Origin: Paraburkholderia sprentiae WSM5005 | Lineage (GTDB): Bacteria; Pseudomonadota; Gammaproteobacteria; Burkholderiales; Burkholderiaceae | NCBI RefSeq assembly: GCF_001865575.2 | Contig: NZ_CP017562.2 | Coordinates: forward strand, 124,001 to 188,000 | DNA length: 64,000 bases | Direction: 5' to 3' | Part shown: piece after piece, positions 1 to 64,000 of the stretch | Numbering within the stretch: the first letter of the stretch is position 1 | Layout of the letters: each line of letters starts with the position of its first letter | Translations under genes and position numbers: made by a program | Notes under the pieces: model-generated | What the model saw: the letters and a program-made list of their open reading frames with translations, nothing else | Database searches by the model: none | Told to the model about the DNA's origin: nothing

Positions 1-15
1 GCGAAGCCGCGGGCC

Positions 16-3000
16 TTAACCCGCCTGACCCGCCTCGCCGGCCTTTGGCGACCGGGCATGCCGCTGATGATCGGCGGCCAGAAACATGTACATCGCCGGC
101 ACGACGAACAACGTGAACAGCGTGCCGATCGACATCCCCGTGAAGATCACGAGCCCCATCGCGTTGCGGCCCGCCGCGCCCGCGCCCGAGGCGATCACGA
201 GCGGCACCACGCCGAGCACCATCGCCGCGGTCGTCATCAGGATCGGGCGCAGCCGCACGCCCGCCGCTTCCTCGACCGCTTCGCGCTTGGCGCGGCCCGC
301 GCGCTGCAATTCGTTGGCGAACTGGACGATCAGGATGCCGTGCTTGCTGACGAGACCCATCAGCGTGACCAGGCCGACCTGGGTGTAGATGTTGAGCGTC
401 GTCAGGCCGAGGTTGATGAAGATCAGCGCGCCGAACAACGCCATCGGCACCGAGATCAGGATCACGATCGGATCGCGGAAGCTCTCGAATTGCGCCGCGA
501 GCGCGAGGAACACGATGATCGTCGCGAGCAGCAGTGTGATGACGAAGCCGCCCGACTCCTGCACGAACTGACGCGACGCGCCCGAGTAATCGGCCGAATA
601 GCCGGCCGGCGCGACCTGCGCGGTCGCCTTGCGCAGAAAATCGAGCACCTGGCCCTGCGACACGCCCGGCACCGTCACGCCGGAGATCGTCGCCGAATTC
701 AACTGCTGGAAGTGGTTGATCGATTCGGGCGCCACGCGGTGTTGCAGATGCGCGACCGTCGACGCCGGAATCACACTGCCGTCCGGCGTGCGCAGATAGT
801 AGTCGAGCACCTGCGACGGATTGAGCCGGTCGATCTGCAACACCTGCGGGATCACCTTGTACGAGCGTCCCGCAATCGAGAAGTAGTTGACGTAGCCGCC
901 GCCCAGCGCCGACCCGAGCGCCTGTCCGACGTCGCTCTGCGACAGCCCGAGCGAGGCCACCTTGTCGCGATCGACGACGAGCGTCGCTTCCGGCTTGTCG
1001 ATTTTCAGGTCGGTATCGACGAAGAAGAACATGCCGCTTTCGCGCGCTTTTTCGAGCACCGCCTGCGACACCCCGTCGAGGTTTTCGAACGGCTCGGTCG
1101 TGCTGATCACGAACTGTACCGGCAAGCCCTGCGAGCCCGGCAGCGGCGGAAACTGGAACGCCGCGACGCGCGCGCCCGCGATCTGATTCCACTTCTGCTG
1201 CAACTCCTGCTGCAATACGGTCGCGTTCCTGTCGCGCTGATCCCACGTCTTGAACAGCACGCCGCCGATGCCCCGATTGACGCTCGGCGAGCCCGTGAGC
1301 TGGAACATCTGCGAGTATTCGGGCAGCGTCTTCGAGGCATCGAACACCTGGTCCGCGTAGGTCTGCATTTGCTCGATCGTCGCGTTCGGCGGCCCGACGA
1401 CCTGCGAAAGCACGACGCCCTGGTCTTCCTGCGGCGCGAGTTCCGACTTCGAGGTCATGAACAGGTACACGGTGCCGCACAGCAACAGCACGCCCATGAT
1501 CACGAACACGGGCCAGGTATCGAGCGTCGCATGCAACAGCCGGCCGTAGCCGCGATGCACGCGCTCGAACTGTCGATCGACGAAACGCGCGAAGCGCCCC
1601 GACTCCTGCTCGGCGCGGAAAAAGCGCGAGCACATCATCGGCGACAACGTGAGTGCGATCACGCCCGATACCGTCACCGCGCCCGCGAGCGTGAACGCGA
1701 ACTCGGTGAAGAGCGCGCCCGTCAGCCCGCCCTGGAAGCCGATCGGCGCATACACGGCGATCAGCACGACGGTCATCGCGAGGATCGGGCCGCCGAGTTC
1801 ACGCGCGGCGATCAGCGCGGCGTCGAACGGCGCCTTGCCTTCGTGCTTCATGTGCCGATCGACGTTCTCGACCACGATGATCGCGTCGTCCACGACGAGC
1901 CCGATCGCGAGCACGAGCGCGAGCAGCGTCAGCAGATTGATCGAATAGCCGAGCACCTGCATCACGAAGAACGTGCCGATCAGCGACAGCGGCATCGCGA
2001 TCAGCGGCACGATCACCGCGCGGAAGCTGCCGAGAAACAGGAAGATCACGACCGTCACGATCGCGAGCGCTTCGACCAGCGTCTTGATCACTTCCGCGAT
2101 CGCGGTGTTGACGAAGTCGGTCGCGTCATAAACGATGTCGCCCGTCATGCCGGTCGGAAACTGCCTCTGCAATTCGGGAAACACGACTTTTACGCGCTTG
2201 GCCACGTCGAGAATGTTCGCGTCCGGCGCGACCTTGATGCCGATGAACACCGACCGCTTGCCGCTGAACGCGACGTTGAAGTCGTAGCTGTCGGCGCCGA
2301 GCACCACGTTCGCGACATCCTCGAGACGCACGATCGAGCCGTTCTTCTGCTTGACGACGAGCTGTTTGAAATCGTCGACGGTATGCAGGTCCGTGCCTGC
2401 TTGCAGGTCGACGCTGACCATCTGCCCCTTCGTCGAGCCGAGCGTCGCGAGATAGTTGTTGTTGCCGAGCGCGGTGTACACATCGCTCGCGCTTACGCCG
2501 TGCGCGGCAAGCCGCGCCGAATCCAGCCACGCGCGCATCGCGAACTGCCGGCCGCCGAGCACCTCGGCGGTCTGCACGCCCTCGATCGAGTCGAGCTTCG
2601 GCTTGACCACGCGCAACAGGTAGTCCGTGACGTTGTTGCTCGGCAGCACGCTGCTGTAGAAGCCCATGTACATCGCGTCGGTGGTCTGTCCCGTCTGCAC
2701 CGTGAGCACCGGCTGCTGCGCCTGCGGCGGCAACTGGTTGCGCACCGAGCCGATCTGCGTGTTGATTTCGGTCAGCGCGCGGTTCGCGTCGTAGTTCAGG
2801 CGCAGCGTCGCGGTGATCGTCGACACGCCCGTGATGCTCGTCGACGACATGTAGTCGATGCCCTGCGCCTGCGCGATCGCCGCTTCGAGCGGCTGCGTGA
2901 TGAAGCCGGCGATGGTGTCCGAGTTCGCGCCATAGTAGGCCGTCGTGATCGTGACGACCGCGTTCTCGGTCTGCGGATACTGGCTGACCTTCAGCACCGC

Positions 3001-3084
3001 GAGTGCACGCAGCCCGAGCACGAGGATCAGCAGGCTCACGACCGAAGCGAGGACCGGCCGGCGGATGAAGATGTCCGTGAACAT
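16..3084 (-). CDS. RND (HAE1) multidrug efflux permease
   Basis: Inner-membrane proton-driven pump of a tripartite efflux system, 1022 aa, the usual length of the AcrB/MexB family. It starts with the family-typical MFTDIFIRRP, which places TM1 at the N-terminus. The TM4 proton-relay acidic pair is D399-D400, within GLVVDDAIIVVENV. A second hydrophobic block of TM segments lies near residues 870-1010. It is the last gene of an operon: the adaptor gene stops 16 bp upstream and the outer-membrane factor precedes that. The order outer-membrane factor, adaptor, pump is somewhat unusual, since the adaptor often comes first. It resembles the MexK/MexW branch, but substrates cannot be read from the sequence. 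Confidence 0.95.
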   Translation of the reverse strand: MFTDIFIRRPVLASVVSLLILVLGLRALAVLKVSQYPQTENAVVTITTAYYGANSDTIAGFITQPLEAAIAQAQGIDYMSSTSITGVSTITATLRLNYDANRALTEINTQIGSVRNQLPPQAQQPVLTVQTGQTTDAMYMGFYSSVLPSNNVTDYLLRVVKPKLDSIEGVQTAEVLGGRQFAMRAWLDSARLAAHGVSASDVYTALGNNNYLATLGSTKGQMVSVDLQAGTDLHTVDDFKQLVVKQKNGSIVRLEDVANVVLGADSYDFNVAFSGKRSVFIGIKVAPDANILDVAKRVKVVFPELQRQFPTGMTGDIVYDATDFVNTAIAEVIKTLVEALAIVTVVIFLFLGSFRAVIVPLIAMPLSLIGTFFVMQVLGYSINLLTLLALVLAIGLVVDDAIIVVENVDRHMKHEGKAPFDAALIAARELGGPILAMTVVLIAVYAPIGFQGGLTGALFTEFAFTLAGAVTVSGVIALTLSPMMCSRFFRAEQESGRFARFVDRQFERVHRGYGRLLHATLDTWPVFVIMGVLLLCGTVYLFMTSKSELAPQEDQGVVLSQVVGPPNATIEQMQTYADQVFDASKTLPEYSQMFQLTGSPSVNRGIGGVLFKTWDQRDRNATVLQQELQQKWNQIAGARVAAFQFPPLPGSQGLPVQFVISTTEPFENLDGVSQAVLEKARESGMFFFVDTDLKIDKPEATLVVDRDKVASLGLSQSDVGQALGSALGGGYVNYFSIAGRSYKVIPQVLQIDRLNPSQVLDYYLRTPDGSVIPASTVAHLQHRVAPESINHFQQLNSATISGVTVPGVSQGQVLDFLRKATAQVAPAGYSADYSGASRQFVQESGGFVITLLLATIIVFLALAAQFESFRDPIVILISVPMALFGALIFINLGLTTLNIYTQVGLVTLMGLVSKHGILIVQFANELQRAGRAKREAVEEAAGVRLRPILMTTAAMVLGVVPLVIASGAGAAGRNAMGLVIFTGMSIGTLFTLFVVPAMYMFLAADHQRHARSPKAGEAGQAG

Positions 3085-3100
3085 GATCGGGCGGCCTCGC

Positions 3101-4252
3101 TTATTGTTCCTGTGGCGTCGGATTCGGACTGTCCGACGGCTGAACCTTGTTGTCGATGATCAACGGCGTGCCGTTCTTGAGCTTGATCTGGCCGCTCGTC
3201 ACGACCTGGGTGCCGTCGTCGATGCCCTTGAGAATCGCCACCTGGTCGCCGCGCGTCGGCCCCGGTGTCACGAACACCTGCTGCGCGACGGGCAGCGTCT
3301 TGCCCTGCGCGTTGGGCTGCGTGCCGGGCTTCACGACGAACACGGTCGCGCCGTAGGGGTTGTAGGTGATCGCCGTTTGCGGCAGGGTCAGGTAGCGCTG
3401 TTGGGCCCCCGAGTCGATCTTCACGTTCGCGTACATACCGGGCAGCAGCTTGCGCTCGCGGTTGTCGACGTTCGCTTCGATTTCTACGTTGCGGGTCGCG
3501 CTATCGACTTTCGGGCTCACCGACTGGATCTTGCCGGTGAAGGTTTGCCCGCTGTACGCGTTGGTATCGACGCTGACGGTCGCGCCGATCGCGAGTTGGC
3601 CGAGCTGTTGTTGCGGCACGGAGAAGTCGGCGTAGATCGGATCGATGGCTTGCAGCGTGACGATCGCATCGCCGGGATTCAGGTATTGCCCCGGATTGAT
3701 CGTCGTGATGCCGAGGCGGCCCGCGAACGGCGCGCGAATCGTCTTCTTGTCGACCAGCGCCTGCTGTTGCGCGACTTGCGCCTTCTTGGCCTTCAGGTCG
3801 GCCGCGTCGGCGTCGAGCTGCGCCTTCGCGATCGCCTTGATGTCGTACTGTGCGCGGTCGCGCTCGTACACGGTCTGCGCGAGTTCGGCCGCGGCCTGCA
3901 ACGACCGCAGCAGCGCGACGTCGCTGTCGGCGTTGAGTCGCACGAGGATCTGTCCGGCTTTCGCTTCCTGTCCCGACACGAACGCAACCTCGCGCACCAG
4001 ACCGGCAACTTCGGTCGTCACGTCGACGCCGCGCACCGCGCGCAGGCTGCCGACCGCCGCGAGCTGCGGCTGCCACGACTGATAGTGGACCACCACCGCC
4101 GATACCGTGGCGGGCGGCGCGGTGTTGGCTGCCATGAACTTCGCGAACATGTGCGCGCGGAACAGGTTGAAGCCGACCAGCGCGGCGAGCAGCAAGCCGA
4201 CGCAGATCAACATGATCACCATCCGCTTCGTCATCGGTTTTCTTTCGGCCAT
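3101..4252 (-). CDS. RND efflux periplasmic adaptor (membrane fusion protein)
   Basis: Adaptor linking the RND pump to the outer-membrane channel, 383 aa. A single N-terminal membrane anchor lies at about residues 10-30 (MVIMLICVGLLLAALVGF). It is followed by the first half of a lipoyl domain, an Ala/Gln/Lys-rich alpha-hairpin (about 110-170), and the second lipoyl half beginning IRAPFAGRLG, a hallmark of the HlyD/AcrA family. Beta-barrel and membrane-proximal domains follow. No lipobox is visible, so it is probably anchored by the TM helix. It lies 51 bp after the outer-membrane factor and 16 bp before the pump, so the three are co-transcribed. Confidence 0.95.
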   Translation of the reverse strand: MAERKPMTKRMVIMLICVGLLLAALVGFNLFRAHMFAKFMAANTAPPATVSAVVVHYQSWQPQLAAVGSLRAVRGVDVTTEVAGLVREVAFVSGQEAKAGQILVRLNADSDVALLRSLQAAAELAQTVYERDRAQYDIKAIAKAQLDADAADLKAKKAQVAQQQALVDKKTIRAPFAGRLGITTINPGQYLNPGDAIVTLQAIDPIYADFSVPQQQLGQLAIGATVSVDTNAYSGQTFTGKIQSVSPKVDSATRNVEIEANVDNRERKLLPGMYANVKIDSGAQQRYLTLPQTAITYNPYGATVFVVKPGTQPNAQGKTLPVAQQVFVTPGPTRGDQVAILKGIDDGTQVVTSGQIKLKNGTPLIIDNKVQPSDSPNPTPQEQ

Positions 4253-4303
4253 CGTGATGTCCTTGCTCGGCTTGGGGCGCGGGCTGGGGTTGCGTCAGCG
4301 CGC

Positions 4304-5833
4304 TCAGTGCGGCGTTGCGGCGGTTGCTGTTGCTGCCGATGACGGCGACGAATCCGGCGCGGCCGCATTCCACCAGCCGCCGCCGAGCGCCTGGAACAGC
4401 GCCGCGGTATCGGCGTAACGCGCTGCCTGCGCCTGCGCGAGACTCACGACCGTTTGCTGATACTGGCGTTGCGCGACGAGCAGCGCGAGGTAGCTCACGC
4501 CGCCGACGCGATACTGCCCGCGCGTCAGTTCGAGCGAATCGCTCGCGGCGCGCGACGCGTCGGTCTGCGCCCGCAGGCCGGTCGCGTCGTGTTCGAGCGC
4601 GCGCAGCGCGTCGGCGACGTTCTGGAACGCGAGCAGCACCGTCTCGCGGTATTGCGCGCCGGCCTGCTCGTAGGCGGCTTGCGCAGCGCGCTTCTGCGCG
4701 CTCAGCTGGCCACCGTGAAAGACCGGCTGCAGCAAGCCCGCGCCGATGCTCCAGATCGTGCTGCCGGCCCTGAGGACCTGGGCCGGCGTCAACGCCTCGG
4801 CGCCGTAGCTCGCGGACAGCGTGATCTGCGGATACATCGCCGCGGTCGCTACGCCGATCTGCGCGCTCGCCTGATGCAGCGTGGCGTCGGCGGCGAGGAT
4901 GTCGGGGCGCTGGCGCACCAGCGACGACGGCAGGCTCACGGGCAGCGTGTCGGGCAGCGAGAACATGTCGAGCGTGAAGTCGGGCACCGAGGTATCGCTT
5001 GGCAGTTTGCCGGCGAGTACTGCGAGCTGATGGCGCGCCTGATCGAGTTGCTGATAGAGGGGCGGCAGCGTCGCGCGGGTCTGCGCGAGCAGCGTTTCCT
5101 GCGCCAGCACGGCCACGCGGCTCGCGCCGCCGAGTGCGAGCTGCTGATTCAGCACGTCGAGCTGCTGCTGTTCCTCGGTGGCGATCCGCTCGGTCGCATC
5201 GATTTGCGCGCGCACCGACGCTTCCTTGACGGCCGCCGTGACGAGGTTGGCCGATATCGCGAGGTAGGCAGCCTGCAACTGGAAGCGCTGATAGTCGATC
5301 TGCGCATGCAGCGCTTCGAGTTCGCGCCGCGCGCCGCCGAACACGTCCAGCTTGTATGAGACGTTGACCGATGCGTTGTAGAGATTGAATTCCTCGACGA
5401 GGCCGGGCTCGCCGAACGCGATGCCGTTGACCTTTTCCCGTGTGGCGCCAAGTTGCGCGTCGACGCTCGGCAGCAAGGTGCCGCCGGCCTGCGCGTAGAA
5501 ATTCTCACGGGCTTGGCGCAAAGCGGCCTGCGCCGCGGCCATGTTCGGGCTGTTGGCGATGGCCTCGCGGATCAGCGCGTCGAGCGGCTCGCAATGAAAC
5601 AGCGTCCACCATGCGGCGGGAATGTCCTGGGCCGGCGCGAAACGCTGCGGCAAGCCGGCGGGGCCCGGCGCGGAGGCGGTCTGGTCGGGCAGCGGCGTGG
5701 CGGTGAAGGTGTTGGTGGCCGGCGCGGGTGGCGAGTGGTAGTCGGGGCCGACCATGCAGCCGGCCAGCGCCGCGCAGCCGCACAGCGCAACGTAGATGCG
5801 TCGCCAGACAATACGCTGACTCACGTCGATCAT
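4304..5833 (-). CDS. Outer-membrane factor lipoprotein, NodT/OprM family
   Basis: Trimeric outer-membrane channel of the efflux system, 509 aa. The signal peptide ends in a lipobox (ALAGC, Cys26) followed by MVGPDY, as in OprM/NodT proteins. Two repeated alpha-helical/beta halves of the OEP family are visible, with the typical RPDI...A...L..A.A.IGVA.A..YP motif near residues 305-340. It is the first gene of the three-gene operon. About 250 bp separate it from the next gene upstream, where the promoter should lie, but I see no clear consensus boxes there. Confidence 0.93.
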   Translation of the reverse strand: MIDVSQRIVWRRIYVALCGCAALAGCMVGPDYHSPPAPATNTFTATPLPDQTASAPGPAGLPQRFAPAQDIPAAWWTLFHCEPLDALIREAIANSPNMAAAQAALRQARENFYAQAGGTLLPSVDAQLGATREKVNGIAFGEPGLVEEFNLYNASVNVSYKLDVFGGARRELEALHAQIDYQRFQLQAAYLAISANLVTAAVKEASVRAQIDATERIATEEQQQLDVLNQQLALGGASRVAVLAQETLLAQTRATLPPLYQQLDQARHQLAVLAGKLPSDTSVPDFTLDMFSLPDTLPVSLPSSLVRQRPDILAADATLHQASAQIGVATAAMYPQITLSASYGAEALTPAQVLRAGSTIWSIGAGLLQPVFHGGQLSAQKRAAQAAYEQAGAQYRETVLLAFQNVADALRALEHDATGLRAQTDASRAASDSLELTRGQYRVGGVSYLALLVAQRQYQQTVVSLAQAQAARYADTAALFQALGGGWWNAAAPDSSPSSAATATAATPH

Positions 5834-6083
5834 CGATCTACCTTGTCTCGCCAGTGGCGGGTGGACCGGACGAAGAGGTTCAGGTCACCCGAACGTTCCT
5901 GGAGTTGTCTTGCTGTCGCTGGAATTTACCATGCACGGCGCGAACCGCGCTTGGCCTCGTCTTCGCCGGCCGACGAAGGCGGATACGAGATCACGTAGGA
6001 GGGACGCCGCCCGGTTCGCCGATGAATCCGCGGATCGCGGCGGCGCGATTTCCCCGGCGGCGCGCTGATTCGATCGTCTGGTT

Positions 6084-6818
6084 TTAGCGGGCCTCGTCGG
6101 CCGCTCGCCGCTGCGCGATCAGATCGGCGAGCCGCTCGGCCTGCTGGCCTTGCGCATCGAAATTGTTCGCGTCGAGCCAGCGTTGATAGGACGAGCGCAA
6201 CGCTGGCCACTCGCTGTCGATGATCGAAAACCACGCCGTGTCGCGATTGCGCTCGCGGTAGACGATCGCCTGCCGGAAGATCCCCTCGAACGTGAATCCA
6301 TAGCGCAGTGCGGCCTTGCGCGACGGCTCGTTCAGCGAATCGCATTTCCATTCGAAACGCCGGTAACCGAGCTTGTCGAACACTTCGCCGAGCAGCACGA
6401 ACATCACATCGGTCGCGACGCGCGTGCGCTTGAGCCGCGGCGAATACACAACGTGGCCGACTTCGATCACGCCATTGGCGGGATCGATTCGCATCAGCGC
6501 GAGCGTGCCGACCGGCTTGCCGGTCGCCAGGTCGATCACCGCGTAGTGCAGCGGATCTTTCGATGCTGCCATCCGCGCCAAATGCTCGCGATAGGCCGCG
6601 AGGCTCTCGAACGGGCCGACCGCGAGATAGGTCCAGTCGCGGCCGTCGGTGGCCGAGCGGTACGCGTCGAAGAGGTCGGCCGCGTGGCGCTCGACGTCGA
6701 CGGGTTCGAGGCGGCAATAACGGCCGCTCAGCGGTTCGCGGCCCGGCGGCTGCGCGCCGTGCCAGCCGGGTACGGGCACGCCGATCGGCTGGCCGTAGAC
6801 GTCACGTGTGGGTTCCAT
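6084..6818 (-). CDS. GNAT family N-acetyltransferase, RimJ/RimL type
   Basis: Predicted acyl-CoA-dependent N-acetyltransferase, 244 aa. The start chosen is the ATG at 6818 (MEPTRD), which has AGGAG at good spacing; an upstream in-frame ATG at 6845 has none. The core shows the GNAT fold order: an acceptor-recognition segment, the strand GVIEVGHVVYSP, and a C-terminal part with KCDSLNEPSRKAALRYGF, typical of the RimJ/RimL acetyltransferase_3 family. It is transcribed divergently from the MocR regulator at 6910, which could control it. Substrate unknown. Confidence 0.85.
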   Translation of the reverse strand: MEPTRDVYGQPIGVPVPGWHGAQPPGREPLSGRYCRLEPVDVERHAADLFDAYRSATDGRDWTYLAVGPFESLAAYREHLARMAASKDPLHYAVIDLATGKPVGTLALMRIDPANGVIEVGHVVYSPRLKRTRVATDVMFVLLGEVFDKLGYRRFEWKCDSLNEPSRKAALRYGFTFEGIFRQAIVYRERNRDTAWFSIIDSEWPALRSSYQRWLDANNFDAQGQQAERLADLIAQRRAADEAR

Positions 6819-6871
6819 GTCTTGTTCTCCTGTTGATGCCGGCACGATACGGCAAACGTGGTATGTTCAAA

Positions 6872-6902
6872 AGATCCACGACACGCTTATTCGATAGATC
6901 CA
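6872..6902. promoter_or_regulatory. Direct repeat AGATCCA x2, possible MocR operator
   Basis: Two copies of AGATCCA begin at 6872 and 6896, 24 bp apart start to start. They lie in the 91-bp gap between the divergent GNAT and MocR genes, just before the MocR start. MocR/PdxR/GabR-type regulators are known to bind direct repeats in such divergent regions. The assignment is inference from position and repeat geometry only. Confidence 0.35.
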
Positions 6903-6909
6903 GCCAACC

Positions 6910-8505
6910 ATGATCGAAATCATCGGACCGCTCGTCCACGCGGACGCCGCCGACGCCGCGCGGCCCGCGCCGCTGCAAAAGCAACTGATCGACCGTCTGC
7001 AGCAGGCGATCCTCGCGGGTCGTCTGCCGGCCGGATCGCGGCTGCCGTCGTCGCGACTGCTCGCCGCCGAAATGGGCGTATCGCGCAACACGGTCGTGAT
7101 CGCCTACGAGCATCTGGTCGCCGTCGGCTATGTGATCGCCGATCGCCAGGGTACGCGCGTGAGCCCGCTATCGAGCCCCGCCGCGCGTGGCGAGCGGGCG
7201 GCGGCGTCGGCCGCGTCGGAGGTCGTCTACGCGGCACGCGTCGAGCAGTTCGCGGCGTCGCACCATCACGCCGACAACGCCGACGCGCTGACACCCGGCA
7301 CGCCCGCGCTCGACCGTTTCCCGCTTGCCGCATGGCGGCGCGCGCTCGACCGGGCGATGGAGCGTGCATTGCCGCGCGCGCTCGGCTACGGCACGCCGGC
7401 TGGCGAGCTCGCGTTGCGCGACGCGATTGCCGCGCATCTGCGGATGGCGCGCGGCGTACGCTGCGATGGTTCGCAGGTCGTGATCACCGAGGGCGCGCAG
7501 GAGGCGCTCAATCTGTGCGTGCGACTGCTGACCAATCCCGGCCATATCGGATGGATCGAAGACCCGGGCTATCGCGGCGCAAAGGCCGCCTTTACCGCCG
7601 GCGATTTGCGCGTGCTGCCGATCCCCGTCGACGCCGAAGGCATGGCGGTGCCAGCCGACGCCTGGCGCACGCATCCGCCGAAGCTGATCTATACGTCTCC
7701 CGCGCATCAGTATCCGACGGGCGCGGTGCTATCGGTGGCGCGGCGGCTGGCGCTGATCGCGCAGGCGCGGCGCTGCGGCGCGTGGCTGATCGAGGACGAT
7801 TACGACGGCGAGGTGCGCCATACCGGCGAGCCGATCGCGAGCATGCAGGGCCTCGTCGACGAGGCACCCGTGCTGTACGTCGGCTCGTTCAGCAAGACGA
7901 TGTTTCCGGCGTTGCGCATCGGCTTCGTCGTGCTGCCTCACGCGATCGCCGCGCGCGCCGCTGTTGCGCTGCAAGAGATGCTGCGCGGCGGGCATCGGCT
8001 GGAGCAACTGGCGCTCGCGCAGTTCATCGAAAGTGGCGAGTTCGGGCGGCATCTCGGGCGGATGCGGCGGCTCTACCGCGAGCGCCAGCAGGCGCTGCGC
8101 GACGCGCTGGCCGAGCATTTTCCCGCGGCGACGATTTTGGGCGGCGATTGCGGCATGCATCTGACGCTGCGGCTGCCCGCGTCGTTCGACGATCGCGCCG
8201 TCGCGGCGCGGGCGCAGACGCGGGGGCTCAGTCCGCGCGCGCTGTCGGGGTTCGCGATCGGGGAGCCGGGGGACAACAACGGGCTCGTGATCGGGTATGG
8301 CAACACGGAGGCAGAGCGCTTGGAGCCTGCGGTCAGAGTGCTGGCGGAGTTGGTGCGGGAGATGGAGGGCGACGCGCGAGCGGCTGCGAAACGCTCGGCA
8401 AAACGCGCGGAAAAGCGCGCGGAAAAGCGCGCGGCAAAGCCCGCCGCCCGGCCCCGCAAAAAGCCCGCCCCGCAACGCCGCCCGCCCGCCGCCCCGGCAA
8501 CCTGA
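6910..8505 (+). CDS. MocR/PdxR-type regulator (GntR HTH + aminotransferase fold) with basic tail
   Basis: PLP-binding transcription regulator, 531 aa. Residues about 15-85 form a GntR winged helix (LQQAILAGRLPAGSRLPSSR). Residues about 120-480 form an aminotransferase class I-like domain: IEDDYDGE carries the PLP Asp region and VGSFSKTMFPALR the Schiff-base Lys. The last about 35 residues are almost only Ala, Lys, Arg and Pro, encoded by a 12-bp tandem repeat, and are not part of the usual family architecture. Divergent from a GNAT gene, its likely target together with itself. Confidence 0.92.
   Translation: MIEIIGPLVHADAADAARPAPLQKQLIDRLQQAILAGRLPAGSRLPSSRLLAAEMGVSRNTVVIAYEHLVAVGYVIADRQGTRVSPLSSPAARGERAAASAASEVVYAARVEQFAASHHHADNADALTPGTPALDRFPLAAWRRALDRAMERALPRALGYGTPAGELALRDAIAAHLRMARGVRCDGSQVVITEGAQEALNLCVRLLTNPGHIGWIEDPGYRGAKAAFTAGDLRVLPIPVDAEGMAVPADAWRTHPPKLIYTSPAHQYPTGAVLSVARRLALIAQARRCGAWLIEDDYDGEVRHTGEPIASMQGLVDEAPVLYVGSFSKTMFPALRIGFVVLPHAIAARAAVALQEMLRGGHRLEQLALAQFIESGEFGRHLGRMRRLYRERQQALRDALAEHFPAATILGGDCGMHLTLRLPASFDDRAVAARAQTRGLSPRALSGFAIGEPGDNNGLVIGYGNTEAERLEPAVRVLAELVREMEGDARAAAKRSAKRAEKRAEKRAAKPAARPRKKPAPQRRPPAAPAT
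8397..8446 (+). repeat. 12-bp tandem repeat encoding Lys/Ala/Arg tail
   Basis: About three to four imperfect copies of GCGCGGAAAAGC at the 3' end of the MocR gene encode repeated AEKR/AKR units. Copy-number change in steps of 12 bp would keep the frame. The tail resembles the basic C-termini of histone H1-like bacterial proteins. Confidence 0.7.
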
Positions 8506-8701
8506 AGTTTTGCGTTTGTCCGCCCAGCCCATGTCGCGCTATCGTGTCGTATGCGCGGCGACTTCGTAGTTCCGACGTGCTGGTTTGCCCGCATGTGCCG
8601 CGGTTGCCCGGCTCGCCGCATCGCGGGCGTGGCGCCGGCGCCGGGCACGGACAAGGCGTTGACTGTGGTTATCGATGACGATCTATCAGACCGGAGACGA
8701 C

Positions 8702-9034
8702 ATGAAGGAAATCGAACCGACCCCGTGGTTTGACCTTGCCATTCATACGCCCGTACGCGAGGGCTGGTACGAGGTGCAGTTGCCGAGCGGGGACACCGCG
8801 TTTGCAAAATTTGGCGATGGCGTATGGACCGAAAAGCCGTTGCTCGTATTCACGCATTGGCGCGGCCTGTCTGCCGATCCGACGCAAGCCGCCGATGGCG
8901 CGGCGGAGTCGGTCAATGCCGAAGCCACTGCGGCGCAGGGCGTGCGCGCCGCCTGGAACGCGTTCTTCCCGGGACTCGGCGAAGAGCAGCACAAGCCGCT
9001 CAATGCGATGCCGAATGGCAAGGCGCCGCATTGA
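8702..9034 (+). CDS. Small hypothetical protein
   Basis: Unrecognised 110-aa cytoplasmic protein. The start at 8702 (MKEIEP) is preceded by GGAG eight bases upstream; an in-frame ATG at 8675 is weaker. The N-terminal half (WFDLAIHTPVREGWYEVQL...FAKFGDGVWT) looks like a compact beta-rich fold with several Trp residues, and the C-terminus is Ala-rich. No signal peptide, TM segment or known motif. It sits alone between the MocR gene and a convergent GNAT gene. Confidence 0.7.
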   Translation: MKEIEPTPWFDLAIHTPVREGWYEVQLPSGDTAFAKFGDGVWTEKPLLVFTHWRGLSADPTQAADGAAESVNAEATAAQGVRAAWNAFFPGLGEEQHKPLNAMPNGKAPH

Positions 9035-9145
9035 GGGTCCATCGACATTCGCGTGAAGGCTGATCGAGCGGCGGCCTATCGGCTTGTTCGCGGCGGGCGA
9101 TGCGTTCGAGGTGGCGCCGGTCGCGGCCCGCGCGCAGTGACGCGC

Positions 9146-9643
9146 TTATGCGTTCCGTTCGGTTTCGCCTTCGGCGAATGCTGTGAGCGCATCCCCAGCG
9201 AGACGGTAACGCACCCATTCGCTTTGCGGATTCGCGCCGATCGACTTGTAGAAGCCGATGGCCGGCTCGTTCCAGTCGAGCACGCTCCACTCGAAGCGGC
9301 CGCAGCCCGTTTCGCAGGCGATTTGCGCGAGATGGCGCAGCATCTGTTTGCCCGCGCCGCTGCCGCGCGATGCGGGCGATACGTACAGGTCTTCCAGGTA
9401 AAGTCCCTGCTTGCCGAGCCACGTCGAATACGAAAAGAAGTACACGCAAAAACCGACGGGCTCGCCGTTCATTTCGCAGATCAGTGCCTTCGCGGGGGCG
9501 CCCGCGCCAAACAGGCTCTTTTCGATATCTTTGACGCCGGCGACGACTTCGTGCTCGGCTTTCTCGTAGACCGCGAGTTCGGTGATGAAGCGCAGGATCA
9601 GGGTGGCGTCGGACGCGGTGGCGGGGCGGATGTGGATGGTCAA
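9146..9643 (-). CDS. GNAT family N-acetyltransferase, SSAT-like
   Basis: Single-domain acetyltransferase of 165 aa. It carries the acetyl-CoA binding motif as LYVSPASRGSGAGKQML (R/Q-x-x-G-x-G/A at about residues 90-100), followed by FEWSVLDWNEPAIGFYKSIGA, the usual GNAT motif B with the Tyr near the acid-base position. The N-terminal order (IRPATASDATLILRFITELAVYEKAEHEV) resembles diamine/thialysine acetyltransferases of the SSAT group. That suggests, without proving, a small amine substrate. Confidence 0.85.
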   Translation of the reverse strand: MTIHIRPATASDATLILRFITELAVYEKAEHEVVAGVKDIEKSLFGAGAPAKALICEMNGEPVGFCVYFFSYSTWLGKQGLYLEDLYVSPASRGSGAGKQMLRHLAQIACETGCGRFEWSVLDWNEPAIGFYKSIGANPQSEWVRYRLAGDALTAFAEGETERNA

Positions 9644-9694
9644 GGCTGATTGCTCGGTGAGTTCGGTGGTGAATCGAACTCACATCGTAGCAAA

Positions 9695-9722
9695 GAGCCG
9701 AAGGCTCGTGGCCGGTCCGGCC
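9695..9722. terminator. Two adjacent short hairpins
   Basis: GAGCC-GAA-GGCTC (9695-9707) is followed at once by GGCCGG-T-CCGGCC (9710-9722), both perfect inverted repeats. They lie between two minus-strand genes. There is no T-rich tail, so they may act in transcript stability or as a pause site rather than as a true intrinsic terminator. Confidence 0.35.
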
Positions 9723-9737
9723 TTGCACGCACCGAGG

Positions 9738-10127
9738 CTATTGAAGGAACGTCGGCAATCCAGACTCGCTACGCCGCTTCCTCGGCTTAGGTTCCACTCC
9801 CACCCGCGGATCGCGTCGCAGCACAAGCGCCGTCAACTGCTGCACCGCGCCTTCAAACGCCGGATCTTCCTGTGGCACGTAAAGCCATTTGCCCAGCACC
9901 GGGTGAGGCCGCAGCGCAGGCATATCGGCAATCAGAGCAGCATGGCGCTCTCGCGACGTACAGACGAGCAACCCGTTCCATGGCTTATCGCGATCGGCGG
10001 CAACCAGACACAACAGCCCATCGATATACGCAGCGTCGCTACCGAACATCCGTCGGCGCACATAAGTCGGATCGCGTTCGAACGCGTCAAAGATCCACAG
10101 GAGCGAATTGCTGATCGAAGAGGGCAT
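9738..10127 (-). CDS. TfoX/Sxy N-terminal-like or unknown small protein
   Basis: Protein of 129 aa from the ATG at 10127 (MPSSIS), which has AGGA upstream; longer in-frame starts lack a binding site. The segment RRMFGSDAAYIDGLLCLVAADRDKPWNGLLVCTS, followed by HPVLGKWLYVPQE, resembles the TfoX N-terminal/YjbR-like fold (MFG...AYxxGxxF...L..KPW). The C-terminus is basic. Function unknown; the family link is a weak visual match. Confidence 0.6.
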   Translation of the reverse strand: MPSSISNSLLWIFDAFERDPTYVRRRMFGSDAAYIDGLLCLVAADRDKPWNGLLVCTSRERHAALIADMPALRPHPVLGKWLYVPQEDPAFEGAVQQLTALVLRRDPRVGVEPKPRKRRSESGLPTFLQ

Positions 10128-10276
10128 CGGCGGAAAATCCTGATAGGCGAGCGGATAAAGATAAGTGTACGTAAATCTCTGGGCTCGGCAGCGAGCCGAT
10201 CGAAGATCGAGCAAGTCCGGCTAGGTAAGATGTGCCCAACCTCGGCGACCATATCGGCACTCGCACGATCCAGACC

Positions 10277-11170
10277 ATGCCAGCTTACACAGACGCCACC
10301 GCTACCTACACGAAGCGCTTCGAAGCCGTTCTCGCCTATATCGATGCCAACCTCGAGGGCGATCTGTCGGTCGACGCGCTAAGCCGCATCGCAAACTTCT
10401 CGATGTTCCATTTTCATCGGCAGTTTGTCGCGTATGTGGGCGTGCCCGTCGCACGCTATGTGCAGCTGATGCGCTTGCGTCGCGCGGCCCGCCGTCTCGC
10501 GTCGCAAGCGTCGTGCTCGGTGCTCGATGCCGCGCTCGACGCCGGCTTCGACAGTCCCGAAGCCTTCAGTCGTGCGTTCAAGCGGGCGTTCGGCACGGCG
10601 CCGAGCGCGTTCCGGCGGCATCCAACATGGCAATTCTGGAGTGCGAGTTTTATCGTTCCCTACCTTTCGAGGAAACTGACCATGCAAGTGCAAATCGTCG
10701 ATTTTGCTGAAACCCGCGTTGCCGCGCTCGAACATCGGGGTCCACCTGGACTCGTCAACGCGAGTGCACGCAAGTTCATCGACTGGCGTATTCAAAGCGG
10801 ACAATCGCCGGTGGCGTCGAGCAGGACCTTCGGCATTCCGCACGGCAATCCGGACACGGTGCCGGCAGAAGCCTTCCGCTTCGAGATCTGCGCAGAGATC
10901 GACGAGCCTGTCGCGCCGAATGATTATGGTGTGCGTGAACGGGTGATTCCAGGCGGCCGGTGCGCGGTGATTCGGCACACGGGATCGACCGACCACATCG
11001 GCGAGACGATCTATCCGATCTTTCGCGACTGGCTCCCTTCGAGTGGAGAAGAATTGCGAGACCAACCGCTCTTTTTCCACTATCTGAGCGTTTTTCCCGA
11101 GACGCCGCTGGACCAGTGGCAGACGGATATTTATCTTCCGTTGCTGTCTTCACGCCGTTCCGACGGGTGA
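10277..11170 (+). CDS. AraC-family regulator with GyrI-like effector domain
   Basis: Two-domain regulator, 297 aa from the ATG at 10277; an in-frame ATG at 10232 is also possible and neither has a strong binding site. The N-terminal AraC double helix-turn-helix covers about residues 10-110 (LSVDALSRIANFSMFHFHRQF ... ALDAGFDSPEAFSRAFKRAFG). The C-terminal GyrI-like small-molecule domain covers about 145-290, beginning VQIVDFAETRVAALEHRGP. This N-HTH/C-GyrI order is that of Rob and SbmC-related regulators of drug response. An MHS transporter gene follows 240 bp downstream. Confidence 0.9.
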   Translation: MPAYTDATATYTKRFEAVLAYIDANLEGDLSVDALSRIANFSMFHFHRQFVAYVGVPVARYVQLMRLRRAARRLASQASCSVLDAALDAGFDSPEAFSRAFKRAFGTAPSAFRRHPTWQFWSASFIVPYLSRKLTMQVQIVDFAETRVAALEHRGPPGLVNASARKFIDWRIQSGQSPVASSRTFGIPHGNPDTVPAEAFRFEICAEIDEPVAPNDYGVRERVIPGGRCAVIRHTGSTDHIGETIYPIFRDWLPSSGEELRDQPLFFHYLSVFPETPLDQWQTDIYLPLLSSRRSDG

Positions 11171-11408
11171 CGAATCGTCGAAATGCTTCGGAGTCGGTAT
11201 CAATTGCATTGAAACGATGAATGCATGATCGTCTTTTGAGTAAAAAAGGCGATTTGTCGAAACCCAACTCCGAAAGTAAAGCGGATCTCTGCGAATAGCG
11301 GGTTCGAGCGCGGCTTTTATCGGTCCGCGCCTCGCGTCATCATCGGAACCGCGCAATACACCGATTGTCAAACATATCGCCGTCCATTCGCATTTGGGGA
11401 GATATCAA

Positions 11409-12773
11409 ATGACTGTCGCCCAATCGGAATCAATATCCCTCTCGGATGACGAGGCTCGGCGCCAGTTGCGCCGGGCTGTCATCGCCAGCACGATCGGTAC
11501 CACCATCGAATGGTATGACTTCTTCCTGTACAGCATCGTGACCGGTCTGGTATTCGCGAAGCTGTATTTCCCGGAATCGGACCCGCTTGTCGGCACACTC
11601 CAGGCTTTTTTGATTTACGCGGTCGGCTTTATCGCGCGGCCGGTGGGCGCGGCGATTTTCGGTCACTATGGCGATCGCATCGGGCGAAAAGCCACGTTGA
11701 TCGTGACGCTGTTGCTAATGGGACTCGCGACGTTTGCCGTGGGCTTTGTGCCGACCTACGCGACGATCGGCATCTGGGGAGCGATTCTGCTCACGGTGCT
11801 GCGCTTCATTCAGGGTGTGGGCGTTGGCGGCGAGTGGGGCGGCTCGGTGCTGATGTCGATGGAATGGGCACGCACCAACAAGCATCGCGGTTTCGTCGCG
11901 TCCTGGCCGCAGTTCGGCGTACCGGCGGGATTGTGCATTGCAAACCTGGTAGTGCTGGCCACCAGCCAGATGTCTGGCAGCGCATTTCTCACGTGGGGCT
12001 GGCGGGTGCCGTTTTTCCTCAGCATCGTGCTGGTCGCGATCGGCCTTTACATTCGCTTGAGTATTCTCGAGACGCCGATCTTCGCGAAGCTCCTCGCTGA
12101 GCGCAGGATTGAAAAGGCGCCGATGCGCGAAGTATTGCGCCGGCAACCGAAAGACATTCTTCTGTCGGCGCTCGCGCGCATGGCCGAACAGGCGCCTTTC
12201 TATATTTTCACGGCCTTTATATTCACCTATGGCGTGATGCGGCTGGGCGTCACACGCGACCTGTTGCTCACGGCGGTGCTGGCCGCTGCGGTGCTGGAAT
12301 TATTTACGATTCCGTTCTTTGGTCACGTGTCTGATCTGATCGGGCGGCGACGCATGTACGTGATCGGCGCTGCTGCTGCCGGGCTATTCGGTTTCCTGTA
12401 CTTCTTTATGCTCGGCACCCGTAACCCGACATTGATCTTTGTGGCCATCGTGCTTTCGCTGCTTCCGCACGCAATGATGTATGGTCCGCAGGCCGCGTTG
12501 ATCGCCGAGTCGTTCACGGGGCGCTTGCGTTACAGCGGTGCGTCGATGGGCTACCAGTTGGCCTCCGTCATCGCTGGCGGTCCCGCGCCGTTGATTGCGA
12601 CGGCGCTCTACGCTTACTTCCATTCGGGCTTTGCGGTGGCGTGGTATGTGTTCGCGTGTGGGGTGATTAGCGTGGCGGCTGCCATGCGATTGGGCGATCG
12701 CACGAATAAGGACATTTCGCGGGAATACGACGACGTGCATGCGGTGCATGACGAGAGACATGCTACTCCGTGA
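11409..12773 (+). CDS. MFS transporter, metabolite:H+ symporter (MHS) family
   Basis: Twelve-TM symporter, 454 aa from the ATG at 11409, with GGGGAG nine bases upstream. The MHS signature is seen near the start (RRAVIASTIGTTIEWYDFFLY), followed by the loop 2-3 motif GDRIGRKATLI and, in the second half, GHVSDLIGRRRMY. Family members (ShiA, ProP, KgtP, PcaT types) import organic acids or osmolytes. The substrate cannot be told. The 238-bp upstream region is AT-richer than its surroundings but shows no clear promoter boxes. Confidence 0.9.
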   Translation: MTVAQSESISLSDDEARRQLRRAVIASTIGTTIEWYDFFLYSIVTGLVFAKLYFPESDPLVGTLQAFLIYAVGFIARPVGAAIFGHYGDRIGRKATLIVTLLLMGLATFAVGFVPTYATIGIWGAILLTVLRFIQGVGVGGEWGGSVLMSMEWARTNKHRGFVASWPQFGVPAGLCIANLVVLATSQMSGSAFLTWGWRVPFFLSIVLVAIGLYIRLSILETPIFAKLLAERRIEKAPMREVLRRQPKDILLSALARMAEQAPFYIFTAFIFTYGVMRLGVTRDLLLTAVLAAAVLELFTIPFFGHVSDLIGRRRMYVIGAAAAGLFGFLYFFMLGTRNPTLIFVAIVLSLLPHAMMYGPQAALIAESFTGRLRYSGASMGYQLASVIAGGPAPLIATALYAYFHSGFAVAWYVFACGVISVAAAMRLGDRTNKDISREYDDVHAVHDERHATP

Positions 12774-12780
12774 TCGGTCA

Positions 12781-12811
12781 GGCGGATGGGCGCCCACCGC
12801 GGCCATCCGCC
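12781..12811. terminator. Bidirectional hairpin between convergent genes
   Basis: A perfect 9-bp stem, GGCGGATGG (12781-12789) with CCATCCGCC (12803-12811), has a 13-nt loop. It lies in the 64-bp gap between the convergent MHS and AraC genes. There is no long T-run, so it is a probable but not classical terminator. Confidence 0.55.
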
Positions 12812-12822
12812 GAATCAACCAT

Positions 12823-12850
12823 CAACTCTTCAACTCTTCAACTCTTCAAC
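12823..12850. repeat. Octamer tandem repeat CAACTCTT across a stop codon
   Basis: Three full copies and a partial fourth of CAACTCTT run from 12823. On the minus strand they cover the end and stop codon of the AraC gene (TGA at 12838-12840). A unit of eight is not a multiple of three, so gain or loss of copies could alter the last residues or the stop position. Confidence 0.8.
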
Positions 12851-13683
12851 GGCAGCCAGACTTCGACTCCGCCCATTCCCGTCACCGGATCGAACTGCTC
12901 GCCATACCGTTCGAAATTCGGCGCATCGGCAGGCACGTGCCCTGATGCGGGCAACCACTGATTCCAGATCGTATTCATCGTGCGGCGAATGCCCGAGATG
13001 TGCTCTCGATGGCTGAACACCGCATAACGTTGCGCGGCGATGCGTACACGACTCAGCTCCGGCGGCAACGCCGAAAAGTCGCCGACTTCGACGCCGCACA
13101 GGTAGTCGAAGTTACCCAGTTCATCGGCGTTGTAGCTAACGCCATAAGCCACTTGGCCGACCTGTCCCGGCACCTTGCCGTACCAGGCGCCAAAGCGCTG
13201 CCACTGCGATGGAATCGACTTGCTGGTCTCGCAGGTATAGCGCTCGCTCAGTCCAGCGACGAGAAACGGCGTGCCGTCTTCGAAGCGCGGCGGGTCCAGA
13301 TGGGTCAAAAGGGTTTCGTCCATTTTGATCGGCTCCACGATGCTCAGGTTGTCGAGATGACCCCGCGCGCGCAGCGCGTCGGGCGTGAGCCCGAACTGCT
13401 CGCGAAACGCGCGCGTGAATGCTTCGTGAGAGCCGTAACCGGCATCGATGGCGAGCGCCAGAATGTCGGGCGCGCCGTCGGCGAGACGCTGCGCGGCGAC
13501 GCTCAAGCGACGCGCGCGCAGGTAGCGCATCACCGAAAGCCCGGTTGCCGCTTCGAACGCGCGCGCCAGATGAAAACGCGACACCCATGCGCAGCGGGCG
13601 ATGTCGTCGAGCGTCAAGTCGCCGGCGAAGTGGCTTTCGATAAACCAGAGCGCTTTTCCAGCCGGATTCGTCTCGGCTCTCAT
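12838..13683 (-). CDS. AraC-family regulator with GyrI-like domain
   Basis: 281-aa regulator with the same architecture as the one at 10277. AraC HTH domain at about residues 8-110 (LTLDDIARCAWVSRFHLARAF ... AIDAGYGSHEAFTRAFREQFG). GyrI-like ligand domain at about 125-280 (RFEDGTPFLVAGLSERYTCE ... VEVWLPLKS). It is divergent from nothing and lies 30 bp downstream of the DHA2 exporter stop, on the same strand. The two may be co-transcribed, which would fit a drug-sensing role. Confidence 0.9.
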   Translation of the reverse strand: MRAETNPAGKALWFIESHFAGDLTLDDIARCAWVSRFHLARAFEAATGLSVMRYLRARRLSVAAQRLADGAPDILALAIDAGYGSHEAFTRAFREQFGLTPDALRARGHLDNLSIVEPIKMDETLLTHLDPPRFEDGTPFLVAGLSERYTCETSKSIPSQWQRFGAWYGKVPGQVGQVAYGVSYNADELGNFDYLCGVEVGDFSALPPELSRVRIAAQRYAVFSHREHISGIRRTMNTIWNQWLPASGHVPADAPNFERYGEQFDPVTGMGGVEVWLPLKS

Positions 13684-13716
13684 GTCAGCATGAAGCCAGC
13701 ATAGTCGGTGGCGAAC

Positions 13717-15210
13717 TCAGGCATTTGATCGCGCTTGCGGTTTTGCAGTGGCGGCCGTGGGCCGAGTCGAATCCGCCGCCTCCCCATCCACGCCCGCAGC
13801 AGCGCCCACCTGCCCCGGCCTCAGCCACAGCCCGCCCACCACGCCGGCCGTCGCCGCAAAAACCGCCCCAAACAGAAACGCGACGTGATACCCGCTGTTC
13901 AGCGCAACCGCCGCACTCGACGACGCCTGCATCGCCTCGCTGCGCGCCGCGGCAAGACTCGCGAGCACCGCGAGCCCGAGCGCCCCGCCCATCATGAACG
14001 ACGTGTTGACGATGCCCGACGCGAGGCCCGAATCGGCGGGATCGACGTCGCTCATCGCGGCCAGCAGCAGCGGGTTGAACGCGATGCCCGCGCCGAAGCC
14101 GAGCAGCATCATGCCGGGCAACACGTCGATCACGAAGCTGCCGTCGACGGGCGCGCGTGCGAATAGCGCAAGCCCGCAGGCCGCGAGCAACAGGCCCGCC
14201 GCGAGCGGCCGACGCAGCCCGAAGCGCATCACCACACGCGCCGACACGCCGAGCGAGAAGAGTCCCATGATCAGGTTCGCGGGCAGAAACGCCAGCCCCA
14301 CCTGCAACGGCCGATAGCCGAGCACGCGCTGCAGATACAGTGCCGAAATAAAGAACCACGCGAACATCGCGGCCGCCCACAACACGCCCACTACGTTCGC
14401 GGTCGCGACATTGCGCAAACGCAGCAGACCGAGCGGCATCAACGGATGTTGGACTCTGGCTTCGATCGCGAGGAATGCGGCTAGCAGCGCCAGCGCGGCG
14501 AACAGCAGGCCGAGCGTCTGCGTCGAAGTCCAGCCCGCCTCGTTGCCGTTGACGACCGCGTAGACCGCCAGCATCAGCGATGCGGTGACGCTGAGCGCGC
14601 CGGCCACATCGAGCCGTTCGCCGTGCGCGTGTCCGCGCGCGTCGGGCAGAAGCGCGACGCACAGCGCGTACACCGCAATGCCGATCGGCAGATTGACCAG
14701 AAAGATCCAATGCCAGCTCAGCAGGTTAGTGAGCAGTCCGCCAAGCAGCACGCCGATGCTGCCGCCGCCCGCGCAGACGAAGCCATACACGCCCATCGCT
14801 TTCGCGCGTTCGCCGGATTCGGTGAACAGATTCATGATCAGCGACAAGGACACGGCGGACACGATCGCCCCGCCCAAGCCCTGCACGGCGCGCGCGGCGA
14901 CGAGCAGGATTTGCGAATTCGCGAGGCCGCAGGCGAGCGAAGCGAGCGTGAAGAGCGTAATGCCGCAGAGAAACAGCTTGCGGTGTCCGTACAGGTCGCC
15001 AAGCCGTCCACCGAGCAACAGACAGCCGCCGAACGTCAGCATGTATGCATTGACGACCCACACGAGCGAGGTTTCGCTGAAGCCGAGATCGGCGGCGATG
15101 GACGGCAGTGCGACGTTCACGATGGTCGTGTCGAGCACGATCATCAGCACGCCCAGGCAGAGCACGATCAGTGCGAGCCAACGTTGTTTGCCGTGGAGGG
15201 AATGGGTCAT
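13717..15210 (-). CDS. MFS drug exporter, DHA2 family (14 TM, EmrB/QacA type)
   Basis: 497-aa proton antiporter. DHA2 features: LDTTIVNVALPSIAADLG in TM1 (motif D1), WVVNAYML in TM2, GGRLGDLYGHRKLF in loop 2-3 (motif A), and RAVQGLGGAIVSAVSLSLI in TM4 to TM5 (motif B/C region). The hydrophobic length fits 14 segments. The C-terminus is Ala/Thr-rich. The neighbouring AraC-GyrI gene on the same strand is a plausible regulator. Substrate unknown. Confidence 0.92.
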   Translation of the reverse strand: MTHSLHGKQRWLALIVLCLGVLMIVLDTTIVNVALPSIAADLGFSETSLVWVVNAYMLTFGGCLLLGGRLGDLYGHRKLFLCGITLFTLASLACGLANSQILLVAARAVQGLGGAIVSAVSLSLIMNLFTESGERAKAMGVYGFVCAGGGSIGVLLGGLLTNLLSWHWIFLVNLPIGIAVYALCVALLPDARGHAHGERLDVAGALSVTASLMLAVYAVVNGNEAGWTSTQTLGLLFAALALLAAFLAIEARVQHPLMPLGLLRLRNVATANVVGVLWAAAMFAWFFISALYLQRVLGYRPLQVGLAFLPANLIMGLFSLGVSARVVMRFGLRRPLAAGLLLAACGLALFARAPVDGSFVIDVLPGMMLLGFGAGIAFNPLLLAAMSDVDPADSGLASGIVNTSFMMGGALGLAVLASLAAARSEAMQASSSAAVALNSGYHVAFLFGAVFAATAGVVGGLWLRPGQVGAAAGVDGEAADSTRPTAATAKPQARSNA

Positions 15211-15412
15211 GCGGGCGCCCCTTTGCTCGCGTTCTGGCGACTATCGACGATGGGTTTTCGAGTCTAGCACCAGTGCATTTGGCGTCCAACTACGAAATCC
15301 TGGGCGGCGGGGTGGCGCAAGGCGGTGGCGCCTTTGACGGCTCGGCGGTGAATTCTGAGCCGTTTTCGGCATCCTCTGATTGCGATCAGCTAACTTGAGC
15401 GTCAAAAATCAA

Positions 15413-15475
15413 ATGAGCGAGGAAAGCTCCAATCCGGAGAATCGCGCATCCGAGAATGAGACGATCCAGTTATGA
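15413..15475 (+). CDS. Possible 20-aa leader or gene remnant overlapping the DUF6402 start
   Basis: A short acidic, Asn/Glu/Ser-rich frame (MSEESSNPENRASENETIQL) ends in TTATGA, so its stop overlaps the ATG of the next gene by the classic ATGA arrangement. It may be the truncated end of a formerly longer upstream gene, or a translational coupler. Too short to assign. Confidence 0.3.
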   Translation: MSEESSNPENRASENETIQL

Positions 15476-16686
15476 GCGACGAAGACAAAATCGCGTATTT
15501 CAGGGTAAACAAGCTGTTGTGGAGATGGACGCGATGCGAGGGAGCGGAAGGTTGCACCGTTGTCCGCGAAGGGCAGCTTTCGATAGATAAAGCCCCACCG
15601 CCGCTGTCAAAACAACCGGAACTGACGGTGACATCGAACGGGCCCGCGCCTGAGTCGCATCGACCGGCCCCATTGGTCAAATTTATCGACGACATCGAGT
15701 AAATATCCGACGCCTTTACGCGTTTCAATTCGTGGCTGAACACGCCGCGCCCGCCGGAAAAACAGCAAGCCGTACCGGATACGAGGCAGAAACAAGAACA
15801 GATCGTCCCGCCGTTCGACATTCAGGAGATTCCCGGCGCAATGCGCAAGGAACTTATGCCAGTGTCGGCAAAGTTAATGGAACGTTGGTTTGCCGGGGAA
15901 CTCAACTACGGGCCCACCGATAAAGACGTTGCGGCCGAAATGAATCAGAAAGGAGTGCCTTATCCTGCGGAAATGTATGACACGACGACGATCAAGCTCG
16001 ATTGGGTATTGAAGCATCGACGAGCTAAAGACCCATACGGCGACTTGATAAAGACGCAGATCTACACAGCACGCGCAAGACAAGCACTGAAGGAGATTCT
16101 CCTGCCATATGCCGGGAGGCCATGTCTTGACGCGAACAGCGAGTGCGCGGGAAACCCCTCGACGCTTCACCGGCATTTCCAGTTCCAGTATGTGAAGGTC
16201 GGAAGCTCGCTGTCTCAGAAGATCGGAGAGCTTCTCTATGCTGACTTCCACAATAACGGGGTTCCTGACGATCTGACGGGCGCGTTGGGATCGTTCAACA
16301 TATACGCGGCCTTTGGGTACGCCGACTTTCGCAGGGAAGGCACTACCAGGGTCGCCGAAATCTCCGCTATCTATGTATACGTTAAGGATAGTTATGACTT
16401 CACGGACAAACAGGGCGAAGTGTCGCAGTATCTTGGTCACTGGAGCGTAAACGGGGTGATCGTTCTGGCGTACAACGGCGCGATGTCATATCTGAACCAA
16501 CCGTACTTATATTTTTCCTATCCTGTTGCGCTGGGGAACTCGAAGGTCAAGGGCAATGTGTACTACCCGGTTCACAATAAGGACTTTAAGGAGTGGGCGA
16601 CAAAGCACCAGCGAGGAGGTGACTTTGTGATCTACTCGGACCGAAGGTTTGTCCGAATCGACCCACCGATCAAGGTGAATTTGTGA
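15472..16686 (+). pseudogene. DUF6402 gene (T6SS-associated) interrupted by one in-frame TAA
   Basis: Two pieces, 15472-15702 and 15703-16686, lie in the same reading frame and are separated only by a TAA at 15700-15702. The frame stays open from that stop to the ATG at 15841. The downstream part begins PPFDIQEIPGAMRKELMPVSA and continues through RWFAGELNYGP, KLDWVL, DDLTGALGSFNIYAA, YVYVKDSYDF and SQYLGHWS to GGDFVIYSDRRFV. From memory this matches the DUF6402 family found near type VI secretion effector genes in Burkholderia. A protein could still start at 15841 (281 aa), keeping the conserved region. A single-base AAA, GAA or CAA to TAA change explains the break; a sequencing error is also possible. 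Confidence 0.75.
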
Positions 16687-17060
16687 AACCGAGGCGATTG
16701 ATCGGACGGAGCGTGGCAGTGCTTGCCGCCGGGTTTACCGTGTTTCTCGTCGCCACGCACACCGATAGCCGGGATGCGAGCGAATGCATCAAAAGCACGT
16801 CAAAAAACGGCCGCTACACTGCGCAGCGATGCCTGCTCCAATGGAGAGGTGGCAATAACCCCGATTATCTCGGCCAGGTCTACGATGCCACGTCAGGCAC
16901 ACTGCTAGTACGCAGAACCTTCAGCACACCCGTTCCTGAACTGATTTGGCTGGACGACGATGGCGTTTCATTTTCCCGCGGCGGCGACGACGCGTCGTTC
17001 GTGAAGCTGCCACCGTCACTCTATGACCGGACGATGGCCAGACTTTCATCGAGAGATTGA
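16683..17060 (+). CDS. Small membrane-anchored or secreted protein after DUF6402
   Basis: 125-aa protein with a GTG start at 16683 that overlaps the DUF6402 stop (GTGA), with AAGG upstream, so it is translationally coupled. Residues about 8-25 (SVAVLAAGFTVFLVATH) form a signal peptide or N-terminal anchor. The rest is a small beta-rich domain with two Cys (ECIKSTSKNGRYTAQRCLLQW). Genes in this position next to effector-type loci are often immunity or accessory proteins, but no family is recognised here. Confidence 0.7.
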   Translation: MKPRRLIGRSVAVLAAGFTVFLVATHTDSRDASECIKSTSKNGRYTAQRCLLQWRGGNNPDYLGQVYDATSGTLLVRRTFSTPVPELIWLDDDGVSFSRGGDDASFVKLPPSLYDRTMARLSSRD

Positions 17061-17148
17061 CGAGCTTTCGGTCTTGCGTGCCGCCGTCAATACGCGCTGC
17101 CAGCGCGAGTCATTCAGATAACACACCGCGACCGCAGCACCGCTTCCC

Positions 17149-18372
17149 TCAAACCTTCGACCTACCCCCCATCAACCCATTCGACGGCAACGTCTCATCC
17201 AGCAGCTTCCTCGCACTTTCGATCCCCGCCACCGGCAAGCCCTCGGGATCGAGCAGCCCCACCTGCACGAGCACCGAAGCCTGATCCCAATAGATGTGTT
17301 CGTTATAAAGCTTGTCACCGCGGAAGCACACCACGGCGAGCATCGGCACCTCGAAGTACTTGCCGGTCGGCGCGACGCCCGGCAGCAGCCAGTCGATCTC
17401 GCAGCTATGCGTGCAGCTAAAAATGAATTCATCGACGATGCGGTCGGAGCCGATCGTGCGCGAAATCGGAATCAGCTTCGTGTCGGGCGGATTCGAGTTG
17501 ACGAAATGGTGCGTGTAAAAGCGCTTCAGATTGTCGTGTCCGACACCGCCCGTCATCGTCGGCACGTGATTGACGTAGGGCTCGGCGACCATCGTCGGCA
17601 TCACCGCGTCGACGTTGCGTGTCGCGAACTCGTGATAGCAATGCGCCTCCCAAAGCGCGTTCAGATCGTAGAGCGGACCGAGCACCTTGCGTAGCAGCGC
17701 GAGCGTGCGCGAGTACGCCATCATCGCGGCGGGCTTGTCGTACTGCTTGCGCTGCGGCGCGGCAAACGCGTGATCGCAGCCGGGATACACGTACTGCTCG
17801 ACTTGCGGCCGCGTGCGCAGTGCCGCGCCAATGCGCTCGCGCGTGTCAGGCGGGCAGTGCGCGTCGTTTTCGGGGAAGTGGAACACCATCGGGCAGCGGA
17901 TTGCCGATACTTCGTCGAGATGCGCTTCGAGGCCCACGCCGTAATAGCTGATCGCACAATCGACGTCGGTGCGCGCCGCGCTCAGAAACGCGAGCTTGCC
18001 GCCCAGGCAGTAGCCCACCACGCCCACCTTGCCGGCCTGCTCGGGTAGTTCGCGCAACGTGGCGATGGTGGCGGCGATGTCCTTCACCGCGACATCAGCG
18101 TCGAACTGGGCCAGATAGCCGAGCGCCTGTTTCATGTCGGCGTCGCCGTAGCCAAGCGAGATACCGGGCTTGATACGCCAGAACAGATCGGGCACGAGCA
18201 CGACGTAGCCTTCCTCGGCGTAGCGATCGGCGCTCGCCTTCATCGTCTCGTTGACGCCGAAGATTTCCTGCAGCAGCACCAGTCCCGGGCCCGAGCCCTG
18301 CGCGGGGCGCGCGACGTATGCGTTGAAACGGCCACCATCGTGGGCGATGACTTCGATGAAAGAGCCGGCCAT
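17149..18372 (-). CDS. Dienelactone hydrolase fused to SnoaL/NTF2-like domain
   Basis: 407 aa from the ATG at 18372, which has GGAGG eight bases upstream; a start at 18393 is less likely. Residues about 1-235 are a dienelactone hydrolase with the full canonical set at family positions: Glu36 (QEIFG), Cys122 (GYCLGG), Asp170 and His201 (GCDHAF). Residues about 250-400 look like a SnoaL/NTF2-like alpha+beta domain (HEFATRNVDAVMPTMVAEPYVNHVPTMTGG). It is the last gene of the anthranilate-CoA operon, 33 bp after the CoA ligase. It could act on a ring-opened or lactone intermediate; the exact reaction is unknown. Confidence 0.85.
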   Translation of the reverse strand: MAGSFIEVIAHDGGRFNAYVARPAQGSGPGLVLLQEIFGVNETMKASADRYAEEGYVVLVPDLFWRIKPGISLGYGDADMKQALGYLAQFDADVAVKDIAATIATLRELPEQAGKVGVVGYCLGGKLAFLSAARTDVDCAISYYGVGLEAHLDEVSAIRCPMVFHFPENDAHCPPDTRERIGAALRTRPQVEQYVYPGCDHAFAAPQRKQYDKPAAMMAYSRTLALLRKVLGPLYDLNALWEAHCYHEFATRNVDAVMPTMVAEPYVNHVPTMTGGVGHDNLKRFYTHHFVNSNPPDTKLIPISRTIGSDRIVDEFIFSCTHSCEIDWLLPGVAPTGKYFEVPMLAVVCFRGDKLYNEHIYWDQASVLVQVGLLDPEGLPVAGIESARKLLDETLPSNGLMGGRSKV

Positions 18373-18405
18373 GCAGTCTGCCTCCAGTCTCACGAAAGAT
18401 AGGGG

Positions 18406-20049
18406 TTACGTCATCGTGCGCAACTCAAAACGTTTGAGCTTGCCGGTTTCGGTCCGCGGCAGCGCGCCGACGAACGTGATGACGCGCGGATATTTGTACG
18501 GCGCCACGTTATTTTTAACGAAATCCTGCAGTTGCGCGACCAGTTTATCGTCGGCCGTGTAGCCGGGGTTGACCACCACGAAGGCCCGCACGATCTGCCC
18601 ACGCGTTTCGTCGGGCACGCCGATCACGCCGCATTCGGCCACCGCCTCGTGCTGCAGCAGCGCGCTTTCCACTTCGGGACCGGAAATGTTGTAGCCGGCC
18701 GACACGATCATGTCGTCTGCGCGCGCCTGGTAGAACACGTAGCCGTCCGCATCGAGATAGACCGAATCGCCCGGCAGGTTCCAGCCGTCGCGCACGAAGC
18801 GCAGCTGCCGCTCGTCGGCCAGATAGCGGCAGCCGGTCGGGCCGCGCACCGCGAGCTTGCCGATCGTGCCGGGCGGCACGGCTTGCATGTCGTCGTCGAC
18901 GGCTTGCACGACGTAGCCCGGCACCGCGCGGCCGATCGCGTTCGGGCGGATCTGCGCGCCTTGCGACGAAACGAAGATGTGGATCAGCTCGGTGCTGCCG
19001 ATGCCGTCGATCATGTCGATGCCGGTCGCCTCGCGCCACAAACGCCGCGTCGAATCGGGCAGCGCCTCGCCGGCCGACACGGTCTTCTTCAGCGACGCCA
19101 CGTCATACTGCGCGACGAGCGGCGCCATCTGCCGGTAGAACGTCGGCGCGGTGAACATCACGGTCGCATGAAAACGCTCGACCACGTCGAGCAAGGCCTG
19201 CGGTGTGAGCTTTTCGACGAGCACCGTCGACGCACCGACGCGCAGCGGAAAGCACAGCAGCCCACCGAGCCCGAACGTGAACGCGAGCGGCGGCGTGCCG
19301 CAGAAGATGTCGCTCGCGGACGGCTTCAGCACATGACGCGGAAACAGATCGCACATCGCGATGACGTCGCGATGGAAATGCACGCAGCCTTTCGGCGCGC
19401 CGGTCGTGCCGCTCGTGAATGCGATCAGGCAGACGTCGTCGGCGGCGGTGTCGCACGCGGTGAAGTGTTCGGGCTTGTTGACGGCGAGCGTGTCGAGCGA
19501 ATCGGCCGAGTCGTCGTGAAAGCGGCGCGTCTGCTTCAGCACCGGGCAGTAGCACTCGTCCTGCGGATTCGTGCAGCGCTCGAGTTCCGCGGTCAGACGC
19601 GCGTCGCAAAGCGCGGCGCCGACCTGCGCTTTCTCGATGATCTGCTTGAGCTCCTTCGCGCGCAGCAGCGGCATGGTCGGCACGACGACGAGCCCGGCCT
19701 TCAGCGCCGCGAGTGCGGTGACGGCCATCTGCAAGGTGTTCGGTCCGCGCAGCAGCACGCGATTGCCCGGCCGCAAGTCCATTTCATCGACGAGCACATG
19801 CGCGCTGCGGTTCACCAGCGTGAGCAGTTCGCCGTATGTGGTTGCCTGCGGCTTGCCGTCCACGTCGGACCAGATCGCCGGCCGGTCGCGATGCCCCGTC
19901 TCGATGGTCCGCTCGAGCAGTTCGGTCGCGCAGTTCAGCCGCGGCGGATAGGCGACGTCCGGATTGTCGAGCAGAAAGACGGGCCATTGATCCTGCGGCG
20001 GAAGATTGTCGCGCGCGAAAGTATCGACGTGTGCTGACGGTTCCATCAT
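18406..20049 (-). CDS. abmG: 2-aminobenzoate-CoA ligase
   Basis: AMP-forming acyl-CoA synthetase, 547 aa, activating anthranilate to 2-aminobenzoyl-CoA. The phosphate-binding motif is FTSGTTGAPKG at about residues 211-221, followed by DGIGSTELIHIF (A5) and RADDMIVSAGYNISGPEVE (A8), with the catalytic Lys near the C-terminus in PRTETGKLKRFEL. Overall it resembles the benzoate/2-aminobenzoate-CoA ligase group, and its position beside an anthraniloyl-CoA monooxygenase gene makes anthranilate the most likely substrate. Of two adjacent ATGs, the second (20046) has better spacing to GGGAG. Confidence 0.88.
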   Translation of the reverse strand: MMEPSAHVDTFARDNLPPQDQWPVFLLDNPDVAYPPRLNCATELLERTIETGHRDRPAIWSDVDGKPQATTYGELLTLVNRSAHVLVDEMDLRPGNRVLLRGPNTLQMAVTALAALKAGLVVVPTMPLLRAKELKQIIEKAQVGAALCDARLTAELERCTNPQDECYCPVLKQTRRFHDDSADSLDTLAVNKPEHFTACDTAADDVCLIAFTSGTTGAPKGCVHFHRDVIAMCDLFPRHVLKPSASDIFCGTPPLAFTFGLGGLLCFPLRVGASTVLVEKLTPQALLDVVERFHATVMFTAPTFYRQMAPLVAQYDVASLKKTVSAGEALPDSTRRLWREATGIDMIDGIGSTELIHIFVSSQGAQIRPNAIGRAVPGYVVQAVDDDMQAVPPGTIGKLAVRGPTGCRYLADERQLRFVRDGWNLPGDSVYLDADGYVFYQARADDMIVSAGYNISGPEVESALLQHEAVAECGVIGVPDETRGQIVRAFVVVNPGYTADDKLVAQLQDFVKNNVAPYKYPRVITFVGALPRTETGKLKRFELRTMT

Positions 20050-20130
20050 GGTCTCCCGAGGCGTTGTGCCGGAAAATACGCTTCGTTTGGTGTGAAGGAC
20101 TGGTCTATGTTTGCGCTACCTGTGCGACGT

Positions 20131-20526
20131 TCAGTACGGAATCACCGCGGTGGCTTCGATCTCGACCTTCGCGCGGTCTTCCATCAGGGCAACGACCTGC
20201 ACCGCGCTCATCGCGATGTCGTAGTCGCCGATCAGTTCGCGAAACGCGCGGCCGATTTCCTTCAGCGACGCGAGGTACTCGCGCTTGTCGGTCACGTACC
20301 ACGTGAGGCGCACCAGATGCTCCGGCTTGCCGCCCGCCTCGCGCAGCACGGCCAGCAGATTCTTCAACGCTTGCTCGGATTGCCGCGCGAAGTCGTCGGT
20401 ATGGAACTGCGCCTGTTCGTCCCAGCCGATCTGACCGGCGATGAACACCTGCGTGCCGGTCGCCGCGACGCCGTTCGCGTAGCCGCGCGGTTTGACCCAG
20501 CCGGCGGGGAGGAGAGCTTTTTTCAT
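20131..20526 (-). CDS. RidA/YjgF-family protein in the anthranilate operon
   Basis: 131-aa RidA-fold protein; family members hydrolyse enamines/imines released by PLP enzymes. It begins [10 protein letters not shown] at 20526, where the start overlaps the thioesterase stop (ATGA). RidA-like features include GTQVFIAGQIGWDE, QSEQALKNLLAVLREAGG and the C-terminal KVEIEATAVIPY. The usual catalytic Arg lies in a G.xxPARxxV segment; here that segment reads SAVQVVALMEDRAKVEIEA, so the Arg equivalent is uncertain. The ring product of the pathway carries an enamine-type amino group, which makes deamination an attractive but unproven role. Confidence 0.85.
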   Translation of the reverse strand: MKKALLPAGWVKPRGYANGVAATGTQVFIAGQIGWDEQAQFHTDDFARQSEQALKNLLAVLREAGGKPEHLVRLTWYVTDKREYLASLKEIGRAFRELIGDYDIAMSAVQVVALMEDRAKVEIEATAVIPY

Positions 20527-20966
20527 CAGCGATGCGCCTCGATGGAGGAGGACGATGGGGCATACGCCGCGAGCGCGCTCGCGATGTCGCCGGGAATAGC
20601 GATCGATTTGCCGCTGTCGAACGACATGAACACGAGCACCTGTTGCGAGCGGAACCGCGTTTCGCCGTTGCAATGACCGTGAATCTCGATGCCGATCGAA
20701 CTGCGGCCGATGGTGGTGACGCACAGCGTGAGCAGGATCGTCTCGCCCATCTGGCTCGGCCGCGAGAACTCGCAGTCGAGCTTCACGATCGGCAGGCCGA
20801 TGCGGCGCTGCGCGATCATCTGCGCGTAGTCGATGCGCAGGCCCTCGTTGAACCAGTCTTCGACGAGTACGTTGGTCATCACGAGGTACTGCGGAAAGTA
20901 CACGATGCCCGCGGGATCGCAGTGCGAGAAGCGGATGCGTACGGGCCGCTCGAACGACGTGCTCAT
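20526..20966 (-). CDS. Acyl-CoA thioesterase (4HBT-like hotdog fold)
   Basis: 146-aa hotdog-fold protein. The N-terminal signature [19 protein letters not shown] holds the catalytic Asp of the 4-hydroxybenzoyl-CoA thioesterase/YbgC group (family motif H-x-D-x-x-G-x-x-x-[FY]). It overlaps both neighbours by 4 bp or less, so it is coupled to the acyl-CoA dehydrogenase and RidA genes. It likely releases dead-end or product CoA esters in the anthranilate pathway. Confidence 0.87.
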
Positions 20967-22174
20967 TGCGCGTTCCCGTTCGCGGCGGCATGCGCCTTCA
21001 ACAGATCGCGGCCGACGATCAGCTGTTGCACCTCGGTCGCGCCTTCGTAGATGCGCAGCGCGCGGATCTCGCGGTACAGTACTTCGACCGCCGTGCCGCT
21101 TTGCACGCCCATGCCGCCGTAGAGCTGCACGGCCGCGTCAATGACCTGCTGCGCGCCTTCGCTCGCGTGCCACTTCGCCATCGCGGCTTCGCGCGTGACG
21201 CTTTCGCCCTGGTCGCGCAGCCACGCGGCGCGATAGACGAGCAGCGCGCTGCTGTCGATCGTCAGCGCCATCTGCGCGAGCTTCGCTTGCGTCAACTGGA
21301 AGTCGCCGAGCGTCTGGCCGAACATCTTGCGCGACGCGGCGCGCGCGAGCCCCTCGGCCATCGCACGGCGGGCGAAGCCGAGCGATGCGGCCGCCACCGA
21401 CGTGCGGAAAATATCGAGCGTGCGCATCGCGATCTTGAAGCCTTCGCCGGCCACGCCGAGCATCTGGCTTTTAGGCACGCGCGCGCTCGTGAAGCGCAGG
21501 CGCGCGAGCGGGTGCGGTGCGATCACGTCGATGCGCTCTGCGATGTCGAGGCCCGGCGTCTGCGCATCTACAACGAACGCGCTGATGCCGCGCGCGCCCG
21601 GCGCCTCGCCGGTGCGCGCGAACACCACGTAGAAGTCCGCGATGCCGCCGTTCGAAATCCACGTCTTCTCGCCGTCGAGCACGAAGTGGTCGCCCTCTTC
21701 GCGCGCGGCGAGCGCCATCGCCGCGACGTCCGAGCCCGCTTGCGGCTCCGACAGCGCGAACGCGGCGATCGCCGTACCGCTCGCGACGCGCGGCAGATAG
21801 CGCGCTTTCTGCTCATGCGTGCCCGCGAGCGAGATCGCGCCCGAGCCGAGGCCTTGCATCGCCAGTGCGAAATCGGCGAGCCCCGAATGGCGCGCGAGCC
21901 TTTCGCGCAGCAGGCACACGGCGCGCGTGTCGATCATGTCGCCGTGGCCGCCGTACGCGAGGCCGCCCACGCCGTATTTCAGCCAGCCGGCCCGGCCGAG
22001 TTCGCGCACCAGCAGACGGCAGATGGCATCGGTGTCGCCATGTTCGTCATGCGTGAGGTGCGCGCGGCACCACGCGTCGATGCCAGCCGCGAGTTCGCGA
22101 TGGCGCGGCTCGAAAAACGGCCACGCGAGCGGACTATGCATGTCGATCGGGGCGTTCTGCTGGTCGGCGCTCAA
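20963..22174 (-). CDS. Acyl-CoA dehydrogenase
   Basis: 403-aa FAD enzyme of beta-oxidation type. Motifs: [16 protein letters not shown] (FAD/substrate loop), [20 protein letters not shown], and near the C-terminus the [21 protein letters not shown] segment that ends most family members. The catalytic base would be the Glu in IYEGATE. It uses a TTG start at 22174, preceded by AAGGAG at ideal distance, one base after the enoyl-CoA hydratase stop. Likely acts on the alicyclic CoA ester made by the monooxygenase/reductase. Confidence 0.9.
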
Positions 22175-22175
22175 C

Positions 22176-23027
22176 TCAGTCTCCTTCGAACGCGGGACGG
22201 GTCTTCGCCGCGAACGCGTTGTACGCGCGCTCGAAATCGCGCGTGCCCATGCAGATCGCCTGTGCTTGCGCTTCGGATTCGATCGCCTCGTCGATGCTCA
22301 TGCTCCACTCCTGGTGCAGCATCTTCTTCGTCATGCCGTGCGCGAAGCTTGGGCCAGCCGCGAGATCGGCGGCGAGCGTGTGCGCTTCTTCGACGAGCGC
22401 GGCCGGGTCGCACAGGCGGTTGTAAAAGCCCCATGCGTGAGCCTCTTCGCCGCTTGCCGAGCGGCCGGTGAACAGCAGCTCGGCGGCGCGTCCCTGGCCG
22501 ATGATGCGCGGCAGCATCGCGCATGCGCCCATGTCGCAACCGGCGAGGCCGACGCGCGTGAACAGGAACGCGAGCTTGCTGCGCGCGGTGCCGAGGCGCA
22601 GGTCGGAAGCCATCGCGAGGATCGCGCCGGCGCCCGCGCAGACGCCGTCGACGGCTGCGATGATCGGCTGCGGGCAATGGCGCATGGCCTTGACGAGGTC
22701 GCCGGTCATGCGCGTGAACAGCAACAACTCGGGCATCGGCAAATCGACCAGCGGCGCGATGATGTCGTGCACGTCGCCGCCCGAGCAGAAGTTCTCGCCC
22801 GCGCCGTGCAGCACGACGGCTTTGACGTCGGTCGCATAGGCGAGATCGCGAAACAGGTCACGCAGCTCCGCGTACGATTCGAAGGTCAGCGGGTTCTTGC
22901 GCTCGGGGCGGTTCAGCGTGATCGTCGCGACCTTGTCGGTCACCGACCAGCCGACATGCTTCGCGTCATAGCCAGCCAGGGTCAGGCGGTTGCCGGCCAA
23001 CAGTGCGTCGGCGTTGGATCGTGTCAT
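22176..23027 (-). CDS. Enoyl-CoA hydratase/isomerase family protein
   Basis: 283-aa crotonase-fold enzyme. The first oxyanion-hole segment is [16 protein letters not shown] and the second [21 protein letters not shown], followed by [25 protein letters not shown], where the family's catalytic acid usually sits (here GCD). Strong ribosome site GGAGG before the ATG at 23027. The MarR gene ends 19 bp upstream and the acyl-CoA dehydrogenase starts right after. Probably hydrates or opens the alicyclic ring intermediate of the anthranilate pathway. Confidence 0.9.
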
Positions 23028-23046
23028 GTGTTCCTCCGGTGCGAAG

Positions 23047-23607
23047 TCAGCCTTTCAGGCTGTCGAGCAGATGCTGTTTGAGCTTGCCGAGATCCTGATG
23101 GGTATGCATCTTCTCGTCGAGGCTCAGGCCGCCGAACATTTCGACCACCCATTGCTCGTGCGCGACGGCCATCCTGTCGAACGCCTTGCGGCCAGCGGGC
23201 GTCAGGCACACGCTGATTGAGCGGCGGTCGCTCGGATCGGTATCGCGCGCGACGAGTCCTTCTTTTTCGAGCTGATCGGTGATGCCCGTGACGTTGCCTC
23301 CCGTCACCATCAAACGGCGCGACAACTCGGTCATCTTCAGGCCTTCGGGATGGCGTTCGAGTTGCGCCATCAAATCGAAACGCGGCAACGTGGTGTCGAA
23401 TTCGGTACGCAGGCGTTTGCGCAATTCAGCCTGCACGAGGTTGGTGGTAGTCAACATACGCAGCCACAATCGCAGGCCCATGTGGCTGTCCGCACCGGTG
23501 CTCATTTCGAGGTCCACGACGTTCTCCGCGGGTTCGGCGATGCCTTTGCGCGACGGTTTCGGATGCGCTGCCGCCGCCGGCTTTTTTGCTTGCGTTGATT
23601 TGCTCAC
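23047..23607 (-). CDS. MarR-family regulator inside the anthranilate operon
   Basis: 186-aa winged-helix regulator starting with GTG at 23607; the start overlaps the SDR stop (ATGTGAGC), so translation is coupled. The first about 35 residues are a Lys/Ala/Pro-rich tail. The MarR core follows ([83 protein letters not shown] order) with recognition helix and wing. Regulators of this sort in CoA-dependent aromatic operons usually sense the aryl-CoA ester. A palindrome around the operon's -35 box is its probable target. Confidence 0.9.
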
Positions 23608-24371
23608 ATCACTTCTCCACCGGAAATGGAAATGGCTTGCCCGGTGATCGCATCCGAGCCGGGGCGGCACAGCCACAACACCGCGTTTGCGACCTGCTCC
23701 GGACTCACGACGCGGCGCTGCGGGTTCGAGCGCAGCAGCGTTTCGCGGGCCTGTTCTTCGGTGCGCGAGGTCTTGCTCGTGATCTGCTGGAGTGACGCAT
23801 GCAGTAGCTCGGTTTCGGTATAGCCGGGGCACACCGCATTGACCGTGATGCCGCGCGTCGCGGTTTCGAGCGCGAGCGAGCGCGTGAGACCGATCACGCC
23901 ATGCTTCGCGGCGCAATACGCGGCGACGTACGCATAACCGATTTGCCCCGCGGTGCTCGCGACATTGACGATGCGGCCATAGCCGCGCTCTAGCATGCCG
24001 GGCAGTACAGCGCGAGTGCCGAGGAACACGCCGGTCAGATTCACGTCGAGCATCCGTTGCCACAGCGCGATATCGGTGTGCGTGAACGGCGCGGCCTGCG
24101 CCTGCCCCGCGTTGTTGACGAGGATATCGACGGCGCCCGCCTGATCGAATGCGCGCGCCACCGAGTCTTCTTGCGTGACGTCCACGCTGATACACGCGAC
24201 GTCGCCCAGCGCCGCGCATTGTTCGCGCTGAGCGTCGAGGCGTTGCACGTTGCGGCCCATCAGCGTGATGCGCGCGCCGGCGTGCAGCAGCGTGTGCGCG
24301 ATAGCCGCACCGATGCCGCTGCCGCCGCCGGTGACGACCGCATGTTGTCCGGCAAGAGCGGTATCTGACAT
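23604..24371 (-). CDS. SDR-family 3-hydroxyacyl-CoA dehydrogenase-like
   Basis: 255-aa short-chain dehydrogenase. Motifs: TGGGSGIGAAIA (NAD binding), NNAG, catalytic Ser in VNVASTAGQIG, YCAAKHG (YxxxK) and CPGYTETELL. The ATG at 24371 is spaced well from AGGAA; a GTG at 24377 overlapping the previous stop is the alternative. It resembles beta-hydroxybutyrate dehydrogenases, so it likely oxidises a beta-hydroxyacyl-CoA intermediate. Overlaps the MarR gene by 4 bp. Confidence 0.9.
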   Translation of the reverse strand: MSDTALAGQHAVVTGGGSGIGAAIAHTLLHAGARITLMGRNVQRLDAQREQCAALGDVACISVDVTQEDSVARAFDQAGAVDILVNNAGQAQAAPFTHTDIALWQRMLDVNLTGVFLGTRAVLPGMLERGYGRIVNVASTAGQIGYAYVAAYCAAKHGVIGLTRSLALETATRGITVNAVCPGYTETELLHASLQQITSKTSRTEEQARETLLRSNPQRRVVSPEQVANAVLWLCRPGSDAITGQAISISGGEVM

Positions 24372-24373
24372 GT

Positions 24374-26758
24374 TCACACAGTTCCTTCGGCGCGCTGCGC
24401 GCGTTGTTGCGCCGTGAGGCCGGCGTTGGCGATGGCCTGCGCGCGCTCACGTTCGAGGTTGCGTTCGAGCTGTATTTTCGCGGCGGTGTAGGGCTTCGGC
24501 CACGCGACGTCGAGATAGCCGATCTTTGCCGCTTCGTTCAAGGTCCACGACGGATTCGCGAGATGCGGACGCGCGATCGCGCACAGATCGGCGCGGCCCG
24601 CGGCGATGATGCTGTTCACGTGGTCCGCTTCCGAGATCGCGCCGACCGCAATCGTCGCGATGCCAGCTTCGTTGCGCACGCGATCGGCGAACGGCGTCTG
24701 GAACATTCGGCCGAACACGGGCTTTTCTTCCTTGCTGACCTGGCCCGACGACACGTCGATCATATCCGCGCCCGCCGCCTTGAACGCTTGCGCGATCTTC
24801 ACGGCGTCGTCGGGCGTGTTGCCGCCTTCGACCCAGTCGTGCGCGGAAATCCGCACGGATATCGGCTTATGTTGCGGCCACACCGCACGGATCGCGTTGA
24901 ATACTCGCAGCGGATAACGCAGACGGTTTTCGAGCGAGCCGCCGTATGCGTCGGTACGGTGATTCGTAAGCGGCGACAGGAAGCTCGACAGGAGATAGCC
25001 GTGCGCGCAGTGCAGTTCGAGCCAGTCGAAGCCCGCTTCGATCGACATGCGGGTCGCCTCGGCGAACTGCTCCTCGATGGCGCGCAGCTCCTCATGCGTG
25101 GCTTCGCGCGAATGCTGGCTGATACCGCGCAGATACTGCTGCGGCGACGCCGAAATGAGTGGCCAGTTGCCTTCGTCGAGCGGCTGATCGATGCCTTCCC
25201 ACGCGACGCGCGTCGAGCCTTTCGCCCCCGAGTGGCCGAGCTGGATACCGATCTTCGCATCCGATTGCAGGTGCACGAGATCGACGATGCGCTTCCACGC
25301 GGCCAGATGCTCGGTCGCATACATGCCGGGACATCCCGGCGTGATGCGCGCTTCGGGCGACACGCAGGTCATCTCGGTCATCACAAGCGCGGCGCCGCCC
25401 ATTGCACGCGCGCCGAGATGCATCAGGTGATAGTCGCCGGCCACGCCGTCTACCGCCGAGTACTGCGCCATGGGCGACACCATCACGCGATTCTTCAGCG
25501 TGACGCCGCGCACCTTGAATGGCGTAAACATCGGCGGAATCGAATGCCTGTCGGCGGCGCGCTCGACGCCCGCGCGCTTCGCGAGCCAGTCTTCGAAACC
25601 GGACAGATACTGCGAATCGCGCTCGCGCAGGTTCTCGTGCGAGATGCGCTGGGAGCGCGTGAGCAGCGAATACGCGAACTGTTCCGGCTCGAACGACGTA
25701 TAGCGGTCGACGTGCTCGAACCATTCGGTCGAATTGCGCGCGGCGTTCTGGATGCGCAGCACGTCGACGCTGCGCACTTCGGTGTAGTGCTTCAAGGCGG
25801 CGGCAAGATCGTTGGGATGCGAAGCCGAATGCGCGCTGATGCTGTTCGCGAGTTCGATCGCGTCTTCGAGCGCGAGCTTGGTGCCCGAGCCGATCGAAAA
25901 GTGCGCGGTATGCGCGGCGTCGCCCATCAGCACGATCGGCGTTTGCGTGCCGTTCGGGTTGGCGCGCCAATGCACCCACTCCCTGTTGACGACGCGCGGA
26001 AAACGGATCCATTGCGACGAGCCGCGCAGATGCGCCGCGTTCGACATCAACGCGTTGCCGTCGAGGTACTTCGCGAACAGCTTCTCGCAGAACGCGATGC
26101 TGTCTTCCTTGCTCATTTCGTCGAGACCGGCGGCGCGCCATACGCGTTCCGGCGTTTCGACGATGAACGTCGACGTTTGATCGTCGAAGCGGTATGCGTG
26201 CGCCTGGAACCAGCCGAATTCGGTTTGCTCGAACGCGAACGTGAATGCGTCGAACAGCTTCTTCGTGCCCAGCCACACGAAGCGGCAGTCGCGCACGTCG
26301 ATGTCCGGCTGATAGGTGTGGGCGTATTTCTGGCGCACGAGGCTGTTCAGGCCGTCGCTCGCGATGATCAGGTCCGCTTCATACGTGCTGTCGTCCATGA
26401 CCTGGGTTTCGAACACGAGCTTCACGCCGAGTTCTTCGCAACGCGCCTGCAGGATATTCAGCAGTCGTTTGCGGCCGATGCCGCAAAAACCGTGGCCCGA
26501 CGAACGCACGCTACGGCCGCGAAAATGAATCTCGATGTCGTCCCAGTGATTGAACGCGCCGAGAATCGCGTCGGCGCTCGGCGCGTCGGCGGTGCGCAAA
26601 TTGCCTAGGGTCTGGTCGGAGAATACGACGCCCCAGCCGAAGGTGTCGTAGGGGCGGTTGCGCTCGATGACGGTGACGTCATAGCCGGGGTTGCGTTTTT
26701 TCATCAACAGACTGAAGTACAAACCGGCCGGACCGCCGCCGATACAGACTATGCGCAT
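24374..26758 (-). CDS. abmA: Anthraniloyl-CoA monooxygenase/reductase (two-domain flavoprotein)
   Basis: 794-aa fusion and key enzyme of the operon. Residues about 1-385 are a class A flavin monooxygenase: GGGPAG at 7-12, and [25 protein letters not shown] for FAD/ribityl binding. Residues about 395-770 are an old-yellow-enzyme FMN domain ([49 protein letters not shown]). This domain order is that of 2-aminobenzoyl-CoA monooxygenase/reductase of Azoarcus evansii, which hydroxylates and then reduces the ring of the CoA ester. Salicylyl-CoA 5-hydroxylase/reductase is a related possibility. First gene of the operon. Confidence 0.92.
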
Positions 26759-26794
26759 GCTGATTCCCCAAAAAATGGACTCTGCTATGCGATT

Positions 26795-26830
26795 AATTTA
26801 GGTTTTGATAGTTTAGATGTCAAGTAAACT
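26795..26830 (-). promoter_or_regulatory. Sigma-70 promoter with MarR-type palindrome for the anthranilate operon
   Basis: On the minus strand: -35 TTGACA (26818-26823), 17-bp spacer, -10 TAAATT (26795-26800), about 37 bp from the ATG at 26758. A perfect inverted repeat AGTTTA-N9-TAAACT (26810-26830) has the -35 box exactly inside its 9-bp spacer. A bound dimer would block RNA polymerase. The MarR protein encoded in the same operon is the likely ligand-responsive repressor. Boxes and palindrome are seen directly; regulator identity is inferred. Confidence 0.75.
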
Positions 26831-26860
26831 TTGAATGAGAGTATCAGCACGACTGGTAGC

Positions 26861-26887
26861 GATGATCCTGGAAATAAAAAGTGTCAC
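26861..26887 (+). repeat. Left copy of 17-bp inverted sequence bounding the island
   Basis: TGATCCTGGAAATAAAA followed by AGTGTCA. The same 17 bases followed by CTGTCA occur inverted at 34495-34519. The layout recalls terminal sequences of IS21-type elements, from memory. The copies may be scars of one insertion sequence present twice, with the DNA between them captured. Confidence 0.6.
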
Positions 26888-27341
26888 TGGCGCATAAAGA
26901 GCGTCACGGCACCCGGCAAGGAACTAAGAGAGCAATTGTCGGCACCCATTAGTGGGCCGGTGTCAAGTGAGCAATCCACATCCCCGGCTGCACCAGTAGC
27001 CGTTTCCCAGTTCTCCGAATGCAGCAGCCAACCGCGCCCGTTTCTTCGTTTGCTGGCTGCGACGGAACGCGCCAGACACCCATCTGGATCAAGCGAAGGG
27101 CAATACTGCGGGTGCCTTTCGCCTCGGCGGCCATGCCGCCCCGGAAGAACTTTGGTGCCGTAATGCGTCCATGGGGTTCGCACAATTGCGCGGGCTGCCG
27201 GGTTGTCGGCGCCAATCCACAGCTGGCTCGCATTCCGATCCGCTTTTACTGCATATCGGGGACGGCGGCACGGCATCCCATTCAATCTCGGTGGCTGTTC
27301 GCCAGTCAACGATCAGGGCTTGCCGGTCGCCGTCGAAACTC
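26888..27341. other. Non-coding/decayed stretch next to an IS110 remnant
   Basis: No convincing gene. Open frames of about 100-140 codons exist on both strands but have no ribosome site, no recognisable motif and Cys/Arg-rich random-looking composition. GTGTCAC and GCGTCAC repeats near the left edge look like insertion-sequence end structure. Best read as mobile-element debris. Confidence 0.5.
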
Positions 27342-27873
27342 TTATGAGAAGCAGCGCGTCATATCGAATGGTTTGTGCTCCTTCAGCATATGGAAGCATG
27401 CGCGGGCGAGCTTGTGCGCCAAGGCCTTGCGCGCCAGGATGGTATTGGTCTTGCTTTTCTTTCGCTCGTAGAAACGTTTGGCCTCGGCGCAATAGCGCCG
27501 CGCAAAATTGGCCGCTTCGATGAACGCCCAGGACAGATACGGGTTGCCATTCTTTGCGTTGCCTTCGCCTTTCTTTTTGCCGTTGCTTATGCGCTGGCTG
27601 TCCACGCACCGCGCATAGGACGCGAAGTTACCGGCGTTGGCGAAACGCTCGATGGTGCCAACCTCCAGCAGAATGACAGTCGCAAGGGTTTGGCCGATGC
27701 CCGGCACCGTGGTCAGCAGGTTGTAGTCCGCGTCTGGCGCGAGCTTTTGTTGAAGACGCTTTTCCACGATAGCGATCTGCCCGGAGAGCGTCGTGATGAC
27801 CGCGACGTTGGCCCGAAGCGCGAGTGCGACGTCTTCTGGCAGGCGCATTTGTTTGATCGTTACCACTCGGCAA
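27342..27873 (-). pseudogene. IS110-family transposase, C-terminal half only
   Basis: Conserved IS110/IS116/IS902 C-terminal domain: TVPGIGQTLATVILLEVG with the helix-hairpin-helix-like core, FANAGNFASYARCVDSQRISNGKKKGEGN, NPYLSWAFIEAANFARR and ending KPFDMTRCF. The N-terminal DEDD catalytic domain is absent: homology starts near the Met at 27848, and the region directly abuts the stop of the VWA-like gene at 27874. So this is a truncated, inactive copy left at the edge of the island. Confidence 0.88.
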
Positions 27874-28743
27874 TTACCAGGACAGTGGCTCAAGCAGCGC
27901 AGGCTCGCCGAACTCGACGAGCCGCGCGTTCGAGCGCGAAAAATACCCGCTCCAGAACTGCTTCAGATCCAGCAATGTCTTCGGGTCTCGATAGCCGTTA
28001 CGCGCGGACGTCGATCCGTTGGCGGCCGGCTGCATGACACCGGTTCCCAGGACATAGATTCGCGCCGAGCCGAAATCACCAAAAAGATTGTTGTCCTGCG
28101 CCTTCTTCAGTTCGACGTCGGGATTGATGTGTCGCACGGCATTACGTGCATAGAAGCTGGTCACACTTGAGTTCTCCAGCCCGTCCGTGACGACGAAGAC
28201 CAGCTTGCGCGCGACCTTTTCCTGGGCGACGGCGGGTGACACGCTCTTCAGCGCCATCAGAATGTCCGACTGATCCAGGTTCGATGTCCCTGACTTCAGT
28301 ACCTGTGCGGTCGTTGCCACCGCGAGTCGCTGGCCGTACACCAGTTGCTGCAGCATGCAGGTGTGGAAGTCCCGGAGGCGGCTCATCACGACATTGCCTT
28401 CCTCGGCCGGAGGAATCGGACGCTCGATGACGCCTGTATGCAGCACGTTCAGATAGTGCCCTTGCGAAAATGCCGAAAATTCAGCGATGACGAACTTCGT
28501 ACCGGCCTTCAGCATCGACTGAACGTTGTCGAGCACGGATTTCTGCAACGTCGCGTCGAGCAACACAGTCTGGTCGATCAGCACATAGATGAGTTGATCG
28601 TACGGGGCTTGCGGCGGCGCGATTTTGTTGGCTGCATAGCAACTGGGGACGTCGTTCGTCAGGCCCGCGTGAGCGGGCAGTGCAGCCGATAGCGCGAGGC
28701 AGGTGAAGGCGAAGGAGCGCAGTACCTGGATCGATCGGCGCAT
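27874..28743 (-). CDS. Secreted VWA-like protein of three-gene envelope module
   Basis: 289 aa with a Sec signal peptide (MRRSIQVLRSFAFTCLALSAALPAHA, cleavage after residue 26). The mature part looks like a von Willebrand A-type fold: first strand LIYVLIDQTV (51-60) with Asp in MIDAS-like position but D-x-T rather than the usual DxSxS, and KLVFVVTDGLENSSV (180-194) with the typical TDG strand end. Cys35 and Cys129 may form a disulphide. Its ATG overlaps the stop of the membrane-protein gene (ATGA), so the two are coupled. No family name recognised. Confidence 0.8.
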   Translation of the reverse strand: MRRSIQVLRSFAFTCLALSAALPAHAGLTNDVPSCYAANKIAPPQAPYDQLIYVLIDQTVLLDATLQKSVLDNVQSMLKAGTKFVIAEFSAFSQGHYLNVLHTGVIERPIPPAEEGNVVMSRLRDFHTCMLQQLVYGQRLAVATTAQVLKSGTSNLDQSDILMALKSVSPAVAQEKVARKLVFVVTDGLENSSVTSFYARNAVRHINPDVELKKAQDNNLFGDFGSARIYVLGTGVMQPAANGSTSARNGYRDPKTLLDLKQFWSGYFSRSNARLVEFGEPALLEPLSW

Positions 28744-30335
28744 CAGATGTCTCCGAGGATGTCGTCTTCGAGACGCGCCTGTTCGGCGGCAGCCTTGCGG
28801 TGCGCCTTGAGGGCCTGGACGGCGGCGAGGATCGAACTGCGACGTTCGGCCGAATCCTCGGCGGCGATGTCGAGAATCACCTTGCGGCGCTCCTGATCGG
28901 GCTCATCGAGAATACGTTCCGCGATTCGTGCGACGTCACTGAAGAGCGGGAGTGCTTCTGCCACCTGTGCCACATTGACGGATTCCCGCGAAGCGGACCG
29001 TTGCGCGGGTTGCCCCAAAGCAGGGGATACAGCAGCGGCATCGGTTTGTTGCGTGTGGCGAGCGGCTGGCGTGAGAGCTGCTTCCTCTTCCACCTTGCGT
29101 CTGTAGTAGTCGTTGCAACTGACTTTCGATACGTTTTCGCGGTACTTCGGCACTTCACGACCGAGGTGCGAACGAAGCTCTGTCAACCGCATGTTGCCCC
29201 GATCGAGGGCAGGCTTGATGTGCTTCGCCTGGTAGCTCTGAAAGCTGGTGTGGCCGAATGTCTGCCGATAGGCGTTCTTGCCGTCACCGATGAACGAACT
29301 GCCGAAAGCCTGGAAGAATCCAAGAGCCTGTGTGATCACGTAGATGATCGCGAGGACGATTGCGCCAGCGATGCCCTGACTGAACATCTCGCTGCTCAGT
29401 TCGTGGTCGACGGTCTGCTGTGCAGCGCGCGACGAGTCGGCCACATCGGTCGGCATCGGTGTCGACGCATCGAGACCCGGCACGGCAGCGAAGGGATTGC
29501 TGCCGCCGCTTGTTGCCAACTGGCCGTGATCGGCGACATGATTCGTCATCTCGATCTGCAGGCCCTTGATCCGCATCCACGTGATGCCGATCAGAAGAAC
29601 GGCCAGCAACGTGATGGCGACGATCGGCACGACGAGGCTGCCGCGATCATGCGCACCTTCCAGCACGCGGCTGCCGAAGCGCACCTTGGGCGATGCGTCT
29701 TTGTCGACCTGCTGGTCGTCGCCGCTGCTGATCTTGTGACCCGTATAACCTTCAACCGTCGCATTGACCGAACCGAGCGCCTTTTTGATAGCTGAGCGCT
29801 TGTACACCGCGGCGCCTGCCGCGTGAGTCAACCCGAGCAGACCGACGGCCATCACGGTTGCGATCACATAGCCGATCCAGACCATCTGGTTGCCGGTGAT
29901 TTCGCTGGCCACGAAAGGCGCAATGAGCATCCCTGTACCGGCCGCTTCCGCGATCGTCAACAGGATCAGTGCGACAAACATGAACGCCGACATCGGCGAG
30001 CGTCCATTCTGGTGAGTAATCTTGAGATACTCGCTCGCGCGCTCGAACACCCTTTGATCCACCTTCGGCAGCTTGTCGATATAGGTGGAGCACAGCGACT
30101 CTTCCGCGGGTGGCAGGCCAGCGTCCTTCCACGTCGCCACATTTTCAATGCCGTGGGTTTGCTGTTTCCAGCGGCGCATTTTGCCAACCAGCGGGACGCA
30201 AACCCAGAAGTCAGCCCACCAGAGGTCGTCGGTATAGCGCTTCCACACGAAAAAGAGTGTCACGACAGCCGCAATCAGAAGTGGCAGCGACCACACGATC
30301 GTGGAGACAAAAGCCTGGAGAAAATCGGTTATCAC
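28743..30335 (-). CDS. Five-TM inner-membrane protein of three-gene envelope module
   Basis: 530 aa. Hydrophobic segments at about 9-31, 115-138, 150-175, 233-255 and 320-342. Between segments 4 and 5 is a roughly 60-residue polar stretch, probably periplasmic. The C-terminal 180 residues are hydrophilic, charged and partly helical (RRKVEEEAA, ERRKVILDIAAEDSAERRSSILAAVQALKAHRK), probably cytoplasmic. It does not look like MotA/ExbB, TssM or a known transporter. It lies 43 bp after the OmpA-lipoprotein gene and overlaps the VWA-like gene. Confidence 0.8.
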   Translation of the reverse strand: MITDFLQAFVSTIVWSLPLLIAAVVTLFFVWKRYTDDLWWADFWVCVPLVGKMRRWKQQTHGIENVATWKDAGLPPAEESLCSTYIDKLPKVDQRVFERASEYLKITHQNGRSPMSAFMFVALILLTIAEAAGTGMLIAPFVASEITGNQMVWIGYVIATVMAVGLLGLTHAAGAAVYKRSAIKKALGSVNATVEGYTGHKISSGDDQQVDKDASPKVRFGSRVLEGAHDRGSLVVPIVAITLLAVLLIGITWMRIKGLQIEMTNHVADHGQLATSGGSNPFAAVPGLDASTPMPTDVADSSRAAQQTVDHELSSEMFSQGIAGAIVLAIIYVITQALGFFQAFGSSFIGDGKNAYRQTFGHTSFQSYQAKHIKPALDRGNMRLTELRSHLGREVPKYRENVSKVSCNDYYRRKVEEEAALTPAARHTQQTDAAAVSPALGQPAQRSASRESVNVAQVAEALPLFSDVARIAERILDEPDQERRKVILDIAAEDSAERRSSILAAVQALKAHRKAAAEQARLEDDILGDI

Positions 30336-30378
30336 GTTCGAGCCCCGCGGTTATTGGTTGTTAGTTGTTAGTTGGTTT
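30336..30378. repeat. Short heptad-like repeats between OmpA and membrane genes
   Basis: The spacer reads as tandem AACTAAC units on the minus strand (about two full and one degenerate copy) directly after the OmpA stop codon. It is AT-rich for this genome. Length changes here could alter translation of the membrane-protein gene, but nothing else is evident. Confidence 0.5.
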
Positions 30379-32064
30379 TTAGCGAAGTGCGAAGTTGCCC
30401 GACGCGGTGTAGTCCACCGATCGGTTCGTGTAGTACACATTGCCCGTCGCGCGAGGCTTGCTGACCGGTACGACCAGATCCATGCACTGCATCGGTCCGC
30501 TTACGAAAACCCGATAGAGCGTAGCGTCGCTGCCGCGATACACGTTGACGGGAACCCGGGCGGAGTACGAGGGTTTCTGGCTTACATTGCCGAGGTAGTC
30601 TTTATAGATTTTGAGTTCTGGCTCGGGTACAGGGCTGCCGGCATCACTAGGCACGCGTACGTCGAGCAGTGCGATCAGGTTGCCGCCGAGTCCCGCTGCC
30701 CATGGAGCGCCGTAAAAGCCCGGCAGGTAGTCGCGAACGTTCAGCGCTTGGTCAGTGGCGAGATTGCGCACGGCGGATGCGACGTGCGGGCGATCCCCCA
30801 GGCACGAGTTGAGAGTCATGGGCGAGCCGGCGTTCGCATTGCTGATCAGACTGAACGACGACGACTTTGCGGGAGCCGAACCGAGGCGCACCGGAATCCC
30901 GCCACCCGCAGTCGGCGTGCCGCCGAAGTCGTAACCCGATCGTTCATCGGTAGCACCTGCTGTGGCCTGCGACGGGGCTACGGATGCAGGCGCAGCAGTG
31001 GCTGCGGCCCGTGAGCTTGCGCTAACTTCCGTCTTGATGTTGCCCGGGCTGCCTGTTTTCGCGACGGTTGTCGGCTTCGATCGCGGTTTGATGGTTGTTT
31101 TGCCCGTTGTCGCGTGGGTAGCGGCCGTGGGGGTGACCGTGTTAGTGCGCTCGCCCAAGGGCGTCTCTTGCGGTGACGCCGTGTTTAGGTTGGCGAAGCG
31201 ATAGTTGGCCGGGTCAGCCGTGCGGGCAGACAGGAATTGTTGCAGGTCCGCTTCCGTTGGAACATCAACAATCTGCACGCGCCGGTTTTCCTCGCGTCCC
31301 TGATCTGTCGTATTCGGCGCGATCGGTAGCGTGTCGCCCGCACCTTGGTAGAACATGTTCTGGACAGGCACGCCCTGATCTACAAAGACCTTGGCGACAG
31401 CTTTCGCTCGTTCCTGTGAGAGCGCCGCAGGATCCGCGCCGAGCGACGAATCGTTTTCGTCGGTGTGTCCGACGATCAGCACTTTGTGCGAGCCTGCCTG
31501 CGCGCGCTGCTCGGGCGTAGCGTTAGACGGCAGCGCTGCCAGTAGTGTTTTCGGTGAGTACTGGTTGGCGATTTGCGCCAGGTATTTGCGTGCCTGCGGA
31601 GTCAATTGCGCCGTGCCCGCGACGAACTCGTCGGATTTGTTTTCGAGCTGGACGTCGAGGCCAACTGTCGCTGGTTTGTCGGCGGAATTGGCACCGCCTG
31701 ACTTAGCCTGAGTGATTGGGGCCGACGCCAGTTTCAGGCCATTCGCCTGCGCGATCCTGTACAGCTCGCAGCGGCGAGCGTCTAACGCGTGGCCGACCAG
31801 AAAGCCACCGCCCGCCCCGATCACGACGCCAGCTGCAGCTCCTTTTGCGCCGTGCGCCAGATAGCCGATTACACCGCCGGCTACGGCACCAACGGCAATG
31901 CCAATATTGCGGTCATTGTTTGAGCAGGGGTTTTCGTTATTGAAAATGCTGTTGAACTGGGTCTTAACGGAAGCAGCAACTTCCGGTTGACCGGTTTGCG
32001 GGTTAATGGCACATCCCGAAACACACAGAGCCACGCCCAGCACGATGGGGCTGCGAATCGTCAT
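30379..32064 (-). CDS. OmpA-domain lipoprotein of three-gene envelope module
   Basis: 561 aa. Lipobox VSGC (Cys18). Residues about 52-95 form a glycine-zipper segment (NIGIAVGAVAGGVIGYLA...GAAAGVVIGAGGGFLVGHAL). The OmpA C-terminal peptidoglycan-binding domain covers about 135-268: VLIVGHTDENDSS, LSQERAKAVAKVFVDQGV and GREENRRVQI. A Thr/Ser/Ala/Pro-rich linker (about 275-370) leads to a 190-residue C-terminal domain I cannot assign. Together this suggests an outer-membrane protein that grips peptidoglycan, partnered by the downstream inner-membrane and secreted proteins. First gene of the set. Confidence 0.87.
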   Translation of the reverse strand: MTIRSPIVLGVALCVSGCAINPQTGQPEVAASVKTQFNSIFNNENPCSNNDRNIGIAVGAVAGGVIGYLAHGAKGAAAGVVIGAGGGFLVGHALDARRCELYRIAQANGLKLASAPITQAKSGGANSADKPATVGLDVQLENKSDEFVAGTAQLTPQARKYLAQIANQYSPKTLLAALPSNATPEQRAQAGSHKVLIVGHTDENDSSLGADPAALSQERAKAVAKVFVDQGVPVQNMFYQGAGDTLPIAPNTTDQGREENRRVQIVDVPTEADLQQFLSARTADPANYRFANLNTASPQETPLGERTNTVTPTAATHATTGKTTIKPRSKPTTVAKTGSPGNIKTEVSASSRAAATAAPASVAPSQATAGATDERSGYDFGGTPTAGGGIPVRLGSAPAKSSSFSLISNANAGSPMTLNSCLGDRPHVASAVRNLATDQALNVRDYLPGFYGAPWAAGLGGNLIALLDVRVPSDAGSPVPEPELKIYKDYLGNVSQKPSYSARVPVNVYRGSDATLYRVFVSGPMQCMDLVVPVSKPRATGNVYYTNRSVDYTASGNFALR

Positions 32065-32221
32065 TCAAGTCCTTATATAGATCCGAAGGCCAGGCCTCTC
32101 TACCTGTCCAACCAGCAGGCGCTAGACCGGAGTTGATTTGTGGGTCTCAGCACACGAATATGGGTTAACGGCATAAAGTCGTGCGTCTTTAGCGCACTCA
32201 TCCACACAAGTGCGATGCGTG

Positions 32222-32247
32222 CGGTTCAATTCAATGAAAATGAACCG
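32222..32247. promoter_or_regulatory. Inverted repeat upstream of the OmpA module
   Basis: CGGTTCA (32222-32228) and TGAACCG (32241-32247), perfect 7-bp arms with a 12-bp spacer, lie about 160 bp upstream of the OmpA-lipoprotein start and about 105 bp upstream of the H-NS remnant. A possible operator. The surrounding 32065-32353 stretch holds no gene and no clear promoter boxes. Confidence 0.35.
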
Positions 32248-32353
32248 TATCGTCGGCAATGCATCTATTCCTGACGTTTTGACTCCTGTTGCACTAGTAT
32301 GCAAATTGAATCGTGCTTCATAGTGTGAGCGTTACACATTCAACCGGGGGATC

Positions 32354-32519
32354 GTGGCGACGTTTGATAAGGTACAGACCCAAATCGCAAAACGGCAGGC
32401 GTCACGCAGATGCGCTCATCAAGAAGCAGTCGTCGGCCGTTATTGGCAAGATCCGCGACCTGATGGACAGGCACGGATTGACTGTCGCAGATATCGATGC
32501 CTACGGTGGCGGCAAATGA
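32354..32519 (+). pseudogene. H-NS-family N-terminal fragment with frameshift
   Basis: Reading from GTG at 32354: MATFDKVQTQIAKRQA, then, one frame over, ADALIKKQSSAVIGKIRDLMDRHGLTVADIDAYGGGK and a stop. Joined, these match the oligomerisation region of Burkholderia-type H-NS proteins. A single extra base near 32399-32403 explains the shift. The C-terminal DNA-binding region (the RGRP/KYR-type part) is absent, because a TGA follows the GGGK. So the gene is both frameshifted and truncated. Confidence 0.7.
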
Positions 32520-32638
32520 TTGTCCAGCCGCGACGACCGCCCGCACCAGTCCGCCGGGTTTGCCCTAGGAGCGCTGCGCCGGAGAGTGGCCGCACGAACC
32601 GGGAGTTGCATCGTTTCGCGCGGCCTGAACTAGCTGCG

Positions 32639-33100
32639 CTAGATTTCAGTCTGCTCCGAAATCTCAAGCGCGTCGTCGACTTCGATGCCAAGGTACCTGA
32701 TTGTGTTTTCGATCTTGCTATGGCCGAGCAGTAGCTGCACCGCCCTCAGGTTCTTGCTGCGTTTGTAAATCAGGGTTGCCTTGGTACGGCGCATCGAATG
32801 CGTGCCATAAGCTGTCGGATCAAGCCCCGCGGCGTCCGCCCATCGACGTATCATTCTGGCGTATTGCGGGGTTGCAAGATGCGGGCACGCCGATAGTCGA
32901 CTTGGGAAGAGATACTGCTCCGACTTCAGGGCAGCCTTCTCAAGCCACGCGCCGACCGCCTTCCGGGTCGACTCGGTTAGTTAAAACTGGACGGGGCGTA
33001 GTGTCTTTCGCTGAATCACTCGCGCCCTCGACAGGATCTGATTGCCGTGCGTGACATCGCGGACTCGCAGACTGACAAGATCCACAAGAAAGAAACGCAG
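32639..33100 (-). pseudogene. Tyrosine-recombinase (phage-type integrase) remnant
   Basis: The C-terminal catalytic part reads LTESTRKAVGAWLEKAALKSEQYLFPSRL ... THSMRRTKATLIY (HxxR) ... LLGHSKIENTIRYLGI (GH...Y nucleophile). Immediately upstream, in frame, is DLVSLRVRDVTHGNQ...RVIQRKTLRPVQF followed by TAA (32981-32983), where an intact gene would have Glu. The first catalytic Arg region (normally SKLRGCDLV) is deleted. So the gene has an internal stop and a deletion, and belongs to the decayed mobility genes of the island. Confidence 0.8.
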
Positions 33101-33464
33101 ATCATGGTTTGCGTGTCGCGTGCGAAATCCGCGGAGCTGGTTCTCGATCTTTGAGTATCGCCGGCGCGGTACGAACGCGTCTAGCACCGCTCGACGCGTT
33201 TTGGGGGTCGTCGCTCGGACGCAGAAAAACACCTTGAATCCCGGCATCAGCCGCGAGCGTCGCTTGATGGCCTCCAGCGCGCCCAATTAGAAAAGCCCCC
33301 GCCGAGGGGCAAAAATCCTTGAATGCAGTTCTGCATGCTGGTTCTCATTCAGAAAGTCCTGACGGCTGAAACCAGCGCTTCCTGAGACGACATTCCGGCC
33401 GGCGCCGATTGGACGCACGCACCGATCTCCATAGCATCGATTCATCGTATATCGAAGGGAAATC
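33101..33464. other. Stretch without a supported gene
   Basis: Upstream continuation of the integrase remnant. The minus frame to 33286 stays open but shows only Arg-rich, unrecognisable sequence. Nothing else is visible apart from AAGGGA before the next gene at 33465. Confidence 0.5.
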
Positions 33465-33989
33465 ATGGCTGGCAACAGATCACTGCGTTCTGAGGTTGAA
33501 AAACTCGTTGGCCCGACGCGGTGCCGCGGGGCGTGCGTGCGTCTGCTGGACCGCTCCCGCTCGGATGGAACATGCCGCGTGTACATTCAATTCGATCGGC
33601 CGACCGGGACATGTTCACTCTTCTTTTTTCGCCATGCCGACCCCACATGGCACGTGTTTCCGCCGGGCCAGCGCCTTCCGGAAATGGGGATAGGCCGCCT
33701 GGCTGCCTGGCCGTTCAGCAAGCTGCGCGCGTGGCTCAGCGACTGGCACGACCATGCCTTCGCCGCGGGCTGCATCCATCCGATCGATTCAGCCCTTCAT
33801 GAAACAATTGGCGCTCTGCAGTTCCAGGCGGCAGAGACCATTGCTCCAAAAACGGTGAAGTCAATCAATGAAACATCACATTGTCGGGCGTTATCGCGGA
33901 TTCGTTATCGAAGCGCACATGGAGCCGCGAACGGCCCGTTTGTCCGATGGAATCGCGCTGACATATCGCGTCACGTGGTCGTTACGTAG
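33465..33989 (+). CDS. Unknown small protein in the island
   Basis: 174 aa, with AAGGGA well placed before the ATG. The first about 135 residues look like a real folded domain (CRVYIQFDRPTGTCSLFFFRHADPTWHVFPPGQRLPEMG, AWLSDWHDHAFAAGCIHPID). The last about 40 residues overlap the next gene in another frame and look random, so a natural stop may have been lost or the end may be a frameshift. No family recognised. Confidence 0.5.
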   Translation: MAGNRSLRSEVEKLVGPTRCRGACVRLLDRSRSDGTCRVYIQFDRPTGTCSLFFFRHADPTWHVFPPGQRLPEMGIGRLAAWPFSKLRAWLSDWHDHAFAAGCIHPIDSALHETIGALQFQAAETIAPKTVKSINETSHCRALSRIRYRSAHGAANGPFVRWNRADISRHVVVT

Positions 33990-34152
33990 AAGGACGCGAA
34001 AACAATACGTCGCCGGTGACTTCGCCGATCCCGTTACATACGAATCGGAAAGCGTTGCTCTCACGTGCATCGACCGCGAGGCTCGCGCTCTTATCGATGC
34101 CATGCTGGCAAATCACGCCGAGCACACGCCAGGCGATCTTCTGCAAACTTGA
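33868..34152 (+). CDS. Unknown small basic protein in the island
   Basis: 94 aa (MKHHIVGRYRGFVIEAHMEPR...). Beta-rich start (YRGFVIEAHMEP, IALTYRVTWSLRRR) and a C-terminal helix (CIDREARALIDAMLANHAEH). It overlaps the end of the preceding frame by 122 bp. Codon use looks coding, but the ribosome site is weak. No family assigned. Confidence 0.5.
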   Translation: MKHHIVGRYRGFVIEAHMEPRTARLSDGIALTYRVTWSLRRRTRKQYVAGDFADPVTYESESVALTCIDREARALIDAMLANHAEHTPGDLLQT

Positions 34153-34899
34153 ATGCAGAGAAATTCAAATCTTGCTTAGATTCAAGGGGTCGAAGAGCGT
34201 CCGGTCTTAGCCAGTCCTCAGGTCCTTGACTCGCCTTGTTGAGATCACGATGCGATGTATCGTCGGGCACTTGCCGATCTGTGGGAGGAAGAATCTAGGC
34301 GCGCGTGATCGCCACTAACGCAGTCTCACCGCATGCAGCGTGGGACATCTGGCCGTAAAATCGCCTCGCTGCTGATGTTATGAAGGGTCGCCGGTTCACG
34401 CTTTTAGTTTTTCATTCATCGATCAAGGTGGCCTACAAGTCGCCGTTTGACATTTTTGGTCGAATCTTAAGGTTCAGCGTAGATGCGGCGCTGTTCTGAC
34501 AGTTTTATTTCCAGGATCAGCGATGCGCCGCCCGCGTCCTGTTGAGCGCACCGCACACGTCCGGCACGCCGCGACGGCCAGCGCGAGGCCCACGCCGAGC
34601 GCGCCGCGCACAGTCCGGACGCTTATCGGAAAGGTGCTCCATCGAAAGCTGCCTGACTGCCAACGCGGGGTGCAGTAGCCACTTCTGCCGCGGCAGACGC
34701 ACGCCGGCATTGATTGACTGTCGAGGCGTCTGGCGGTTCAGGGGCAGACAGTAGCCGATGCTCCAGGACCCGCGTTGTCGGGATCGCTAGGCGATGTTGC
34801 TCTCATTTGCGTAGAGCGGGGCGGCTTGACGCTGATTGACCTGGTTTTGCTTGCCTGGTCGATCGCACGACGGCGGCTGATGTGATTTGCCTTAGGGAT
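34153..34899. other. Gene-poor right edge of the island
   Basis: No supported gene over about 750 bp. It holds TTGAAT/ATTCAA inverted elements just after the last small gene and the right inverted 17-bp copy at 34495. To its right is an Arg/Ala-rich minus-strand frame (to about 34710) that may be insertion-sequence debris. The region between here and the SDR gene is presumably the join to core chromosome. Confidence 0.5.
34495..34522 (-). repeat. Right copy of 17-bp inverted sequence bounding the island
   Basis: The reverse complement reads TGATCCTGGAAATAAAACTGTCAG: identical over 17 bases to the left copy at 26863, then TGTCA in both. The two copies face each other 7.6 kb apart. Confidence 0.6.
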
Positions 34900-34924
34900 A
34901 AGAAAGGGCACCGGCTTACGGTGC
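34900..34924 (-). terminator. Intrinsic terminator downstream of the SDR gene
   Basis: Read on the minus strand: GCACCG-TAAGC-CGGTGC, a perfect 6-bp stem with a 5-nt loop, followed by CCCTTTCTT. It starts 11 bp beyond the SDR stop codon, as expected for a terminator of the SDR transcript. Confidence 0.7.
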
Positions 34925-34935
34925 TCCGAGGCATA

Positions 34936-35643
34936 CTAGTGACCGGCGCTCTGGCCGCCATCGACGTGCAGGATCTCCCCCGTGATGAACGGTGCGGAGT
35001 CCAGAAACAGAATCGCGTCGGCGATATCGCTCATCTCGCCCATGTGCCCGAGCGGATGGAAGGCGCCCAGCGCTTCATGCGTTTGCGGCGCGTGCATCGG
35101 CGTCTTGATGATCCCCGGCGCGACCGCATTGACGCGAATACCTTTTCTTGCGTATTCGATCGCCAATGACTTCGTGGCAGCGTTCAGCCCCCCCTTGGTC
35201 AGGGCTGCCAGTACGGAATACACGCCGCTGATCGCAGCGTCGACCGCGCTGGAGGTCACGCTAACCACGTGGCCGCTCGAATGCTTTTCCATTTCGGCAA
35301 TGGCAAGCTGTGTGATGTGATAGAAACCCGCGATATCTACATTGACCACCGCGGCATAGTCTTCGGTGGAATGTTGGGTAAAAGGCTTCCCAATGTAGAT
35401 GCCGGCGTTGTTCACGAGCGTATCGATCCGGCCAAATCGTGCGACACCTTCGGAAACGACCCGTTGGGCGGTTGCCGGATCGCCAATATCACCGGCAACG
35501 GTCAGGACGTTCGGGTCGTCCGACGGCTTGATGGAACGCGAAGTCGCAACAATGCGGTAATCGAGCTTGCGAAACGCGTTGACGACTTCCGCACCAATGC
35601 CCTGCGATGCACCGGTAACGACAACAACCTTTGACGTGCGCAT
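34936..35643 (-). CDS. SDR-like protein lacking the YxxxK catalytic Tyr
   Basis: 235 aa from the ATG at 35643 (MRTSKVVVVTG), which has CAGGG upstream; a longer frame to 35748 is unlikely. The Rossmann motif TGASQGIGAEV and LVNNAGIYIG are intact. The active-site stretch reads SSAVDAAISGVYSVLAALTKGG: the Lys is there, but the residue four before it is Ala, not Tyr, and the only Tyr lies eight residues before the Lys. I recall a divergent SDR subfamily with this pattern. It may be a non-catalytic NAD(P) sensor or use a displaced Tyr. Transcribed with the NmrA-like gene upstream. Confidence 0.85.
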   Translation of the reverse strand: MRTSKVVVVTGASQGIGAEVVNAFRKLDYRIVATSRSIKPSDDPNVLTVAGDIGDPATAQRVVSEGVARFGRIDTLVNNAGIYIGKPFTQHSTEDYAAVVNVDIAGFYHITQLAIAEMEKHSSGHVVSVTSSAVDAAISGVYSVLAALTKGGLNAATKSLAIEYARKGIRVNAVAPGIIKTPMHAPQTHEALGAFHPLGHMGEMSDIADAILFLDSAPFITGEILHVDGGQSAGH

Positions 35644-35748
35644 GCTTTGCCCTGGAAATGATTGTTCAGCTTCAACGCCGATCGGGCTGACGACACCGAT
35701 CCAAAGCGAAAGTCGATGCAATGATTCAGGTGTCGCACAGACCTGCAA

Positions 35749-36501
35749 TCAACTCTTGCTGGCCTGCGCCAGCCACTGGTCCAGGCCGACGCGGCCGATC
35801 CGCGCGTCGCCGAGCGGCACGAGCGACTGTTCCTCGACACGGCCACCGTAGTACCGCGCCTCGCGATCCGTCACTACCGGGCGTGCGTCGCCGACCGACT
35901 TCAGATAACGTGCGACGATCTCCGCGAAGGGCGCACGGTCCGGGCCGGCGATCTCGACTGTGCCGTTCAGCGGCGCGGCGAGCGCGATCTGCGCGAGGAA
36001 CGCCGCAACGTCGTCCGCGGCGATCGGCTGAAACAGTCCGTCGCCGACGCGCACCGTGCCGCCGTCCGTGCTGAAATCCGCGATACCGCCGATGAACTCC
36101 ATGAACTGTGTCGCGCGCACGATCGTGTACGGCACGCCCGCCGCTTCGATCGCCTCTTCCTGCGCGACCTTGGCAACAAAGTACGCGTTCTCGGGCGTGC
36201 GGTCGCATCCGACGATGGAAAGCGCGACGTGATGGCGTACCCCCGCGGCCACTTCAGCCTTGCCGAGGTTGCGCGCCGAGCTGCGGAAAAAGTCGAGCAC
36301 TGCCTGGGGCTCCCATGACGGCGCATTCGTCACATCCACGACGACGTCCGCTCCCGCGAGCGCGTTGTTCAGTCCTTCGCCGGAAACGGCGTTGACGCCG
36401 GTACGTGGCGACGCGGCGAGCGCTTCATGGCCCGCTTCGCTGAGCAGCGTGACGAGGCGCGACCCGATCAGGCCGAAACCACCCATTACGACGATCTTCA
36501 T
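35749..36501 (-). CDS. NmrA-like NAD(P)-binding protein
   Basis: 250 aa from the ATG at 36501, which has GGAG upstream. The N-terminal GGFGLIGSRLV dinucleotide-binding motif is followed by an atypical-SDR fold (VVVDVTNAPSW, HHVALSIVGCDR, YTIVRATQFMEF), as in NmrA/YwnB-type quinone or redox-sensor reductases. It lies upstream of the SDR-like gene and divergent from a MocR regulator, which probably controls the pair. Confidence 0.87.
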   Translation of the reverse strand: MKIVVMGGFGLIGSRLVTLLSEAGHEALAASPRTGVNAVSGEGLNNALAGADVVVDVTNAPSWEPQAVLDFFRSSARNLGKAEVAAGVRHHVALSIVGCDRTPENAYFVAKVAQEEAIEAAGVPYTIVRATQFMEFIGGIADFSTDGGTVRVGDGLFQPIAADDVAAFLAQIALAAPLNGTVEIAGPDRAPFAEIVARYLKSVGDARPVVTDREARYYGGRVEEQSLVPLGDARIGRVGLDQWLAQASKS

Positions 36502-36620
36502 GACAGATTCTCCAGAGAAAACAATGAACGCGCGGGTGCGCCTGGCCGGCGTTCGATGGCGTGAAAGTGTTCGCCGCCGTCCCATCGCATGCGCTTATTG
36601 TGGAAGAATCATGCCCTACC

Positions 36621-36640
36621 GATAAGTGCCAAGAATTATC
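36621..36640. promoter_or_regulatory. Inverted repeat GATAA-N10-TTATC in divergent region
   Basis: Perfect 5-bp arms lie in the 188-bp region between the divergent NmrA-like and MocR genes, about 50 bp before the MocR start. A candidate operator only. Confidence 0.3.
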
Positions 36641-36689
36641 GATCCGACTAGTCCATGTTGTTTCCGCTGCCGTTGCCCGCGAGCCTGCC

Positions 36690-38219
36690 ATGACCTTGCC
36701 GATTTCCAAATTGAAGATCGAAATCGATCGGCGGCAGTCGTTGCCGATCTATCTGCAGATTTGCGACCGTTTCAGGACCGCGATCGCTTCGGGGCATTTG
36801 CGTCCCGGCGATCGTGTGCCCGCGCTGCGCGGTCTCGCCACGCAGCTGAACACGGCGCGCGGCACGGTCGAGCTGGCCTACACGATCCTCGTCGACCAAG
36901 GCTACCTGCAGATGCGTGGCGCGGCGGGCACGTTCGTATCGCCGTCGCTGCCGGCATCGGTGATGCAGGCTTCGCCTGGTCAAGTTCTTCGGGAAAGGCA
37001 AGGTCCGCTGCGCAACGAAGCGACGGGCACGCCGACTACGCCAGACGCATCGCGCGGTGCTCAACCTGCGACGCGCCAGTTGGCCATCGCCGTCGCCATG
37101 AGCGGCGAGCCGCGGCCATTGCAACCCGGGCTGCCCGCGCTCGACGCGTTCCCGAGCAAGGTATGGAACCGGCTCGTTGCGCAGCGCGCGCGCAGCGGTG
37201 AACGCGCGATGCTCGCATACCCGGATCCGGCCGGCTACCGGCCGCTGCGCGAACACATTGCGACCTATCTCGGGCTGTCGCGCGGCGTGACCTGCCTGCC
37301 GGAACAGGTGTTCATTACCGGCGGCTACCGCGCGACGCTCGAACTCGTGTTGCGCAGTCTCGCGCGCCCGGACGATCGCATGTGGTTCGAGGATCCGGGC
37401 TATCTGCTCGCACGCGGTTTTCTGGCCGAGACCGGCGTGCAGCTCGTGCCGGTGCCGGTGGATGGCGAAGGGATCGTCGTCGAGCGCGGCACACAGCTGG
37501 ATCCGCAGGCGCGCTTCGCACTGGTCACGCCGTCGCATCAGAGCCCGCTCGGGCACACGCTATCGCTCGCAAGACGCCTGGCGTTGCTGGACTGGGCGGA
37601 AAAAGCCTCCGGCTGGATCATCGAAGACGACTACGACAGCGAGTTCCGTTATGCGGGTCGGCCGTTACCCGCGTTGAAGAGCCTCGACCGGCGCGATCGC
37701 GTGATCTATTGCGGCACTTTCAGCAAGGTGATGTTTCCCGGTTTGCGGCTCGCGTATGCGGTAGTGCCAGAGCGGGCCGTCGAGCGTGTCGGCCGGGTGG
37801 CGCATAGCATGAACGCCGGCTCGCCGTCGATATGGCAGGCGGCCGTGGCGGATTTCATCAGGCAGGGACATTTTGCGCGGCATCTGAGGCGAATGCGCGC
37901 GTTGTACGCCGAGCGGCGCATGCTGATCGTGCGCGCGCTGGAACAGGCGTTCGGGGAGCGGCTGATGGTCGATTTGCCGCCCGGTGGAATTCAGTTCGCG
38001 GTGCGATTCGCCGAAGGTCCGGGTGGCCCGGCCGACGACGTCGCGGTCGCCTCGCGTGCCCGCGAGGCTGGGCTCGGGGTATTGCCGCTGTCGATCTGGT
38101 ACGCGAACGACCGCACGCGGCACACGCCGCGCGGTCTCGTGATGGGCTTCGCGAACATCGCCGATGCGGGTGAAGCGGGCCGTCTCGCCAGAACGTTGCG
38201 GGCGTGTCTGGACGGCTGA
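36690..38219 (+). CDS. MocR/PdxR-type regulator (GntR HTH + aminotransferase fold)
   Basis: 509 aa from the ATG at 36690 (MTLPISKLKIEIDRRQSLPIYLQI), which matches family N-termini; a longer frame starts at 36561. GntR winged helix at about residues 15-80 (GHLRPGDRVPALRGLATQLNTARGTVELAY). Aminotransferase-like domain at about 135-500 with IIEDDYDSEFRY and YCGTFSKVMFPGLR (PLP Lys). Divergent from the NmrA/SDR pair, the likely targets. Confidence 0.92.
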   Translation: MTLPISKLKIEIDRRQSLPIYLQICDRFRTAIASGHLRPGDRVPALRGLATQLNTARGTVELAYTILVDQGYLQMRGAAGTFVSPSLPASVMQASPGQVLRERQGPLRNEATGTPTTPDASRGAQPATRQLAIAVAMSGEPRPLQPGLPALDAFPSKVWNRLVAQRARSGERAMLAYPDPAGYRPLREHIATYLGLSRGVTCLPEQVFITGGYRATLELVLRSLARPDDRMWFEDPGYLLARGFLAETGVQLVPVPVDGEGIVVERGTQLDPQARFALVTPSHQSPLGHTLSLARRLALLDWAEKASGWIIEDDYDSEFRYAGRPLPALKSLDRRDRVIYCGTFSKVMFPGLRLAYAVVPERAVERVGRVAHSMNAGSPSIWQAAVADFIRQGHFARHLRRMRALYAERRMLIVRALEQAFGERLMVDLPPGGIQFAVRFAEGPGGPADDVAVASRAREAGLGVLPLSIWYANDRTRHTPRGLVMGFANIADAGEAGRLARTLRACLDG

Positions 38220-38300
38220 CACGCGCAGCGTTGGGTGCAACGCAGTTGAGTCGAGACCCCGCTTCGACTATGTCAGGAAGCCAATATGGCTCGAGCTGAA

Positions 38301-40283
38301 TTAAGAGTCGATGTGCACCGAGACGCCGGTCGGTGAATAGACGGGCGTCGCTTTGTGGCCGTCGACCGTGATCGTCGTGAACTGCTTCGTCGCCCCGTTG
38401 CCATCGATGAGATCGATGGTGTCGCCAACCTTGGGCGCATAACCGTTCACGAACTTCACGTGCAGCGTTCCGCCGGCGATGGTCAGCTGATTACCAACCC
38501 GCAGTTGCCCGGCGCCGTTACCGTCGATGTCGAGTTCGAGCGTGGTGCCGGCGAGCTGCGTGTACTTGCCGACGATGGACACCGGCGAAGACGCAGCAAT
38601 GGTGACACCGCCCGCACCCAGATACACGTCGCCAGCGCCGAACGCATTCGGGGAATCGGCCTCGAGCACACCGCCGCTTACCTGAGAACCGCCGGACCAG
38701 GTGTTGTTGCCGCCGAGCTTCAACGTACCGCTACCCTGAAGCGTCAACTTGCCCGCACCCGATATATCGTTGCGCCACAGATCCGACGCGTTGAATCCGC
38801 CTTGGGACGCATCCATCGATACGATGACGCTGCCATCGAACGCACCGTATCCGTCCCCGGCTGCAAACATGTTCAGGCGACCCCAACCTTCCGCATCATC
38901 CATGACCGGATAGCCCGAAGGCAGCTCGGTCGTCTTGAGCACCACGCGGCGCTGGGCAGCGCTCAGATACGGAAAGCGCGTCTCCAGTAACACCTCCGCA
39001 CCCTTCGGCACAACGGCAGGCGCATTTGTGGATTCGATCGGCGCGAAGCCGAACGTCATGCGGCGGATGAAATCCGCTTTGTTCGTTGCATAGTCGGCGA
39101 AGCGGTCCGTCGCTGCCGTGCCGGAGTGGGCGAAAGCAGCGAAGGTCGTCGAATCGGTGTTCGTCGACTGCATCAGGGCCGCGTGCGCCTGGCTGAATGC
39201 GGCGCTTTTCAGCGTGGCGTTGTTCGGATCGGAAAGATTGGCGGCACTCGCTGCAAGCGCAAACATTCGACCTGCGATGACGTCGAGCGGCGAATGCATA
39301 CCGGCGAAAATGCGGTTTTCGCCAAGTTCGAGGCCGCGACTTGCCATCTCCTGGAACCGCTCCGGCAGCACGTAGGCCATCGTCATCGCGTCACGCATGG
39401 CCTCCGCCTCGTGACCGCTGATATATCCGCCATCGGTAGAAGGCGTGGTGCTCTCGGCAGGCACCAGAGTCGGATCTACGACGACACTCGTGCTCCAGCG
39501 GTATGGCCGCGCATATTTGTAGAAGCGTTTGGCCGGCTCCGTGGACGCGTTGTTGCCCATGCTGTTAAGCAGGTCGACCACCTTGCCGAAATTGGTGTTG
39601 CCGCCACTGCTGCTGACGCCGATGTTGTTGCCGCTGTCGTTGTACAGCACTGTCGTCGCATCCGCCGGAATCGACGTGATGGTCGTTGTCTGCTGCGCCG
39701 CCGCGCGCCACGCATTGGTGAGCGGTCCCATGCCATCGGTCACGCTATAACCTTTGCCGCGCCGGTCGTCGTAGTACGCTGCATCGGCCTGCGCCTGGGT
39801 TCGGTTGGTCGTCTCAGTGACCACGAATTGAATGTTGGCGGCATGGACGGCGCTATTCACGATAGCCCCGCCCGGCGTACCGTCATTGGGTAGTCCCGTC
39901 CACGTGGACTGAACGACAGCCGGAAAGGAACCATTGGCGGGGGCGGAGACGCCCGCATCGACAATCTCGGTCAACGGTTGCCAGATGTCGAGGAATCGGG
40001 AGACGACTCGCACACCCGCATTCGTGGCGAGCGTCGCATATCTCGCATCGCCGCGCTGGTTGGTCGCGATCGTGTCGACGAATGCGGGCACGTCCGGAAT
40101 CGCAGCGTTGTCGACGAAACCGGGATCGGCAGGCGGCGCGGGAATCGAGGCCGTCGCGGTCGTCGTCGAAGGATTCGAGGCGGACGGCGGGGAAGAATCG
40201 TTGCTGCCACCGCATGCGGCTAGCGCCGCAACGCTTGCGAGCACCGTGAGGCGCAGCGGGAGAGAGACGCGAAGATGACGCAT
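38301..40283 (-). CDS. PAP2/class A acid phosphatase lipoprotein with autotransporter-type repeat tail
   Basis: 660 aa. Lipobox ALAACGG near residue 24, then a Ser/Thr/Ala/Pro linker. Vanadate/PAP2-type phosphatase motifs are complete: KRFYKYARPYRW (KxxxxxxRP), STDGGYISGHEAEA (SGH) and SRGLELGENRIFAGMHSPLDVIAGR (SRxxx...HxxxD). From about residue 500, repeats of the autotransporter-associated beta-strand kind follow (GAGKLTLQGSGTLKLGGNNTWSGGSQVSGGVLEADSP-type order), ending without a beta-barrel. So an extracytoplasmic phosphatase is joined to a beta-helix piece. It stands alone; substrate unknown. Confidence 0.87.
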   Translation of the reverse strand: MRHLRVSLPLRLTVLASVAALAACGGSNDSSPPSASNPSTTTATASIPAPPADPGFVDNAAIPDVPAFVDTIATNQRGDARYATLATNAGVRVVSRFLDIWQPLTEIVDAGVSAPANGSFPAVVQSTWTGLPNDGTPGGAIVNSAVHAANIQFVVTETTNRTQAQADAAYYDDRRGKGYSVTDGMGPLTNAWRAAAQQTTTITSIPADATTVLYNDSGNNIGVSSSGGNTNFGKVVDLLNSMGNNASTEPAKRFYKYARPYRWSTSVVVDPTLVPAESTTPSTDGGYISGHEAEAMRDAMTMAYVLPERFQEMASRGLELGENRIFAGMHSPLDVIAGRMFALAASAANLSDPNNATLKSAAFSQAHAALMQSTNTDSTTFAAFAHSGTAATDRFADYATNKADFIRRMTFGFAPIESTNAPAVVPKGAEVLLETRFPYLSAAQRRVVLKTTELPSGYPVMDDAEGWGRLNMFAAGDGYGAFDGSVIVSMDASQGGFNASDLWRNDISGAGKLTLQGSGTLKLGGNNTWSGGSQVSGGVLEADSPNAFGAGDVYLGAGGVTIAASSPVSIVGKYTQLAGTTLELDIDGNGAGQLRVGNQLTIAGGTLHVKFVNGYAPKVGDTIDLIDGNGATKQFTTITVDGHKATPVYSPTGVSVHIDS

Positions 40284-40406
40284 GACGAGATTTTGTTGTG
40301 GTTGTCGGTGGCGTCGGATTGTGCGGGCGAATTATGACGGCATTGTTGCGACCTACTAAGCGATATCAGATATCGTGGCGCTATCGGACGAGAGTCGTGC
40401 GCGAGC

Positions 40407-40514
40407 CTAAAACCAACCCTTTACCGTCGCGACCCGCCATAAGACGAACATGACGAGGCCTACCGACGCAGCGGTCAATAGAATCAAGTCGATCGAGTGC
40501 ATCAGCTTTTTCAT
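40407..40514 (-). CDS. Possible 35-aa single-TM small protein
   Basis: A short frame with a textbook small membrane protein layout: MKKLMHSIDLI, a hydrophobic helix LILLTAASVGLVMFVLW, and a basic end RVATVKGWF. It lies between the phosphatase gene and the peroxiredoxin leader. The ribosome site is weak, so expression is uncertain. Confidence 0.4.
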   Translation of the reverse strand: MKKLMHSIDLILLTAASVGLVMFVLWRVATVKGWF

Positions 40515-41035
40515 ATCAATGTAGGCAAGTGTCGACGATTCGAATGAAGCGCAATAACTGCAGCGAGCGCCGCTCGCGCGGCGTTCACGGCGTGAGCGTC
40601 AAGCTACGCCGGCAACCTTAACAACCGCTTATCCCCGGTCCGATCGAATCAAGGCCCGGTAAATCTGTGCGCCAGCGCACACAGGCCGGCGCGTCGGACG
40701 TGCATGATTTACCGATAGCCGTCACGCCCCGAAGCCCGGATGTGGCCAGCCGGGCTGATTTGGACGGGTGTCAACATCGTTTCGCGCTTAACGCGCTATA
40801 TTTGAAGTCTCACTGCGCGATGCGGCAATGCTCGTCTCGACCCAGCAGTGGCATCGCGAGCTTCTTCTGCAGGGCGATGCTCGACTTGCCGCGCGAGTAC
40901 CCGGCGCGAAAGCTTCATCTATCGTTGTGAGCTTTGGTGATTTCCAAACCCGAGACTATCCGGGCCCGTGTCGGACCGTTGCAAACAGGCCTCGCTCGGG
41001 TCTTCCGCTTAACCACGACTGCACAGGACGGCCAT
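40515..41035. other. Long leader without gene upstream of peroxiredoxin
   Basis: About 520 bp with no supported gene. It contains two clear hairpins: TGTGCGC-CA-GCGCACA near 40671-40686, and AGCCCGG (40733-40739) with CCGGGCT (40750-40756). Neither has a T-tail. Possible structured leader or ends of old transcripts. Confidence 0.4.
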
Positions 41036-41692
41036 ATGTCACTTCGTATCAATGACGTCGCGCCCAACTTCACCGCGCGCACCACACAGGGCACCATCGA
41101 TTTCCACGACTGGATCGGCGACCAATATGCGATCCTGTTCTCTCACCCGAAAGACTTCACGCCGGTTTGCACGACCGAACTGGGCTACATGGCGAAAATC
41201 GAGCCGGAGTTCGCGAAGCGCAACGCGAAACTGATCGGCTTGTCGGTCGATCCGGTCGAAGACCACGAAAAATGGGTCGCGGACATCGAGGAAACCCAGG
41301 GCGCCGCCGTCAAGTACCCGATGATCGGCGACACCGATCTCGCGATCGCCAAGCTGTACAACATGCTGCCGGCCGACGCGGGCGACACCAGCGAGGGCCG
41401 CACCGCCGCGACCAACGCGACCGTGCGCTCGGTGTTCATCATCGGTCCCGACAAGAAGATCAAGCTGACACTGACCTACCCGATGAGCACCGGCCGCAAC
41501 TTCGACGAAATCCTGCGCGCGCTCGACTCGATCCAGCTCACCGCGAAACACAAGGTCGCCACGCCGGCCAACTGGAAGCAGGGCGAAGACGTGATCATCA
41601 CGTCGGCGGTCAGCAACGAAGAGGCACAGCAGACGTTCCCTGGCTTCAAGACCATCAAACCGTATCTGCGCACCACCAAGCAACCCGGCTGA
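41036..41692 (+). CDS. 1-Cys peroxiredoxin (Prx6/AhpC-TSA type)
   Basis: 218 aa from the ATG at 41036, which has AGGA upstream. Peroxidatic Cys45 in DFTPVCTTE, the only Cys in the protein. The C-terminal Prx6 extension is present (NWKQGEDVIITSAVSNEEAQQTFPG ... YLRTTKQP). It reduces H2O2 and organic or lipid hydroperoxides in the cytoplasm. The persulfide dioxygenase-rhodanese gene follows 57 bp downstream on the same strand, suggesting a joint role in peroxide and sulfide stress. Confidence 0.95.
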   Translation: MSLRINDVAPNFTARTTQGTIDFHDWIGDQYAILFSHPKDFTPVCTTELGYMAKIEPEFAKRNAKLIGLSVDPVEDHEKWVADIEETQGAAVKYPMIGDTDLAIAKLYNMLPADAGDTSEGRTAATNATVRSVFIIGPDKKIKLTLTYPMSTGRNFDEILRALDSIQLTAKHKVATPANWKQGEDVIITSAVSNEEAQQTFPGFKTIKPYLRTTKQPG

Positions 41693-41749
41693 TAGGCATG
41701 TCACGGCGGCTGTTGGCGGCCGCCGCGCCGATTTTCCGAAGGCATACCG

Positions 41750-42817
41750 ATGATTTTTCGTCAGCTGTTCGATCCCGTTTCGTCGACCTATACCTACCTG
41801 CTCGGCGACAGCGGCGAGGCCGTGTTGATCGACCCGGTCTACGAACAGGTGCCGCGCGATCAGGCGCTGCTGCGCGAGCTGGGCCTATGGTTGCTGACGA
41901 CGCTCGATACCCACGTGCACGCCGACCACGTTACCGGCGCATGGCGCATGCGTTTGCGTTGCGGCAGCGAGATCGCGCTTGCCGCGGTCGTCGAGGCGAC
42001 AGGCGTCACGCGGCCGCTGGGTCATGGCGATCGGATCGACTTCGGCACGCGTCATCTGAGCGTGCGCGCAACGCCTGGCCACACCAACGGCTGCCTGACC
42101 TACGTGCTCGACGATCAGAGCATGGCCTTTACCGGCGATAGCCTGCTGATTCGCGGCTGTGGCCGCACCGATTTTCAGCAAGGCAGTCCGCAGCAGTTGT
42201 TCGCGTCCGTGCGCGAGCAGATCCTGTCGCTGCCGGACGACTGCCTGCTTTATCCCGCGCACGACTATCGCGGCATCACCGTGACCAGTGTGACCGAGGA
42301 ACGGCGCTTCAATCCACGCCTGGGCGGTGGTGTCGACGTTGGCGATTTCGCCGGGTATATGAACAACCTGAACTTGCCGCACCCGAAGCAGATGGCGGTC
42401 GCGGTGCCCGCAAACATGCGTTGCGGGCAGCCCGAAGGCAGCGCCGAAGTGGCGACCGAAACGCCGGATTGGGCGCCGTTGACGCTGCGTTTTAGCGGCG
42501 TATGGGAAATTGAGCCGATGGCGCTGCTCGAGCGTGGCGCGGCGTTTCAGATCGTCGACGTGCGGGAGGCACCCGAGTTCATCGATCGTTTGGGTCATCT
42601 GCCGGGCGCGAAGCTGGTGCCGCTGTCGCAATTGACAGGGCGGCTCGAAGAACTGGATCGCGAGCGGCCGGTGGTCGCGGTGTGCCGCTCTGGCGTACGC
42701 TCGGCGCAGGCGAGCGTATTGCTGACGAAGGCCGGGTTCGGCAAGGTGGCGAATCTTGCCGGTGGGATGCTGCGGTGGAGGACGGAGGGGCTGCCGGTAG
42801 CGTCGGATAGTGTTTGA
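41750..42817 (+). CDS. Persulfide dioxygenase (ETHE1-like) fused to rhodanese
   Basis: 355 aa. Metallo-beta-lactamase fold with THVHADH (His55, His57, Asp59, His60), His111, Asp130 and His171; SLLIRGCGRTDFQQG is the ETHE1/Blh persulfide dioxygenase signature. Residues about 255-350 are a rhodanese domain with active-site Cys312 in CRSGVRS. Such fusions oxidise glutathione persulfide to sulfite and handle thiosulfate. The middle stretch (about 180-245) is a linker common to these fusions. Probably co-transcribed with the peroxiredoxin. Confidence 0.93.
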   Translation: MIFRQLFDPVSSTYTYLLGDSGEAVLIDPVYEQVPRDQALLRELGLWLLTTLDTHVHADHVTGAWRMRLRCGSEIALAAVVEATGVTRPLGHGDRIDFGTRHLSVRATPGHTNGCLTYVLDDQSMAFTGDSLLIRGCGRTDFQQGSPQQLFASVREQILSLPDDCLLYPAHDYRGITVTSVTEERRFNPRLGGGVDVGDFAGYMNNLNLPHPKQMAVAVPANMRCGQPEGSAEVATETPDWAPLTLRFSGVWEIEPMALLERGAAFQIVDVREAPEFIDRLGHLPGAKLVPLSQLTGRLEELDRERPVVAVCRSGVRSAQASVLLTKAGFGKVANLAGGMLRWRTEGLPVASDSV

Positions 42818-43297
42818 GGCGGAGTCGACGCTACAGAACCTGGGCGAGCTCAACCCTGGCTTTGCCGACGGCCTCGACCCTGACCCAAAGCGGCACCGAC
42901 TTTCGCATAAACGCTACCCCGCTGGGCCGACCGCGTCACCAGGCCGATTCCCCCGCACCCGAGCACCAGCGCGACGAGATTCTTCAATTCCATGATGTTC
43001 TCGTTCAGGCGGCATTTGCTGACACCCATCGGCCACTAACAAATGCCACGGGCGACCGGACGTTACGCCGGCTGCTATGTCCGCATCACTGTGTCGGGCG
43101 ATCTTCCGACCATGCGCTGGCGAGTGGTGCGCACCTTCACACCTGCGGCGCAGGCACCCGTGGGTTCGATCATTCTGCGCCAATCGGGCCACGCTCGCCC
43201 ACTCACGCGGTTTTCGCCAGCTCGCCGATTGTCGATCCGCACCTGACTCGTTCGTCGTATAGATAAACCGATCGGGTTCATTGACCAGGAGCACATC
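42818..43297. other. Intergenic stretch without a supported gene
   Basis: About 480 bp. Only a 47-codon minus-strand frame (42850-42993, hydrophobic then basic) is of any note, without a good ribosome site. AGGAG lies just upstream of the next gene. Confidence 0.4.
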
Positions 43298-43915
43298 ATG
43301 CGCAAGCACATCGTTTCCATGTTCCTCAGCCTGGATGGCGTCACGCAATCCCCGGGCGCGCCCGAGGAAGATGCCAGTGGCGATTTTCGCCTGGGCGGCT
43401 GGACCGTCCCTTATGCCGACGAGGCGATCGGCGCAAGTGTGCGCGCGCTGCTCGCGCAGCCGTTCGAGTTGCTGCTCGGGCGTTGCACATACGACATATT
43501 CGCGTCTTATTGGCCACATGTACCGGCCGATTCACGCAGCCGCGGCATTGCCGACCAGTTCAATCGAGTCCGCAAGCACGTGGCCACACATCGACCCGAT
43601 ACGCTTCCTTGGCACAACAGTCACGCGCTGAAGGGCGACCTTGCCGACGCGATACGCGCGCTAAAACTTCAGGACGGTGCCGATCTGGTGACGTTCGGCA
43701 GCGGCGACATGGTGCGCCAACTGCTGGCGGCCGGCCTCGTGGATGAACTCCAGCTTCTGACTTATCCGGTGATACTTGGGCCCGGCAAACGCCTGTTCGG
43801 CAACGACGCACTAGCGTCCGCCTTCACAGTGACGCACGCGACCAGCACCCCCGGCGGCGTGCTGATCTCCCGCTACGTGCGCAACGGCGAGGTGCGAACC
43901 GGAGCGTTCGAGTAA
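43298..43915 (+). CDS. Dihydrofolate-reductase-like (RibD C-terminal) protein
   Basis: 205 aa. Starts MRKHIVSMFLSLDGV, typical of the YwjB/YyaP RibD_C family, with ELLLGRCTYDIFASYWPH, VTFGSGDMVRQLLAAGLVDELQLLTYPVILGPGKRLFG and a C-terminal Tyr/Arg-rich strand. Likely an NADPH-dependent reductase, or a binder of a pterin- or flavin-like compound. Function in the cell is not known for most members. Confidence 0.88.
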   Translation: MRKHIVSMFLSLDGVTQSPGAPEEDASGDFRLGGWTVPYADEAIGASVRALLAQPFELLLGRCTYDIFASYWPHVPADSRSRGIADQFNRVRKHVATHRPDTLPWHNSHALKGDLADAIRALKLQDGADLVTFGSGDMVRQLLAAGLVDELQLLTYPVILGPGKRLFGNDALASAFTVTHATSTPGGVLISRYVRNGEVRTGAFE

Positions 43916-43950
43916 GCGCGAAGCTTCGGATCGACGTTTTCAAGCGGAGA

Positions 43951-44895
43951 CTATTTTTTCCTCGGGTCCCGCGCCCGCCTGCCACTCGCCGCCGTATCCG
44001 CGAACAGATCGATCACGACCTCGCGCAGCCAGCGATTGCCTTCATCCTGATGGACGCGCTCGTGCCACAACAGATGGATCGGTGCCGCGGGCAGCGCCAT
44101 CGGCAGCGCCCGCAGGCTGAGCGAGAACGGCGTGGCCAACTCCAGTGCGAGGCGCTCGGGCACCGTGGCGATCAGATCGGTGCGTTGCAGGATGTAGCCC
44201 ACGCTCATGAAGTGCGGCACCGTCAGCCGCACCTGACGCCGCACGCCGCGCCGTTTTAGCCACTCGTCCACCTGACCGTGGCCGGTGCCGGCCGACACGA
44301 CCACCAGATGCTCGGCTTCGCGCCACGGGGAAAGCGTGAGCGGGGTGTCCTCGAGTGGGTGGCCGCGTCTGAACAGGCACACGTAGCGCTGATCGAACAG
44401 ACGCCGCTGATAGAAACCACCCTTCAACTGCGGCAACAGACCGATCGCCAGATCGACGCGGCCGTCGGCCATCTCGTTGCTGAGGTTGACGCTCGTATTG
44501 CGGACCGTATTCATCACGATGCCTGGCGCAACGCGTGACAATCGTTCGAGAAGTGCGGGCAAAAACACGACTTCGCCGATATCGGTCATACCGATCGTCA
44601 TCGTTCGCATCGCGCGCAGCGGATCGAAGCCCGTCACCGGATTGAGCGCGGCGTGCAAGGTGGCGAGCGCCTGCGAGACCGGCTCCGCGAGACGCTGCGC
44701 GAACGGGGTAGGCACCACACCGCCCGGCGCACGCACGAACAGGGGATCGCCCAGCAGCCGGCGCAGGTTCGCGAGTGCGTTGCTGACGCCCGGCTGGCTC
44801 ATGTTCATTTGCTCGGCGACGCTCGCTACGCGCCGCTCCTGCATCAGCCGCTGGAAAAGCAGCAGCAGATTGAGGTCGAGATCGCTTAGTTCCAT
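43951..44895 (-). CDS. LysR-family regulator, NahR-like
   Basis: 314 aa from the ATG at 44895 (MELSDLDLNLLLLF), matching NahR-type N-termini; an ATG at 44919 is possible, and neither has a clear ribosome site. HTH at about residues 15-65 (ASVAEQMNMSQPGVSNALANLRRLLGDPLFVR). The effector domain has the NahR-like order RTMTIGMTDIGEVVFLPALLERL ... DLAIGLLPQLKGGFYQRRLFDQRYVCLFRRGHPL. Divergent from the flavin hydroxylase at 45068, which it likely activates in response to an aromatic acid such as salicylate or a hydroxybenzoate. Confidence 0.9.
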   Translation of the reverse strand: MELSDLDLNLLLLFQRLMQERRVASVAEQMNMSQPGVSNALANLRRLLGDPLFVRAPGGVVPTPFAQRLAEPVSQALATLHAALNPVTGFDPLRAMRTMTIGMTDIGEVVFLPALLERLSRVAPGIVMNTVRNTSVNLSNEMADGRVDLAIGLLPQLKGGFYQRRLFDQRYVCLFRRGHPLEDTPLTLSPWREAEHLVVVSAGTGHGQVDEWLKRRGVRRQVRLTVPHFMSVGYILQRTDLIATVPERLALELATPFSLSLRALPMALPAAPIHLLWHERVHQDEGNRWLREVVIDLFADTAASGRRARDPRKK

Positions 44896-44918
44896 GAAGT
44901 CGGCATGACCAATGGTCA

Positions 44919-44966
44919 TTCATATCAGTGATGAAGGAGATTCATTTCATCTTATTGAGCAATGAA
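44919..44966. promoter_or_regulatory. TTCAT/ATGAA half-site array, probable LysR box
   Basis: TTCAT at 44919, 44941 and 44946 and ATGAA at 44931 and 44962 form overlapping inverted repeats in the divergent LysR/hydroxylase region. TTCAT-N7-ATGAA (44919-44935) fits the T-N11-A style of LysR sites. Seen directly; binding inferred. Confidence 0.45.
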
Positions 44967-45067
44967 GGTCTAGTGCTGAAAATACCGACACGGTATCCGC
45001 ATGCGACGCGCCGCCCGGGCGTTGCACAGCAAGCCGATCGATAAACCCGCATATCGGAGACACAATC

Positions 45068-46285
45068 ATGAGTGGAATGGATCTGAGCATCGCGATCGTC
45101 GGCGCCGGCATCGGCGGCCTGACGTTGGCGCTCGCGCTACGCGAACATGGCATCGATGCGCGACTCTACGAGCAGACCGAAGAATTGCGCGAGGTGGGCG
45201 CGGCAGTCGCACTGTCGGCCAACGCGACGCGCTTTTACGAGCGCATGGGACTTCGCTCCGCGTTTGCGAATCTGTGCGCTGACGTACCCGGGCTTATCTA
45301 TCGTGACGGCCGCAGCGGCGGCGTGATTGGACATCATCGCGGCATGCCCAGCTATCGCGAGCAGTTCGGCGGCTCGTACTGGGGCGTTCATCGCGCCGAT
45401 TTGCAGGCGGTGCTGTCGAAGGCGGTCGGGCTCGAGCACATCGCGCTTAGCCATCGGCTGGTCGATCTCGTGCAGCATCCGGACCGCGTGAGTCTCGCGT
45501 TCGACAACGGTCGACGCATCGACGCCGATCTCGTGATCGGCGCCGATGGCGCACGCTCGATCACGCGACGCTGGATGCTCGGCTACGACGACGTGCTGTA
45601 TTCCGGTTGCTCGGGCTTTCGTGGCATCGTGCCGGCCGAGCGCATGGACCTGTTGCCCGACCCGGAAACGATCCAGTTCTGGGTCGGGCCCGGCGGCCAC
45701 CTGCTGCATTATCCGATCGGCGACAAGGGCGACCAGAACTTCCTGCTGGTCGAGCGCCATCCGTCGCCGTGGCCGTCGCGCGACTGGGTGATGCCGTCGA
45801 CCGAAGGCGAGCAACTGCGCCTGTTCAAGGACTGGCATCCGGCCGTCGTTCAGATGATCACGGCCGTGCCGATCAGTCAGCGCTGGGGCCTGTTTCACCG
45901 TCCGCCGCTTGGCCGCTGGAGCAAAGGCCGCGTGACGCTGATCGGCGATGCCGCGCACGCGCTCGTGCCGCATCACGGCCAGGGTGCCAACCAGTCGATC
46001 GAAGATGCCGTTGTGCTGGCCGCGCAGCTGGCCAAGGCGGGCCCCGGCAATTGGCGGGGAGCGCAGGAAGCCTACGAGCGTCTGCGCCGGGGCCGCACGC
46101 GCAAGGTGCAGTACGCGTCGATCAGTACCGCGGACGTGCTGCATCTGCCGGACGGGCCCGCCGCGCAGGAACGCAACGCGCGGCTAGGGGCGCGCGAGAG
46201 CATGCTGCATCACCTCGACTGGATTCACGATTTCGACGCACTCGCGCAAGAACCGAGCGAGCGGCAAGGAGGCACGTGGCTTTGA
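45068..46285 (+). CDS. FAD-dependent aromatic hydroxylase (salicylate or 3-hydroxybenzoate type)
   Basis: 405-aa class A flavoprotein monooxygenase. GAGIGG (residues 12-17), LVIGADGARSITRR (DG motif) and RVTLIGDAAHALVPHHGQGANQSIEDAVVLA (GD motif with His) place it in the NahG/3-hydroxybenzoate 6-hydroxylase group. GGAG before the ATG. No catechol or gentisate ring-cleavage gene lies next to it, so the product cannot be decided. Divergent NahR-like regulator. Confidence 0.9.
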   Translation: MSGMDLSIAIVGAGIGGLTLALALREHGIDARLYEQTEELREVGAAVALSANATRFYERMGLRSAFANLCADVPGLIYRDGRSGGVIGHHRGMPSYREQFGGSYWGVHRADLQAVLSKAVGLEHIALSHRLVDLVQHPDRVSLAFDNGRRIDADLVIGADGARSITRRWMLGYDDVLYSGCSGFRGIVPAERMDLLPDPETIQFWVGPGGHLLHYPIGDKGDQNFLLVERHPSPWPSRDWVMPSTEGEQLRLFKDWHPAVVQMITAVPISQRWGLFHRPPLGRWSKGRVTLIGDAAHALVPHHGQGANQSIEDAVVLAAQLAKAGPGNWRGAQEAYERLRRGRTRKVQYASISTADVLHLPDGPAAQERNARLGARESMLHHLDWIHDFDALAQEPSERQGGTWL

Positions 46286-46491
46286 GCCTCGCTATGACGC
46301 TTCGATGGAGGGGCGGTTCGCCGCGCACGGATGCGGGGCGCCGCTCGCGGAACGACGCGCGGCGTCTTCAGTCGACCGGCGCGAGTCAGGCGGAACGGGT
46401 TAGGCATCTGTAAGAACGAAGGCGTATTTTTCACGAGCTGTTTCACCTCGCAGCCCAACTCTCATCGTCGCCACCCCGATCAGGACGTGCA

Positions 46492-47652
46492 ATGAGCACT
46501 CAAAACGCTTCGCTCGACTTCACAGCCACGTCGATCAAAACGACGACGGTTCGAAATGCCGGTTTCGACGCGTTGCGGGCTTGCCTGACGCTGCTTGTCG
46601 TATTTCATCACTGCGCCATTACGTACGGCGCTATCGGCGGGTGGTACTACCATGAGGTAGCGCCGAATAAATCGCTCGAATCCGTGGTGTTGGTGCTCTT
46701 CTGCACGGTCAATCAGGCGTTCTTCATGGGTTTGTTTTTTTTCCTCGCGGGCCACTACTCGTCGAGATCCATTGATCGCAAGGGACCGGGCCGTTTCATA
46801 GCCGACCGTTTTCTACGGCTCGGCGTGCCCTTACTCGTGTACGGCTTTCTGATCGGGCCAGCGACAATCGCATTAGCGCAGACGGGCCGGGGCCATTCGT
46901 TTGCGGGCACGCTGGTGTCTCTGCTGCGAAAAGGCACGTTCGAAAACGGCCCGATGTGGTTTGCCCAGGCCTTGTTGATCTTCAGTATTGCTGCCGCGCT
47001 TTGGAACATTGCCTTTTCGCGCCTCGTGGATCACAAGATGAACCGGTCGGCTCCGAAACTCATTCCTTCCAATCAGATGCTGTTCGTTGCGGCATTGCTT
47101 ACGGGTATGGCGGCTCTCGCGTTGCGATCGAAATGGCCTGTGGGGATCAACGTATGGGGTCTTCAACTCGGGTACTTCGCCAGCTATGTCGTGTTATATG
47201 CAGCGGGTTGCTGTACAGCCCGATCGCATTGGATCGAACGTTTGCCGGAACGGCAAATAAGGTTATGGTGGCGCGTCGCCCTCATCGCGTTACCTGTATT
47301 ACCGCTCGTCTACTTTATGGGCGGCTACCTTCATGCGTTACGCGGCCGGCCGCTCGCAATCGTGTACGCGTTTTGGGAGCCGTTTGTCGCGTGGGGAACG
47401 ATATTGTTTCTCGCCAGCGTTTTCCAGCGACGCTTCGAAACACTGGTGGGCGTGTGGCAGCCATTATCGCGACGCGCGTATGCGATCTACATCGTCCATC
47501 CGCCCGTACTGGTCGCCGTCGCATTGGCGTGGAGAAACGTGCCGGCCGCCCCTCTGCTGAAGTTCGTCATCACGGGTAGCGTTGCTTGCGCGTTGTGTTA
47601 TCTGGTTGCCGGACTTGTGCTTCGATTGCCCAAACTCGCGTCCGTTTTGTGA
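46492..47652 (+). CDS. Acyltransferase 3 family membrane protein
   Basis: 386 aa with about ten TM segments. The family start FDALRACLTLLVVFHHCAITYG carries the conserved His pair region and Arg. GLFFFLAGHYSSRS, PLLVYGFLIGP and a C-terminal YAIYIVHPPVLV complete the acyltransferase 3 (OafA/YrhL, NodX-like) layout. It transfers acyl groups from the cytoplasm to envelope sugars or other acceptors. No polysaccharide genes lie nearby, so the target is unknown. Confidence 0.9.
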   Translation: MSTQNASLDFTATSIKTTTVRNAGFDALRACLTLLVVFHHCAITYGAIGGWYYHEVAPNKSLESVVLVLFCTVNQAFFMGLFFFLAGHYSSRSIDRKGPGRFIADRFLRLGVPLLVYGFLIGPATIALAQTGRGHSFAGTLVSLLRKGTFENGPMWFAQALLIFSIAAALWNIAFSRLVDHKMNRSAPKLIPSNQMLFVAALLTGMAALALRSKWPVGINVWGLQLGYFASYVVLYAAGCCTARSHWIERLPERQIRLWWRVALIALPVLPLVYFMGGYLHALRGRPLAIVYAFWEPFVAWGTILFLASVFQRRFETLVGVWQPLSRRAYAIYIVHPPVLVAVALAWRNVPAAPLLKFVITGSVACALCYLVAGLVLRLPKLASVL

Positions 47653-47917
47653 AGCGTGGCTCCCGTGTTGCGACAATTGTCGGGTCTCGGCAACGCGCAA
47701 CCCACCGGCTCTGCGGCTGGCAATGTGAACCGCAAATCCTCGAGTTCACGCGCTGCCTTCGGCACCCGGCCCGTAGTTCACGTTGGCGAAACGTCGAATA
47801 GCGACAGCATGGGACTGTATCGGTCGTTCGTATTAGCTAGCGCGTGCTATTCGCGGAACTGCGGCGCCGGTCACAATTACGCTTACTGCCCCGTGCGACT
47901 CTCATCTTTAACAGCCG

Positions 47918-48241
47918 TTAATGGCCCGTCGCGGCTGGCGACACCACGCTCGGCGTCGCCAGCGTGTTGTTGGTCTTCGGAGCTGGGGCGGTGTCGGACG
48001 AGTTGCTGTTGTTGCTCGGCAGGCCCGAGTTCGGCGCCTTGGCGCTCATGCCGCTGTCCGAATTGGTGGCGCCTGGCATGCCGTAGCCGCCCGTCGTCGC
48101 ACCGTTCATCTGGTTTGACGGGCTAGCCGTGCTGCCAGCCGAACCGCTGCTGCTCTGGCCTCCGGCTGTCTGCGCATAAGCGCCCCCCGACAGCGTGAGC
48201 GCGGCGACGGCCGCGACGAGTGTAATGGTTGCCTTGCTCAT
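47918..48241 (-). CDS. Small secreted low-complexity protein
   Basis: 107 aa. Clear signal peptide (MSKATITLVAAVAALTLSGGAYAQ). The mature part is Gly/Ser/Asn/Pro/Thr-rich, without Cys or a regular domain, probably disordered. Similar small exported proteins are common in Burkholderiaceae with no known role. GGAGG-type site upstream of the ATG. Confidence 0.75.
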   Translation of the reverse strand: MSKATITLVAAVAALTLSGGAYAQTAGGQSSSGSAGSTASPSNQMNGATTGGYGMPGATNSDSGMSAKAPNSGLPSNNSNSSDTAPAPKTNNTLATPSVVSPAATGH

Positions 48242-48497
48242 GATCCGCCCCTCCTTAACTGAACTGGAAGATAGACGCAGACAGTGGCCGCCTGCGCGCT
48301 AAGCAGTGTCGCAAACATCGTGCCGCGTGCGCTCATCCATAACGAAACGAGTTGCGTCGCACTGAGGTTCAAGCGACTCCCGCCATTGCGATCGCGCGAG
48401 ATCTGCCGAGCAAATAAGCCGTTTGCGCTGGAATAAACGCTGCACCGCTCTCGTTCATTGACCGTTAGATCGTCTGGGCAGAACAAGGAGTGCGGCC

Positions 48498-49697
48498 ATG
48501 AAGTCTCTACTCGCTGTATTCAGCGCGCTTGCATGCGGCGCGGCCATCACGACTCTCGTGTCATGCGGCGGCGGTGACTCGAGTTCGAGCAGCGCAAGCC
48601 CGCCCGCGCAGTCGTCGTTCACAGCGACGGCTCTCGTATCCGATGGCGCGGTGCCCGCTGCCCACACCGACGCGAATCTGAAAAACCCTTGGGGCGTCGC
48701 CTTCAATCCCAAAGGTTTCGTCTGGGTCGCGGACAACGGCACCAATGTCGCGACGCTCTATGACGGCAATGGCGTTCCGCAATCGCTGGTCGTCACGATA
48801 CCCGACGGCAAGAACGGCTCGGCATCGCCCACGGGCATCGTTTTCAACGGAACGCAAAGCTTCCGCGTCACGGAAAACGGCAAGTCTGGAGTCGCTGCAT
48901 TCATCTTCACGGGCGAAGGCGGCACCATCACCGCGTGGGCGCCCGCTGTCGGGCCGACCACTGCGTTCGTCATGTACGACGATGGCCCGGGCGGCGCCGT
49001 CTACAAAGGTCTCGCGCTCGCCGCGATGAACAACGGCAACTTCCTTTACGCGACGGACTTCCACAACAACAAGATCGACGTCTTCGACACCGCTTTCACC
49101 AAGGTCGCGATGCCCGGCGCATTCACGGACCCGGCGATGCCCGCCGGCTTCGCGCCGTTCGGCATTCAGGCGATCGGCGCGAATCTGTTCGTCACCTACG
49201 CGATGCAAGACGCGGCTAAACACGACGATGTCGCGGGCGCGGGACTCGGCATCGTCGATGTGTACGACACCGCGGGTAACCTGAAGCAACGCTTTGCGAC
49301 AGGCGGTCCGTTAAACGCGCCGTGGGGCATTGCGCAAGCGCCCGCGAGCTTCGGCTCACTGAGCGGCGCAATACTGATCGGCAATTTCGGCGATGGCATG
49401 ATCAACGCGTTCAACGCATCGAACGGCCAGTCGGTGGGAGCGATCAATGGACCGAATGGCAGTCCGATCGTCGAACACGGCGCGTGGGGCATCGCGTTTG
49501 GCAACGACCTCGACAATCAGCCTTCCAACACGCTGTTTTTCGCAGCGGGCCCGAATGACGAAGCCGATGGCGTCTACGGAAGAATCGATCTGAATACAAC
49601 GCCGAGCTCAGGCACGAACATGGGCACAGGCGCGGGCGCAAGCGCAGGCGCAGGCGCAGGCGCAGGCGCAGGCGCAGGGATGAGCATGGGGATGTAA
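48498..49697 (+). CDS. TIGR03118-like secreted beta-propeller lipoprotein
   Basis: 399 aa, AAGGAG before the ATG. Lipoprotein-type signal with Cys in TTLVSCGGGDSS, a Ser-rich linker, then NPWGVAFNPKGFVWVADNGTNVATLYDGNG, SPTGIVFNG, LYATDFHNNKIDVFD, NAPWGIAQAP and HGAWGIAFGND: repeated NHL/propeller-like blades as in the TIGR03118 family. The C-terminus is a (GA)n run from a hexanucleotide repeat, ending MSMGM. Function of the family unknown. Confidence 0.85.
   Translation: MKSLLAVFSALACGAAITTLVSCGGGDSSSSSASPPAQSSFTATALVSDGAVPAAHTDANLKNPWGVAFNPKGFVWVADNGTNVATLYDGNGVPQSLVVTIPDGKNGSASPTGIVFNGTQSFRVTENGKSGVAAFIFTGEGGTITAWAPAVGPTTAFVMYDDGPGGAVYKGLALAAMNNGNFLYATDFHNNKIDVFDTAFTKVAMPGAFTDPAMPAGFAPFGIQAIGANLFVTYAMQDAAKHDDVAGAGLGIVDVYDTAGNLKQRFATGGPLNAPWGIAQAPASFGSLSGAILIGNFGDGMINAFNASNGQSVGAINGPNGSPIVEHGAWGIAFGNDLDNQPSNTLFFAAGPNDEADGVYGRIDLNTTPSSGTNMGTGAGASAGAGAGAGAGAGMSMGM
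49627..49680 (+). repeat. GGCGCA hexanucleotide repeat, Gly-Ala tail
   Basis: About eight imperfect to perfect copies of GGCGCA (from about 49645 perfect) encode the Gly-Ala tail of the propeller lipoprotein. Copy changes keep the frame. Confidence 0.85.
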
Positions 49698-49731
49698 CGT
49701 TGCCTCGCTCAGCCTGTCAAAGCCCCGAAAA

Positions 49732-50973
49732 CTACGCCGCGAACTTGAGCGCTTGCGCAAAATCCGCAATCAGGTCGTCGATATCCTCGATGCCCACCGA
49801 GAGCCGCAGCATACCGTCGGAAATACCCATCGCCTTGCGCGTTTGCGGTCCGGCTTCGAAAAAGATCGTCGGCGCGACGGGAATGATCAGCGTGCGCGTG
49901 TCGCCGAGACCGGTCGCCTTGATCGGCAGCTTGAGCGCGTTGACGACTTCGACCATGCGATCCGCGTTGAGTAATTCGAACGCCAACAGCCACGATGCGC
50001 CCTTGAACAGCGTCTGCGCAACTTCGTATTGCGGGTGGCTCTTCAGGCCAGGATAGAACACCTTGCCGATCGCTTCGTGCGCTTCGAGAAACTGCGCGAG
50101 CGCGAGCGCATTGTCGCTGCTTTGCTTCATGCGCAAGGCGAGCGTTTCCGCGCCCATTGCGATCGAGTGGGCCTGCTCTGACGACAAGCTCGCACCCATG
50201 TCCCTGAGGCCTTTCTTGCGGATCTGCAGGAGCCCTTGGTCCTTCGCCGCCGAACGCCGATAGTCGTCGGCGATATTCGGATACGCGCTCCAGTCGAACA
50301 GACCGGTATCCGTCACCGCGCCGCCGAGGGCAGCGCCGTGACCCGCGATAGTCTTCGTCAGCGAGTTGATGACGAGGCTCGCGCCGACGGCTTTTGGCTT
50401 GAACACTGCGGGCGAGGTAATCGTGTTATCGACGACGTACGCGATGCCGCGCTCACGGCACAGGTCACCGATACCTTGCAGGTCGGGGATCTGCGTGCCC
50501 GGATTCGCGATGGTTTCGACGAACACCATGCGCGTATTCGGCCGGACGGCGTTCTTCACGTCGTCGACGTTGCACGCGTCGACAGTCGTGACTTCGACGC
50601 CGAGTGCCCGCAAGGTGCCGAACAGACTGTTGGTGTTGCCGAACACGTAACGGCTCGACAGCAGATGATCGCCCGCGCGCAGGAGCGTGAGGAACGTCGC
50701 GGTGATGGCAGCCATGCCGGTGCTGAAGCAGATCGTGCCGATGCCTTCTTCGAGGCTGGTGATCTTGCGCTCGAGCGCGGCGGTCGTGGGGGTGCCTTGC
50801 CGTGCGTAATTGAAGCCGCCTTTCTTCGTGCCCTGGAACACGCCGATCAGGTCTTCGACGCGCTCGAAACCATATTGCACGGACGTATGAACTGGCTGAC
50901 GCAACGCGCCGTGCTCAGTGCCGGCGATTCTGTCGCCGTGAACGATGCCAGTGGTGAAACCTTGCTTGTCCAT
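49732..50973 (-). CDS. PLP-dependent Cys/Met metabolism enzyme (cystathionine gamma-synthase family)
   Basis: 413 aa. N-terminal HGALRQPVHTSVQYGF, YARQGTPTTAALERKI, FSTGMAAI, VDNTITSPAVFKP (Asp contacting PLP N1) and INSLTKTIAGHG (Schiff-base Lys) identify the family. Members include O-acetyl/succinylhomoserine sulfhydrylases and cystathionine synthases or lyases; this divergent branch is usually left as family-level. No Met biosynthesis gene is adjacent. Confidence 0.9.
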   Translation of the reverse strand: MDKQGFTTGIVHGDRIAGTEHGALRQPVHTSVQYGFERVEDLIGVFQGTKKGGFNYARQGTPTTAALERKITSLEEGIGTICFSTGMAAITATFLTLLRAGDHLLSSRYVFGNTNSLFGTLRALGVEVTTVDACNVDDVKNAVRPNTRMVFVETIANPGTQIPDLQGIGDLCRERGIAYVVDNTITSPAVFKPKAVGASLVINSLTKTIAGHGAALGGAVTDTGLFDWSAYPNIADDYRRSAAKDQGLLQIRKKGLRDMGASLSSEQAHSIAMGAETLALRMKQSSDNALALAQFLEAHEAIGKVFYPGLKSHPQYEVAQTLFKGASWLLAFELLNADRMVEVVNALKLPIKATGLGDTRTLIIPVAPTIFFEAGPQTRKAMGISDGMLRLSVGIEDIDDLIADFAQALKFAA

Positions 50974-51212
50974 TCTTGCTCCGCATGTTCAGATTGATCG
51001 GTTCCGACCGATTATCGCCTGTAACCGTTCGGCCGCGAAGTCCTTGGCGTCCCGCCTGGCGGCGCGGGGCGCCCCGAATGGGCAAGTCCGCTCCGCGATG
51101 TTGCGCTGCCGACAGTGTTCTACGGGCCCACACCTGACTGCCGGCGAGCTTGCCAGCTTGGCGGCGTCCGACTACCTTTGCTTGAGCGCAAGCTTTTTTG
51201 CCAGCGCAGAGC

Positions 51213-52865
51213 ATGGGAGCGAACGTGGCCAATCCGGATCATATTGGCAGCAAGCCGAACACGGCGCGCGTCATCGCCGCACAGGCGAGCCCGTGTGACG
51301 AACTCGTCATCCGCACGCAGCTCACCGCGATCGATAGCCCGTGCCGGCGCAAGCGGCTCGCGCTCGCCGCGACGATCGCCGGTTCGAGCATGGCGTTCAT
51401 CGATGGCTCCGTCGTCAACGTCGCATTGCCGTCCATTCAGAGCCAACTCGGCGCGAGCGTCGCGGCGATGCAGTGGGTCGTCAACGCATACCTGCTCTTT
51501 CTCGGCTCCCTCGTGCTGGTCGGCGGATCGATTGGCGACAAGCTCGGCCGGCGCACGGTGTTCATCGCGGGCGTCGCACTCTTCACGCTGGCGTCGGCCG
51601 CTTGCGGGTTTGCACCGGATGCGCTCGTGCTGATCGCCGCGCGCGCGGTTCAAGGCATCGGTGCGGCATTGCTCGTGCCGAGTAGTCTCGCGATCATCGG
51701 CGCGGTGTTCGACGACGAAGCGCGCGGACGGGCAATCGGCACCTGGGCGGGCGTCGGCGCGATCACGTCGGCAGTGGGGCCGGTGGCGGGCGGCTGGCTC
51801 GTCGACGCGTGGTCGTGGCGCGCGATCTTCTTTCTGAACCTCCCGCTGGCAGCGCTAACGATCGCGCTCGCCATCGTGGCGGTGCCCAACAGCCATAAGC
51901 CCGATGCGCCTCAACAGCTAGACTGGCCCGGCGCACTGAGCGCGGCCGCGGGACTCGCCGCGCTCACATTCGGGCTGACCGAGGCATCGGCGCGAGGCTT
52001 CGCGCATCCTCTCGTATTCTGTTCGATCGGCGCAGGCGTGCTCGTGCTCGCCGCATTCGTGATCATTGAAGCGCGCAGCTCTAATCCGATGGTGCCGCTC
52101 GACGTATTTCGCTCGCGCGACTTCACCGGTGCCAACCTCGTCACACTGCTGCTTTACTTCGGCCTTGGCGGCGCGTTCTTCTTCTTGCCGTTCACGCTGA
52201 TCCGCGCGCATGGCTACACCGCGACCGAAGCGGGCGCGGCGCTGTTACCGGTGCCCTTGATTATCGGCTTGCTATCGCGCTTCACTGGCGGCCTGACGAG
52301 CCGCTTCGGTTCGCGCGTGCTGCTGAGCGTTGGGCCCGGCGTCGCCGGAATCGGCTTCATGTTGCTGGCGCTGCCGTTCGCGCGCGGTAGCTATTGGGCG
52401 GAATTCTTCCCTGCGCTCGTCGTAGTCGGGCTCGGCATGACGATCACCGTCGCGCCGCTTACCACGACCGTGATGGGCGCGGTGCCGAGCGACCGCACAG
52501 GCGTGGCGTCCGGCATCAACAACGCCGTTGCGCGGGTGGCGGGCCTGCTGGCGATTGCGGTGCTCGGTGTCGTCTTCGTGTGGTCGCATCACGCGGCGCT
52601 CTCGGCGCGGCTCGACAAACTGCATAGGCCGCAGGACGCACACCAGAGCGGGCAACTGCTGGAGCCGGTCGAGCAAGCCGCAACGGCAGCGCGCGCCGCT
52701 CATACGCCGCGCGAGGCATCCGTGGCGCGCGCGCAAGCCGATGCCATGACCGACGCGTTGCGCGCCGTCGCGCTCGTCTGCGCCGCGTGTGCGTTCGCTG
52801 GATCGGGTCTTGCAATGCTCACCATCCAGCCGCTGAAACGCGCAGCGATAGCGCGTCCGGAGTGA
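51213..52865 (+). CDS. MFS exporter, DHA2 family
   Basis: 550 aa from the ATG at 51213; an in-frame TTG at 51198 is unlikely. A hydrophilic N-tail of about 45 residues precedes TM1. Motifs: SMAFIDGSVVNVALPSIQ, WVVNAYLLFLG, GGSIGDKLGRRTVF and RAVQGIGAALLVPSSL. Fourteen predicted TM segments. A long polar loop (about 460-515) lies before the last TM, with many His/Gln/Ala. The second exporter of this family in the window; substrate unknown. Confidence 0.9.
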   Translation: MGANVANPDHIGSKPNTARVIAAQASPCDELVIRTQLTAIDSPCRRKRLALAATIAGSSMAFIDGSVVNVALPSIQSQLGASVAAMQWVVNAYLLFLGSLVLVGGSIGDKLGRRTVFIAGVALFTLASAACGFAPDALVLIAARAVQGIGAALLVPSSLAIIGAVFDDEARGRAIGTWAGVGAITSAVGPVAGGWLVDAWSWRAIFFLNLPLAALTIALAIVAVPNSHKPDAPQQLDWPGALSAAAGLAALTFGLTEASARGFAHPLVFCSIGAGVLVLAAFVIIEARSSNPMVPLDVFRSRDFTGANLVTLLLYFGLGGAFFFLPFTLIRAHGYTATEAGAALLPVPLIIGLLSRFTGGLTSRFGSRVLLSVGPGVAGIGFMLLALPFARGSYWAEFFPALVVVGLGMTITVAPLTTTVMGAVPSDRTGVASGINNAVARVAGLLAIAVLGVVFVWSHHAALSARLDKLHRPQDAHQSGQLLEPVEQAATAARAAHTPREASVARAQADAMTDALRAVALVCAACAFAGSGLAMLTIQPLKRAAIARPE

Positions 52866-52875
52866 GATACGAAAC

Positions 52876-53274
52876 TCAGTGACGAACGTGCCGCGCCGGC
52901 GATCTCATCGGCCGAATCACCGCGGCCGCACGCGCCTCGATTCTTGCCGCGGACGAAGTCGTTTCGTGTGGATGGGTGGCGCGGTCGTACCCGTTCATTT
53001 GCTCGTCGATGATGAAGTCCGCGACTCTCATCGCGTCGATCGAGTTACCGTCCACGTCGTACCACTCACGAATCGCGCGATTGACTTTTGTTAGTGCGGT
53101 GACCGCGAGTAGGACGGCGTCGGTCTCGGTGATCTTGCCTTCGAGATCATTCGCGAAGTAATCCGCGACCCGTACAGCCGCGTCGATCAGATTGCTGTCG
53201 TCGATCAAGTCCGTCAGTACCGCATGAACGACTGCGAGGCAAGCGTCTTTGCGTGCCAGTGCGATGTCTGTCAT
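52876..53274 (-). CDS. Hypothetical helical protein
   Basis: 132 aa from the ATG at 53274, which has GGAGAG upstream. All-helical pattern (ACLAVVHAVLTDLIDDSNLIDAAVRVADYFANDLEGKITETDAVLLAVTALTKVNRAIREWYDVDG) with an acidic middle and an Arg/Ala-rich tail. No signal or TM. Convergent with the exporter gene. Family not recognised. Confidence 0.7.
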   Translation of the reverse strand: MTDIALARKDACLAVVHAVLTDLIDDSNLIDAAVRVADYFANDLEGKITETDAVLLAVTALTKVNRAIREWYDVDGNSIDAMRVADFIIDEQMNGYDRATHPHETTSSAARIEARAAAVIRPMRSPARHVRH

Positions 53275-53371
53275 CAAGCTCTCCAGAGTCGAGGTAACGG
53301 GTTAGCAAACTTTGGCGGCCGCGCAAACGACGTGATCGCGAGCGAAAGCTGCCAATTCCCGAAGTTTATTC

Positions 53372-53399
53372 TTGACAATTCGATCCGCCTTCCTACGCT
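53372..53399 (+). promoter_or_regulatory. Probable sigma-70 promoter for the autotransporter
   Basis: TTGACA (53372-53377), a 16-bp spacer and TACGCT (53394-53399), about 165 bp upstream of the autotransporter start, in an AT-richer patch. The -35 is perfect and the -10 weak. Confidence 0.5.
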
Positions 53400-53565
53400 T
53401 ACCAAAGCTTAGCAACATCTGAATCGCCTGCGCATACAACCATTAAGGCCACGACTGTTCGGGGAGGTGCAGTACCCAATCCACCGCCGATGGATCGTCT
53501 TGCGAAGTCGAGCTCGCAACGTGTGACCTGGCAAGCTTCCCCCGGCGTATAAAGGAGAGGCTGTC

Positions 53566-56500
53566 ATGGCTGCAAGATCGATTCGCGGCGCATCATTGAA
53601 CGCTCTTGCCGGCGGCGCGCGCCGGCAATTGGCGAGTCCGCTGAGGGCGCGGCACAAGCGGCTCAACCGCTTCAGCATCCTTCACGCGATCTGGCTCCTA
53701 GGCCTGTCACCCGTGCCGACATTGGCGCAGCAGACGGTCACCGAACGGCCCAATCTGTCTGGCAGCGAAACGATCAACACCGAAGCCAACACCGTCCTGT
53801 TCGTCGGCACCGATAACACCAGCACCAGCTTTTCCGGCACGGTCAACAACGCCGGCACCGCGAGCGATCCCGCTTCGCAGCAAGGCCAGTTCGTCAAAAC
53901 CGGAGCCGGCACACTGACGCTCGACAGCGCAACGATCCGCGGCGGCTCCGCATTCGTGATTGGCGGTGGACTTGCGGTGACGAGCAGCAACGCCGCGATC
54001 GACTATCTTTCGCTGGGCTTGGGCAATGCGCCAACCGTTCCCGGATCGACCTCGTCGGGCAGCTTGAACGTCAGCGGCGGCACGCTCACGTTCAACTCCG
54101 CGCTGCAGGTCGGCGACTTCGGCGGTACCGGCACGGTCACACAAACCGGTGGCAGTGTCGTCTTCGGTATGCCGGGCACGCCGGTGTCGCTGAACCTCGG
54201 CAACCAGGGCGGAACCGGCACCTACAACCTGTCAGGCGGAACGGTCACGTTCGGCAACAGTGCCACCGACTTCATGACGCTCGGCCGAAACTCGGGAAGC
54301 AGCGCGCCGAGCAGCGGCACGCTCAACCTGAGCGGCGGCACCTTTAACGTGGCGAACGGCGCGCTGTTCCTCGGCTCGAACCTCACGTCGACGGCGGGCG
54401 AGGGCACTGGCACGATCAACCAGACCGGCGGGACCCTCGCGATCGGCGGCGCGTCGAGGCTGTACCTCGCGGCTGCCGGCAACGGCACCTATAACCTGTC
54501 GGGTGGCACGCTGCAGATCGGCGGCAGCTCGCTGTTTGGCGACTTCAACAATCTGGGCGGAACCTATGCGTTCAACCTCGGCGGCGGCACGATACAGGTG
54601 GTGGGTTCGGCGCTGAGCGCAGGCGTCAACGCAACGCTGGTCGGCGGCACGACGTCGGCCATCGATACCAACGGCATCGGCGCGAGCTGGTCCGGCGTGC
54701 TGTCCGGAAGCGGAGCGCTGGCCAAGGTCGGCAACGGCGTACTGACGCTGACCAATGCGAACACCTATACGGGCATGACCATCATCTCTGCCGGCACGCT
54801 GGCACTGACGGGCAGCGGCGGCATCAATTCGACCAGCGGGATGATCAACAACGGCACATTCGATATTTCGGGCGTCACGACCACCCCGATTCCCGGCGTC
54901 CCGACGGGCGTCGTTCCGCTGCCGAACCTGTCGGGTAGCGGCACCGTGATCGACGGCACGAACATACTGGTGATCGGCACTGACGGCACGAGCACCCATT
55001 TCTCGGGCACGATCATCAATACCGGCACGGCAAGCGACACCCAGCAGGGGATCTTCGTCAAGACCGGCGCGGGGACGTTCACGATCGACGGCGCCCGAAT
55101 CCAGGGCGGCTCCGCATTCGTGGTGGGAGGTGGTCTGGCAATCACCAGCAGCAACGCCGCGATCGACTATCTTTCGCTAGGCATCGGCAATACGCTGGCC
55201 ACGCAGGTGCCCGGTTCGACCTCGTCGGGCAGCTTGAACGTCAGCGGCGGCACGCTCACGTTCAACTCCGCGCTGCAGGTCGGCGACTTCGGCGGTACCG
55301 GCACGGTCACACAAACCGGTGGCAGTGTCGTCTTCGGTATGCCGGGCACGCCGGTGTCGGTGAACCTCGGCAACCAGGGCGGAACCGGCACCTACAACCT
55401 GTCGGGCGGAACGGTCACGTTCGGCAACAGTGCCACCGACTTCATGACGCTCGGCCGAAACTCGGGAAGCAGCGCGCCGAGCAGCGGCACGCTCAACCTG
55501 AGCGGCGGCACCTTTAACGTGGCGAACGGCGCGCTGTTCCTCGGCTCGAACCTCGTATCGACGGCGGGCGAGGGCACTGGCACGATCAACCAGACCGGCG
55601 GGACCCTCGCGATCGGCGGCGCGTCGAGGCTGTACCTCGCGGCAGCGGGCAACGGCACCTATAACCTGTCGGGCGGCACGCTGCAGATCGGCGGCAGCTC
55701 GCTGTTTGGCGACTACAACAATCTGGGCGGCACCTACGCATTCAATCTCGGCGGCGGCACGATACAGGTGGTGGGTTCGGCGCTGAGCGCAGGCGTCAAC
55801 GCGACGCTGGTCGGCGGCACGACGTCGGCCATCGATACCAACGGCATCGGCGCGAGCTGGTCCGGCGTGCTATCGGGAAGCGGGGCGCTGGCCAAGGTCG
55901 GCAACGGCGTGCTCACGTTATCCGGCCATAACACCTTTACCGGTCCAACCATCGTCCGCAATGGCGTCCTTAATCTCACCGGCTCGTTGCAGTCGCCGGT
56001 GAACGTCGAGGCAAACGGAACCCTGGGCAGTACCGGCACGGTCTTCAACACGGTCACCAATGCCGGAACCGTTGAGCCGGGTTTCGGGCTCCCGCAGGGG
56101 CAATTCGGTGCGCTGACCGTCAACGACTATGTGGGCGACGGCGGCACGCTCGCGCTACGCACGTTTCTCGGTGTGGACGGCTCGCCGTCGGACCGGCTCG
56201 TCATCAATGGCGGCAGCGCGGACCCTTCAGCAGTGCACGTCACGAACGCGGGCGGCTCCGGCGGGTTGACGACCGGCAATGGCATTCTCGTCGTCCAGAC
56301 GACCAACGGCGGCACCACGGCGCCGGACGCCTTTACGCTCGCCGGCGAGGCGCGCGGCGGCGCCGACGACTATCGTTTGTATCGCGGCGGCCTGAACGGC
56401 AGCAGTCCCGAGGATTGGTTCCTGCGCTCGGCCTTCGTCGTGCCGCCCGCTCCGGGAGAACCGGAAGAAGAGCCGGGGACAGGAATCGGCACGGAGCCCC

Positions 56501-57528
56501 CGCCGGAACCGCTGCCGCCAGGCGTCTATCCGATCATCGGGCCGGAACTGGCGACCTATGGCGTCGTTCAACCGGTCGCCCGGCAGATGGGGGTCGAGAT
56601 GCTCGGTACGCTGCATGAGCGCATCGGCGACACGCTCACGACGCAGAGCGGTGGCGCCGGCGGCTCGGGCTGGGCAAGCTCCGCGTGGGGACGCGTGTTC
56701 GGCGGGCAGATCGACAACCGCTATGGGGCCTTCGCCGACCCGCGCGTGAGCGGCGGCGTCGGAGGCTTGCAGACCGGACTCGACGTCTGGCGCGGAAGCT
56801 TCTCGCCCGGTCATCGCGACGCGGCAGGCGTCTACTTTGCCTATGCCTACGGCAGTGCGGACGTCGATGGTCTGGTCACCAACGCGGCGTCATCCGGATA
56901 CGCGCTGGAGCGCACCGGCTCGATGCATCTGAATGCGTATAGCGGCGGTGGCTACTGGACGCATTACGGCCCCACCGGCTGGTATCTCGACGCGGTCGTG
57001 CAGGGTACGTACTACGACGGCGGCGCGACCACGCAGTTTGCGAGTCTGCCGGTCCGGGGCACGGGCTTCGCGACCTCCCTCGAGGGGGGCTATCCGATCC
57101 CGCTGCCGCTCGGCCCAGGGTTCGAGCTGGAGCCGCAGGCGCAGATCGTCTGGCAGCACGTGTCGTTCAATGATGCGAACGATGGTTTGGGTGACGTCGC
57201 CCTCGGCTCGACTTCGGGCGCGAGTGGCCGGCTCGGCGTGCGCGGGAAGTGGAGCATCGAAGGCAGCCACGGGGCGGTGTGGCAGCCGTACGTGCGCGCC
57301 AACTTGTGGCGGGATTTCAATGCGCAGGCCACCACGACCTTCGCCAACGATCCGGTGCCGCTGAATGTGCAGGCCACGCGACTCGAGTTCGCCGGCGGTG
57401 TTACCGCGAAGATCAAGGATCGGCTGAACCTGTACGGGCAGCTCGGCTATCAGTTCGCGGTGAGTGGCAACAGCAATGTCCGCCGAAGTGGTGTGAAGGG
57501 CGATCTCGGCGTGCGCTACGTCTGGTAG
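53566..57528 (+). CDS. Type V autotransporter with duplicated passenger repeats
   Basis: 1320 aa. Long signal region ending PTLAQ (about residue 55) with AAAGGAGAGG before the ATG. The passenger is built of Gly/Thr/Ser-rich beta-helix strands of the autotransporter-associated repeat type (GTLNLSGGTF, GTYNLSGGT, GALAKVGNGVLTL). A 390-aa block is present twice (about residues 160-392 and 550-782 nearly identical). A Pro/Glu-rich linker (about 965-985) is followed by an alpha-helical segment and a C-terminal beta-barrel (about 1040-1320, WGRVFGGQID ... LGVRYVW) ending in an aromatic residue, as needed for BAM insertion. No protease or ligand motif such as RGD is seen. Confidence 0.92.
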   Translation: MAARSIRGASLNALAGGARRQLASPLRARHKRLNRFSILHAIWLLGLSPVPTLAQQTVTERPNLSGSETINTEANTVLFVGTDNTSTSFSGTVNNAGTASDPASQQGQFVKTGAGTLTLDSATIRGGSAFVIGGGLAVTSSNAAIDYLSLGLGNAPTVPGSTSSGSLNVSGGTLTFNSALQVGDFGGTGTVTQTGGSVVFGMPGTPVSLNLGNQGGTGTYNLSGGTVTFGNSATDFMTLGRNSGSSAPSSGTLNLSGGTFNVANGALFLGSNLTSTAGEGTGTINQTGGTLAIGGASRLYLAAAGNGTYNLSGGTLQIGGSSLFGDFNNLGGTYAFNLGGGTIQVVGSALSAGVNATLVGGTTSAIDTNGIGASWSGVLSGSGALAKVGNGVLTLTNANTYTGMTIISAGTLALTGSGGINSTSGMINNGTFDISGVTTTPIPGVPTGVVPLPNLSGSGTVIDGTNILVIGTDGTSTHFSGTIINTGTASDTQQGIFVKTGAGTFTIDGARIQGGSAFVVGGGLAITSSNAAIDYLSLGIGNTLATQVPGSTSSGSLNVSGGTLTFNSALQVGDFGGTGTVTQTGGSVVFGMPGTPVSVNLGNQGGTGTYNLSGGTVTFGNSATDFMTLGRNSGSSAPSSGTLNLSGGTFNVANGALFLGSNLVSTAGEGTGTINQTGGTLAIGGASRLYLAAAGNGTYNLSGGTLQIGGSSLFGDYNNLGGTYAFNLGGGTIQVVGSALSAGVNATLVGGTTSAIDTNGIGASWSGVLSGSGALAKVGNGVLTLSGHNTFTGPTIVRNGVLNLTGSLQSPVNVEANGTLGSTGTVFNTVTNAGTVEPGFGLPQGQFGALTVNDYVGDGGTLALRTFLGVDGSPSDRLVINGGSADPSAVHVTNAGGSGGLTTGNGILVVQTTNGGTTAPDAFTLAGEARGGADDYRLYRGGLNGSSPEDWFLRSAFVVPPAPGEPEEEPGTGIGTEPPPEPLPPGVYPIIGPELATYGVVQPVARQMGVEMLGTLHERIGDTLTTQSGGAGGSGWASSAWGRVFGGQIDNRYGAFADPRVSGGVGGLQTGLDVWRGSFSPGHRDAAGVYFAYAYGSADVDGLVTNAASSGYALERTGSMHLNAYSGGGYWTHYGPTGWYLDAVVQGTYYDGGATTQFASLPVRGTGFATSLEGGYPIPLPLGPGFELEPQAQIVWQHVSFNDANDGLGDVALGSTSGASGRLGVRGKWSIEGSHGAVWQPYVRANLWRDFNAQATTTFANDPVPLNVQATRLEFAGGVTAKIKDRLNLYGQLGYQFAVSGNSNVRRSGVKGDLGVRYVW
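54051..55910 (+). repeat. Intragenic duplication, period 1170 bp
   Basis: 54051-54740 and 55221-55910 align without gaps and differ at 17 of 690 positions by my count (97.5% identity). Upstream parts of the unit are more diverged, with one 6-bp indel. Within the autotransporter passenger. Confidence 0.92.
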
Positions 57529-57699
57529 GCCGCGCGGCGATGCACTGGCGCAGTGGGCTGGCGTTGGCCGCTAGGCATGCCCTCATTGCATTGCAGCAAA
57601 GGCACCGCCGCCGCAGTGCACGCCGGTAGCCACCCGAGCGCCCGGCAGGCGCCGAGTTCTATCGTTGTCCACCGTCCGCTGCGTGCCTGCCGCGATGCG

Positions 57700-58083
57700 T
57701 CACTGGATCGGTGGCACCACGCCGAGCTTTTCAGCCAGCATCCTTTCGTAGACGCCGAAGTGCAGATCGACTTCTTCCTGGGTGACCACGGTCACTAAAA
57801 TAGTGATCTGCGCGAGCTGCAGGCCCAGCACCGTCGCGATCGCCGCTTCCAGCTGCGGCGCGCATAGCCGGTCGTCGGCGAACGTGGTGCCGACAGCAAT
57901 CTCGTAAGCGGATTCCTGCCGGAACACCACTTCGACCAGCCGCGCCCGGGCGCTCATGTTGCTGTCGATCGCCAGCCGGATGACTTCGACCGCGGTGTGC
58001 ATCGTCTCGGTGGGGAACCCCTTTGTCGAGCGCAACCGGATACGGTGACGCCCAAGAGTAAGCCAGTCGTATTCGAATTCCAT
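57700..58083 (-). CDS. Hypothetical protein
   Basis: 127 aa from the ATG at 58083 (MEFEYDWLTLGRHRIRL), which has GAGGAC upstream. No signal or TM. Mixed alpha/beta: HTAVEVIRLAIDSNMSARARLVEVVFRQESAYEIAVGTTF, then AIATVLGLQLAQITILVTVVTQEEVDLHF. Divergent from the Hsp20 genes and separated from them by the heat-shock type promoter region. Family not recognised. Confidence 0.7.
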   Translation of the reverse strand: MEFEYDWLTLGRHRIRLRSTKGFPTETMHTAVEVIRLAIDSNMSARARLVEVVFRQESAYEIAVGTTFADDRLCAPQLEAAIATVLGLQLAQITILVTVVTQEEVDLHFGVYERMLAEKLGVVPPIQ

Positions 58084-58165
58084 GGTGTCCTCGCATGGTG
58101 TTGCAGGAGTCGTGAACGTAGGGGTGTGACGATCCAAATTCAAGAACGAAAGTCGCCATGGCCCA

Positions 58166-58194
58166 CTTGAAATTTCCGTTTCCAGTCCTATCTT
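58166..58194 (+). promoter_or_regulatory. Sigma-32-type heat-shock promoter for Hsp20 genes
   Basis: CTTGAAA (58166-58172), a 14-bp spacer, then CCTATCTT (58187-58194), close to the RpoH consensus CTTGAAA/CCCCATNT. About 130 bp upstream of the first Hsp20 ATG. The boxes are seen directly; use by RpoH is inferred. Confidence 0.7.
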
Positions 58195-58291
58195 AAATAT
58201 CGCTCGGGCAGCCGCGCCAGCACAGTGGCGCGCTGCGTGTTTCGATTTGTTTGCCGCAGCATGGCAGACGGACTGGAGCGCGTATGCCGGT

Positions 58292-58323
58292 TCGTTTCCC
58301 TGCTGCATCCAAGGAGGAAACGA
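58292..58323 (+). promoter_or_regulatory. Possible RNA thermometer sequestering the Hsp20 ribosome site
   Basis: TCGTTTCC (58292-58299) is perfectly complementary to GGAAACGA (58316-58323), loop 16 nt. The stem takes up the 3' half of AGGAGG and runs to 2 nt before the ATG at 58326. Small heat-shock genes of proteobacteria often carry such ROSE/fourU-type elements. Candidate only. Confidence 0.5.
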
Positions 58324-58325
58324 TC

Positions 58326-58769
58326 ATGAGTGATCTCTACTTCGGAACCGACCTGTTTAGCGAATTCGACCGTCTGCAACGGCAGATGGCAAGTCTCTTC
58401 GGCGGTTTCCCGTCCAGCATCCGCTCGGGGCGCCTGGGCGCCTTCCCGCAGGTCAACATCGGTTCGACCGACGACTCCATCGAGATCGTTGCGTTCGCGC
58501 CCGGTATCGATCCGGCGCGTCTCGACGTATCCATCGACAAAGGGCTATTGACCATCAGCGGCGAGCGCGAGACGGCACAGCCGGAAGCGGCCGGCGACGA
58601 CGTGCGTACTTATGCGCAGGAGCGGTTCGTCGGCACGTTCCGGCGCGTCATCGAACTGCCGCAGCATGCGGACCCTGACAAGGTCACGGCGCAGTACACC
58701 AATGGTTGCCTGACCGTGAGCATCGGCAAGCGAGAGACGTCGAAGCCCCGGGCCATCACTGTTCAATGA
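58326..58769 (+). CDS. Small heat-shock protein Hsp20 (first of three)
   Basis: 147 aa from the ATG at 58326 with AAGGAGG. Short N-arm with FSEFDRLQRQMASLFGG, then the alpha-crystallin domain (FPQVNIGSTDDSIEIVAFAPGIDPARLDVSIDKGLLTISGER ... GTFRRVIELPQHADPDKVTAQYTNGCLTVSI). ATP-independent holdase. First in a run of three Hsp20 genes; 28 bp to the next, so probably co-transcribed from the heat-shock-type promoter. Confidence 0.95.
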   Translation: MSDLYFGTDLFSEFDRLQRQMASLFGGFPSSIRSGRLGAFPQVNIGSTDDSIEIVAFAPGIDPARLDVSIDKGLLTISGERETAQPEAAGDDVRTYAQERFVGTFRRVIELPQHADPDKVTAQYTNGCLTVSIGKRETSKPRAITVQ

Positions 58770-58797
58770 AAGCGGTCGCAGAACTGAGGAGGACATC

Positions 58798-59205
58798 ATG
58801 AACGACACGACAGAACTTGCGAGGAAAAACGAAACGGCGGTGGCCCATCGCGAAGACGACCAGTCGCAACGGCCGATCACGCTGACGCCGCCGGTGGACA
58901 TCTTCGAGGACAGCCAGGGCATCACCCTGTGGGCCGATCTGCCCGGCGTGACCAAGGACCGCCTCGATGTGAAGGTACACGATGGCAATCTCTACATCGA
59001 GGCCGAGGCGGTGGTGCCCACGCCGGCGGGGCTGCGCCTGCAGCATGCGGAGATCCGCCAGCCCCACTTCGCGCGGGCGTTCTCGCTTGGCGCTGAGTTC
59101 GACGCATCGAAAATCGATGCGAACCTGAAGGACGGCGTGCTGAAGCTGACCATACCGCGCCGCGACGAGGCCCGGCCGCGCCGCATCGAGGTGCGGACAG
59201 ACTGA
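58798..59205 (+). CDS. Small heat-shock protein Hsp20 (second of three)
   Basis: 135 aa, GAGGA before the ATG. The alpha-crystallin domain starts early (PPVDIFEDSQGITLWADLPGVTKDRLDVKVHDGNLYIEAEA ... FDASKIDANLKDGVLKLTIPRRD). It is more basic at its C-terminus and diverged from the first copy, so the pair is not a recent duplication. Likely forms mixed oligomers with its neighbour. Confidence 0.95.
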   Translation: MNDTTELARKNETAVAHREDDQSQRPITLTPPVDIFEDSQGITLWADLPGVTKDRLDVKVHDGNLYIEAEAVVPTPAGLRLQHAEIRQPHFARAFSLGAEFDASKIDANLKDGVLKLTIPRRDEARPRRIEVRTD

Positions 59206-59434
59206 CGGCGGCAGGCGAGCAGCAACGACAGGAAGCAAACCGGTGGCGGCTGTCCGGCCGCCATCTTGCGACCGTGGCGGCCCCGATGCGGGGCGTCGTA
59301 GGTGAATGCGCTGAAATCGCGAGGCGGCCGGGAAAGCGCTCCGCGGCCGCAGCCGCGAATGTCGACGGCCGAGGCGCGGCTTCGGCGCAATGACTGGAAT
59401 CCGGTTCTCCTGCCGGACTGTAGAGGAGGATACG

Positions 59435-59998
59435 ATGAACACCGACCCGAAGAAGTGGAATCCCTTCAAGTTCCTGCGCGGGGCGGCCCGCAAATCCGAT
59501 TCGGACGGCCCGGAAAGCCCCCCGGCGAACGAGCAGTGGCGTGCCGCGTGGCCTGACATTCCACGGCTGTTCTCACGCGAACCGTGGCGTGCTGTGGAAG
59601 AGTTCTTCCATGACCCGTTTGCAGGTCGCGGCGCGCTCGAACGATGGTTTGGCGACTTCAGCTCATCGCGCTTTCAGCCGCGCATCGACGTGGTCGACGA
59701 AGGGCAGGTGTTGCGCGTGACCGCCGAGCTGCCCGGGATGAAACGCGAAGAGCTGAATGTGAGCGTCGAGGATGGGGCGATCGTGTTGCGCGGCGAGAAG
59801 AAACAGGACGTGCGCAGCGAGGAAGACGGCTGCTACCGGCTCGAGCGCGCTTATGGAAGCTTCGTGCGCACGATCCCCATGCCGGAAAACGCCGAGCCCG
59901 ATCACGCGTTGGCAAAGTTCGACAACGGTGTGCTCACGTTGACCGTACCGAAATCGGAACCGACGCGAGCCACGAGTCGGACGATCGATATCGGCTAG
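59435..59998 (+). CDS. Small heat-shock protein Hsp20 (third of three)
   Basis: 187 aa from the ATG at 59435, which has GAGGAGG upstream. Longer N-terminal arm (WNPFKFLRGAARKSDSDGPESPP..., FSREPWRAVEEFFHDPF), then the alpha-crystallin domain (FQPRIDVVDEGQVLRVTAELPGMKREELNVSVEDGAIVLRGEKK ... ALAKFDNGVLTLTVPKSE). It is 229 bp after the second copy and may have its own promoter. Closest to the class A (IbpA-like/HspA of soil bacteria) layout. Confidence 0.95.
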   Translation: MNTDPKKWNPFKFLRGAARKSDSDGPESPPANEQWRAAWPDIPRLFSREPWRAVEEFFHDPFAGRGALERWFGDFSSSRFQPRIDVVDEGQVLRVTAELPGMKREELNVSVEDGAIVLRGEKKQDVRSEEDGCYRLERAYGSFVRTIPMPENAEPDHALAKFDNGVLTLTVPKSEPTRATSRTIDIG

Positions 59999-60046
59999 CG
60001 CAGATAGGCAAGCAGCGCTCTCGTCGCGGCGAACATCGGGCGAGAT

Positions 60047-60122
60047 GGGCCGTTAGCTCAGCTGGTAGAGCAGCGGACTTTTAATCCGTTGGTCACTGGT
60101 TCGAATCCAGTACGGCCTACCC
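60047..60122 (+). tRNA. tRNA-Lys (anticodon TTT)
   Basis: Cloverleaf: acceptor GGGCCGT/ACGGCCT (first pair G.U), D-arm GCTC...GAGC, anticodon loop CTTTTAA (TTT at its centre), T-arm ACTGG-TTCGAAT-CCAGT. After A73 the genome reads CCCA rather than CCA in register, so the 3' CCA may be completed by the CCA-adding enzyme. Confidence 0.93.
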
Positions 60123-60233
60123 ACGCAACACGATTGGGCGGGTGCCGGGTGAGCGTGCACCGCCCGGGCCGGCACCCTTCGCCACCCAACGCTAGCTCAC
60201 CTTGCGTTGCGGCCGGCGTTGATGACGCGTATT

Positions 60234-60701
60234 TCAGATATCACCCGGAGGCAAATCTTCCACGCTGCGCGCCGACGACCAGTATGGGTCGCGGTTGTAG
60301 TACTGATGGACGGTGGTACCCCATGTCACGTCCGCCATCGACGGCCAGTGGTCCTTGTCGAAGCCGGGGTCGTCCTTGATGCGCTGCGCATCGATGCTGA
60401 CACGGAAACACTTGGCGTCCGTATCCAGCGTGAGTGCGTTCCACGGTATCGCATGCAGGTTGGCGCCCATGCCGAGAAAACCGCCTTCGGACAGCACTGC
60501 GTACGCAATCCTGCCGCGGCGCACGTCCAGCATGATGTCCGAAATCTTGCCGACGTCCTGGCCGTCCGATGAGATCACCTGCGTGTCGTCCAGCGTCGCC
60601 GCAGCCATCACCTCTGGGCCGGGGCCCTCCCCGGTACCCAGACCGACAATGTCGGCACCCCCGGTTCCCGGTGCGGTGCCTTCGGGGTCCAATGTGCTCA
60701 T
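60234..60701 (-). CDS. PRC-barrel domain protein
   Basis: 155 aa from the ATG at 60701 with GGAGG. A Gly/Pro-rich N-terminus of about 35 residues, then the PRC-barrel (DDTQVISSDGQDVGKISDIMLDVRRGRIAYAVLSEGGFLGMGANLHAIPWNAL), and a C-terminal Trp/Tyr-rich part. Stress-linked PRC-barrel proteins (YsxB/photosynthetic reaction-centre H-like) of this layout are common beside Hsp20 genes in soil bacteria. Molecular role unknown. Confidence 0.87.
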   Translation of the reverse strand: MSTLDPEGTAPGTGGADIVGLGTGEGPGPEVMAAATLDDTQVISSDGQDVGKISDIMLDVRRGRIAYAVLSEGGFLGMGANLHAIPWNALTLDTDAKCFRVSIDAQRIKDDPGFDKDHWPSMADVTWGTTVHQYYNRDPYWSSARSVEDLPPGDI

Positions 60702-60892
60702 GATGTCCTCCACGTTGTAATTGGCAGAGGCTTATGCGCAACGCATGTGCCAGCAGTCACTGAGCGCACTGCGAGCGTTCGGCGCTTGCAGCGCTGCTTT
60801 CGTACGAGCAAAGCGGCCGAGCGCGACGCGACGAGCGCTTCCTGGGTACGGCGCTTGCGAAATCCGTTAGGATCGGTCCGCCCTGTCGCGTC

Positions 60893-61330
60893 ATGCCTAC
60901 TGTACTGCTCGTCGACGATGACTTTGAAAACCGCTGGGCGCTACAACTGGCGTTGGAGAGTCGCGGACACCGGGTTGTGCTCGCGGAAAACGGACGGGAC
61001 GCACTGCAGAAAGCCAACGCAGATTTTCCGGAACTGGTGATCACCGATTTCGAGATGCCAGAGATGGACGGCAGGGAGCTTTGCCGGCGTCTCAAGTGTC
61101 GGGCCGTGTTGTCCGGCATACCGGTCGTGCTGCTGTCGGCTTTGCCGGAACCGACGGGAGACGTTCGTTGCTGGACTGCGTTCCTGCGCAAGCCAGCCTC
61201 GATCGAGGTATTGCTTGACACCGTCGACACGTTCATCGCCGCGCGCCTGACCTATGCGCGGGCACCGCGCGATTCCGAGTACCCCACCGCGGCGCGCTGG
61301 CGAGCCATCGATTCACGATGCTGGCCCTGA
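60893..61330 (+). CDS. Stand-alone response-regulator receiver
   Basis: 145 aa, CheY-like: acidic Asp8-Asp10 (LVDDD), phospho-acceptor Asp52 (LVITDFEMPEMDG), Lys100 (FLRKP). After the receiver fold a roughly 30-residue basic/aromatic tail (RAPRDSEYPTAARWRAIDSRCWP) carries no output domain. No histidine kinase is nearby, so the partner is elsewhere. Confidence 0.9.
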   Translation: MPTVLLVDDDFENRWALQLALESRGHRVVLAENGRDALQKANADFPELVITDFEMPEMDGRELCRRLKCRAVLSGIPVVLLSALPEPTGDVRCWTAFLRKPASIEVLLDTVDTFIAARLTYARAPRDSEYPTAARWRAIDSRCWP

Positions 61331-61404
61331 GCCCGGGCCGGCGCAACGCGAAGCCATAGCGCTTTCGCGCAGCCGCGCGGGTAGCGCGGCTCGCTAGGCC
61401 TTTT

Positions 61405-62400
61405 TTACCAGCGCTGGTGGACGTGAGGCGCGATATGGCGCTGATAGACTTCCCGGACGCGTTCCATGACCTCATCCGACAGCGGTGCGAGGCTCGCGGC
61501 CGAGACGTTCGACGCGGCCTGGGCCGCGTTTTTACTGCCTGGGATGATGACGGAGACGGCCTCCTCCATGAGGATCCAGCGCAGAGCCAGTTGCGCCATG
61601 GAGGCGTCCATAGGCACGAGGCCGCGCAGTTCGTCGACCGCCTTCAACGCGATGTCGTAAGGCACTCCAGAGAACGTTTCGCCGACGTCGAACGCCTCGC
61701 CGTGCCGATTGAACGCGCGGTGGTCGTCCGACGCGAAAATCGAATGGGCGGACAGCTTGCCAGTGAGCATGCCGCTGGCCAGAGGCACGCGCGCGATGAC
61801 CGCCACGTCTTTCTTTTGCGCCTGCCTGAAGAACAGCTCGGCAGGACGTTGACGGAACATGTTGTAAATAATCTGCACTGAAACCACATTCGGGTATTCG
61901 ATCGCCTTTAGCGCTTCTTCGACCTTTTCGACCGACACGCCGTAGTAGCGGATCTTGCCGTCGGCCACGAAGTCGTCCATTGCGTCGAACACCTCGGGAC
62001 GGTAATAAACCTCCGTCGGCGGGCAATGCAGTTGCACCAGGTCGAGCGAGTCGACGCCCAGGTTCGAGCGACTCCGGTCGATGAAGGCTTCGAGCTCGCG
62101 CTTGTTCAGATAGCCGCTGGTCACATGCGGGTCGAGTCGGCGTCCGAGCTTGGTGGCGACGATGGGACGTTCGCCGCCTCGTTGCCGCAATACGTCACGG
62201 ATGATCCGTTCCGAGCGGCCGTCGCCGTAGACGTCGGCTGTGTCAATGAACGTGACACCGCCATCGAGCGCGGCGTTGAGCGCCGCCTTGGCATCCTCTT
62301 CCGCAACACTGCCCCACGAGCCGCCGATTGCCCATGCGCCAAAACCGATTTCCGACACGTTCCAGCCGGTACGACCCAATTTTCTCTTCGAAAGCGTCAT
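61405..62400 (-). CDS. Aldo/keto reductase
   Basis: 331 aa from the ATG at 62400, which has GAGGAT at good distance; an ATG at 62412 sits too close to it. The catalytic tetrad is visible: Asp and Tyr in FIDTADVYGDGRSE, Lys in IVATKLGRRLD, His in DLVQLHCPP. C-terminal NADPH-binding IIPGSKNAAQAASNV. Family AKR11/12-like; substrate unknown. Confidence 0.92.
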   Translation of the reverse strand: MTLSKRKLGRTGWNVSEIGFGAWAIGGSWGSVAEEDAKAALNAALDGGVTFIDTADVYGDGRSERIIRDVLRQRGGERPIVATKLGRRLDPHVTSGYLNKRELEAFIDRSRSNLGVDSLDLVQLHCPPTEVYYRPEVFDAMDDFVADGKIRYYGVSVEKVEEALKAIEYPNVVSVQIIYNMFRQRPAELFFRQAQKKDVAVIARVPLASGMLTGKLSAHSIFASDDHRAFNRHGEAFDVGETFSGVPYDIALKAVDELRGLVPMDASMAQLALRWILMEEAVSVIIPGSKNAAQAASNVSAASLAPLSDEVMERVREVYQRHIAPHVHQRW

Positions 62401-62592
62401 CTGGATGCTCATCCTCTATGTTTGCGAAGTGACGTCGCAGGTGTTTCATTACGTTGCGGGCGTGCGGGCGACGTCTGTACGCAGTGTAGCAAGTGGGCAG
62501 GGCGGCCGGCGCGATGCCCTGAAGTATGATCTCGATGGTCTCGAAGCAGCCGCTCACACAATAGGACGTGGAATCCGGATAAAGGTGGCGTA

Positions 62593-63225
62593 ATGACATC
62601 CAACGCAGGTTCTCGCGGCATCGCGAACGACGGGCTCAGCGGCGAGCGCACGAGTGCACGGATTGCCGCAATCGTGCCATCGCAAACCGCACTTCTGGTT
62701 ATGCACTACCAGACCGACATTCTCGGACTCTTTCCATCGGTCGCGCCGGCGTTGCTCGCCAATACGCGCCGGTTATGCGACGCGGCCCGGGCCAAAGGAG
62801 TCAAGGTCTATTTCATCAATCTGCGGTTCAGTCCGGGCTATCCGGAGGTCAGCCCATTGAACCGGAATGGGCAGGGAATCAAAAGCCTTGGTCTTTTTCT
62901 CGAAGACCGGACCTCGCCAGAGTTGGGCCAGCAGGCAAACGAACCGCTCGTCATCGCGCATCGTGCGAGCGTGTTCTTCGGCACCGATCTGGAGGCGCAA
63001 CTATTGAGGCAAGGTATCGACTCGTTGATCATGGTCGGCATTGCATCGACCGGGGTCGTGCTTTCCTCGGTCGCGTACGCGAGCGATGCGGACTTCCGCC
63101 TATATACGGTCAAGGACTGCTGTTACGACCCCGACTCGGTGGTACATGAACATCTGTTTTGTACCGCATTCGATTCACGCACGACGGTGCTGTCGCTCGC
63201 GGATGCGTTACGGTTGCTCGCGTAG
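62593..63225 (+). CDS. Isochorismatase-fold protein without the catalytic Cys
   Basis: 210 aa. The cysteine-hydrolase/isochorismatase fold is clear: TALLVMHYQTDIL (conserved Asp), FINLRFSPGYPEV and SLIMVGIASTGVVLSSVAYASDADFRLYTVKDCCYD. At the usual T-x-x-C-V site it reads STGVV, so the nucleophilic Cys is Gly. EntB/PhzD-type isochorismatases also lack the Cys, so an isochorismatase-like ether hydrolysis is possible. The N-terminal extension is about 25 residues. Substrate unknown. Confidence 0.85.
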   Translation: MTSNAGSRGIANDGLSGERTSARIAAIVPSQTALLVMHYQTDILGLFPSVAPALLANTRRLCDAARAKGVKVYFINLRFSPGYPEVSPLNRNGQGIKSLGLFLEDRTSPELGQQANEPLVIAHRASVFFGTDLEAQLLRQGIDSLIMVGIASTGVVLSSVAYASDADFRLYTVKDCCYDPDSVVHEHLFCTAFDSRTTVLSLADALRLLA

Positions 63226-63310
63226 ACCGATAGCAACGATTCGGCGTCGCCGGTCGCATCGGCATGTGATTTGCTGACTGCTGGAAGAGACACCCACCAG
63301 GCGACAAACC

Positions 63311-63823
63311 GTGGCGGCAAAAGCAACCGGTATCACCCCGCTCCAGATGTTCGAAAGCGTCGTTATCCGCTTGTATGACGGCGGCGTCCTGTCGCCGGCC
63401 GTGCTCGAACGTGTGATCGGCGCTTTCGCGCAAGCGAAAGTCGACTGGCATGACACGGTGGAAGGCCGCGCCGTCGATGGCCGTTCACTGCACGACATCG
63501 TCGCGCTGACGATGCTGCCGGGACAACCCGTCGAATCGGCGTCGGCATCGTTCATGACCGTGATCGAACACATCGCGGGCGGCGCGTCGGAGACGAGCGA
63601 GGAAGGCGCGCGGCCAAAACCCGCGCGGCGCAAAAAAGCCGCGCCGCCGCTGGAAGATAGGGAAGCGGAGTCGGAGCCCGAATCGCAAGAACTGCTTGCG
63701 CAATTGTCGGGCGACGGACGATCCGGCAAGCGCCGTCGCGCAACCCGACAGGACGCGCCGGCGAGTCCGCGCAGCTATAACCCGTTCGTCAACGCACAGC
63801 CCCCGCGTTCGAAAAAGCCGTGA
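63311..63823 (+). CDS. Hypothetical protein with basic disordered tail
   Basis: 170 aa from a GTG start. Residues about 8-95 form a compact helical domain (TPLQMFESVVIRLYDGGVLSPAVLERVIGAFAQAKVDWHD). The rest is Glu/Lys/Arg/Pro/Ser-rich and probably disordered. No ribosome site of note. Family not recognised. Confidence 0.65.
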   Translation: MAAKATGITPLQMFESVVIRLYDGGVLSPAVLERVIGAFAQAKVDWHDTVEGRAVDGRSLHDIVALTMLPGQPVESASASFMTVIEHIAGGASETSEEGARPKPARRKKAAPPLEDREAESEPESQELLAQLSGDGRSGKRRRATRQDAPASPRSYNPFVNAQPPRSKKP

Positions 63824-63961
63824 AACCGGTGCGCCTTCGTCGACGCGAAACCGCGCACGGCCGATCACGGTTCGCTCACGGGAGCGTTCGCGCATGCCGA
63901 TTCTCCTGCTGCCGTACACTGTCCGGAAGCCGCATCACCTGCTATCCGCCAGCCCATCCTC

Positions 63962-64000
63962 ATGCCCAGCCCGCTCAGTCGCGACAACTGGCTAACCGCC
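63962..64000 (+). CDS. Possible gene start cut by window end
   Basis: An ATG at 63962 opens MPSPLSRDNWLTA and runs off the window. Too short to judge; 63824-63961 holds nothing recognisable. Confidence 0.3.
   Translation, partial: MPSPLSRDNWLTA

Follow-up and report, generated by a model that had tools for sequence, protein, structure and literature searches.

Three adjacent genes on the minus strand of the window (the whole 64,000-nucleotide stretch of Paraburkholderia sprentiae WSM5005 DNA that was analysed) encode a predicted OmpA-domain lipoprotein, a predicted inner-membrane protein with five transmembrane segments (5-TM) and a predicted secreted VWA-like protein, and together form one module. 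Judging from sequence comparison, the three proteins probably form a single complex, and we give an even chance to the module being an undescribed accessory trans-envelope assembly, adjustable and probably energised; ion coupling by the module is put forward more tentatively. To our knowledge few systems connect the inner membrane with both wall and outer membrane, and the ion-driven trans-envelope systems that we know of all use MotA/TolQ/ExbB-type cores. The present module is compact, is found in three phyla on plasmids as well as chromosomes, and has two of its three proteins in no named family. It offers defined residues that can be mutated, so that one can test directly whether trans-envelope energy transducers of a second kind exist.

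All three open reading frames are intact: gene 1, the OmpA lipoprotein, lies at 30379..32064 (minus strand, 561 aa), gene 2, the 5-TM protein, at 28743..30335 (minus strand, 530 aa, GTG start) and gene 3, the VWA-like protein, at 27874..28743 (minus strand, 289 aa). The 43-bp gap described earlier between the first two genes is present (30336-30378), while the ATGA overlap described for the second junction is in fact a 1-nt TGATG overlap. The module is under purifying selection against four relatives, and this dN/dS of 0.06-0.29, together with the recurrence of the gene set, indicates that it is more than a chance arrangement. The neighbourhood survey that the earlier note had proposed shows genes 1, 2 and 3 in the same order at 45 of 56 loci (L020-L075, matches of the VWA alignment in named genomes), usually together although not always, and bears out the grouping of the three as one module. 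Contig ends cut 4 of the 11 loci without the triad, and at three loci (L057, L067 and L074) the 5-TM and VWA genes are present with no OmpA neighbour detected. The triad was found in all eight plasmid-collection loci examined (L014-L019, L148 and L149). Furthermore, the distance matrices of the module proteins correlate (Spearman 0.65-0.80 over 58 loci, permutations at most 0.32, n=1000), in a Mantel test run without an unrelated control gene, where co-inheritance alone would yield correlated distances.

The module is distributed among Pseudomonadota, Campylobacterota and Nitrospirota, is patchy (at least 13 of 299 genomes of the family) and is carried on plasmids, one of them typed conjugative, as well as on chromosomes. 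No module relatives were found in viral contigs and phage records, and the Pantoea 5-TM and VWA DNA gave no match to E. coli at blastn sensitivity. Two candidate observations were set aside. An apparent fusion of the OmpA and 5-TM genes in Nitrospirota (L069) is an N-filled scaffold gap, its sister L071 having two genes, and an occurrence in Bacteroidota (L040, from an Emticicia MAG) may reflect contamination, as it falls among the betaproteobacteria.

The gene 1 protein carries a signal peptide with the lipobox VSG|C18, in agreement with its previous description as a lipoprotein, and among 59 relatives 44 show a lipobox-like pattern within their first 130 aa, as do, by eye, 13 of the remaining 15. 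The glycine zipper also claimed for it can be matched at aa 54-97, with a score below the cut-off. An OmpA-like peptidoglycan-binding domain at aa 191-266 (31267..31494, minus strand) gives a PF00691 match over aa 191-261 with an E of 7.8e-15 and 55.5 bits against a cut-off of 27.2, and its profile matches the structures of YfiB, Pal and MotB. Over 59 loci D202 is conserved in 57 and R219 in all; we take these to be the Asp and Arg that bind diaminopimelate, and on the domain match and the conserved pair the protein is assigned a predicted peptidoglycan-binding role. A low-complexity linker follows, leading to a module-specific C-terminal domain at about aa 380-561 (30382..30927, minus strand) which is conserved in the OmpA proteins of the module, matches no Pfam family in the case of the window protein and contains a Cys pair, C421 and C527, each conserved at 56 of 59 loci.

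The gene 2 protein had no match at E 1 in Pfam, NCBIfam, PADLOC or PHROG. Family-averaged hydropathy gives five transmembrane cores, as had been read from the single sequence, and the K/R-rich loops indicate an N-out/C-in orientation; with genes 1 and 3 this upholds the envelope-spanning topology proposed for the three predicted proteins. The cytoplasmic tail has an acidic end, and in some members zinc ribbons or HTH_17 take its place. Within the membrane four polar positions are conserved (codons on the minus strand): E130 in mid-TM2 (29946..29948; E in 64 and D in 2 of 66 aligned proteins), H171 in the cytoplasmic third of TM3 (29823..29825; H in 64, E in 1 and D in 1, n=66), R255 at the periplasmic end of TM4 (29571..29573; 66/66) and Q336 in mid-TM5 (29328..29330; Q in 64, N in 2 and L in 1, n=67). 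Such a pattern of TM2 acid, TM3 His, TM4 Arg and TM5 Gln is what would be seen in an ion path or charge relay, and such conserved intramembrane polar residues can also be structural. The same complex could act as a passive tether or scaffold without ion flow, the buried polar residues holding the TM bundle together. A lipoprotein with an OmpA domain and a glycine zipper does resemble wall-anchor lipoproteins, and no MotA/ExbB homology was found; however, an acid in 66/66 and a histidine at 171 in 64/66, with acids otherwise, would seem to exceed what packing usually needs, and the cytoplasmic tail differs among members through the exchange of domains. We regard the tether as rather unlikely. 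A PDB profile search with the 5-TM family returned nothing convincing (best E 0.012), and a second protein search, with its alignment, brought in three proteins of half length without yielding a name for the family.

In the gene 3 protein MIDAS-like positions occur at D57-x-T59, S159 and D187, and across the family D57, T/S59, S/T159 and D187 are each found in 79/79 members; the third DxSxS residue is variable, so that a complete MIDAS (DxSxS, T, D) is not seen in the family. There is also a Cys pair, C35/C129. Compared by hhalign with 32 VWA_2 domains, the family aligns in register at the metal-site motifs with a P of 3.3e-4 and a probability of only 38.5%, five other pairings used for comparison giving P 0.12-0.46. 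Pfam VWA_2 was reached by 1 of 50 family members (E 0.002), the window protein itself had no Pfam VWA match, and a PDB profile search with the family gave nothing convincing (best E 1.3). The earlier label of VWA-like is thus supported by profile comparison and not by Pfam on the window protein, and the protein is a probable remote VWA homologue.

The VWA genes of a sister clade, clade B, have FlgP/FlgT-like neighbours at 8 of 10 loci, with Pfam matches to FlgT_N, FlgT_M, LPP20 and PilZ at one of them (L143). FlgP and FlgT form envelope rings of polar flagella, and by analogy the module might assist motility as the adaptor of an envelope ring of flagellar or flagellum-like type. Nevertheless clade B branches separately (SH-aLRT 99 in a quick tree), neither gene 1 nor gene 2 was found at its loci, and its FlgP/FlgT/PilZ queries had no match in the flanks examined at module loci, and we consider a motility role very unlikely. 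The module still gives a lead to the function of this VWA clade adjoining flagellar-ring-like genes. With the whole VWA alignment as query on a class sample, the second clade, without the partners, was the commoner (10 loci against 4); a single peptide pattern served for the genome scan, which is biased towards the module's own VWA clade.

For the energised assembly favoured here, we infer both assembly and energy coupling. The lipoprotein would anchor the complex to the outer membrane and the wall, and in the inner membrane the E130/H171/Q336/R255 network of the 5-TM protein would act in charge relay or as a pathway for ions. The periplasmic loop between TM4 and TM5 would move and the VWA protein would take up this movement; the metal site of the VWA protein may make a regulated contact with the C-terminal domain of the lipoprotein, while the cytoplasmic tail may report or receive a signal. 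The net effect would be that inner membrane, wall and outer membrane are joined in an adjustable, probably energised way for envelope maintenance or stress. A bolder version, which we think rather unlikely, is an envelope machine driven by ions and without kinship to MotAB, TolQR, ExbBD and ZorAB, in which the 5-TM protein would carry ions along E130-Q336-H171, the metal-gated VWA protein would transmit movement across the periplasm, the OmpA lipoprotein would hold on to both wall and outer membrane, and the sensor or output module in the cytoplasm would be exchangeable.

Among known systems, Tol-Pal, MotAB and ExbBD connect wall and outer membrane with an energised inner membrane, as the module would do; the inner-membrane part of the module has no detectable homology to theirs. 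Known motors have their key Asp in a partner protein, whereas the buried acid of the module lies within the multi-TM protein itself. Against eight MotA_ExbB proteins of its own genome the 5-TM family gave a P of 0.3 by hhalign, within the range of unrelated pairings, and of the 18 Pfam families that any of 50 members matched at E 0.01, none is MotA_ExbB. Homology to Zorya and to MotA/ExbB was looked for and, by the same hhalign result, not found. Zorya resembles the module in pairing an inner-membrane protein bearing a cytoplasmic tail with an OmpA-domain partner, but the module's 5-TM protein is not MotA/ExbB-like and does not qualify as a ZorA counterpart, and an extra VWA protein is present. 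ZorB has a single TM with a membrane Asp, D24 (PMC11890865), in contrast to the lipoprotein of the module; the earlier distinction from Zorya holds on both counts. In Makarova and Koonin 2010 (PMC2875224), operons of FtsZl1 (Tubulin_2), vWA and OmpA are predicted to act in membrane remodelling, vWA being joined in several genomes by OmpA-family and TM proteins and some vWA proteins being secreted. This is the nearest published VWA/OmpA system, with Tubulin_2 as its hallmark. Membership in it is rejected, given that the host genome has no Tubulin_2 (PF13809). Among 50 genomes with related loci, whose completeness is not stated, 47 also lack the domain; the other three, from Massilia, have Tubulin_2 regions in which the three module profiles found no match. 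The absence of a named counterpart, as the earlier note had supposed, is supported by profile search and by a literature search in which no description of this module appeared among the matches listed (title and start of abstract).

The neighbour genes were scanned as 100 proteins from related loci, out of 135 candidates, and spurious ORFs may be among the 100. Their commonest family is LemA (5/100), and the 14 Pfam families with at least two of the 100 contain no secretion, conjugation, GTPase or kinase family. The lack of a GTPase or kinase is a further difference from FtsZl1 operons, and the lack of the other two argues against an accessory of secretion or conjugation on plasmids and islands, a role which we consider most improbable even with the plasmid carriage and the plasmid typed conjugative. 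An antiphage or competition system sensing wall damage in the manner of Zorya would fit the patchy distribution and plasmid occurrence given above, the match of the gene 1 OmpA domain to ZorB models (E 3e-12, as OmpA domains generally may give) and the strong single matches to PDC-S08 (1.5e-132), a type II methyltransferase (2e-73) and endonuclease effectors (3e-23); those listed also include PDC-S18, MzaA and IetA. However, each of the 58 PADLOC models matched was reached by one neighbour of the 100 only, a count without a background rate, and the earlier description of the setting as typical of defence or competition cargo is not supported. Moreover, PADLOC gave no match for gene 2 or gene 3, the module has no effector-like component, and in Cupriavidus and in Methylobacillus the module seems to be stably retained, to judge from neighbours shared inside each genus. 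We regard this defence role as unlikely. A Pfam scan of eight nearby window ORFs or remnants showed no ZorC/D or ZorE effector gene. Some of the PADLOC-matched neighbours are generic enzymes.

The module seems to move as a cassette of ~ 4.3 kb, with borders common to the module and to relatives whose flanks differ from those of the window. A conserved 5' leader (32065..32198, minus strand), in which similarity to four relatives stops at 32174-32198, showed no sigma-70-like site in a consensus scan. The mobile-element scars reported earlier are real. Upstream lies a degraded tyrosine-recombinase remnant with an in-frame stop (32642..33286, minus strand), its downstream piece matching PF00589 (E 3.5e-13) and its upstream piece having no Pfam match. 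Downstream, an IS110-family transposase remnant (27342..27860, minus strand, PF02371 E 1.1e-17) begins ~ 14 bp past the gene 3 stop. In its place L020 and L021 have a CAP-family lipoprotein gene (by Pfam and by clustering with L020, respectively); a search of the window's own genome for such a partner, made without a positive control, gave no match. At the same place in L022 there is a start similar, by eye, to the CAP-family gene. The island setting proposed earlier is supported to the extent that a variable segment of 12.7 kb (26829..39529) is absent from L174, the closest relative by left-flank protein, in which 26828 and 39530 are contiguous; it is ambiguous in that the segment could be an insertion in the host or a deletion in L174. 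In seven further relatives similarity is lost within 10 bp of 26828.

The three genes lie in tandem on the minus strand: 30379-32064 encodes an OmpA-domain lipoprotein, 28743-30335 a five-TM protein and 27874-28743 a secreted VWA-like protein. The 43-bp gap that the earlier note gave between the OmpA and 5-TM genes stands, but its ATGA overlap does not, as the 5-TM and VWA genes are joined by a 1-nt overlap, TGATG. Among the three proteins, the OmpA domain (PF00691) is the only Pfam match above cut-off. At a limit of E 1, nothing in Pfam, NCBIfam, PADLOC or PHROGs matched the 5-TM protein. For the VWA-like protein, Pfam and NCBIfam gave nothing above their curated cut-offs, PADLOC had no match, and PHROGs reached no better than E 0.34.

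The VWA alignment was used to scan genomes by way of one conserved peptide pattern (ENS..SFY) and yielded 56 loci; the scan therefore favours the VWA clade of the module. By HMM, OmpA, 5-TM and VWA genes are present in this order, on one strand and each at >50 bits, in 45 of the 56, a count including L069, where a scaffold gap puts the OmpA and 5-TM genes into a single reading frame. This bears out the co-occurrence on which the earlier reading depended. The other loci are truncated where the contig ends (L024, L040, L042, L061), have a weak OmpA match of 17 bits (L072), are degraded (L020 and L039), show no detected OmpA neighbour (L057, L067, L074) or represent a partial, chance-like match (L075). 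The degraded copy of P. dilworthii (L020 / L151; NZ_AWZT01000015.1) retains the VWA gene and the 3' portion of the 5-TM gene (its C-terminal part), with no OmpA gene detected. L028 carries an extra ORF (9109-9954) between the 5-TM and VWA genes and its 5-TM tail looks shortened.

The 5-TM protein was matched in at least 13 of 299 family genomes, own genome included and one of the 13 truncated, a lower bound given that few candidates were scored per genome. In a class-wide sample the VWA family was matched in 16 of 369 genomes, again with the own one: four with the module, ten of a second clade and two weak partial matches. The 5-TM protein finds matches in 16 plasmid records and the VWA protein in 21, and the triad was found in all eight plasmid-collection loci examined (L014-L019, L148, L149). 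An Aeromonas caviae record (4.9 Mb) in this collection, with two matching places of which one was examined, is probably a chromosome. One of the 21 VWA matches is a 43-aa remnant; on the P. phymatum replicon NC_010625.1 (695826-695954) only such a 43-aa match is left, at 84% identity, likely a remnant. Named triad loci come from alpha-, beta- and gammaproteobacteria, Campylobacterota and Nitrospirota, and L047 (C. pinatubonensis) lies on a complete chromosome; no relatives were found in the viral contigs and phage records searched. The three-gene envelope module is real and widespread.

Pairwise protein distances over 58 loci correlate between the three proteins (Spearman 0.65 for VWA/5TM, 0.80 for VWA/OmpA and 0.74 for 5TM/OmpA; maximum of 1000 permutations, 0.32), which fits co-inheritance, with the permutations as the control. 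When window positions 22001-40000 were compared with L021, L022 and L150, the sole match was one piece running from 32191-32198 to 27860-27875, and with L014 it was split into three, spanning 32174 to 27874; these relatives' flanks were compared with the window only. The match borders indicate that a leader of ~ 110-130 bp travels with the genes. Against the same four relatives, dN/dS was 0.12-0.29 for OmpA, 0.07-0.11 for 5TM and 0.06-0.13 for VWA; the module is under purifying selection. Several distinct lineages occur within Paraburkholderia, as horizontal transfer would give, and the module is apparently mobile.

A search of 58 genus genomes for the left-flank gene (24374-26758) was followed by comparison of eight of its neighbourhoods; in all eight, similarity to the window ends within 10 bp of 26828. 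In L174, the nearest by left-flank protein, it resumes at 39530, so that 12.7 kb present in the window are absent there. Besides the module, this segment contains an IS110-family remnant, a broken tyrosine recombinase, genes of SDR and NmrA type, one for a GntR/aminotransferase regulator and a portion of the gene for a PAP2 protein. The mobile-element scars reported near the module are indeed there, in the same segment. The proposed island is backed by the absence of these 12.7 kb, module included, from L174, but the difference could be an insertion in the window or a deletion in L174. Similarity to L174 resumes inside the gene of the PAP2-type protein (38301-40283), which has a passenger-associated-transport-repeat match.

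In the OmpA protein, D202 (57/59) and R219 (59/59), which we take to be the diaminopimelate-binding pair, are conserved, as are C421 and C527 of the C-terminal domain (56/59 each). A lipobox-like pattern lies within the first 130 aa of 44 of the 59; of the remaining 15, 13 are lipoprotein-like by eye (e.g. LQGC, VNGC) and L036 and L140 are not. The VWA family aligns in register with 32 VWA_2 domains at IDQT, FSAF and TDGLENSS, with P 3.3e-4 and a probability of 38.5%; the other five profile pairings run, the MotA test among them, gave P 0.12-0.46. D57, T/S59, S/T159 and D187 are kept in 79/79 loci and C35 and C129 in 77/79 each, the third position of the MIDAS metal-site motif being not conserved. 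By a loose motif test, 73 of the 79 have an AxA-like site ahead of the first conserved CY; a lipobox-like motif is seen in three.

Mean hydropathy over 50 members places the TM cores of the 5-TM protein near residues 21, 130, 161, 245 and 332, two of them interrupted by single residues and each read as one. K/R-rich stretches in the loops after TM1 and TM3 and in the tail point to an N-out/C-in topology. Polar residues conserved within the membrane are E130 (E in 64 and D in 2 of 66), H171 (H in 64, E and D in one each of 66), Q336 (Q in 64, N in 2 and L in 1 of 67) and, where TM4 meets the periplasm, R255 (66/66). These four residues may form an ion path, and the module may be ion-powered; the 5-TM profile showed no homology to MotA/ExbB (P 0.3). 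Pfam matched zinc ribbons in two of the 50 members and HTH_17 in one; one or two members also hit unrelated membrane families weakly (E 0.001-0.01). By eye, zinc ribbons replace the cytoplasmic tail in L018 as well as in the Campylobacterota L059 and L063, and a helix-turn-helix domain does so in L035. The three products likely form one complex.

The nearest published idea is that of FtsZl1 operons with vWA, OmpA and TM proteins (Makarova and Koonin 2010, PMC2875224); their tubulin gene is absent from the host genome and from 47 of 50 genomes of related loci. Massilia FtsZl1 regions contain no module family, and membership of this system was rejected. Zorya, as described in PMC11890865, was among the systems compared. 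The module is not a member of any system tested, in agreement with the view that no named system has this composition, and no title or abstract opening describes it in a literature search with thin coverage of subscription papers and preprints.

Ten gammaproteobacterial VWA loci group together (SH-aLRT 99) in a quick tree without an inferred root, neither module partner being detected in them. In eight (L141-L144, L146, L147, L161, L162) the VWA gene adjoins, divergently, FlgP- and FlgT-like genes, seven of these also having a PilZ gene; in L143, Pfam confirmed FlgT_N, FlgT_M, LPP20 and PilZ. The remaining two are cut by a contig end (L160) or lie in another context (L145). The available flanks of module loci had no match to FlgP/FlgT/PilZ queries. 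The VWA family would hence also serve neighbours that resemble envelope rings, in keeping with a structural role across the envelope.

Among 100 nearby proteins chosen from 135, no PADLOC model was matched by more than one, with single strong matches present. The suggested defence cargo is not supported; we place envelope maintenance ahead of defence as the likelier role. Fourteen Pfam families were matched by two or more of the 100: LemA by five, DUF218 and two pyridine-nucleotide oxidoreductase models by three each, and CAP, chemotaxis receptor, phage integrase, aldehyde dehydrogenase and others by two each. CAP-family genes adjoin the module in five loci and two orientations, downstream in L003, L020 (10851-11891) and L021 (10912-11895) and upstream in L016 (9135-10115) and L026, which would be four distinct loci with L003 and L020 as the same one; several of them are from Paraburkholderia. 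In L020 and L021 this lipoprotein gene follows the VWA gene at the position of the window's IS110 remnant, and L022 has a similar start by eye. In six loci (L039, L041, L044, L060, L061, L069) the gene after VWA is LemA-like, the one in L041 having a weak zinc-ribbon match at its end.
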